A stretch of 35,166 bases of DNA. Origin: Acrocarpospora macrocephala. Lineage in GTDB: Bacteria; Actinomycetota; Actinomycetes; Streptosporangiales; Streptosporangiaceae. Below the pieces are notes generated by a model. It searched no databases. It worked only from the letters and a program-made list of their open reading frames with translations, and was not told where the DNA came from. This document shows positions 1 through 35,166 of the stretch, piece after piece. Made by a program: the position numbers and the translations under genes. The number at the start of each line of letters is the position of its first letter. Positions within the stretch are counted from its first letter, which is position 1. The stretch lies in NCBI RefSeq assembly GCF_009687865.1, contig NZ_BLAE01000014.1:1-35166 (forward strand). The letters run 5' to 3'.

Positions 1-76
1 CCCACCCACCCTTTTTGTTTCCGGGGCTCCGCCCCGCCCCCCAGGATCACGCGCTCCGGGGGCTTCGCCCCGCCCT
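1..76. repeat. Partial copy of a dispersed palindromic repeat with GC hairpins
   Basis: The first 36 bases read CCCACCC, a T run, TTTGTTTCC and then the hairpin GGGGCTCCGCCCCG; a second hairpin of type GGGGGCTTCGCCCCG follows near base 58. The same order of elements recurs at 8662-8793 in both orientations and, inverted, in the last 27 bases of the window. No coding potential is seen. The element is cut by the window edge. GC hairpins of this kind can also act as transcription terminators, so that role is possible here for the minus-strand cysC transcript. Confidence 0.6.
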
Positions 77-127
77 TCGGTCAGCGGCAGCGAGCACCGT
101 GACCAATCCCACGCGACGAAGCCCGAA

Positions 128-319
128 GTGATTAGCGGATCCGTCCGGTTTGCGTCAGCCGGTGTCGTGACGGAGGTTGCCCCCGGCCGTGATCAGCGGA
201 TCCGCCCGGCTCGCGCAGCCGGTGTCGTGACGGAGGTCGCCCGGCTGCGATCAGCGGATCCGCCCGGCTCGCATCAGCCGGAAGGTGGCCCCGCCGTGAT
301 CAGCGGATCCAGCCGCCCG
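128..319. repeat. Degenerate tandem repeat of about 60 bp echoing the 3' end of the APS kinase gene
   Basis: Units begin at about 128, 189, 247 and 296 with GTGATCAGCGGATCC or a close variant. The first two continue with a shared GGTGTCGTGACGGAGGT block. Unit lengths are about 61, 58 and 49 bp plus a partial fourth. The last unit overlaps the stop codon of the minus-strand kinase gene (TGA at 300-302): its final codons, TGG ATC CGC TGA, are the repeated core read on the minus strand. The array therefore looks like stepwise duplication of the gene's own tail into its 3' untranslated region. The short plus-strand reading frame across the array is regarded as spurious. Confidence 0.75.
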
Positions 320-1517
320 TGGTCAGGTGGTTGATCACCATCGTGACTGCGCGTTCGACCGGCATGTCCGTGGTGTCGAGTTCGAGGTCTGCGTCGTCGG
401 GCTCCTCGTAAGGAGAGGAAATGCCGGTGAATTCTGGGATAAGTCCGGCTCTGGCCTTGGCGTATAGGCCCTTGCGGTCGCGGCGTTCGCATTCTTCCAG
501 GGGGGTTGAGACGTGTACGAGTACGAAGTCCGCCCCTACCGATTCCGCCATCTCGCGTACCTCGTCTCGAGTCTCCGCGTATGGCGCGATCGGTGCGCAG
601 ATGGCCAGGCCGCCATGGCGGGCCACCTCGGCGGCCACGAACCCGATCCTGCGGATGTTCAGGTCGCGGTCCTCGCGGGAGAACGTCAGGCCCTTCGACA
701 GCAGGCGCCGGACCACGTCGCCGTCCAGGTAGGTGACGGTCCGGCCGCCGCGCTCCAGCAGGGCGTCGCGCAGCCCGCGTGCCACGGTCGACTTCCCGGA
801 ACCCGACAGACCGGTGAAGAACACCACGAGCCCGCGGCGGTGTGGCGGGCCGGGGATGCTGACCGGGGCCGGTCCCGCGTAGTGCTCGGTGGCGCCGTAG
901 TTCCCGGCCACGTGCTCGCGCAGTTCCAGGTCGATCACCGCGTCCTCGCGGGGGGCGAGCGGCACCGCGACCACGGTCGAGCCGGGCAGTTCGGCGGATG
1001 CTTTGAGGGCGGCCCGGACCACGGCGGGCCCGGCGTCGCCGTACACGAGCGGAAGCAGGAGCACGGCGGCGTCGAGCTCTTCGGCGGTGGCCGAGATGTC
1101 CTCGATGGCGGCCGAGTCGAGTGGCCCGCGCATGGTCACCGCGAGGACGTCGTCGGGCAGGTCCTTGCGCACCTCGGCCGGGGTTCGCCGGAGCCGCGCG
1201 AAGGGCCCGTAGACGGGAGCTCCCACCGCTTCCAGCCGCCCGGCGACGTGATGCCCGTCCCGCTCGGTCACGTGCAGCACGGCCAGCGCCGCGCCCTCCG
1301 GATCGGTCAGCGTGACCTGCTCGCCGAGGTCATCCGGAAGCGCCAGCGTGATCGGATCCGGCCACGGCGTACCGTCCGCGAGTTGCCCACGCTCCGCCAC
1401 GCTCGCGACATCGGCCGCCCCCAGGAACCCGGTCAGCGGCGCGAACGCGCCGGACAGCAGCAGTTCCAAATCGGCCAGCTCGCGCGAGTCGGGAGTCCAC
1501 TCGGTAGCTTCGGTCAT
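300..1517 (-). CDS. cysC: Adenylyl-sulfate kinase with a degenerate N-terminal ATP-sulfurylase-like region
   Basis: This 405-residue protein has two parts. Residues from about 230 to the end are an APS kinase, which phosphorylates adenosine 5'-phosphosulfate to PAPS in the cytoplasm. It shows a P-loop GLSGSGKST (236-244), DGD (265-267), RKGLYAKARAG (348-358) and FTGISSPYEEP (363-373). Residues 1 to about 220 resemble the PUA-like and early catalytic part of ATP sulfurylase. However, the place expected to hold QTRNPxH reads TMRGPLD (128-134), no HxxH is present, and the domain is shorter than a real sulfurylase. It is therefore probably not catalytic. The ATG at 1517 is the natural start. The gene is divergent from the sigma factor gene. 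No other sulfate-assimilation gene is in the window, so use of PAPS for reduction or for sulfation cannot be decided. Confidence 0.9.
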   Translation of the reverse strand: MTEATEWTPDSRELADLELLLSGAFAPLTGFLGAADVASVAERGQLADGTPWPDPITLALPDDLGEQVTLTDPEGAALAVLHVTERDGHHVAGRLEAVGAPVYGPFARLRRTPAEVRKDLPDDVLAVTMRGPLDSAAIEDISATAEELDAAVLLLPLVYGDAGPAVVRAALKASAELPGSTVVAVPLAPREDAVIDLELREHVAGNYGATEHYAGPAPVSIPGPPHRRGLVVFFTGLSGSGKSTVARGLRDALLERGGRTVTYLDGDVVRRLLSKGLTFSREDRDLNIRRIGFVAAEVARHGGLAICAPIAPYAETRDEVREMAESVGADFVLVHVSTPLEECERRDRKGLYAKARAGLIPEFTGISSPYEEPDDADLELDTTDMPVERAVTMVINHLTTGGWIR

Positions 1518-1566
1518 CTCTCGCTTTTCCGATCTCAGGCATAGCGGGCGTCGCCCAACGGCGTCT

Positions 1567-1595
1567 TAGAGGCTGACATTAGCTCTAGGAGGAGG
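1567..1595 (+). promoter_or_regulatory. Inverted repeat and strong ribosome binding site before the sigma factor gene
   Basis: TAGAGGCT and AGCTCTA form an imperfect inverted repeat (1567-1587) with one bulge. It is followed immediately by AGGAGGAGG (1587-1595). The ribosome site decides the start: GTG at 1601 has proper spacing, while the in-frame GTG at 1595 overlaps the site. The repeat lies in the 83-base gap between cysC and the sigma gene and could be an operator or an mRNA hairpin that controls ribosome access. Confidence 0.4.
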
Positions 1596-1600
1596 TGGTC

Positions 1601-2104
1601 GTGGACGCAGCGGACGAACGAGGTTTCCGCGAATTCGTGTCCGCGCGGTCGCCCGCGCTGATGGGTCTGGCCTACCTGCTCACCGGTGGCGACCAGCACG
1701 CGGCCGAGGATCTTGTGCAGGCTTCGCTCGCCAAGGCGGTGCCCCGCTGGGGCCGGATCGACGACCCCGAGGCGTACGTCAAGCGCATCATGTACCACCA
1801 GCAGGTCAGCGTCTGGCGGCTGGCCTGGCGACGGCACGAGACGAGCGTCGCCGAGCCGCCGGAGCGGATCGCGGCCGATCGGACCGGCACGGTCGACCTG
1901 CGGCTGGCGTTACGGCAGGCGCTGTCCCGGCTGACCCCCAGGCAGCGGGCGGTGCTGGTGCTGCGTTACTTCGAGGACCTGCCGGAGGACGAGATCGCAC
2001 GGATCATGGGCTGTTCCGTGGGCACCGTCCGGAGCACGGCGCACCGCTCGCTGGCCCGGCTCCGCGCCGCGGCCACCGAGCTCACGCAGGAGGTGACCCG
2101 ATGA
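1601..2104 (+). CDS. SigE-family ECF RNA polymerase sigma factor
   Basis: This 167-residue sigma-70 family protein has the two-domain ECF layout. Region 2 spans about residues 10-75 (AYLLTGGDQHAAEDLVQ, then YVKRIMYHQ). Region 4 spans about 105-160 with a helix-turn-helix in EDEIARIMGCSVGTVRSTAH. It matches the actinobacterial SigE family in length and in the LTPRQRAVLVLRYFEDL motif. The GTG at 1601 is preferred on ribosome-site spacing. The stop overlaps the next start as ATGA at 2101-2104, so the downstream membrane protein is translationally coupled and is the likely partner or anti-sigma factor. An in-frame TTA leucine codon lies at 1910-1912, rare in this GC-rich DNA. Confidence 0.93.
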   Translation: MDAADERGFREFVSARSPALMGLAYLLTGGDQHAAEDLVQASLAKAVPRWGRIDDPEAYVKRIMYHQQVSVWRLAWRRHETSVAEPPERIAADRTGTVDLRLALRQALSRLTPRQRAVLVLRYFEDLPEDEIARIMGCSVGTVRSTAHRSLARLRAAATELTQEVTR

Positions 2105-3285
2105 ACGAGGAGACCCTGATCAGGGAGACGCTCCGGGAGTGGTCGGAGCAGGCCAGGGTGCCCGCCGACCTGGCCGATCGGGCGCTGTCCCGGCGCAGGC
2201 GCTGGCTGCCCGCGCTGGCGGTGGTCGTGGCGGCGGCTGCCGTGATCGCCGCGACGTTCGTGCTGCCTGGGGCGTTTCGTGCGGATCCCACGCCCGCGAC
2301 CGATGCGACGGCTACCGCTACGGCCAGCCAGCCACCCACCGACATTCAGGTGGACACTGAGAACAACCCGCCCAAGACGCTCATCGCCGCCGGACGGGTG
2401 GCCGTCTCCGCGTACTCCACCTTGCGGTGGGTTCCGACCGGCCGGGGCACCGAGATGATCCGCTGGAACTGGTCGCTGTACAACCCGAACTCCGGCCAGT
2501 ACGAGAAGACCGACTGGTCGTGGGTGGACGTCGCGCCGGGGATGCGGTTCGCCGTCGTCATGGAGGGCGATCTGCCGGCCAGGAGGGTCGGCGTGTTCGA
2601 TATGAGCACCCGGCAGGTGACCCGCTGGGTGGACGTCGAGCAGGGGGCGGGGGCGGCGTTCTGGTCGCCGGACGGCTCCCGCATCCTGGTCACCACCTAC
2701 TCGGGCCCGCCCAACGAGTCCCGCTGGCTAAACAAAAAGCGCACCAGCTTTGAGACCCTGCCCAGCACGAGGACCGGCTTCGCCGTCGTGGACGCGAACA
2801 CCGGGCAGATCACGTTCCGGCCGTTCCCCACGAACAGCTACGATCCCCCGCGGCGTGACTTCTCCTGGAGCGAGGACGGCACGCTGATCTGGGAGGAACA
2901 ATCCGTCGCCCCGCATCAGGTCTTCTACGACCTGCAGGGCAATCCTCGACCCGCTCCCGCCGACCTGGTGAAGGCGAACGAGCAGGCGGGCGTCTCGCCC
3001 AACGGGAAGCTCATCGCCGACCACGGTCAGCCACCCGGCCCGCAGACCACCGTGAAGGAACTGGCCACCGGAAAGATCGTCGGCGTCCAGCCGATGCTCC
3101 AGCTGGTCGCCTGGGCCGACGACGAGCATCTCATCGCGCTCGGCTGCGCGGGCTCCTGCGAGTTCGAGTTCAACGCCGCACTGGTCCTGGTCAGCCTGGA
3201 CGGCAAGGAGGTCGTCCAGCTGTCCGGCTACCGCGAGAACACCAACGATCCGGACGCCTGGCAGCCGAGGTTCACGCTCAGATGA
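2101..3285 (+). CDS. Membrane-anchored beta-propeller protein, putative anti-sigma partner
   Basis: This 394-residue protein has a short cytoplasmic N-terminus (about 1-33), a positive stretch RRRR, one membrane segment (about 36-58) and a long predicted extracellular region. That region has TolB/WD40-like propeller blades, for example FWSPDGSRILVTTYS near residue 185 and later SPNGKLIADHG. No HxxxCxxC zinc anti-sigma motif is visible in the short cytoplasmic part. Coupling to the sigma gene by an ATGA overlap suggests it controls that sigma factor or senses its envelope signal; this is inferred from position only. Its stop overlaps that of the convergent methyltransferase by 8 bases. Confidence 0.8.
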   Translation: MNEETLIRETLREWSEQARVPADLADRALSRRRRWLPALAVVVAAAAVIAATFVLPGAFRADPTPATDATATATASQPPTDIQVDTENNPPKTLIAAGRVAVSAYSTLRWVPTGRGTEMIRWNWSLYNPNSGQYEKTDWSWVDVAPGMRFAVVMEGDLPARRVGVFDMSTRQVTRWVDVEQGAGAAFWSPDGSRILVTTYSGPPNESRWLNKKRTSFETLPSTRTGFAVVDANTGQITFRPFPTNSYDPPRRDFSWSEDGTLIWEEQSVAPHQVFYDLQGNPRPAPADLVKANEQAGVSPNGKLIADHGQPPGPQTTVKELATGKIVGVQPMLQLVAWADDEHLIALGCAGSCEFEFNAALVLVSLDGKEVVQLSGYRENTNDPDAWQPRFTLR

Positions 3286-3997
3286 GCCTGGCGAAATGGT
3301 GCTGAGGTTTCCGTACGACCAAGGCGATCTCATCGTGGTCGGGGGCCAGCCGGCCGCCCAGAAGGCGGCTGACCGTCCGGCACACCCCGGCCACGAGCCC
3401 GCCGTGCGGCCCGAGCCTGACCAGGCCGCTGATCAGCGCGTGATCCTCGGCGATCATCAGCCCGCGCATCATGCAGTAGGAATGCACGCCCTCCCGCGAC
3501 GTCACCGGCTCGTAGATCGCCGGCAGCGGCCCGATCGCGTCCTTGGGCGCCAGCCACCGCCACAGCAGCCCCCGGAACGGGACCTTCCGGTCGAGGAACC
3601 CGTAAGCCGACTTCCGGTCCCGCATCCGGATCAGCAGCAGCCCGCCCGGGCGCAGCCCGTTGACCATCCGGTCCAGCACCAGCTCCGCGTGCGGGATGCG
3701 TTCGAGCAGGAACTCCACGCAGACCACGTCGTACGAGCGGGGCATCAGCGGCACCGAGCGCAGATCGCCCAGCGACCACGAATCCAGGTCGGGCCTGGCC
3801 ACGGTGGCGGCCCGCAGGGCCGGGCGGTCCTCGTCCACGCCGGTCACCCGCGCGTCGATCTGCTCCAGCTCCAGCGGGGCGCCCCGGCCGCAGCCCGCGG
3901 CCAGGATGTCGATCCGGCGGCCCAGCTGCTCGTTCCACTGCTCGCGGATCCGCTGGCTGAAGACGCCCCCCGCAGTGGTCAATCGCACGTCAGACAT
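3278..3997 (-). CDS. Class I SAM-dependent methyltransferase
   Basis: This 239-residue protein has the Rossmann-type SAM site: motif I DILAAGCGRGA (30-40), an acidic strand end VTGVDEDR (51-58), motif GDLRSVP (77-83) and YDVVCVEFLLERI (89-101). It fits the general class I fold. The substrate cannot be told from sequence. The reading frame is open to 4168, but the extension is low-complexity and overlaps the upstream palindromes, so the ATG at 3997 is preferred although its ribosome site is weak. It is convergent with the propeller gene and divergent from mfd. Confidence 0.82.
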   Translation of the reverse strand: MSDVRLTTAGGVFSQRIREQWNEQLGRRIDILAAGCGRGAPLELEQIDARVTGVDEDRPALRAATVARPDLDSWSLGDLRSVPLMPRSYDVVCVEFLLERIPHAELVLDRMVNGLRPGGLLLIRMRDRKSAYGFLDRKVPFRGLLWRWLAPKDAIGPLPAIYEPVTSREGVHSYCMMRGLMIAEDHALISGLVRLGPHGGLVAGVCRTVSRLLGGRLAPDHDEIALVVRKPQHHFARLI

Positions 3998-4007
3998 GTC
4001 ACGAAGG

Positions 4008-4023
4008 GTAGTCAATCGACTAC
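4008..4023. promoter_or_regulatory. Perfect inverted repeat GTAGTC-N4-GACTAC
   Basis: A 16-base element with six-base arms and an AATC centre lies 11 bases upstream of the methyltransferase start. This is the size and position expected for a dimeric repressor operator acting on that gene. No regulator gene is adjacent, so the binding protein is unknown. Confidence 0.4.
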
Positions 4024-4082
4024 GTGATCGTTGGAGATTCGGACCCGACTCGCCCGCGACGCCCTCGCCGGGGGAAGTAGCC

Positions 4083-4106
4083 TTGGGACTATACCCCCGG
4101 TCCCAA
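4083..4106. promoter_or_regulatory. Inverted repeat TTGGGAC-N10-GTCCCAA over a TATACC box upstream of mfd
   Basis: Seven-base perfect arms flank a ten-base centre that holds a TATACC sequence resembling a -10 box. The element is about 80 bases before the mfd start. It could be an operator covering the mfd promoter or a leader hairpin. No LexA-type box is seen there. Confidence 0.35.
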
Positions 4107-4185
4107 ACAGGTTCCGGGATGTTCGTGCTGCCCTGGAACGGTTTCCGGCGGCGCGGCGGTGGACTCAAGTGGGGGCCTACAGGCG

Positions 4186-7710
<3,525 letters not shown>

Positions 7711-7886
7711 TATCGGCGGCCAGCCGTTGCGCGATCTGGATCTCCTCAAATGGCGCTGGCGATCTGATTTAGGCCATGGTCCTTGAACCCTGCGGATCCA
7801 GGCGGGTGGTGCCCGTTGCGCGATCTGGACCTTCTCAAATAGTGCGGCGACCTGATCGAGGCCATGAAACCTAGGCGGGTGGGTGA
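7711..7886 (+). repeat. Two degraded tandem copies of the mfd 3' end
   Basis: The coding tail of mfd at 7606-7710 recurs at 7715 to about 7818 and again at about 7812-7886. Shared blocks include CGTTGCGCGATCTGGA, CTCAAAT, CTGATCGAGGCCATG and AGGCGGGTGG. The second copy carries scattered substitutions and the third has lost about 17 bases between two CATG words. Neither continues the mfd frame as a functional protein. The 281-base gap before the lipoprotein gene is otherwise only the promoter region. Confidence 0.9.
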
Positions 7887-7945
7887 TGTCGACTTTGTTC
7901 GGGTTGGGTCTTGGCACACGGGCGAGGTCGGACCAGGCGCTGCCG

Positions 7946-7974
7946 TTGGTAGGGTGGCTTCGCCTAGCTAGGGT
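7946..7974 (+). promoter_or_regulatory. Promoter of the SurA-like lipoprotein gene
   Basis: TTGGTA (7946-7951) and TAGGGT (7969-7974) are separated by 17 bases and match the main actinobacterial sigma consensus well. A start near 7981 would leave an untranslated leader of about 11 bases holding the GGAGG ribosome site of the gene starting at 7992. Confidence 0.55.
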
Positions 7975-7991
7975 TGCCGGAGGATTCAGTC

Positions 7992-8615
7992 GTGAAAGTA
8001 CAGCGTGTTCTGCTGGCCATGGTGGTCGCCGCCGCGACCCTGACCGCGTGCGGGCCGATCCAGGTCGGAGCCGCCGCCACCGTCGGTGACCAGCGCATCA
8101 GCAGCGAACAGCTGGACAGCGGAGTGCGCGAGTTCCAGTCCGCCCTGACCGCCGCCAAGATCCCCGCCGAGCAGGTTCAGCTGCCCGGATCCGTCCCGCA
8201 GGCGGTCCTGCTGCAACTGGCCAACATCAACCAGTTCACCCAGGTCGCTGTCGCCAACGGCGTGGTCATCAGCGAAGGCGAAATTGATAATTTCATCACC
8301 CAGCAGGGCGGCAAGGCCTCGGTCGACCAAGCCCTCCTCACCCGCGGCGTCCCCCCCTCGTCCGTCCGCGACTGGCTCCGCGCCTCCATCGGCGCCCAGA
8401 AAATGATCGCCCAACTGGGCGGCGGCACCGACGAAGCCGCCACCACCGCCGGCCAGCAAAAACTCGCCGTAGAAGCCGAAAAGGTCCCCGTCAAGTTCAA
8501 CCCCCGCTACGGCACTTTCGACCCAGCCCAGGGCTGGGTCCCCAGCAACCGCTTCGGCACCATCACCCCAGCCGCCCCAACCGCCCCCCAGGGCGAAGCC
8601 CCACCCGCAGGCTGA
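7992..8615 (+). CDS. SurA N-terminal domain lipoprotein, putative extracytoplasmic chaperone
   Basis: This 207-residue protein starts at GTG 7992, eight bases after GGAGG. The N-terminus is a lipoprotein signal (VLLAMVVAAATLTAC, lipid-modified Cys at about 20). Residues from about 30 to 150 resemble the SurA/PrsA N-terminal chaperone domain: VGDQRISSEQLDSGVREFQ, then VANGVVISEGEIDNFITQQG. No parvulin isomerase domain is visible, so it would act as a chaperone rather than an isomerase. The tail is rich in Pro and Ala. Its place between mfd and mazG is a known actinobacterial arrangement. A weak GCTGAC/GTCAGC inverted repeat spans the stop. Confidence 0.85.
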   Translation: MKVQRVLLAMVVAAATLTACGPIQVGAAATVGDQRISSEQLDSGVREFQSALTAAKIPAEQVQLPGSVPQAVLLQLANINQFTQVAVANGVVISEGEIDNFITQQGGKASVDQALLTRGVPPSSVRDWLRASIGAQKMIAQLGGGTDEAATTAGQQKLAVEAEKVPVKFNPRYGTFDPAQGWVPSNRFGTITPAAPTAPQGEAPPAG

Positions 8616-8661
8616 CCTAACAACGTCAGCGTTCTGGGTGGTCGAGTCGATTGCCGTGGCA

Positions 8662-8793
8662 CTCCCACCCACCAGTTTGTTCCGGGGCTTCCACGGCTCC
8701 CGTGGCCCTGGGCATATTTGCCGGGCCTTCGGCAGCGCAACGGCGGGGGCGGGCGGAGCCCGTGGGGAAACAAACGGGCTGGGTGGGTGGGAG
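8662..8793. repeat. Complete copy of the dispersed palindromic repeat, arms inverted
   Basis: CTCCCACCCACC at 8662-8673 is the perfect reverse complement of 8782-8793. Inside, TTTGTTCC on the left pairs with GGAAACAAA on the right, and GGGGCTTCC with GGGCGGAGCC, with further small hairpins in the middle. The whole is a 132-base near-palindrome. Half copies are seen at both window ends. It sits between the lipoprotein gene and mazG, has no transposase and no coding content, and is best described as a palindromic intergenic repeat. Confidence 0.75.
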
Positions 8794-8836
8794 AACCGGC
8801 GTAAGTTCTGGCGGTTGGTGGTCGTAGGGTGAAGGC

Positions 8837-9778
8837 ATGCCGCTGATCATTGTTACCAGCTCGCCTCGGGTTGCTCCTGGGTTGTTGAGTGAGCGTGCCT
8901 GGGAGGTGCTTCGGTCGGGGCGGGTGCTCACCGGGTCGGCTGAGCATCCTGTGTTGCCCTACCTCGAAGGGGTTGAGGTGGAGGTTCGGGCGGATCCGGT
9001 GGGGATCGCGGCCGAGAGTTGTGAGGGCACCCTGGTGTGGCTGGCCGCGCAGGATGGGGATGAGAGTTTTCTGCGGGCGGTTGGGCAGGCGGCGTTGGCG
9101 TTGGCGGAGCCGCCGGAGATTGAGCTTGTGCCGGGGTCGTATGACCTTCCGGGGGCGCGGCTGCTGGACATGGTCGCGGTGATGGATCGGTTGCGGCGGG
9201 AGTGTCCGTGGGACGGGAAGCAGACGCACGAGTCGCTGGTGCCGTACCTGCTGGAGGAAGCCTACGAGGTGCTGGAGACGATCGAAGCGGGGGATTACGC
9301 GGCGCTGCGTGAGGAACTCGGGGATCTGCTGTTTCAGGTGGTTTTTCATGCGCGGGTCGCGCAGGAGCGGGCGGACGGGTTCGACATCGACGATGTCGCC
9401 GGGGGGATCGTGGACAAACTCGTCCGGCGGCATCCGCATGTGTTCGCCGACGTGGAGGTCGCCGACGCGGACGAGGTCAACGCCAACTGGGAGGCGATCA
9501 AGAAGGCGGAGCGGGCCGCGAAGGGGGAGTCGTCGCCGCTGGACGGGGTGCCGATGGGGCAGCCCGCCTTGTCGCTGGTCGCGCAGCTGCTACGCCGGGG
9601 CGGAGATCATGCCGAGTTCACCCCGGAAGGGTCGGATCTGGGAAAGCGGTTGTTCGCGCTCGTCCGGGAGGCCCAGGCGGCCGGTCTCGATCCGGAGGCG
9701 GAACTGCGGGCCGTCGCAAGGGCGTACAAGGCTCATGTCGTCTCGACTGATGGACTAGATGCCCGTACCGAGGACTAG
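8837..9778 (+). CDS. mazG: MazG nucleoside triphosphate pyrophosphohydrolase
   Basis: This 313-residue all-alpha pyrophosphohydrolase removes pyrophosphate from (often non-canonical) NTPs. The MazG domain starts with LLDMVAVMDRLRRECPWDGKQ near residue 110 and has the magnesium-binding acid motifs EEAYEVLETI and EELGDLLFQVVFHARVAQE, typical of the family. The first 100 residues form an extra N-terminal region, as in mycobacterial MazG. The ATG at 8837 lacks a well-spaced ribosome site. A TAGGGT box (8825-8830) lies just upstream, so the transcript may be leaderless; its -35 is poor. It is followed by eno after 51 bases. Confidence 0.95.
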   Translation: MPLIIVTSSPRVAPGLLSERAWEVLRSGRVLTGSAEHPVLPYLEGVEVEVRADPVGIAAESCEGTLVWLAAQDGDESFLRAVGQAALALAEPPEIELVPGSYDLPGARLLDMVAVMDRLRRECPWDGKQTHESLVPYLLEEAYEVLETIEAGDYAALREELGDLLFQVVFHARVAQERADGFDIDDVAGGIVDKLVRRHPHVFADVEVADADEVNANWEAIKKAERAAKGESSPLDGVPMGQPALSLVAQLLRRGGDHAEFTPEGSDLGKRLFALVREAQAAGLDPEAELRAVARAYKAHVVSTDGLDARTED

Positions 9779-11107
<1,329 letters not shown>

Positions 11108-11115
11108 GTTTTGCG

Positions 11116-11151
11116 GTACGGCTTGCGCCTATCGAGAGGCGCAAGCCGTAC
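11116..11151 (+). terminator. Perfect 15-bp hairpin after eno
   Basis: GTACGGCTTGCGCCT (11116-11130) and its exact reverse complement (11137-11151) enclose a six-base ATCGAG loop, starting 9 bases after the eno stop. There is no U tract, as is common for actinobacterial terminators. It ends 21 bases before the ftsB start and may work as a partial terminator or as a 3' stabiliser of eno mRNA. Confidence 0.75.
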
Positions 11152-11172
11152 TGAACCGGCTTTGGGAGTGTG

Positions 11173-11577
11173 ATGGCCAAGCGTCCACAGCTGACCGGAA
11201 GGGCGGCGATCCTCGCGGTTGTCGTGTGCGCGATCGCGATGAGCCTGGCCTATCCGGTGCGCGAGTTCATCGCGCAGCGGCGGCAGATCGCCCAGTTGGA
11301 GCAGCAGCAGGCCAAAGCACTCGGCGACCTCAGGAAACTGGAAGAGCAGCGCAAACGCCTTGAGGATCCGGATTACGTGAAGCGTCAGGCCAAGGAGAAG
11401 CTGCACTTCTGCGAACCTGGCGCCAAGTGTTACGGCGTGCTGAACGACACCGGGAAGACGCAGGCGAAGGCCGGGAAGCAGGCCGAGGGCAAGGCACCCT
11501 GGTATGTGGCGCTCTGGGAGTCCGTCGAGGCGGCCGACAGGGGCGAAGGCAAGAAGATCACGGCAACCCGGGATTGA
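11173..11577 (+). CDS. Septum formation initiator family protein (FtsB/DivIC)
   Basis: This 134-residue bitopic membrane protein of the divisome has a short basic cytoplasmic end, one membrane segment (about 11-28), an extracytoplasmic coiled coil (about 33-64, rich in Gln, Glu and Leu) and the family tail DPDYVKRQAKEKLHFCEPGAKCYG (about 65-88). In this family the protein works with FtsL and FtsQ to activate septal wall synthesis. ATG 11173 follows GGGAG; the GTG one codon earlier is an alternative. Position after eno and before the DUF501 gene is conserved in actinobacteria. Confidence 0.92.
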   Translation: MAKRPQLTGRAAILAVVVCAIAMSLAYPVREFIAQRRQIAQLEQQQAKALGDLRKLEEQRKRLEDPDYVKRQAKEKLHFCEPGAKCYGVLNDTGKTQAKAGKQAEGKAPWYVALWESVEAADRGEGKKITATRD

Positions 11578-11662
11578 CGCTCCGGTTGTTCGTGAGTGCG
11601 GCTTGCTCGCCGTTATCCGGCGCCGTTCACGCAGGTGGTGGTCCTCGCCGCACCGGCGCCAA

Positions 11663-11757
11663 GAGAGGCTGCGGCAGGACCGGAAATCGAGCAGGCGCTC
11701 GGCAGAGGCTGCGGCATTCTGACCGGAGATCGGTCAGGCGCGGCAGAGGCTCCGGCG
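11663..11757 (+). repeat. Short tandem repeat of about 41 bp between ftsB and the DUF501 gene
   Basis: AGAGGCTGCGGCA begins units at 11663 and 11704, and AGAGGCTCCGGCG a truncated third at 11745. The first two share a GACCGGAAATC / GACCGGAGATC block and a CAGGCGC block. The 224-base gap between the two genes holds no credible reading frame apart from this. Confidence 0.6.
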
Positions 11758-11801
11758 TCGGTGGGCGCGCCGCCGGAGGTGTTCTTTAGCGAGGGGAAAC
11801 G

Positions 11802-12296
11802 ATGGTTGATCAAGGTGACCTGGCCGCGGTCGAGCGGCAGTTGGGGCGGCCACCCCGAGGCGTTCGGGCGGTCGCGCACCGGTGTCCGTGCGGGCTGCCG
11901 GATGTGGTGGAGACCTCGCCCCGGTTGCCCGATGGGTCGCCGTTTCCGACCTTGTTCTACCTGACCTGTCCGAAGGCGGCGTCGGCCATCGGGACGCTGG
12001 AGGCGTCCGGGTTGATGCGGGAGATGACGGCCCGGCTGGAGGATCCCGAGCTGGCGGCCGCCTATCGGGCCGCGCATGAGGATTATGTGGCTCGGCGGGA
12101 CAAGGCGGCGGCTGAGGATGGGCTTGCGCCGTTGCCGCGGGATATGCAGTCGGCCGGGGGTATGCCTGACCGGGTGAAGTGTTTGCATGCCCTGGTCGGT
12201 CACGAACTGGCGGTGCCCGGGATCAACCCGTTCGGGCGGGAGGCTTTGGACTTGCTCCCCGACTGGTGGTCTGATGGGCCTTGCTGCGCGGACTGA
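11802..12296 (+). CDS. DUF501 family protein
   Basis: This 164-residue protein belongs to the conserved actinobacterial DUF501 family, of unknown function. Visible features are HRCPCGLPDVVETSPRLPDGSPFPTLFYLTCP (about 27-58), with Cys residues that could bind a metal, and SAGGMPDRVKCLHALVGHELAVPGINPFGREAL near the C-terminus, with a Cys and two His. It starts at ATG 11802 after AGCGAGGGG and ends 16 bases before ppx, so the two are probably co-transcribed and perhaps coupled. Confidence 0.9.
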   Translation: MVDQGDLAAVERQLGRPPRGVRAVAHRCPCGLPDVVETSPRLPDGSPFPTLFYLTCPKAASAIGTLEASGLMREMTARLEDPELAAAYRAAHEDYVARRDKAAAEDGLAPLPRDMQSAGGMPDRVKCLHALVGHELAVPGINPFGREALDLLPDWWSDGPCCAD

Positions 12297-12312
12297 ACCC
12301 TCGGAGGCATAC

Positions 12313-13293
12313 ATGAGTCGTGTGGCGGCCATCGACTGCGGGACGAACTCGGTTCGCCTGCTGATCACGGACATCAAGGGCGAGACCCAGACCGACCTGG
12401 AACGGCGCATGGAGATCGTCCGCCTGGGTCAGGGCGTCGATCGCACCGGAATGCTCGCGCCTGACGCCCTGCGGCGGACGTTCGACGCGATGTGCGAATA
12501 TCGCCGGTTGATCCGGCGGCATGCGACTCCGCACCTGGCCGGCCCGGTCGGGTTGTTCGTCCCGAGCGCCGGAGTGGCGACGACGGGCCTGCAGTGCGCC
12601 GACCTCATGCCGGTTCGGGTGGTCGCCACCTCGGCCACCCGGGATGCCACCAACCGCGACGAATTCGTCGCGGGCGTACGCGAGATCTTCGGCGTGGACC
12701 CCGAGGTCATCACCGGCCACGAGGAGGCCGAACTCTCCTTCACCGGCGCCACCCGATCGATCTCCGGCATCGAACCCCCCTACCTGGTCGTGGACATCGG
12801 CGGCGGTTCCACCGAATTCGTCCTCGGCAATACGTCCGTGGACGCGGCGCTCTCCGTGGATATCGGCTGTGTGCGCCTCACCGAACGTCACACCGGTCCC
12901 AACGGCCTGGACGTGGCCGGAGTCATCCGCGACGTCGAAGCGGCGCTGGCCCAGGTGGAACAAGTCGTCCCCATCCGCACCGCCAAGACCTTGATCGGCC
13001 TGGCGGGTTCCGTCACCACCGTCGCCGGAATCGCCCTGGACCTCCCCGAATACGACCCCGAGAAGATCCACCACTCCCGCATTCCCGCCGCCCAGGTCCA
13101 CGAGATCGCCTCCCGGCTTCCCCAGATGACCCACGAGCAGCGCGCCGCCATCCCCGTCATGCATCCCGGCCGGGTGGACGTCATCAGCACCGGCGCCACC
13201 ATTCTCGACCAGATCATGCGCCACTACGGCTTCGCTGACGTGGTCGTCAGCGAACACGACATCCTCGACGGAATCGCCTGGTCCATCGCATAA
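12313..13293 (+). CDS. ppx: Ppx/GppA family exopolyphosphatase
   Basis: This 326-residue protein of the actin-like ASKHA fold hydrolyses inorganic polyphosphate and/or the pppGpp pentaphosphate. Phosphate-binding loop 1 is AAIDCGTNSVRLLITDI (about 4-20), the catalytic stretch ITGHEEAELSF is central (about 135-145), and loop 2 is VVDIGGGSTEFVLG (about 160-173). The protein is of the short, single-module actinobacterial type without an HD domain. ATG 12313 is set by GGAGG. It is the last gene of the housekeeping block. Which substrate is preferred cannot be told. Confidence 0.93.
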   Translation: MSRVAAIDCGTNSVRLLITDIKGETQTDLERRMEIVRLGQGVDRTGMLAPDALRRTFDAMCEYRRLIRRHATPHLAGPVGLFVPSAGVATTGLQCADLMPVRVVATSATRDATNRDEFVAGVREIFGVDPEVITGHEEAELSFTGATRSISGIEPPYLVVDIGGGSTEFVLGNTSVDAALSVDIGCVRLTERHTGPNGLDVAGVIRDVEAALAQVEQVVPIRTAKTLIGLAGSVTTVAGIALDLPEYDPEKIHHSRIPAAQVHEIASRLPQMTHEQRAAIPVMHPGRVDVISTGATILDQIMRHYGFADVVVSEHDILDGIAWSIA

Positions 13294-13325
13294 CCCGCTT
13301 GGGCCGAGGGTTGCGAACAAGCCAC

Positions 13326-13358
13326 TTGCTGCTAGTGCGCATTGCGCAGTACTGTGCG
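13326..13358 (+). promoter_or_regulatory. padR promoter for a leaderless transcript with overlapping palindromes
   Basis: TTGCTG (13326-13331), 18 bases and TACTGT (13350-13355) place the transcript start at about 13362-13363, on the GTG start codon itself. TGCGCATTGCGCA (13336-13348) and CAGTACTG (13347-13354) are palindromes between and over the boxes, a position suited to autorepression by the PadR protein. No ribosome site precedes the GTG, which agrees with a leaderless mRNA. Confidence 0.55.
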
Positions 13359-13362
13359 TTGC

Positions 13363-13689
13363 GTGGATAGCAGTCAGCTTCTCAAGGGTGTGCTTGACGT
13401 GGCCGTGCTGGCGGTCCTTCATGAGCGCGACAGCTACGGCTACGACGTGGTCCGGCGGTTGCGTGAGGCAGGGTTGGAGGACGTGGGGGACGCGTCCGTC
13501 TATGGCACGCTTCGCCGCCTCTTCAAGGCGGGGGCGCTCACGTCGTATGTGGTGGCCTCGGATGAAGGGCCGCATCGGAAGTATTACGGGCTCAACAGCG
13601 TGGGGCGGACCCAGTTGACCGAGTCCGCGGCCACGTGGACGGCTTTCGCCGGGACCATGAACGATCTGCTCAAGGAGGTGCACGCGTGA
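13363..13689 (+). CDS. PadR family transcriptional regulator
   Basis: This 108-residue winged-helix repressor has the PadR core LLKGVLDVAVLAVLHERDSYGYDVVRRLREAG (about 5-36) and the wing DASVYGTLRRLFKAGALTSYV. A C-terminal part with GPHRKYYGLNSVGRTQL completes the family motif. GTG 13363 is taken as the start of a leaderless mRNA. Its TGA overlaps the next ATG (TGATG, 13687-13691), so it is coupled to the HAAS-domain membrane protein. This pair is a common bacterial arrangement, in which PadR controls its own operon. Confidence 0.92.
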   Translation: MDSSQLLKGVLDVAVLAVLHERDSYGYDVVRRLREAGLEDVGDASVYGTLRRLFKAGALTSYVVASDEGPHRKYYGLNSVGRTQLTESAATWTAFAGTMNDLLKEVHA

Positions 13690-14660
13690 TGAATCCGAAC
13701 GAGTATGCGCAGGCCGTACGGGACGCGCTCGCCGACCTCCCGGCGGCGGATCTGGAGGAGCTCGTCGAGGATCTGGACGATCACCTGGCGGAGGTGGCGG
13801 CCGAGTCCGACGTACCGCTGGAGGAACGGCTCGGGTCGCCGGAGGCGTACGCGGCGGAGTTGCGGGCCGCCTACGGGGGCAGGCCCGAGGATCTGGTCCA
13901 GGTGCGGCCGGGTGTGCGCGCCCGGGTGGGGTCCTGGGCGGCCGGGACGGTGGCGCGGGCGCACACGAGGGCGTCGCGGTTCCCGCCCTACCGGCAGCTA
14001 GCGGGTTTCATGCCGGACTTACGCCCCGCTTGGTGGGTGCTGCGCGGTTACGCGCTCGGGCTGCTGCTGGTTTCGATCTCGACAGGGACGACGCAGTTCG
14101 TGCCGGAGAGCATCGGCGCGTGGCTGTTCACGCTGGCCGCCATCTGGCTGTCGGTATGGATCGGGCGGCGTGCGCGGCAGGGCGGATGGGGGCGTACGTT
14201 GCTGGTCGCCGTCAACGTGTTCGCCGGGTTCCTGTTCGTGGGCGGCATGGTGGCCGTCGCCGATTGGAACGGCCAGAGCGAGTTCACCTCGTACGCGCCT
14301 GTGGTCCAGGTCGGGATGGGCGGGAGCGAGGTGTACAACATCTACCCGTACGCGAAGGATGGAACCCCGCTCCAGGATGTGCGCCTCTTCGACCAGGACG
14401 GCAGACCGATCACCTTAAATCCGGAAATCAACGGATACGTGATAGATCAGCGTTGTCAGGAGGGACCGACGCCTCTCAACGAATACCCGCTGCCGCTGCG
14501 GCGTGATCCTTACGTCGCCGCATGGGACCTGAAGAGGGGCATATCGCCGGTGCCCGCACCGGAATCGACCCCATGCGCGACGCCCACTCCGGCACCCACT
14601 GACACTGTGACGCCCACGCCCAGTGAGGACAGCCCGACCCCTACGCCTTCGGCTCGTTGA
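13689..14660 (+). CDS. HAAS-domain membrane protein coupled to PadR
   Basis: This 323-residue protein has a cytoplasmic HAAS-type (DUF1700-like) helical domain (about 1-70: YAQAVRDALADLPAADLEELVEDLDDHLAEV and LGSPEAYAAELRAAYG). About three membrane segments follow between residues 115 and 200, then an extracytoplasmic region of about 90 residues and a Pro/Thr-rich tail with TPTPAPTDT. Such proteins are usually partners of PadR regulators, with unknown biochemical role. It has two in-frame TTA codons (14019-14021 and 14415-14417). The end overlaps the convergent P450 gene by 20 bases. Confidence 0.85.
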   Translation: MNPNEYAQAVRDALADLPAADLEELVEDLDDHLAEVAAESDVPLEERLGSPEAYAAELRAAYGGRPEDLVQVRPGVRARVGSWAAGTVARAHTRASRFPPYRQLAGFMPDLRPAWWVLRGYALGLLLVSISTGTTQFVPESIGAWLFTLAAIWLSVWIGRRARQGGWGRTLLVAVNVFAGFLFVGGMVAVADWNGQSEFTSYAPVVQVGMGGSEVYNIYPYAKDGTPLQDVRLFDQDGRPITLNPEINGYVIDQRCQEGPTPLNEYPLPLRRDPYVAAWDLKRGISPVPAPESTPCATPTPAPTDTVTPTPSEDSPTPTPSAR

Positions 14661-15840
14661 GGCGGACCGGCAACGAGAACAGCCCTCGCATGATCGCGCT
14701 CGGCCACCAGGTGAGCTGGTCAGGGTCGGTGGCCAGCGCGAGATCGGGGTAACGCCTGAGCAGGCTGCCGATGGCCACCTCGCCCTCGATCTTGGCCAGG
14801 GCCGCGCCGATGCAATAGTGCGGCCCCCGCCCGAACGCCAGATGCGGTACGCCGATCCGGCCCGGCGTGAACGCGTCCGGGTCGGGGAAGGCGTCCGGGT
14901 CGCGGTTGGCGGCCAGCAGGGAGATCAGGATCGGCTCGCCCGGGAGTATCTCCTGGCCGCCGATGACCACGGGTTCGATGGGGAAACGCCAGGTCGCGTT
15001 CCGTACCGGGCCGTCGTAGCGGAGCATCTCGTCGATGACGTCCGGCAGCAGATCCGGGTCGGCCCGGACGGCGGCCAGCTGCTCCGGATGCCGGAACAGC
15101 GCGAGCAGCCCGTTGCCGATCAGCGCGACCGTGGTCTCGTGCCCGGCGATCAGCAGCAGGAACGCGGTCGAGGTCAGCTCGTCGGGCGTGATGTCCGGCC
15201 GCCGCACCAGCTCGGTCAGCAGGTCGTCGCCGGGATGGGTACGTTTGCCCGCGACCAGGTCGGCCAGGAACAATTCCAGCGCGTCGGTGGCCTTGGTGAT
15301 CTCCTCGACAGCCGAGGCGGCCGCGGAGTCGATCACCGAGGCGTGGTGGTGGAACGTGGCCCGATCCGCCTCCGGCACCCCCAGCAGATCGCAGATGATC
15401 GCGATCGGCAGCGGATACGCGAGATCGGTGATGAGATCCACCTCGTCCTTGCCCGCCATCGCGGCCAGCAGCGCGTCCGTCACCTCCTGGGTGCGCTCCC
15501 GCAGCCCCGCGATCCGCCGCGGCGTGAACGCGGCGCTCACCAGCCGCCGTAACCGGGGATGATCGGGCTGGTCGGCGTTGATCATGTGCCGCGCCAGCGA
15601 CGGCCGGTGATCCAGCGGCAGCCCCAGACTCGCGGCCCGCCACTCCGGCGACCCCCGCTCCGGATCCTTGGCCAGCGCCGGATGGCTCAGCGCGACAGCC
15701 GCGTCCTCATAGCGGGTCACCAGCCACGCCTCACAGCCCGGCAACGGCACCCGAGTCACCGGCGCGTTACGCCGGAGCCAGTCATAGGCGGGGTACGGAT
15801 CGGCGTCGAACGCGGGTCCGAACATCGGGGGGATAGCCAC
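14641..15840 (-). CDS. Cytochrome P450 monooxygenase
   Basis: This 399-residue soluble bacterial P450 has the I-helix oxygen-binding motif AGHETT (about 231), the ExxR pair in DEMLRYDGPV (about 268) and the heme loop FGRGPHYCIGAALAKIE, with the thiolate Cys at about 342. GTG 15840 is preferred: AGGAA lies upstream and the protein begins MAIPPMFGPAFDADPYPAYDWL, typical of the family. The frame stays open to 16593, but that extension is antisense to the glycosylase gene. No ferredoxin or biosynthetic cluster adjoins it, so the substrate is unknown. An in-frame TTA codon is at 15550-15552. Confidence 0.94.
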   Translation of the reverse strand: MAIPPMFGPAFDADPYPAYDWLRRNAPVTRVPLPGCEAWLVTRYEDAAVALSHPALAKDPERGSPEWRAASLGLPLDHRPSLARHMINADQPDHPRLRRLVSAAFTPRRIAGLRERTQEVTDALLAAMAGKDEVDLITDLAYPLPIAIICDLLGVPEADRATFHHHASVIDSAAASAVEEITKATDALELFLADLVAGKRTHPGDDLLTELVRRPDITPDELTSTAFLLLIAGHETTVALIGNGLLALFRHPEQLAAVRADPDLLPDVIDEMLRYDGPVRNATWRFPIEPVVIGGQEILPGEPILISLLAANRDPDAFPDPDAFTPGRIGVPHLAFGRGPHYCIGAALAKIEGEVAIGSLLRRYPDLALATDPDQLTWWPSAIMRGLFSLPVRLNEPKA

Positions 15841-15860
15841 GCCGCCATTCCTACCCAACT

Positions 15861-15894
15861 CCTCCCGGAATGGATCACATGATCGCGTGGGAGG
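15861..15894. promoter_or_regulatory. Nested palindrome between the P450 and glycosylase genes
   Basis: CCTCCC (15861-15866) pairs with GGGAGG (15889-15894), and GATCACATGATC (15873-15884) lies between them as an inner palindrome. The 63-base gap between the divergent starts must hold both promoters, so one operator here could control both genes. The GGGAGG also serves as the ribosome site of the glycosylase gene. Confidence 0.35.
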
Positions 15895-15903
15895 CTGGGT
15901 TGT

Positions 15904-16680
15904 ATGAGTTGTGTACCTCCGGGGACCGGTTGGCCCGACGATCCCGCTTCGGCGGATACGCCGGTCGCGCGGGATGCGGCGGAGGTGGTGGAGCTCGCGA
16001 GCGGGAGCCGTACGCTGCGGGAATTGATGGCTCGGGAGTCGGTTTGTCGGGCTTGCCCTCGGTTGGTGGCGTGGCGGGAGGAGGTCGCGGAGGTCAAGCG
16101 GCGGGCGTTCGCGGAGGAGACGTATTGGGGGCGGCCGGTCGCCGGGTGGGGGGATGACGACCCTCGGGTGTTGATTGTCGGGCTTGCTCCGGCGGCGCAT
16201 GGGGGGAATCGCACGGGGCGGATATTTACCGGGGATCGGAGTGGGGACTGGTTGTTCCGGGCGTTGTATCGGGTTGGGCTGGCCGTACAGGAGACGAGCA
16301 CGCACGCCGGGGACGGGCAGCGGCTGATCGGCGCCCGGGTGGTGGCGACGGTGCGCTGCGCGCCGCCGGCGAACAAGCCGACGCCGCAGGAGCGGGACGC
16401 GTGCGCGCCGTGGCTGCTGCGGGAGCTCGGGTTCACCCGGCCGAAGGTGATCGTCGCGCTCGGGGGGTTCGCGTGGCAGGCGATCTGGCCCGCGCTGCGT
16501 TCCGCTGGGTACGCGTTGCCGCCTCGCCGTCCGCCGTTCGGGCATGGAGTCGAGGTCCCGGTCGGGGATGCGGTGCTGCTCGGTTGCTACCACCCGAGCC
16601 AGCAGAACACGTTCACCGGCCGCGTCACGGCCGAGATGCTAGAAACGATCTTCAAGAGAGCCCTCGAACTGAGCTCATAG
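15904..16680 (+). CDS. Family 5 uracil-DNA glycosylase (UdgB type)
   Basis: This 258-residue base-excision repair enzyme removes uracil and some other deaminated bases from DNA. Motif 1 is [25 protein letters not shown] (about 93-117), without the polar catalytic residue of families 1 and 4, which marks family 5. Motif 2 is [10 protein letters not shown] (about 235). Cys 48, 51, 152 and 167 are the probable iron-sulfur ligands. ATG 15904 follows GGGAGG. It is divergent from the P450 gene, and its stop overlaps the convergent O-methyltransferase by 6 bases. Confidence 0.92.
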
Positions 16681-17703
16681 CGTATTCGGGATGCTCTCCG
16701 GCAGGAACTCGATGATGGAACGGAACCGGCTGGGAGTGACCGTGCCGAGAGCGAGACCGGCTTCGTGGGCGAGGGCGGTGAGCCTGTCGAGGCTCCGTTC
16801 CCGGCCGAGAACGTAGGCGAGCATGCGCAGGTCCATCTCGGTGCTGACGGATTCGCCGTCCTCGGGGCCGGTGTCCTCGATGACGAGGACCTTGCCGTTG
16901 GGGCGTGCGGCGTGCGCGCAATTCCGGAGAATGCGGCGCACGTCGTCATCGTCCCAGTCGTGGATCACCCTGGAGAGGATGTAGCCGCCCGCGCCGGGCG
17001 GGAGCGGCTCGAAAAAGCTCCCGGTCTGGGTACGGCCGCGATCGGCGAGACCGGCCGCCGCCAAGGCCCGGGCGGCGGTGGCGGCCGGCGATGCGAGGTC
17101 CAGCACGGTTCCGCGCAGGGTGGGATGGGCGCGCAGCAAGGCGATCAGCAGCGACCCGTTGCCGCCGCCCACATCGACGACTTCGCCCAGGGCGGACCAG
17201 TCGTACGCGGCCGCGACCAATGGCGCCTCGCCGGTCAGCTGGCGGCCCATCAACGCGTCGAAGGACGCGGATCTGTCGGGATGCTCGGCGAGATCCTCCC
17301 AGAACCCGCGCCCGAAATGCCGGGGAAAGGCGGGCTCACCGGTGCGAACCGTGTGCAACAGCTCCACCACCGACATGTCGGCATGCCCGACGGCGCCCTC
17401 CAGATCGATCCACGCCCGAATACCCTCCGGGTGATCGTCGCGCAGCCACTGCCCCGTATCGGTTAACGCGTAGGTCCCGTCCTCGTCGCGTCGCAGAAAT
17501 CCAGCGGTGACGAGATGATCCAGCACTCGGACGAGCGGATCGGCCGCTACCGAGAGACGGGCGGCGAGCTCCGGCCCCGAGGTCACTCCCGCGGTGATCG
17601 CGTCCGCGACCCGCAGCGTCGCCGCCACCCGCACCGCCATCGGCGTGATCAGGTCGGCCGCCGCCCATAGCGGCCCGCCCCACGCCTGTTCTTGCTCCGT
17701 CAC
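16675..17703 (-). CDS. O-methyltransferase of the plant-type / carminomycin family
   Basis: This 342-residue SAM-dependent enzyme has an N-terminal winged-helix dimerisation domain (about 5-100: [39 protein letters not shown]) and a C-terminal Rossmann domain with motif [13 protein letters not shown] (about 178), the acidic loop [10 protein letters not shown] and [17 protein letters not shown] (about 240). Such enzymes methylate hydroxyls of secondary metabolites. GTG 17703 is chosen because GGGAGG lies just upstream; an ATG nine codons earlier has no ribosome site. An in-frame TTA codon is at 17464-17466. Together with the P450 and SARP genes it hints at secondary metabolism, but no core biosynthetic enzyme is in the window. 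Confidence 0.9.
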
Positions 17704-17833
17704 CTCAGCCTCCCTTTGCTTGCGATGCACCTCCCGCGCATCGAGTCGGACACGCCGAACCTATCCAGTCGAAACCGAGCCGGCATCCTGCACGGTCGAG
17801 CTGGCGGTCCTGCACGGTCGAGCCGGCGGTGAG

Positions 17834-17853
17834 CTTGTGAAGCGCTTCACAAG
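17834..17853. promoter_or_regulatory. Rex redox-repressor operator, distal site
   Basis: CTTGTGAAGCGCTTCACAAG is a perfect 20-base palindrome and contains the Rex consensus TTGTGAA-N4-TTCACAA exactly. Rex releases DNA when NADH rises and controls respiratory genes in Gram-positive bacteria. It lies 130 bases upstream of the divergent O-methyltransferase and 174 bases upstream of ndh, so it could act on either gene or loop with the proximal site. The 323-base gap between the two genes holds nothing else recognisable. Confidence 0.88.
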
Positions 17854-17958
17854 TGTGAAGTCCATCACGTCGCGAAATATCAGTCGATCTTCCCCCAGGA
17901 AACTCCAGGCCAACGTTGCCTTTCCGGAAATGTCGCCTATGTTGCTGTCAGGGCCGAT

Positions 17959-17988
17959 TGGTGTCGGCCTGGTGGGATGACGTAGGCT
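17959..17988 (+). promoter_or_regulatory. Promoter of the NADH dehydrogenase gene
   Basis: TTGGTG (17959-17964), 18 bases and TAGGCT (17983-17988) fit the housekeeping sigma consensus. The predicted start near 17995 falls inside the proximal Rex operator, so bound Rex would block initiation. Confidence 0.5.
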
Positions 17989-18006
17989 TGTGAATGCTTT
18001 CACAAG
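17987..18006. promoter_or_regulatory. Rex redox-repressor operator, proximal site
   Basis: CTTGTGAATGCTTTCACAAG matches TTGTGAA-N4-TTCACAA with both eight-base arms intact and differs from the distal site only in the centre. It overlaps the end of the -10 box and the likely transcription start of ndh, 21 bases before the GTG. The two sites are 153 bases apart centre to centre. Confidence 0.9.
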
Positions 18007-18026
18007 CAATCTGAAGGGCGCCTACG

Positions 18027-19355
18027 GTGAACCTCAACGCCAAGCACATCCTCATTGTCGGTGGCGGATATGTCGGGATGTACACCGCCCTGCGTCTCCA
18101 GCGCACGCTGCGCCGCGAACTCCGGTCCGGCCAGGTGCGTGTCACCCTCATCGACCCGCAGTCGTACATGACCTATCAGCCGTTCCTCCCCGAGGCCGCG
18201 GCGGGGAACATCTCCCCGCGCCACGTCGTGGTCCCGCTCCGGCGAGTCCTGCGCGCGACCCGCATCCTCAACGGCCGCGTCTCCAAGATCCACCACGACC
18301 ACAAGAGCGTCACCTTCGAACCGGTCGCGGGCAACCCCCGCGAGATCGAGTACGACATCCTGGTCATGGCCGCCGGATCGATCTCCCGTACGCTCCCGAT
18401 CCCCGGCCTGGCCGAAGCCGCCATCGGGTTCAAGACCATCGCCGAAGCGATCACCTTGCGCAACCGCGTCCTGGGCCTGCTCGACCGCGCCGAATCCAGC
18501 GACGACCCCGAAGTCCGCCGCCGCGCGCTCACCTTCGTGGTGGTCGGCGGTGGTTTCGCTGGCATCGAGGCGCTCGCCGAGCTGGAGGACATGACCGAGG
18601 ACGCGATCAAGTACTACCCGACCATCAAGCGCGCGGACCTGCGCTGGGTGCTGATCGAGGCCAGCGACCGGATCCTGCCCGAGGTCGGGCCCGAGATGGG
18701 CGAGTGGACCGCGCAGGAACTCCGCGGCCGAGGCATCGAGCTGAAAATGGGCACCATGCTGCAGTCCTGCGAGGGCGGCCTGGTCAAAACCTCCGACGGC
18801 GACGAATTCGAATCCGCCACCATCGTCTGGACGGCCGGCGTCAAACCCTCCCCCGTCGTCAACTCCGGCGATCTCCCGCTGGACGAGCGCGGCCGCATCA
18901 TGACCACCACCCGCCTCACCGTCACCGGCGTCAAGGACGCCTTCTCCGCCGGCGACGTGGCCGGCGTCCCCGACGTCACCAAAGCGGGCGAATACTGCGC
19001 CCCCAACGCGCAGCACGCCGTCCGCCAGGCCAAGGTCCTCGGCGACAACATCACCGCCCACCTACGCGGCCGCCCCCTGCGCGTCTACCGCCACCGGTAC
19101 GCGGGCTCGGTCGCCGGCCTCGGCCTGTACCAGGGCGTCGCCAACGTGTACGGGGTAAAGCTTCGCGGATTCCCAGCGTGGTTCATGCACCGCACGTACC
19201 ATCTGTCCAGGGTGCCGACGACGAACCGCAAGGTCCGCGTGCTGGTCGACTGGACACTGTCGCTGTTCTTCAAGCGGGAGACCATCTCCCTGGGCGCGAT
19301 CGAGAACCCACGCCAGGAGTTCAAAGCCGCAGCCGCCACCAACCAGAAGCGCTAA
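18027..19355 (+). CDS. ndh: Type II NADH dehydrogenase (NDH-2)
   Basis: This 442-residue flavoprotein passes electrons from NADH to quinone at the cytoplasmic membrane face without pumping protons. It has the first dinucleotide fold HILIVGGGYVGMYTAL (about 7-22, FAD), the second VVVGGGFAGIEALAEL (about 171-186, NADH), the second FAD contact AFSAGDVAGVPD (about 312) and a C-terminal amphipathic region for membrane contact (RVLVDWTLSLFF). GTG 18027 follows AAGGG. Two Rex operators upstream predict that expression rises when the NADH/NAD ratio is high, which fits the enzyme's job of reoxidising NADH. Confidence 0.95.
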   Translation: MNLNAKHILIVGGGYVGMYTALRLQRTLRRELRSGQVRVTLIDPQSYMTYQPFLPEAAAGNISPRHVVVPLRRVLRATRILNGRVSKIHHDHKSVTFEPVAGNPREIEYDILVMAAGSISRTLPIPGLAEAAIGFKTIAEAITLRNRVLGLLDRAESSDDPEVRRRALTFVVVGGGFAGIEALAELEDMTEDAIKYYPTIKRADLRWVLIEASDRILPEVGPEMGEWTAQELRGRGIELKMGTMLQSCEGGLVKTSDGDEFESATIVWTAGVKPSPVVNSGDLPLDERGRIMTTTRLTVTGVKDAFSAGDVAGVPDVTKAGEYCAPNAQHAVRQAKVLGDNITAHLRGRPLRVYRHRYAGSVAGLGLYQGVANVYGVKLRGFPAWFMHRTYHLSRVPTTNRKVRVLVDWTLSLFFKRETISLGAIENPRQEFKAAAATNQKR

Positions 19356-20141
19356 CCCGACACCCCCGGGCACGACCGACGAACCCCCCTCCTCGGGCGT
19401 CGTGCATCATTTCGCACGCACGCGCGAGAGGGGGCCTACCGAGTGGACCAGCGCCCTCTCCCAACATGCGTTCCCCACGCACACCCGAGAGCGGGCACCC
19501 AACCCACGACCTCCACAGCCGACCACGAGGCCCCGTCGGCCATTTCCCACACGCGTCGACACGCGGCCTCTGCGGCCGACCATGGCGCACGGATACGCGC
19601 CATTTCCAGCACATGTGGACACGCGACCTCTGCGACCGACCACGAGGCCCCGAGACACCAGCCGGCCGTCTCCGGGATGTGTCGACACGCGACCTCCGCG
19701 ACCGACCATCTTGCCCTCCCCGGCGTACACACCAGGCCCGGCCGCGCCGGGCAATCCGACCGGCCCAACCCAGGCGAACAAGATTCCCGGGGGTGGGCCG
19801 GTCCACTGTGCGCCAGTTTTCGATACCTTTTGACCGTGCATCGCCCTGACCGACCTGAGATCGCCTCGTGAACGAGCTGACCTCACCCCCCGCCCCCTCG
19901 CCTGGCACCCCCCACCGAGCGAGCCGCCCGCATGCCCGCCCCCACCATCCCGGCGGCCATCCCCAAGGGCTTTCGTCCCTTTCCTGGCGGTTACTCACAG
20001 TTCACCAAGACTGCTCTGAGACCCACCGCCTCCACCACCCTCTCGCCCCCTCCAAAGACCGCATATTCCCCGACAGGGCAACGGATTCCGGCGCCCGACA
20101 TGCTGTCTAGAAGGGCAAGTTGCGGCGTAAAGTCTCACCAG
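19356..20141. other. Long gene-free stretch between ndh and the tRNA gene
   Basis: About 790 bases without a credible gene. A possible GCACGAC/GTCGTGC stem near 19370-19405 could end the ndh transcript. The middle holds the 60-bp repeat array listed separately. From about 19715 on the plus strand is strongly C-rich. Reading frames here are Pro/Arg/Thr-rich shadows on both strands, without ribosome sites that stand out. A small frame at 19932 (75 codons) has no recognisable family. Confidence 0.6.
19498..19710. repeat. Imperfect tandem repeat of 60-66 bp, four copies
   Basis: A core of type GACACGCGACCTCTGCGACC begins near 19500 (diverged), 19556, 19616 and 19682, followed by GACCA and, in two copies, GAGGCCCCG. 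Some copies also share CCATTTCC before the next core. The spacing is about 60, 60 and 66 bases. In one plus-strand frame the core would read VDTRPLRPT, but spacing that is not always a multiple of three and the lack of a start signal argue for non-coding DNA. Confidence 0.7.
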
Positions 20142-20170
20142 TTACAGATGTGCGCTCCGTGACGTATGAT
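20142..20170 (+). promoter_or_regulatory. tRNA promoter that should start at the mature 5' end
   Basis: TTACAG (20142-20147), exactly 17 bases and TATGAT (20165-20170) form the best sigma-70 type promoter in the window. The seventh base after the -10 box is 20177, the G at position 1 of the tRNA. The primary transcript would therefore need no RNase P cut at its 5' end. Confidence 0.75.
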
Positions 20171-20176
20171 CGCGGC

Positions 20177-20250
20177 GCCCCCGTAGCCCAATGGCAGAGG
20201 CAAGCCCCTTAAAAGGGCTGTTGTGCGGGTTCGACTCCCGCCGGGGGCAC
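20177..20250 (+). tRNA. tRNA with UAA anticodon and short variable loop
   Basis: The cloverleaf is complete. Acceptor stem: GCCCCCG (20177-20183) with CGGGGGC (20242-20248). D arm: GCC/GGC with a GG-containing loop. Anticodon stem: AGCCC (20203-20207) with GGGCT (20215-20219). Loop: CTTAAAA (20208-20214), giving anticodon TAA at 20210-20212. T arm: GCGGG-TTCGACT-CCCGC (20225-20241). The discriminator is A (20249) and CCA is not encoded. The variable region is only GTTGT (20220-20224). Anticodon UAA reads the leucine codon UUA, yet bacterial leucine tRNAs have a long variable arm, so the amino acid identity is uncertain. A decayed integrase lies downstream. Confidence 0.93.
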
Positions 20251-20271
20251 TCTCCGTGACCACTCAAAAAC

Positions 20272-20309
20272 AGCCTGTGACCTGGGGTTTTCCTGGTCAC
20301 AGGCTTCTT
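20272..20309 (+). terminator. Intrinsic terminator of the tRNA transcript
   Basis: AGCCTGTGACC (20272-20282) and GGTCACAGGCT (20295-20305) form a perfect 11-bp stem with a 12-base loop, followed by TCTTG. It begins 22 bases after the tRNA and is also a possible stop for anything arriving from the minus-strand integrase remnant. Confidence 0.8.
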
Positions 20310-20391
20310 GGCGTCTGATCCGGTTGTGTACGGCCGTGGGCGGAGTTCTACGCTTGATCGGGCCGAATACGGGCCCAAGTTTTCAAGGTCA

Positions 20392-20640
20392 TCAGGCCCC
20401 CAGTGCGGCGGCGATTCGCTGCCGAGCGATCTCCTCTTGGCCCGCGAGGACTTCGCATAGACGTTCAGCAGAACGGCGACTGAGTGCCCCGCCCATTCGG
20501 CGACCAGGCACCTGGCCCGGCATGCTTAAGCGTCTGTCGCACCCATGATTCGGGGGTCCCTCCGGCCTCCGGCTGGAGGCCCTGCGCGCCTCCCGGTCGG
20601 GCACCAGGAGGATGGGCCGCCTGTCGTATGCCAAGGTCGC
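20392..20640 (-). pseudogene. Decayed C-terminus of a tyrosine-recombinase integrase
   Basis: Read on the minus strand, 20510 to 20451 gives CLVAEWAGHSVAVLLNVYAK. This is the C-terminal box of actinobacterial phage-type integrases, with the GH of the catalytic set and the Tyr nucleophile in NVYAK. A one-base loss at about 20450 then shifts the frame to VLAGQEEIARQRIAAALGA and a stop at 20392. Upstream, TLKHAGPG (about 20511-20535) lies in a third frame, so there are at least two frameshifts. AYDRR near 20625 may be the trace of the upstream RPYDLRHA-type box. The fragment is about 80 codons and cannot work. Position beside a tRNA gene is classic for an integrated element. Confidence 0.8.
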
Positions 20641-20646
20641 GGCGGG

Positions 20647-22038
20647 TCAGGGGCAGCCGGGGCCGGTTGAGGGGTTGGTGCAGGAGTCGGCTCCTGAGCC
20701 TCCGTTGTTGTAGTTGGTGCCGCCGTCGCCGTTGAGGGTGTCGTTGCCGCTGCCGCCCCAGTGGATGTCGTCGCCTTCGTTGCCATTGAGGGTGTCGTCG
20801 CCGCTGGCGCCGTTCAGGCGGTCGTTGCCGGGGCCTCCGTTGAGGGTGTCCTTGCCCGCGTTGCCGTTGAGGCGGTCGTGGCCCTCGCCGCCGTCGAGGG
20901 TGTCGTTGCCGCTGTGGCCGTTGAGGATGTCGTCGCCGGGACCGCCGATGAGGGTGTCGTTGCCGCCGCGGCCGTTGAGGTGGTCGTTGCCGCCCAGGCC
21001 GCAGATTACGTCGTCGCCGGGGGTGCCGGATAGCGTGTCGGCTGCGGCGGTTCCGGTGATCGTGCAGGGCGGGGTCGGGGCGATTGCCCAGTCTGGTTGG
21101 AAGTCGTGTGCGGGGTTGTTGGTGAGGTTGGTCTGGCTGGTGCCGTTGGGGTTCATGGCGTAGACCTCGAGGTTGCCGTCCCGATCGGTCTGAAAGGCGA
21201 TCTTGGTGCCGTCTGGCGACCACGCCGGCCAGTCGTCAATGGTGGCGTTGTTGGTGAGGTTGATCTGGCTGGTGCCGTTGGGGTTCATCGCGTAGACCTC
21301 GAGGTTGCCGTCCCGATCACTGGGGAAGGCGATCCGGGTGCCGTCCGGCGACCAGGCCGGATGGCTGTCAGTCGCGGCGTTGTTGGTGAGGTTGACCTGG
21401 CCGGTGCCGTTGGCGTTCATGGCGTAGACCTCGCCGTTGCCGTCCCGGTTGCTGCGGAAGGCAATCTTGGTTCCGTCCGGCGACCAGGCCGGATCTCCGT
21501 CATCCCCAGCGTTGTTGGTGAGGTTGGTCGGCGTGCTGCCGTTGGCTCCCATCACATAGACCTCGGAGTTGCCGTCCCGGTCGCTGCGGAAAGCAATCTT
21601 TGTGCCGTCCGGCGACCACGTTGGCGAGCTGTCACTTGCCGCGTTGTTGGTGAGGTTGGTCGGCGCGCTGCCGTCGGCGCCCATCACGTACACATCGAAG
21701 TTGCCGCCGCGGTTACTGATAAAGGCGATTTTGGTACCGTCCGGCGACCACGTCGGCTGGCTGTCATTCGCGGCATTGCTGGTGAGACGTGTTTGCCCGG
21801 TGCCGTCCGCGTTCATGACGTACACCTCGTAGTCGCCATCCCGCTCGCTACCAAACACGATCTTGCCATTGTCGCCCGGAACCACCGCCCCGGCCGGCCT
21901 CGTCTCCACCCCCACAGCCGTGGCCATTGCGGCCACAGCCACGGCCGCCACCGCCCGTACAGAAGACCGCTTAGCGATGCCACACAGTCGCCGCGCACTC
22001 ACCCACCCGGTGGTGCCCGTCACAGTCGCTTCGTTCAT
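20647..22038 (-). CDS. Secreted TolB-like beta-propeller with C-terminal RTX calcium-binding repeats
   Basis: This 463-residue exported protein has a basic N-terminus and hydrophobic signal core (about 24-44), with cleavage likely near 51. It then has six near-identical propeller blades of 42 residues (about 57-330; each with WSPDGTKIAF, DRDGNxEVYxMN and NLTNNA), and a run of about eleven GGxGxDxLx nonapeptides (about 345-450) that in RTX proteins bind calcium outside the cell. No enzyme motif is visible, so a binding or surface role is more likely. The start at 22038 follows AGGGGG; upstream in-frame ATG codons lack such a site. The blades are close copies at DNA level (126-bp units), suggesting recent internal duplication. 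Confidence 0.88.
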   Translation of the reverse strand: MNEATVTGTTGWVSARRLCGIAKRSSVRAVAAVAVAAMATAVGVETRPAGAVVPGDNGKIVFGSERDGDYEVYVMNADGTGQTRLTSNAANDSQPTWSPDGTKIAFISNRGGNFDVYVMGADGSAPTNLTNNAASDSSPTWSPDGTKIAFRSDRDGNSEVYVMGANGSTPTNLTNNAGDDGDPAWSPDGTKIAFRSNRDGNGEVYAMNANGTGQVNLTNNAATDSHPAWSPDGTRIAFPSDRDGNLEVYAMNPNGTSQINLTNNATIDDWPAWSPDGTKIAFQTDRDGNLEVYAMNPNGTSQTNLTNNPAHDFQPDWAIAPTPPCTITGTAAADTLSGTPGDDVICGLGGNDHLNGRGGNDTLIGGPGDDILNGHSGNDTLDGGEGHDRLNGNAGKDTLNGGPGNDRLNGASGDDTLNGNEGDDIHWGGSGNDTLNGDGGTNYNNGGSGADSCTNPSTGPGCP

Positions 22039-22167
22039 CAATTGCCCCCTACGTGCCATCACAGGGAATCCATGGATAGGGGGGTGATCCACAAGACCAT
22101 TTCTCGAGGTCACATGGTACGAGTCAAGACAAGCAAGATCGAGGAAGCTGGCGCCTGCGGGACGCGG

Positions 22168-22200
22168 TGTGGCGCGGCGGTCATGGGCCGCCGCGCCACA
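22168..22200 (-). terminator. Perfect 13-bp hairpin after the xylanase gene
   Basis: TGTGGCGCGGCGG and CCGCCGCGCCACA enclose a seven-base loop, starting 18 bases beyond the xylanase stop in the direction of transcription. It is GC-rich and lacks a U tract, as usual in actinobacteria. It separates the xylanase transcript from the propeller gene, which is on the same strand. Confidence 0.8.
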
Positions 22201-22218
22201 GGTGCGGTGTTTCGAGGG

Positions 22219-23211
22219 TCAGCTTGCGCTGCAGGAGACCGTTGGCCAGGTCGAGTTGCCGTTGCGCTGGATGGTGACGCCCCAGTTGTTGCCGTTGCCG
22301 TTGGGTCTGGCGGTTAGGACTTGGGCGCTGGGGTAGCTGGCGCTGATGTTCCAGGTGGCGATGATCTTCGCTGGGGATGGCACGTTCATCGTCACGGTCC
22401 AGTTGGTGGAGCCGGAGACCGAGACGTTGAGGTTGTAGCGGTCGCTCCACTGCTGACCTGCGGACAGGGATGCGGTGCAGCTTCCGCCGCCGCCCCCACC
22501 ACCGCCGCCGCCCCCGCCGCCACCGGTGCCGCCGATCGTGATGTTGGAGTTGCCGCTGCTCTGGTAGCCCTCGGTGGCGAGGATCATGTAGTCATGGCTG
22601 CCCAGACTCATTCCCCTGCTGGCCCATGCGTCGAAGTGGTTGCCGCTAGTTATGGTTCCGCCTGTTTTCTTCGACTGCCGGACGCTCCAGTACTGCTGGA
22701 AAGTTCTGGTGCCTTCGATGGAGGGCGCGTTGGTGCGCGTCGTCTGGTAGATGTCGTACGTGCCGCCATCGCTGGTAACTGTGCCCTTGAATGTTCCGGT
22801 GGGCCGATAAGTGCCCCAGTTGTCGACGATGTAGTACTCGATGAGTGGGTTTCTCGTCCAGCCGTAGAGGGTCAGGTATGCGTTGCCGGACGGGTTGAAG
22901 CTGCCGGAATAGGTCACGCTTCTGCGTCCGCCGGTGCTCCAGCCCTTACCTGCAACGAAATTCCCCGTGTTGCTCCATGAGGTGCTGTAATTGCCGCCGG
23001 ACCCCAGTTCCATGGAGACCGTCCCCTGGCTGTCAGTCCAGAAGGAATAGAAGTAGCCGTTATTGGTGCCGGTCTGGTTTGTGGTGACGGCCGCGTGGGC
23101 GATGCCGGGCATCATCGTGACCAGGGCCAGCGCCGCGGCCCAGACGCCGCCGATGAGCAGCCTGGTGCGGCCGCGTCTGCGGCTCTTCGGGTGGGCGGGG
23201 GAGTCGTTCAT
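22219..23211 (-). CDS. GH11 endo-1,4-beta-xylanase with CBM2
   Basis: This 330-residue secreted enzyme cleaves beta-1,4-xylan. A signal peptide (1-40, ending AHA-A) is followed by a glycoside hydrolase family 11 jelly roll (about 42-228) with nucleophile Glu125 in [13 protein letters not shown] and acid/base Glu214 in [10 protein letters not shown] linker of 14 glycines follows, then a carbohydrate-binding module of family 2 (about 245-330) with the spaced tryptophans and the terminal Cys pair. ATG 23211 is supported by GAGGAG upstream; the frame runs open to 23454, but that part is non-coding. The domain order matches secreted actinomycete xylanases. The long leader suggests control by transcription and mRNA structure. 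Confidence 0.96.
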
Positions 23212-23422
23212 GTGCGTGCTTCTCCTCGTGAAGGCCGGCCGGGGGAGGCCGGGCAGCGCGATACGACCCGACGGGAGCTGTCGGTGGACAGGGTGAGAGC
23301 CGCCGCGCGTCGGCGCCGTACAACGCGGCGGAGGTGCCCGGTCGTCGTGTGGTCGACGGCCGGAGGACCAGGTCGGGGCGCGTGACCTGGATCGACAGTG
23401 GTTGCGGTCTGTCGATGGTGAA

Positions 23423-23464
23423 AGTGTGTGTCGACTCCATCGAGCTGTCAACAACTTTCAGAAA
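23423..23464 (-). promoter_or_regulatory. Putative xylanase promoter with TTTC-A-GAAA palindrome
   Basis: On the minus strand TTGACA (23446-23451) is followed after 17 bases by CACACT (23423-23428). Directly upstream is the palindrome TTTCAGAAA (23456-23464), and about 160 bases further up is GAAAGTTTC (23622-23630). GAAA-N-TTTC inverted repeats are known from Streptomyces xylanase promoters, where they mediate repression. The leader would be about 205 bases, and the -10 box is weak. Confidence 0.4.
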
Positions 23465-23824
23465 CATATCGGAAATCTGATCTTGATTGGTGGTTCATTG
23501 ATGATGCGTTTGGCCTGTTCACTGACCTCTTCTGGACGATCGAGATCGAGGTTGATCGGTAGAGACTTCTTTTGGGTGATCAAAAACGGGCCAGTTGTGC
23601 CGAAAGTTGGGCTATATTTCCGAAAGTTTCAGAGAGTCCTCTGATCATGCTGCGCGCGGTGCGATGGGGTAGAGCATGATCGTGGCCGGCCTGTCGTGGC
23701 GGATGTCGGCCGCTCGTCCTTGCCACAACCGCGTCAAGAAGGTGGCGTTTGACCGCGCCGTCGCGCTGCTTGCGGATCACTACAAGGCGGAAACTAATGT
23801 TCTAAAAACGCCCGTATACGGTCT
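23465..23824. other. Intergenic stretch between xylanase and dipeptidase genes
   Basis: This stretch is less GC-rich than its surroundings. It holds the GAAAGTTTC site at 23622-23630 and an inverted repeat GATCATGCT (23643-23651) / AGCATGATC (23673-23681). A 54-codon frame from ATG 23676 (MIVAGLSWRMSAARP at its start) ends at 23840 with no ribosome site and no recognised family. It could be a worn gene fragment. Confidence 0.45.
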
Positions 23825-23853
23825 TTGTAGAGCTCTTTGAGGGGTCATATAGG
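23825..23853 (+). promoter_or_regulatory. Promoter of the dipeptidase gene
   Basis: TTGTAG (23825-23830), 17 bases and TATAGG (23848-23853) predict a start near 23860 and a leader of about 80 bases that contains the hairpin at 23883-23914. Confidence 0.5.
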
Positions 23854-23882
23854 CGTCTCGCGAAGTCTTCTCCATGTCAGTG

Positions 23883-23914
23883 ATGACCGGCTCCCGATAT
23901 GTGGAGCCGGTCAT
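23883..23914 (+). promoter_or_regulatory. Perfect 12-bp leader hairpin before the dipeptidase gene
   Basis: ATGACCGGCTCC and GGAGCCGGTCAT enclose an eight-base loop CGATATGT. The hairpin lies between promoter and start codon, ends 25 bases before the ATG and precedes the GGAAAGAAG ribosome site. It could attenuate transcription, bind a protein or, as DNA, be an operator. It is not followed by a U tract. Confidence 0.6.
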
Positions 23915-23939
23915 TCTCATCTCTGGAAAGAAGCGCAGG

Positions 23940-24590
23940 ATGTCAGAAATCGTGCTGTTGTCGGACCCCAGAATCCGCGACCTCGCCGTCGCTGAATGCG
24001 GCGAGCCGCTGGTCGACCTGCGTGCCCAGGGCGGCTTCCGGCTCGACCCACGCCTCGCCGACCCGGCCGGCGCCTTCGCGCACGTACGGCACAGCGTCGC
24101 CGACCGCCTGCGGACGGTTCAGGACGGGTTGCCCGGCCAGCTCCGGCTGCTCGTGGTGGAGGGCTATCGCCCGTACCGGCTTCAGGAGCGGTATTTCCAG
24201 GAGTCGCTCGACGAGCTGCGCGCGGCGCGGCCGGGCTGGACCGAGGGGCAACTCCGCGCCGAGACGGCCCGTTACATCTCGCCGCCCGAGGTCGCGCCGC
24301 ACGTGGCCGGAGCCGCCGTCGACCTGACCCTCTGCACACCGGACGGTACGGAACTCCCCATGGGCACCGAAGTCAACGCCACCCCGGTGGGCACGGAAGG
24401 CCCCTGCTACACCGATTCCCCGGACATCTCCCCAGCGGAGCGAAAGAACCGCCAGATCCTCATCGACGCCCTCACCGCGTCAGGCTTCGTCAACTACCCC
24501 ACCGAGTGGTGGCATTGGTCCTACGGCGACCGCTACTGGGCTTTCGTCACCGGAACCGCCACCGCCATGTACGGCCCCGCCCGCCAGTAA
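23940..24590 (+). CDS. D-alanyl-D-alanine dipeptidase (VanX type, peptidase M15D)
   Basis: This 216-residue zinc dipeptidase hydrolyses D-Ala-D-Ala. It has the zinc ligands His121 and Asp128 (PHVAGAAVDLTL) and His192 in the catalytic ExWH stretch EWWHWSYGD (Glu189), plus the conserved Arg in EGYRPYR (about 77). No signal peptide is seen, so it is cytoplasmic, as for VanX. ATG 23940 gives the usual family start; an in-frame ATG at 23874 would translate the leader hairpin. No vanH, vanA or vanRS gene adjoins it, so a role in peptidoglycan turnover is as likely as glycopeptide resistance. It ends 4 bases before the convergent SARP stop. Confidence 0.9.
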   Translation: MSEIVLLSDPRIRDLAVAECGEPLVDLRAQGGFRLDPRLADPAGAFAHVRHSVADRLRTVQDGLPGQLRLLVVEGYRPYRLQERYFQESLDELRAARPGWTEGQLRAETARYISPPEVAPHVAGAAVDLTLCTPDGTELPMGTEVNATPVGTEGPCYTDSPDISPAERKNRQILIDALTASGFVNYPTEWWHWSYGDRYWAFVTGTATAMYGPARQ

Positions 24591-24594
24591 CGAC

Positions 24595-27500
24595 TCACCA
24601 CGGCAGGTCGAGCCGCGCGGGCGCCCCACCCGCCCCGGTCAACTCGGCGAGCTCCCGCGCCTCGTACCGGCGGAACATCTCGATCGCCTGCTCCCGTACC
24701 ACCTCGGCCTGGCCGGAGTCCCCGGCCAGGTCCAGCGCGGTGGCAAGATCGCGCCTGGCCCTGGCCGCGGGCAGCGGCGTGCCCAGCGCGTCGGACAGCG
24801 CGATGGCCGCGGCCAGCTCCGTCCGGGCCTCCACCAGCCGTCCCCCGGCCAGATGCAACTCGCCGATGGTGCGGAGCAGCAACGCCTGCCCCCACCGGTC
24901 GAGCTGGCCACGGCAAACCTCCAGCGCCTCCTCCAGCGGCGCGAGCATGGCCTCCCCCCGCCCCAGCCTGATCCGGGTCTTGGCCAGGGCCTGCACGCCG
25001 TACGCGGCCATGAACTGGTCGCCGAGCTCGTGGAACATCCGCAGCGCGGCCTCGCACGCCTGCTCGGCCCGCGCATGATCGCCGACCGCCCGGTAGGCCA
25101 GCCCGATCGTGCGCACGGTCAGCGCCTCCCCGCGCCTGCTCCCCACCCGCCGGTACGCCGCCAGCGCCTCGGCCAGCAACGGCGGCAGCCGGTCGAAGTC
25201 GCCGAGCTCCAGGTGCACGGTGGCCGACAGCCGCGCCGCGTGCCCGATGGCGGCGTCGTCGCCGAGCGTACGGAAGATCTCGACCGCCCGGCCGAGGTGG
25301 GTGAGCGCCTCCCGCAGCCGGCACTGCTCCCGGCGCGCGTTGCCCATCCCGGCCAGGACGGCGGCTTCGCCCCGGACGTCGCCCGCCGCCGCGTACCGGG
25401 ACAGGGCCTGCTCGTAGTAGGTGGTCGCATCCTCGTAGCGGTCCATCTCGTAGTAGATCTGCCCGTGCGCGGCCAGCAGCGTGGCCTCGCCCATCTGGTT
25501 CCCTGACCGGCGGGCGGCGGCGAGCGCGGCGTCGTGGCTGCGGCTCCACTCGGCCAGCCGGGAGCCGACGAAGAACACCGAGAAGGAGAGCGCGACCGAC
25601 AGGTCGCAGGCGGCCACGTCCAGGTCCATCCCGGCGGCTCGCTCGACCGCCGCGATGAGGGCCGGCGTCTCCGCCTCCAGCCACGCCACCGGATCGGACG
25701 GCAGCCGCCTGACCAGGTCGTCGTCGACCGGGCGTGCGGTGCTGTACTCGCGGCGGAGCGGGATCTCGCCGGGCGGGGTACGTTCGGCGATCCGCGAGAT
25801 CAGGAACACCCAGTTGCCCAGCACGCGCCCGACCGCCGCCCGCAGGTCCGCCTCCGACTCCTCCTGCTGGGCCCGCTCCCTGGCGTACACCCGGAGCAGT
25901 TCGTGCAGCCGGTAGCGGACCTGGCCGACCGCGTCGACCGCGACGAAGTCCAGCAGTTGCGCGTCGACCAGCCGTTCCACCACGTCCTCGGCGGCGCGCG
26001 GCGGCAGGTCGAGCAGGGGCGCGGCGATCCAGGCCGGGAAGTCGGGGCCGCCCAGCACCGCCAGCCGCCGGAACGCCGCCTTGGCCTCCTCATCCAGCAA
26101 CCGGTAGCTGAAGGCGACGCTGGAGCGCACCTCCAGATCACCGGCGGACAGCTCGTCCAGCCGCCAGCGCTCGTCGCTCAGCCGGTCGACCAGCACGCTC
26201 AACGGCCAGTGGCGACGCGTGTTCAGCCGCCCCCCGGCCGTACGCACGGCCAGCGGTAACCCCCCGCAGAGCCGCACGATCTCGCCTGCGGCCGCACGTT
26301 CCGCCGCAACCCGATCGGAGCCGACGATCCCGGCGAGCAGGTCCAAGGCAGCCGGCTCAGCCATGACCTCCAGGTCAATCGCCCGAGCTCCGCCCAGACC
26401 AGGGAACCTGCCCCGCGCGGTGACCAGGACCGCGCAGCCCCTCCCGGCGGGCAGCAGCGGCCGGACCTGCCGCTCGGAGCGCGCGTCGTCGAGCACCACC
26501 AGCACCCGCCGCTGGGACAGCAGGCTCCGGTAGAGATCGAGCCGATCCTGGAACGAATCCGGCAGCGAGCCGGGCTCCACCCCAAGCGCGCGCAGGAAGC
26601 GGGCCAGCACCTCCTCAGGCCCGGCGGGCAGATCGGTGCACCCGCGCATGTCCGCGAAGAGCTGTCCATCCGGGTACGCCCCTGACACCGCGTGCGCCAC
26701 GAACACGGCCAGCGCGGACTTGCCCACCCCGCCCTTCCCGCAGATCACGAAGACCGGCGGCGCGTTCCCCGCCACCACGAGCCCGTCCACGATCTCGCCG
26801 ACCAGCTCCTCCCGGCCGGTGAAGTCGGGCACGCTGGGCGGGAGCTGGGCGGGGATCACCGCGCGCCCCTGCGCCTCGGCTATGGTCACCGGCGGGCTTT
26901 CCTGGGCGAGAGGCTCGCCGCGGAGGATCGTCGCGTGCAAGCGTTGCAGGTCAGGGCCGGGGTCGAGGCCGAGTTCCGCGGCGAGTGCCCGCCTCCCCTC
27001 GTGGTAGACGGCCAGTGCCTCGCTCTGGCGGCCGAGGCCGTACAGGGCGGTCATCAGCTGGCCGCGGGCGCGCTCGCGCAGCGGATGCGCGCCGACCAGC
27101 GCGGTGAGCTCGGCCACGGTCGCGCCGTAGCGGCCCAGGAGCAGTTCGGCGGCGACCCGCTCCTCGGTCACCTCCAGGCGCTTGTGGTCCAGGGCGGCGG
27201 CCTCGGTCCGCAGGGCCTCGCCGATCCCGCCCAGCGAGTCGCCGTGCCACAACTTCAGGGCGTCGCCGAACGCCTGCGCCGCCTCGTCCGCGCGTCCGGC
27301 GCGGGCGGCCGAGCGGCCCTCGCCGACCAGCCGGTCGAACACCAGCTGGTCCAGCTGGTCCTCGCGCAGCTGGAGCAGGTAGCCGGGCGGGCGGGTCTCG
27401 ATCACCTCGGGCTGGCCGGGGACGGTCAGGCCGCGCCGGAGGGTGGAGACGTAGGTCTGGATGGACGCCCGCGCCGACCCGGGCGGCCGTTCGTCCCAGA

Positions 27501-27645
27501 GCAGGTCGATCAGCCGGTCCGCCGACACGACCCGGGGGAACTCCAGCAGCAGCGCCGCGAGCAGAGCCCGGGGTTTCGGCCCGCCCAGCGGCACCCGCCG
27601 CCCACCGTGCCAGGCCTCAACCGGGCCAAGGACCCGAAACTCCAT
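24595..27645 (-). CDS. Large SARP regulator with NB-ARC ATPase and TPR domains (AfsR/SARP family)
   Basis: This 1016-residue transcription factor has an OmpR-like winged-helix DNA-binding domain (about 1-95: MEFRVLGPVEAW and ASIQTYVSTLRRGL) and a bacterial activation domain (about 100-245, ending ELGLDPGPDLQRLHATIL). Then come an NB-ARC ATPase with P-loop CGKGGVGKS (about 300), VLVVLDDARS and GGLPLAVRTAGG, and a C-terminal TPR superhelix (about 690-1000). Family members sense signals through the ATPase and TPR parts and often switch on antibiotic clusters. ATG 27645 follows CGGGAG. The in-frame TTA codon at 26257-26259 is typical of such developmental regulators. No biosynthetic cluster adjoins it. 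Confidence 0.94.
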   Translation of the reverse strand: MEFRVLGPVEAWHGGRRVPLGGPKPRALLAALLLEFPRVVSADRLIDLLWDERPPGSARASIQTYVSTLRRGLTVPGQPEVIETRPPGYLLQLREDQLDQLVFDRLVGEGRSAARAGRADEAAQAFGDALKLWHGDSLGGIGEALRTEAAALDHKRLEVTEERVAAELLLGRYGATVAELTALVGAHPLRERARGQLMTALYGLGRQSEALAVYHEGRRALAAELGLDPGPDLQRLHATILRGEPLAQESPPVTIAEAQGRAVIPAQLPPSVPDFTGREELVGEIVDGLVVAGNAPPVFVICGKGGVGKSALAVFVAHAVSGAYPDGQLFADMRGCTDLPAGPEEVLARFLRALGVEPGSLPDSFQDRLDLYRSLLSQRRVLVVLDDARSERQVRPLLPAGRGCAVLVTARGRFPGLGGARAIDLEVMAEPAALDLLAGIVGSDRVAAERAAAGEIVRLCGGLPLAVRTAGGRLNTRRHWPLSVLVDRLSDERWRLDELSAGDLEVRSSVAFSYRLLDEEAKAAFRRLAVLGGPDFPAWIAAPLLDLPPRAAEDVVERLVDAQLLDFVAVDAVGQVRYRLHELLRVYARERAQQEESEADLRAAVGRVLGNWVFLISRIAERTPPGEIPLRREYSTARPVDDDLVRRLPSDPVAWLEAETPALIAAVERAAGMDLDVAACDLSVALSFSVFFVGSRLAEWSRSHDAALAAARRSGNQMGEATLLAAHGQIYYEMDRYEDATTYYEQALSRYAAAGDVRGEAAVLAGMGNARREQCRLREALTHLGRAVEIFRTLGDDAAIGHAARLSATVHLELGDFDRLPPLLAEALAAYRRVGSRRGEALTVRTIGLAYRAVGDHARAEQACEAALRMFHELGDQFMAAYGVQALAKTRIRLGRGEAMLAPLEEALEVCRGQLDRWGQALLLRTIGELHLAGGRLVEARTELAAAIALSDALGTPLPAARARRDLATALDLAGDSGQAEVVREQAIEMFRRYEARELAELTGAGGAPARLDLPW

Positions 27646-27879
27646 CAGACGCTCCCGAGATATCCCATGCGCGATGGCAGGGAACAATGATCGCGTCATG
27701 CCCCGATCTTGGCTACCTGACCACCGGCTCCCGGCGTGCTCACCTTCATCGAAGAATCGCCGGGAACTTCGCCAGGGGTTGGCGCGTTGGGCGATGTGGT
27801 GTAGTGGCTGCTCTTGCGGGAGCCTCGTTCACAAGGGAGCATGGCACTACGCTGATCATGTAGCCCGCTTCGTGGAGGA

Positions 27880-28671
27880 ATGGTGGAGAGCAGGAACCCG
27901 ATATTTAGTCGGCGGGGGAGCGTCGGCCAGCAGGGCTGGTCGGGACCCGCGCCGAGTCCTCAGCAGCTGAACGAGATGTACAACGCGCCGTCGTACGCGC
28001 CGCCGACGATTTCGCGGACCATGACGATGGACGACGTCGTCATGAAGGGCTTCATCGTCCTTGGGGTGATCCTCGCTACGGCCGGTACTTCCTGGTACCT
28101 GGGCTGGGGGATCGGGATCGGGGTCGGGGCCGCGCTGGTGGCCCTCGTGCTCGGATTGATCGTTTCCTTCACCCAGCGGCCGAATCCGGCGCTGGTGCTG
28201 GGTTACGCGGCCTTCGAGGGCGTGTTCCTCGGGGTGATCAGTAACTTCTTCGAGGCCCGCTACCCCGGGATCGTGTTGCAGGCCGTGATCGGCACGATGA
28301 TGGCCTTCCTCGGCACGCTCGCGGTCTACTCGCTGAAGATCTTCCGGCCGACGCCGAAGTTCACCAAGTTCGTGATCGGCGCGGCGATCGCCGCGGTCGG
28401 TCTGATCCTGGTGAATCTCATCGCGAGTTTCTTCGTGGACGGCGGGCTCGGGCTGCGGTCCGGCGGGCCGCTGGCGATCGCGTTCAGCGTCGGCATGATC
28501 CTGCTGGGCTGCTTCTTCCTGCTCCTCGACTTCGACCAGATCAACGAGGGCGTGCGGGCCGGGGTGCCGGAGAAGTTCTCCTGGCTGATGGCCTTCGGCC
28601 TGGCGCTCAGCCTGGTCTGGATCTACCTGGAGGTCCTGCGGCTGCTGAGCTACTTCAGCGGCGACGACTGA
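27880..28671 (+). CDS. Bax inhibitor-1/YccA family membrane protein
   Basis: This 263-residue polytopic membrane protein has a polar N-terminus of about 45 residues (VESRNPIFSRRG) followed by about seven membrane helices and the C-terminal FDQINEGVRAGVPEKFSWLMAFGLALSLVWIYLEVLRLLS, which includes the acidic residues linked to calcium/proton passage in the family. Its role in actinobacteria is not known. ATG 27880 overlaps the GGAGG region closely; GTG 27883, one codon later, is better spaced and equally likely. A terminator follows the stop. Confidence 0.92.
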   Translation: MVESRNPIFSRRGSVGQQGWSGPAPSPQQLNEMYNAPSYAPPTISRTMTMDDVVMKGFIVLGVILATAGTSWYLGWGIGIGVGAALVALVLGLIVSFTQRPNPALVLGYAAFEGVFLGVISNFFEARYPGIVLQAVIGTMMAFLGTLAVYSLKIFRPTPKFTKFVIGAAIAAVGLILVNLIASFFVDGGLGLRSGGPLAIAFSVGMILLGCFFLLLDFDQINEGVRAGVPEKFSWLMAFGLALSLVWIYLEVLRLLSYFSGDD

Positions 28672-28697
28672 TCGTCGCGGCGTAAGCCGTACCAGAA

Positions 28698-28736
28698 CAG
28701 GCGCCTTCCGGGAGTTCCGGGGGGCGTCTTGTTTTT
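28698..28736 (+). terminator. Intrinsic terminator after the Bax inhibitor-1 gene
   Basis: An AGGCGCC/GGGCGTCT outer stem with inner CCGG/CCGG pairing is followed by TTGTTTTT. It lies 27 bases after the stop and is the only classic U-tailed terminator in the window. Confidence 0.8.
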
Positions 28737-28864
28737 AGGTCAAGAGATACCCACGGCAACGAATGATCAACATCTCGTAACGAATGGATGTCTAATGGGG
28801 TCTTGTCAAGCCCCGATGAGTGAGGCAGTGTCAACCAAAAGGAGCCTTACCCGTGGAGGTGCCC

Positions 28865-29092
28865 ATGTCGTTGAACCACTCACCGGAGACACAGACAAAG
28901 CTGATCGCGCGCGTCCCATCCATTACCGGTCGCGAACTCCCAGAGTGGTTTCAAGCCATCGACAACGGCCCGGCTTTCCTGCGCTGCGACGAGCGCGCAA
29001 ACTGGCTCGCGGATGAGCACGGGCTGACCCACGGCTACGCTGCCGCCATCGTGCTGGAGCACGAGCGCCGGCGCCGCGGCCACTTCTTCTAG
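28865..29092 (+). CDS. DUF4287 domain small protein
   Basis: This 75-residue protein matches the small DUF4287 family: TGRELPEWFQAIDNG and then WLADEHGLTHGYAAAIVLEHERRRRG, the shape of the TGKTPxxF ... GLGHGHAMAIVH family pattern. The function is unknown; in other proteins the domain sits beside or is fused to DUF1801-type domains. ATG 28865 follows GGAGGTG; an earlier in-frame GTG at 28820 lacks such a site. It stands alone between a terminator and the PPOX gene. Confidence 0.82.
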   Translation: MSLNHSPETQTKLIARVPSITGRELPEWFQAIDNGPAFLRCDERANWLADEHGLTHGYAAAIVLEHERRRRGHFF

Positions 29093-29160
29093 AAACACCT
29101 GCTTCGCGCCCGTGCCGGTCACCGGTGCGGGCGCTTGATCGTTCCAGCATGATGGACGGC

Positions 29161-29571
29161 ATGGATGCAGCGAAAGCTCTCGAATTCGTCCGCGCCAACC
29201 ATCGTGCCGTCCTGATGACCTGGCACGCGGATGGCCGTCCGCAGATGTCGCCGGTGACGGTGGGCGCCGACGCCGAAGGTCGCGTGGTGATCAGCACCCG
29301 CGAGACCGCCGTCAAAACGCGAAATGTCCGGAAAAATCCGCAGGTGTTCCTGACGGTGATGAACGATGGGTTCTACGGCCCCTGGGTGCAGGTCGAGGGG
29401 ACCGCCGACGTCCTGTCGCTGCCGGATGCCATGGAACCCCTGGTCGCCTACTACCGGGACATCAGCGGCGAACACCCCGACTGGGACGACTACCGCGCCG
29501 CCATGGAGCAGGACCGGCGCGTCCTGATCCGGGTACGGATCACCAAAGCCGGTCCCGACTTCCAAGGCTGA
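29161..29571 (+). CDS. PPOX-class (split-barrel) F420- or FMN-dependent oxidoreductase
   Basis: This 136-residue protein of the pyridoxamine-phosphate-oxidase-like split barrel shows ALEFVRANHRAVLMTWHADGRPQMSPVTVG, VVISTRETAVKTRNVRKNPQVFLTVM and GPWVQVEGTADVLSLP. This order fits the actinobacterial PPOX class annotated as F420-dependent; the cofactor is inferred from family only. The start is unclear: ATG 29149, 29152 and 29161 are in frame and no good ribosome site is visible. 29161 gives the usual MD-KALEF beginning. It is convergent with the thiolase gene. Confidence 0.88.
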   Translation: MDAAKALEFVRANHRAVLMTWHADGRPQMSPVTVGADAEGRVVISTRETAVKTRNVRKNPQVFLTVMNDGFYGPWVQVEGTADVLSLPDAMEPLVAYYRDISGEHPDWDDYRAAMEQDRRVLIRVRITKAGPDFQG

Positions 29572-29612
29572 GCACGACAAGCTGAGCACCTCTGCGCAAC
29601 GAACCGCCGACT

Positions 29613-29720
29613 CGCCAGGCATTCTGGCGACGCCGGGGGAATGCCGACCGAGCAGGGCCGAATGAATGGCCAGCTTGCCAGGCATTCTGGCGCCGCCAGG
29701 GGAATGCGGACTGAGCTGGG
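29613..29720. repeat. Two copies of a hairpin-bearing repeat between convergent genes
   Basis: GCCAGGCATTCTGGCG begins copies at 29614 and 29677, each followed by a similar CGCC.GGGGAATGC.GAC.GAGC stretch. Each copy starts with a small stem, CGCCAG-N5-CTGGCG or nearly so. The position between the PPOX and thiolase 3' ends suits a two-way terminator. Confidence 0.6.
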
Positions 29721-30938
29721 TCAGCTGAGCCGCTCCAGGATCATGGCCATGCCCTGCCCGCCGCCCACGCACATGGTCTCCAGGCCGATCGCCTTGTCGT
29801 GGAACTGCAGGCTGTTGATCAGTGTCGAGGTGATGCGCGCCCCGGTCATCCCGAACGGATGCCCCACCGCGATCGCGCCGCCGTTCACGTTCAGCCGGTC
29901 CAGGTCGATCCCGAGCTCCTGGTAGGACGGGATGACCTGGGCCGCGAACGCCTCGTTGATCTCGACCAGGTCGACGTCCCCGATGGCCATCCCGGCCCGC
30001 GCCAGCGCCCGCCGGGAAGCCTCCACCGGCCCAAGCCCCATGATCTCCGGCGACAGACCGGTCACCCCGGTCGACACCACCCGGGCCAGCGGCGTGATGC
30101 CCAGCTCCGCGGCCTTGGTGTCGCTCATCACGACCACGGCCGCCGCGCCGTCGTTGAGCGGGCAGCAGTTGCCCGCGGTGACCGTGCCGTCCGGCCGGAA
30201 CACCGGCTTCAGCTGGGACACCGCCTCATACGTGGTGCCCGCCCGCGGCCCGTCGTCCTTGCTGATCACGGTCCCGTCGGGCAGCGTCGCCGGGGTGATG
30301 TCCCGCTCCCAGAAGCCGTTGGCCAGCGCCTTCTCGGCCAGATTCTGGGACCGTACCCCGAATTCGTCCTGCTCCTTGCGGGACACCGACCGGAGCGAGG
30401 CCACGTTCTCCGCGGTCTGCCCCATCGCGATGTAGACATCGGGCAGCAGCCCGTCCTCGCGCGGATCGTGCCACACCCCGGCCCCGCCCGCGGCGGCCGC
30501 GTCGGTACGGCCCTTCGCGTCCAGGAACACGCTGTTCATGGCGTCAGGCAGGTCGGCCGCCCCACTACCGTATCGGGACACGCACTCGACCCCGGCCGAC
30601 ACGAAGATGTCGCCCTCCCCGGCTTTGATCGCGTGGAATGCCATCCGCGTGGTCTGCAACGACGACGAGCAGTAGCGCTGGACGGTCGTCCCCGCCACCC
30701 CGTCCAGCCCGAGCCGCACCGCGACCACCCGGGCGATGTTGAATCCCTGCTCCCCGGCCGGCTGGCCGCAGCCGACCATGATGTCGTCGATCGTGGCAGG
30801 ATCCAGCTGCGGGACCTTCGCCAGCGCGGCGCTGATCATCTGTACGGTCAGGTCGTCCGGACGGATGTCCTTGAGCGACCCCTTGAAGGCGCGGCCGATC
30901 GGCGAGCGCGCGGTCGCGACGATGACTGCCTCGGGCAT
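29721..30938 (-). CDS. Acetyl-CoA acyltransferase (thiolase)
   Basis: This 405-residue thiolase condenses or cleaves acyl-CoA and acetyl-CoA. It has the nucleophile Cys90 in VQRYCSSSLQ, His360 in NVNGGAIAVGHPFGMTGAR and the second Cys390 in CVGGGQGMAMI, in the normal places, and the usual length. It could serve fatty acid degradation (FadA type) or acetoacetyl-CoA synthesis; no hydroxyacyl-CoA dehydrogenase adjoins it to decide. ATG 30938 follows AGGAGAG. A palindromic site upstream suggests control by a TetR-type repressor. Confidence 0.94.
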   Translation of the reverse strand: MPEAVIVATARSPIGRAFKGSLKDIRPDDLTVQMISAALAKVPQLDPATIDDIMVGCGQPAGEQGFNIARVVAVRLGLDGVAGTTVQRYCSSSLQTTRMAFHAIKAGEGDIFVSAGVECVSRYGSGAADLPDAMNSVFLDAKGRTDAAAAGGAGVWHDPREDGLLPDVYIAMGQTAENVASLRSVSRKEQDEFGVRSQNLAEKALANGFWERDITPATLPDGTVISKDDGPRAGTTYEAVSQLKPVFRPDGTVTAGNCCPLNDGAAAVVVMSDTKAAELGITPLARVVSTGVTGLSPEIMGLGPVEASRRALARAGMAIGDVDLVEINEAFAAQVIPSYQELGIDLDRLNVNGGAIAVGHPFGMTGARITSTLINSLQFHDKAIGLETMCVGGGQGMAMILERLS

Positions 30939-30980
30939 GTGGCTCTCCTGGGGTTGTACGGCTGGGGCTCCCTTCGGAGG

Positions 30981-30994
30981 TTACCGCGCAGTAA
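30981..30994. promoter_or_regulatory. Palindrome TTACCGCGCAGTAA upstream of the thiolase gene
   Basis: Fourteen bases, symmetric except for one mismatched pair, lie 43 bases upstream of the thiolase ATG. TTAC...GTAA palindromes of this size are typical of TetR-family operators for lipid catabolism. The binding regulator is not in the window. Confidence 0.45.
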
Positions 30995-31023
30995 AAATGA
31001 AGCCACACCCGGCCCAGAACTTT

Positions 31024-31039
31024 GTACGGTTACCCGTAC
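31024..31039 (-). terminator. Small hairpin across the lipoprotein stop codon
   Basis: GTACGG-TTAC-CCGTAC forms a six-bp stem with the TAA stop codon in its loop. It may weaken read-through from the lipoprotein gene towards the thiolase gene, but is short for a terminator. Confidence 0.35.
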
Positions 31040-32370
31040 ATCCCCGGAGCCGTCGCCGCCTCGTCCTTGATCGCGTGCAGTGCGCCCTTCTCGTCCCGCC
31101 ACAGCCGCCACCCGCCCTGGCTCCCGGTGAACCACGACGGCGGCGCGCCGGCCCCCGCCACCCGCTTGCCGGTCGCCAGATCGAACTCGCACAGCGCCGC
31201 GATCGAGTAGAAACCGGGCGTGACGTTCCCGGCCAGCTTCAGCGGCTGCGGATCGGTGACGCAGAACGACCACGCCTTGAGACCCTTCACCTCGGCCTTC
31301 TGGCCGCTCGCCAGGTCGTATGCCGCGCTCGGGGTGTTGTGCTGGAGGAAGCCCAGCTTGTCCATCCTCGGGGGAAACGCCAGCCACCATCCGGACCCGG
31401 GCACCTGGGTCGCGGTGATCTGCCCGAGCACCCGCCCGCTCTCCCCGTCCAGCCGGGCGAACCCGCCATACTGCCCCTGCTGGTCGACCGGCCGCACCAC
31501 CGGCGCGTACGCCGGATTGCCGCTCGGATACACCCGCACCACGGACGGCCGCATCCAGTCCACCATCCCGTCGGACAGCCGCACCGAGAACAGCCCGAAC
31601 GTGGACGTCTTCTTGCTCCGCTGGTTCGTATAAGGCGCGACATACCCCACCAGTTTGTCCCCGGTGGCCCCGAACGCCCACCCACCGGACAGATCGATGC
31701 CCTCGCCCAGTGCCTGCTCGATCGGCAGCTGCCACTGCGCCTTGCCGGTCTTCAGCTCGTACGCCTCCAGCACCGGATTGGCCGCCAGCCGCAGCACCAC
31801 GACCCGGTTCTGATCCGACCACTCGACCTCGGCGATCCCCGGCAGCCGCCACAGCATCTTGCCGGTCTGCGGATCCAGCACCACCATCCGCGCCCCCGCC
31901 AGCGCCGTGTGCTCCGACAGGCACAGGTAAGGCCCGCACCGCTGCGGCCCGAACGTCGAGTGGACCGGCCGGGCCCACTTCTGCTGCCCGGTCTTCGCGT
32001 CCCGCACCGACAGCGTCGCGTTCCATTTGCCCTGCTTGGTGGGATCGACGGCCGCCACCACGGCGTGACCCGCGCCGGTCTCCACGGTCGCGGGCGTCTG
32101 CACCCCCATCCCGGGCAGCCGCCCGGCCATCGTGGCCGGGTAGGCCCACAACTTCTTGCCGCTGGCCAGATCGAGCGCCACCGTCTCCAGCGTCCCGTCC
32201 GGACGCATCGAGGTGGTCGCCGCCACCCCCGCCCCGGTCGACACCCGGCTGACCACGTTCACCTGGGTGTTCTGCCAGGCCGGGAAGGTGGAGGCCGCAT
32301 CGCTGCCGGAGCACGCCACTAGTGCTCCGTTGGCCAGCAGGGCGAGCGCGAGAGCATTAGGCCGGATCAT
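31030..32370 (-). CDS. PQQ-type beta-propeller lipoprotein
   Basis: This 446-residue exported lipoprotein has the signal MIRPNALALALLANGALVAC (lipid-modified Cys20), followed by an outer domain of PQQ/pyrrolo-quinoline-like propeller blades such as ALDLASGKKLWAYPA, VRDAKTGQQKWARPV, VLDPQTGKMLWRLPG and AYELKTGKAQWQLPI. No catalytic PQQ-dehydrogenase residues are visible, so it is likely a binding or scaffold protein. ATG 32370 follows GGAGGAG. The frame is open upstream to 32616, but this overlaps the hydrolase gene. It lies 47 bases after the hydrolase gene on the same strand and is probably co-transcribed. Confidence 0.88.
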   Translation of the reverse strand: MIRPNALALALLANGALVACSGSDAASTFPAWQNTQVNVVSRVSTGAGVAATTSMRPDGTLETVALDLASGKKLWAYPATMAGRLPGMGVQTPATVETGAGHAVVAAVDPTKQGKWNATLSVRDAKTGQQKWARPVHSTFGPQRCGPYLCLSEHTALAGARMVVLDPQTGKMLWRLPGIAEVEWSDQNRVVVLRLAANPVLEAYELKTGKAQWQLPIEQALGEGIDLSGGWAFGATGDKLVGYVAPYTNQRSKKTSTFGLFSVRLSDGMVDWMRPSVVRVYPSGNPAYAPVVRPVDQQGQYGGFARLDGESGRVLGQITATQVPGSGWWLAFPPRMDKLGFLQHNTPSAAYDLASGQKAEVKGLKAWSFCVTDPQPLKLAGNVTPGFYSIAALCEFDLATGKRVAGAGAPPSWFTGSQGGWRLWRDEKGALHAIKDEAATAPGMYG

Positions 32371-32417
32371 TTCACTCCTCCAGGGGGTGACGGTCCGGAC
32401 GCGGAAGGTGACCGGTC

Positions 32418-33413
32418 CTAGGCGTTGCCGGGCATCGGCCCGTGCCTCCGGCGGAGCAGGGCCGCCCACCGTCCGTGGGGGCCGACCGCTCGGCCGGCGA
32501 CGCGGGTCGCCGTGACCTCGGTGCCGGGTTCCTCCACGGCCATCGCCGCCAGAAGGTATTGCGAGCCTTCGACGCGCTCGGGTTCCGGTTCTGGCCACAA
32601 CCCCAACGCGGCGCATACAGACGGTAGCACCGTGTAAGCGGCCTGTAGGTAGCCTCGGTCAGATGGATGGAATCGATCGGGTCCGAACATCTCTGCCGGG
32701 TATGTCATGAATTCCGGTCCGAGCAGGTCGGCGAAGGCCACCGTGCGCCCGCCCGCCTCGACCACGGCCACGGTCTGCGCGGCCGCGAGCTGCCGGCTCC
32801 ACCGCCGGGTCACCCACCGCAACGGCTGCGCGATCGGTCGCACTGTCCCCAGATCCGGACATGTCCCGACAACGACTTCGCATCCCTCCTCCCTGAGGCG
32901 CCGCACCGCCTTCTGCAGATGCCGTACGGCCTGAGCCGGCGGCGTCTGCGTGGTCACGTCGTTGGCCCCGATGAAGATCACCGCAATCTCCGGGTGAGCC
33001 TGGAGCGCCCGGTCCACCTGCACGGCCAGATCGGCGGAGGCGGCGCCGGACTGCCCCGCCACGGTCAGCCGGACCGGGCGTTCGGCCACCGCGGCCAGGC
33101 CGTTGGCGATGCTCACGCCCGGGGTGTGGGCCGGGGTGGTGGTGCCGAGGCCGACCGAGGTGGAGTCGCCCAGCATCGCCAGCCGGATAGGCTGGCCAGG
33201 GAAGTCGGCGCCGTACAGGCCGTCGGACGGCGGGCCGTCCAGGCCGTGGGGCTGGCCGACGATCCGGCGGGCCAGCAGGGCTTCGGCGAAGAGCAGGCCG
33301 TAGGCGGCGGCGCCCAGCGCGGTCAGGCCACCACCGCCGACCACGGCCGCGGTGGCGATGCGGCGCGCGGCTCTGACCGCTCCCGGAGTCCAGATCACAC
33401 CAGCCTCCCCCAT
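32418..33413 (-). CDS. SGNH/GDSL-type hydrolase with N-terminal membrane segment
   Basis: This 331-residue esterase-like protein has block I GDSTSVG (Ser84), block II Gly in VAGQSGAA, block III GAND (Asn151) and block V DRFH (Asp246, His249), so the catalytic set is complete. A hydrophobic segment at about 19-47 suggests membrane anchoring or export, with the hydrolase outside. The substrate is unknown. The start is either ATG 33413, with no ribosome site, or GTG 33398 just after GGGGGAGG. It is divergent from cystathionine beta-synthase, with a 113-base shared upstream region. Confidence 0.9.
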   Translation of the reverse strand: MGEAGVIWTPGAVRAARRIATAAVVGGGGLTALGAAAYGLLFAEALLARRIVGQPHGLDGPPSDGLYGADFPGQPIRLAMLGDSTSVGLGTTTPAHTPGVSIANGLAAVAERPVRLTVAGQSGAASADLAVQVDRALQAHPEIAVIFIGANDVTTQTPPAQAVRHLQKAVRRLREEGCEVVVGTCPDLGTVRPIAQPLRWVTRRWSRQLAAAQTVAVVEAGGRTVAFADLLGPEFMTYPAEMFGPDRFHPSDRGYLQAAYTVLPSVCAALGLWPEPEPERVEGSQYLLAAMAVEEPGTEVTATRVAGRAVGPHGRWAALLRRRHGPMPGNA

Positions 33414-33526
33414 ATACGGTGTGAGACAGAAACTAGCCGAGTCCTGGCCACCCCCTCGGGACCCCGGCTACCGGCAGGCTGACAAAGCTTCGGCAAAACG
33501 CTCCAGTACAAAAGGTGGTTCTCGCG

Positions 33527-34897
33527 GTGCGCGTACACGATTCGCTGATCGAGTTGATGGGCAACACCCCGCTCGTACGGCTGCGCAAGGTTGCGGCGGG
33601 CGCTCCCGCCCAGGTTCTGGCCAAGGTGGAGTATTTCAACCCCGGTGGCTCGGTGAAGGACCGCATCGCGGTGCGGATGGTCGAGGCGGCCGAGAAGAGC
33701 GGCGCGCTCGTTCCCGGCGGCACGATTGTCGAGCCTACCTCGGGGAACACCGGGGTCGGGCTGGCCATCGTGGCGCAGGAGCGAGGGTACAAGTGCCTGT
33801 TCGTCTGCCCGGACAAGGTGGCCCAGGACAAGATCGCGGTGCTCCGGGCGTACGGGGCGGAGGTCGTCGTGTGCCCGACCGCGGTGTCGCCCGATCATCC
33901 GGATTCGTACTATTCGGTGTCGGATCGGCTGGCGCGGGATGTGCCGAACGCGTGGAAGCCGGATCAGTACTCGAATCCGGAGAATCCGGCCAGTCACTAC
34001 TATTCGACCGGGCCTGAGCTGTGGGAGCAGACCGACGGGCGGATCACGCATTTCGTCGCGGGCATCGGGACCGGCGGGACGATCAGCGGGACCGGGCGGT
34101 TCCTCAAGGAGGTGTCCGGCGGGCGGGTCCAGGTGATCGGGGCCGATCCGGAAGGGTCGGTGTATTCCGGCGGAACCGGGCGGCCATACCTGGTGGAAGG
34201 GGTCGGGGAGGACATCTGGCCGGCCACCTACGACACCACGATCTGCGACGAGATCATCGCCGTCTCGGACAAGGACTCGTTCGGGATGACCCGGCGGCTG
34301 GCCCGCGAGGAAGCCCTGCTGGTGGGCGGTTCGTGCGGGATGGCCGTGGTCGCGGCGCTGCGCGTGGCCGAGCGGGCCGGACCCGACGACATCGTGGTGG
34401 TCCTGCTGCCGGACAGCGGCCGCGGCTACCTGTCCAAGATCTTCAACGACGAGTGGATGGCCGACTACGGCTTCCTGTCCACCGCCGACGACGAGGGCAT
34501 GGTCCGCGACGTACTCAGCCGCAAAACCGGCGTCCTCCCCGAATTCGTCCACGTCCACCCGCACGAATCGGTCGGTACGGCTATCGCGATCATGCGCGAG
34601 TACAGCGTCTCCCAACTCCCCGTCATGAAGGAGGAACCCCCGGTGATGGCCGCCGAAGTGGTCGGCTCCATCGTCGAACGCGACCTCTTGGACGGCCTCT
34701 ACCGCGGCAAAGTCCGCGCCGAGGACCCCCTGGGCGACCACATGTCCGCCCCCCTCCCCATGATCGGCTCCGGCGAACCAGTAGCCCGCGCAGTCGACGC
34801 CCTAGAAAAAGCCGACGCCGCCGTAGTCCTAGACGACGGCAAACCCATCGGCCTCCTCACCCGCCAGGACCTCCTAACCTTCCTCGCAACCCACTAG
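33527..34897 (+). CDS. cbs: Cystathionine beta-synthase
   Basis: This 456-residue PLP enzyme joins serine and homocysteine to cystathionine in reverse transsulfuration. The PLP lysine is Lys44 in NPGGSVKDRIAVRM; PTSGNTGVGLA and the phosphate loop GIGTGGTISG are present. Two C-terminal CBS domains (about 330-456) follow, the last ending DDGKPIGLLTRQDLLTFLATH, which separates it from plain cysteine synthase. No heme-binding N-terminal extension is seen. GTG 33527 is chosen because AAAAGG lies about ten bases upstream; an in-frame GTG at 33515 is too near. Cystathionine gamma-lyase is not in the window. Confidence 0.93.
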   Translation: MRVHDSLIELMGNTPLVRLRKVAAGAPAQVLAKVEYFNPGGSVKDRIAVRMVEAAEKSGALVPGGTIVEPTSGNTGVGLAIVAQERGYKCLFVCPDKVAQDKIAVLRAYGAEVVVCPTAVSPDHPDSYYSVSDRLARDVPNAWKPDQYSNPENPASHYYSTGPELWEQTDGRITHFVAGIGTGGTISGTGRFLKEVSGGRVQVIGADPEGSVYSGGTGRPYLVEGVGEDIWPATYDTTICDEIIAVSDKDSFGMTRRLAREEALLVGGSCGMAVVAALRVAERAGPDDIVVVLLPDSGRGYLSKIFNDEWMADYGFLSTADDEGMVRDVLSRKTGVLPEFVHVHPHESVGTAIAIMREYSVSQLPVMKEEPPVMAAEVVGSIVERDLLDGLYRGKVRAEDPLGDHMSAPLPMIGSGEPVARAVDALEKADAAVVLDDGKPIGLLTRQDLLTFLATH

Positions 34898-34944
34898 GAC
34901 ATAGCACTCTTGGCGCCGGGACGGCGAAAACCGTCACCGGCGGG

Positions 34945-35092
34945 GAGCGGGGGCGGAAGCCCTGGGAACGGCGGGAGGTAGGGCGGAAGCCCGGAAACGG
35001 CGGCAGGTGGGGCGGAAGCCCGGAAGCGTCGGGAGGTGGGGCGCTAGCCCCGGAAACGGCGGAGGGTGGGGCAGAAGCCCTGGAAGCAAATC
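34945..35092. repeat. Tandem repeat of 29-30 bp, five copies, after cbs
   Basis: Units start at 34945, 34975, 35004, 35033 and 35063. Each holds GGGCGGAAGCCC or a variant followed by GGAAACGGCGG. The GGGC...GCCC core makes each unit a small stem, so the array could fold into a row of hairpins. Reading frames across it are low-complexity Pro/Arg repeats without a start signal. The array fills most of the space between cbs and the window end. Confidence 0.85.
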
Positions 35093-35137
35093 GCCGTGGT
35101 TGTGATTCCGTTGGGGCAGCCACGGCGTCGGCGGGGT

Positions 35138-35166
35138 CGGGCGGAGCCCGAGGGAAATCAAAAGGG
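35138..35166. repeat. Inverted partial copy of the dispersed palindromic repeat at the window end
   Basis: Read on the minus strand, the final bases are CCCTTTTGATTTCC followed by CGGGCTCCGCC. This is the same order as at bases 8-36 and in both arms of 8662-8793. The copy is cut by the window end. Confidence 0.6.

What the first reader, a model, noticed from the sequence alone, without database searches (positions are those of the whole stretch)
20177..20250. A class I tRNA that carries a UAA anticodon
The cloverleaf is perfect, with anticodon TAA at 20210-20212, yet the variable region is five bases. Leucine tRNAs in bacteria have a long variable arm, and the actinomycete UUA reader (BldA) is of that kind. 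So this is either a leucine tRNA of abnormal form or a tRNA charged with another amino acid that would decode UUA, with the A73 discriminator and GCCCCCG acceptor as the main identity clues. A second UUA decoder beside the developmental one could reassign or modulate rare UUA codons.
Basis: partly seen in the sequence, partly recalled or inferred. Interest (0 to 1): 0.78.

Follow-up and report, generated by a model that had tools for sequence, protein, structure and literature searches.

The report
BldA counterpart lacking its long arm
This gene makes the transfer RNA that reads the rare leucine codon UUA in this actinomycete; it sits in the same chromosomal slot as the famous Streptomyces regulator BldA but lacks the long side arm that bacterial leucine tRNAs are said always to carry, a short form that turns out to be common in actinobacteria.

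Summary
In detail: window 20177-20249 is an intact class I tRNA, anticodon UAA, five-base variable region. The reading as a second or reassigning UUA decoder is not supported. In the window's 12.1-Mb genome it is the only UAA-anticodon tRNA among 63 found; UUA, UUG and CUA each have only a class I leucine tRNA there, while class II forms were found only for CAG and GAG. The gene lies in an old block (mfd, eno, DUF501, ppx, UDG, oxidoreductase, tRNA, Bax-inhibitor-like, thiolase, CBS). Class II, BldA-type UAA tRNAs of other actinomycetes occupy the same slot, so the two are positional orthologues that differ in the variable arm. Of 118 genomes of the class, 69 show the class I UAA gene, 27 the class II gene, none both, 22 neither pattern. 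UUA codons near class I genes of other species align with leucine like other leucine codons. The tRNA keeps the E. coli leucine determinants (A73, A14, A15-U48, G18G19, A20a). So it is an ordinary tRNA-Leu by all indirect signs, in an extraordinary shape. A 2023 review says leucine tRNAs lack the long arm only in animal mitochondria; I found the bacterial form only in passing remarks.

The parts
20177..20249 (+). class I tRNA-Leu(UAA), complete cloverleaf, A73, CCA not encoded
20210..20212 (+). anticodon UAA
20220..20224 (+). five-base variable region GUUGU; U48 stands opposite A15 (Levitt position)
20141..20170 (+). promoter-like site GTTACA - 18 nt - TATGAT; TATGAT is present in 11 of 11 aligned family loci (own included), GTTACA in only six of them
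20272..20305 (+). 11-bp perfect inverted repeat with 12-nt loop just after the tRNA, terminator-like but without a T run; the terminator scan did not list it
   Evidence: read
4159..7710 (+). mfd, transcription-repair coupling factor (conserved block)
9830..11107 (+). eno, enolase (conserved block)
11802..12296 (+). DUF501 protein (conserved block)
12187..13293 (+). Ppx/GppA phosphatase (conserved block)
15904..16680 (+). uracil-DNA glycosylase superfamily protein (conserved block)
18015..19352 (+). pyridine nucleotide-disulphide oxidoreductase, upstream neighbour of the UAA tRNA in class I and class II genomes
27880..28671 (+). Bax inhibitor 1-like protein, conserved downstream flank of the slot
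29721..30938 (-). acetyl-CoA C-acetyltransferase (thiolase), conserved downstream flank
33515..34897 (+). cystathionine beta-synthase, conserved downstream flank

Best explanation
The gene encodes the functional and only tRNA-Leu(UAA) of this organism. It is charged with leucine by the one LeuRS found in the genome and reads all UUA codons (and possibly UUG by wobble). It is the positional orthologue of Streptomyces bldA: the same chromosomal tRNA-Leu(UAA) gene, with a five-base class I variable region where other lineages have the long class II arm. This works because bacterial LeuRS recognises A73 and the D/T-loop core (A14, A15-U48, G18G19, A20a), which the class I form keeps, and not the variable arm. 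Shown here: structure, sole occurrence in the assembly, conservation, shared slot with class II genes, leucine-like use of UUA in class I carriers. Inferred: charging by LeuRS, expression, and that the arm was lost rather than gained.
For: Intact cloverleaf. All 63 RF00005 matches of the own genome were read: Leu anticodons are class I UAA, CAA, UAG, class II CAG, GAG, plus extra class I GAG and CAG in an array; no class II UAA, CAA or UAG. Single-contig G034: its seven long tRNAs include only CAG and GAG for Leu, and UAA, CAA, UAG are class I; a third class II-like D-arm match there is not a tRNA. G016 and single-contig G025: CAA class II, UAA and UAG class I. In 118 class genomes 69 have class I UAA and 27 class II UAA, 0 both, 22 neither pattern; an intact class II tRNA was confirmed by ARAGORN in 27 of 27. 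Slot: the tRNA lies within 5 kb downstream of the oxidoreductase gene on the same strand in 61 of 64 class I loci with that gene in view, and downstream on the same strand in 11 of 11 class II loci, 46 to 5934 nt away. UUA in 42 of 119 named class I loci: 254 codons, 60% Leu at aligned residues not themselves encoded by UUA; conserved columns 51 of 57 Leu, against CUG 906 of 1135. Leucine determinants present (determinants from passages of PMC9976931). Core nearest to class I Leu(CAA) 0.80 and class II Leu(UAA) 0.78, next isotype Glu 0.69. In the loci held this D-arm body carries Leu anticodons in 231 of 232 ARAGORN calls (overlapping loci counted), the exception L056 being a misread C33 form.
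Against: No charging, expression or proteomic data. The codon test uses neighbours of the tRNA in other species, not this genome. In the own genome only six UUA sites could be aligned with G036: four to other Leu codons, one to UUA, one to Tyr in a 34%-identity likely paralogue; and two UUA codons of G036 face Phe and Cys in the own genome. A14, A15-U48, A73 and a matching D loop also occur in the genome's tRNA-Lys(UUU), so they are not unique to Leu. Three of 64 class I loci do not show the slot (L236, L258, L315), and two of 15 intact class II loci (L383, L387) share no block gene. The own assembly has 166 contigs (98.6% complete), so a hidden second UAA tRNA is not strictly excluded.
Confidence: 0.92

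Rival explanations
1. It is a class I tRNA of another amino acid that acquired a UAA anticodon and so inserts a non-leucine residue at UUA (programmed mistranslation, like the Streptomyces proline tRNAs with Asn or Thr anticodons, recalled).
For: Class I shape; such hybrid tRNAs have been reported from bacteria (a commentary seen only as a listing with the start of its abstract, PMC10365949).
Against: Core closest to leucine tRNAs, including class II UAA; leucine determinants kept; related class I bodies carry Leu anticodons; UUA reads as Leu in class I carriers; shares the slot of class II UAA genes; no synthetase among the flanking genes that I annotated.
Confidence: 0.03
2. It is an additional UUA decoder working beside a BldA-type class II tRNA and modulating UUA-dependent genes.
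For: Streptomyces genomes have a class II UAA tRNA, and bldA-like genes also sit on Streptomyces plasmids.
Against: No class II UAA tRNA in the own genome or among the long tRNAs of G034, G016, G025; none of 118 class genomes showed both forms.
Confidence: 0.03
3. It is a decaying tRNA copy or an attachment-site remnant.
For: A 3'-half copy with about 240 nt of flank exists elsewhere (G000:C37:57792-57835), with an integrase gene about 6 kb away, so this tRNA has probably served as an integration site.
Against: The window copy is complete, 97-100% conserved in the genus, syntenic across the family and has a conserved -10-like element; it is the half copy that is the remnant.
Confidence: 0.02

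Closest known systems
BldA, class II tRNA-Leu(UAA) of Streptomyces
   Same: Same anticodon, same slot downstream of the oxidoreductase gene in Streptomyces-like G057 and G155, similar core (class II UAA mean 0.75 identity outside anticodon and variable region), one UAA gene per genome in six Streptomyces (table in passages of PMC4932002)
   Different: Long variable arm in BldA, five bases here; BldA is a developmental switch in Streptomycineae, whereas outside them UUA is reported also in growth genes (passages of PMC4255298)
Animal mitochondrial tRNA-Leu
   Same: Leucine tRNAs without a long variable arm, with A73 and A14 as main determinants (passages of PMC9976931)
   Different: Organellar and, in the human UUR form, partly unfolded; here a full cloverleaf encoded in a bacterial chromosome
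Short-variable-loop tRNA-Leu(UAG) of the tRNA cluster of Mycobacterium mucogenicum relatives
   Same: Class I leucine tRNA in an actinobacterium (passage of PMC6582537)
   Different: An extra copy in a cluster described as horizontally acquired, beside a normal class II gene; here the chromosomal sole isoacceptor
[quoted passage not shown]
   Same: Same D-loop, A15-U48, A73, short variable region
   Different: Anticodon and acceptor stem

Membership tests
tRNA-Leu(UAA) isoacceptor | complete tRNA with UAA anticodon | tested here: met
tRNA-Leu(UAA) isoacceptor | bacterial leucine determinants A73, A14, A15-U48, G18G19, A20a | tested here: met
   determinants as given in passages of PMC9976931
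tRNA-Leu(UAA) isoacceptor | UUA codons used as leucine in carriers | tested here: met
   51 of 57 conserved columns Leu, UUA sites from 42 of 119 loci of other species; own genome too few sites
tRNA-Leu(UAA) isoacceptor | charged with leucine by LeuRS | not testable with these tools
   one LeuRS above the family cut-off is listed for the genome, G000:C77
class II (long variable arm) tRNA, BldA form | variable arm of 10 or more bases | tested here: not met
   five bases
bldA orthologue by position | same gene order around the gene | tested here: met
   13 of 15 intact class II loci examined lie in the same block, all 11 with the oxidoreductase gene in view downstream of it on the same strand
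bldA orthologue by function | developmental control through UUA codons | not tested
   26 of 150 sampled own ORFs contain UUA, which does not look like a small dedicated regulon
mistranslating hybrid tRNAs of Streptomyces/Kitasatospora | proline-tRNA body next to a ProRS gene or fragment (features recalled) | tested here: not met
   core is leucine-like; no synthetase among the annotated window genes, which are not all ORFs of the window

The most novel reading that the evidence does not exclude
In Actinomycetia the long variable arm of leucine tRNAs is dispensable and has changed in place, isoacceptor by isoacceptor and more than once, at the orthologous tRNA-Leu(UAA) locus, so that in the majority of sampled genomes the BldA counterpart is a class I tRNA and the textbook class II BldA is the minority form; in part of one order this UUA reader has even exchanged the near-universal U33 for C33.
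Probability: 0.65. Interest if true: 0.65.

Novelty: new variant of a known kind. Interest (0 to 1): 0.55.

Why it matters
A long variable arm is treated as a standing feature of leucine tRNAs outside animal mitochondria (stated so in PMC9976931, passage). A chromosomal, sole, orthologous class I tRNA-Leu(UAA) across many actinobacterial genera is a natural experiment on what LeuRS really needs, on how Leu and Ser tRNAs are kept apart, and on whether BldA's regulatory role depends on its class II shape. It also warns that rules which use the arm to assign leucine identity can misjudge such genes.

Tried and rejected
Second UUA decoder: rejected for lack of any class II UAA gene beside a class I one. 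Ten extra class II Leu-like D-arm matches were read: three are Leu tRNAs (CAA in G030, UAG in G038, CAG in G019), seven are not called as tRNAs (G034, G031, G015, G001, G008, G026, G037). Reassignment to another amino acid: rejected on the codon and core comparisons. Link between class I UAA and one LeuRS type: LeuRS hits come in a form matched from the start of the profile in one stretch and a form split at position 142/143 (an insertion), but both occur with either tRNA class (class I: G042, G050 unsplit, G043, G058 split; class II: G041, G051 unsplit, G057, G052 split), so no dedicated LeuRS is implied. Phylogeny of tRNA cores: 65 columns, 80 of 152 inner branches open, class state needs 2 changes among Leu rows; not leaned on. 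Oxidoreductase-protein tree (quick method): class state needs 4 changes, at least 2 forced by well-supported branches; direction not tested. Terminator scan: no hit, although an inverted repeat is visible. Literature: ten searches; only passing mentions of short-loop Leu tRNAs in mycobacteria were found, one of them implicit (PMC11541572 passages: long loops named for tRNALeu-2, 3 and 5 of M. tuberculosis). Most subscription papers are not in that library. The Codetta screen (PMC8629427, passages) has no occurrence of 'UUA'; PMC4524478, PMC6297222 and PMC11559606 (passages) added nothing on the point.

Full report
WHAT IS THERE. Window 20177-20249 (+) encodes a complete tRNA with anticodon UAA and a five-base variable region. 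The acceptor, anticodon and T stems pair fully; the D stem has three pairs with C13 and A22 unpaired. The 3' CCA is not encoded. A promoter-like site (GTTACA-18-TATGAT) ends at 20170, six bases short of the tRNA; the scan found one such site against 0.1 expected, and TATGAT stands at that place in 11 of 11 aligned family loci, own included.

IT IS THE ONLY UUA READER FOUND. The window lies in a 12.1-Mb, 166-contig genome. The Rfam tRNA model finds 63 tRNAs, and the sequences of all 63 places were read with ARAGORN. Leucine anticodons: class I UAA (window), CAA, UAG; class II CAG and GAG; and additional class I GAG and CAG in a tRNA array on contig 46. No class II UAA, CAA or UAG was seen. The single-contig relative G034 has class I UAA, CAA and UAG, and among its seven long tRNAs only CAG and GAG are Leu; a third class II-like D-arm match in G034 is not a tRNA. 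G016 (2 contigs) and G025 (1 contig) have class I UAA and UAG but a class II CAA, and no class II UAA among their eight long tRNAs each. A Streptomyces-like genome, G057, shows another mosaic: class II UAA, class I CAA; its UAA tRNA matches 12 records of the plasmid collection, all Streptomyces.

HOW WIDESPREAD. The pattern asked for a class I spacing, so this shows spread, not frequency. In an even sample of 118 genomes of the class (own included), the class I UAA pattern is in 70 and the class II pattern in 29. After dropping one and two genomes whose match is not a tRNA the numbers are 69 and 27, no genome in both, 22 in neither. An intact class II tRNA was confirmed in all 27; most of the 69 were judged from the matched 3' half. 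The patterns demand CTTAAA and so miss C33 forms.

SAME GENE AS bldA. The window tRNA follows mfd, eno, a DUF501 gene, ppx, a UDG-superfamily gene and a pyridine nucleotide-disulphide oxidoreductase gene and precedes a Bax-inhibitor-like gene, a thiolase and cystathionine beta-synthase. I fetched the surroundings of one class II match from 16 of the 27 class II genomes. One of them (L384, G052) proved to be a 3'-half copy only, leaving 15 intact class II loci. 13 of the 15 lie in the same block: in all 11 with the oxidoreductase gene in view the tRNA is downstream of it on the same strand, 46 to 5934 nt away, and in L380 and L382 it lies between ppx and the Bax-inhibitor-like gene; L383 and L387 share no block gene. 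Among class I loci the oxidoreductase gene is in view in 64 of 149 (119 named, 30 relatives), and the tRNA lies within 5 kb downstream of it on the same strand in 61 of these 64; many of the named loci are too short to show the block. The class I tRNA and the BldA-type tRNA are therefore positional orthologues. On a tree of the oxidoreductase the class state changes at least four times, two of them forced by well-supported branches. That class II is ancestral is inference from its general distribution in bacteria, not tested here.

WHICH AMINO ACID. (a) The tRNA keeps the E. coli leucine determinants listed in PMC9976931 (passages read): A73, A14, A15-U48, G18G19, A20a; that review also says the long arm is not a leucine determinant in E. 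coli. The own class I Leu tRNAs share A14, A15, A73 and U48, except the array GAG copy, which has C48; tRNA-Lys(UUU) also shares them. (b) Outside anticodon and variable region, its nearest relatives after other class I UAA genes are class I Leu(CAA) 0.80 and class II Leu(UAA) 0.78 (mean 0.75 over 5); the best other isotype is Glu 0.69; the non-Leu set was the own genome only. (c) In the loci held, tRNAs with this D-arm body carry Leu anticodons in 231 of 232 ARAGORN calls, the exception being a misread C33 form. Most of those loci were fetched with UAA, CAA or UAG queries and some overlap, so this count leans that way; but the full own set of 63 shows no other anticodon on this body either. 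(d) Codon test on the named class I loci: 107 of 119 had homologous ORFs, 458 ORFs kept, 125,511 codons aligned. Leaving out aligned residues that are themselves encoded by the tested codon, 254 UUA codons in 42 loci face Leu 60% of the time (CUG 53%, AUA 15%), and conserved columns are Leu in 51 of 57 cases (CUG 906 of 1135). The test assumes that these genomes have no class II UAA gene, as the 118-genome sample suggests. (e) In the own genome against relative G036, six UUA sites could be aligned: four to other Leu codons, one to UUA, one to Tyr in a 34% likely paralogue; conversely two G036 UUA codons face Phe and Cys. One LeuRS above the family cut-off is listed for the genome.

USE OF UUA. 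In 300 kb of own sequence, 26 of 150 heuristically called ORFs contain UUA (0.54 per 1000 codons), more than in 200-kb samples of G034 (9 of 109), G025 (5 of 100) and G057 (9 of 93) taken the same way; the own sample also has slightly lower G+C (68.3% against 70.3-71.2%). UUA here does not look like a marker of a small developmental regulon, in line with the statement in PMC4255298 (passages) that outside Streptomycineae UUA codons lack the positional bias and sometimes occur in conserved growth-associated genes.

WHAT IS KNOWN. [quoted passage not shown] A mycobacterial comparison notes one short-loop tRNA-Leu(UAG) in a mobile cluster (PMC6582537 passage), and a toxin paper names long loops only for some M. 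tuberculosis leucine tRNAs (PMC11541572 passages). I found no description of class I leucine tRNAs as regular chromosomal isoacceptors of actinobacteria in the searches, in a library without most subscription papers.

VERDICT. The gene is, by all indirect evidence, the normal tRNA-Leu(UAA) of this lineage and BldA's counterpart by position; what is surprising is its shape, which departs from a general rule and is widespread.

Noticed in passing
L052, L054-L060 (family and order relatives); G025:C1:1382986-1383059: The class I UAA tRNA has C33 instead of the near-universal U33 (loop CCUAAAA) in 8 of 30 loci fetched; single-contig G025 has this form and no class II UAA, and UUA was rarest there of four genomes sampled (6 of 41,403 codons).
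   Followed up: partly
G000:C37:57792-57835 (L068:2550-2836): A 3'-half copy of the tRNA plus about 240 nt of downstream flank (88.6% identical to window 20205-20492), with an integrase gene about 6 kb away and HMUDK_hel-domain and NACHT-domain genes between: probably an attachment-site remnant of an element that uses this tRNA.
   Followed up: partly
G052:C1:154170, 233536, 407850 and G096:C26:2460 (L384, L448, L449, L451): 3'-half matches to class II UAA tRNA that ARAGORN does not call as tRNAs, beside an intact copy in each genome: the class II gene too seems to serve as an integration site.
   Followed up: partly
G000:C46:53179-53608 (L071:3180-3610): Array of tRNAs with extra class I Leu(GAG) and Leu(CAG), an odd Ser(CGA) and two Glu; the other genome copies of GAG and CAG are class II. 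A similar class I GAG/CAG pair is in L180.
   Followed up: no
G000:C6:176111-176276 (L062): Two adjacent low-scoring, divergent tRNA-like genes called Tyr(GTA) and Pro(TGG).
   Followed up: no
window 20465-27699: Between the tRNA and the Bax-inhibitor-like gene no orthologous pair was found with the G036 piece compared; ORFs there match PD40 propeller/RTX repeats, a GH11 xylanase, an M15 peptidase and a BTAD/NB-ARC/TPR regulator.
   Followed up: partly
60 genomes: LeuRS comes in two forms, one with an insertion near profile position 142; some genomes (G006, G015, G035, G037) seem to hold both.
   Followed up: no
phage records PV764938.1 and MK240575.1: Relatives of this tRNA in Sinorhizobium phage Phosso (annotated tRNA-Leu(taa)) and, unannotated, in Thermobifida phage P318.
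   Followed up: partly
plasmid collection: Class II bldA-like tRNA matches occur on 12 plasmid records, all Streptomyces.
   Followed up: no
L234, L237, L252, L297: Class I UAA tRNAs, mostly with different acceptor stems, in metagenome bins labelled Planctomycetota, Rokuibacteriota, Deltaproteobacteria and Acidobacteria; misbinning not excluded.
   Followed up: no
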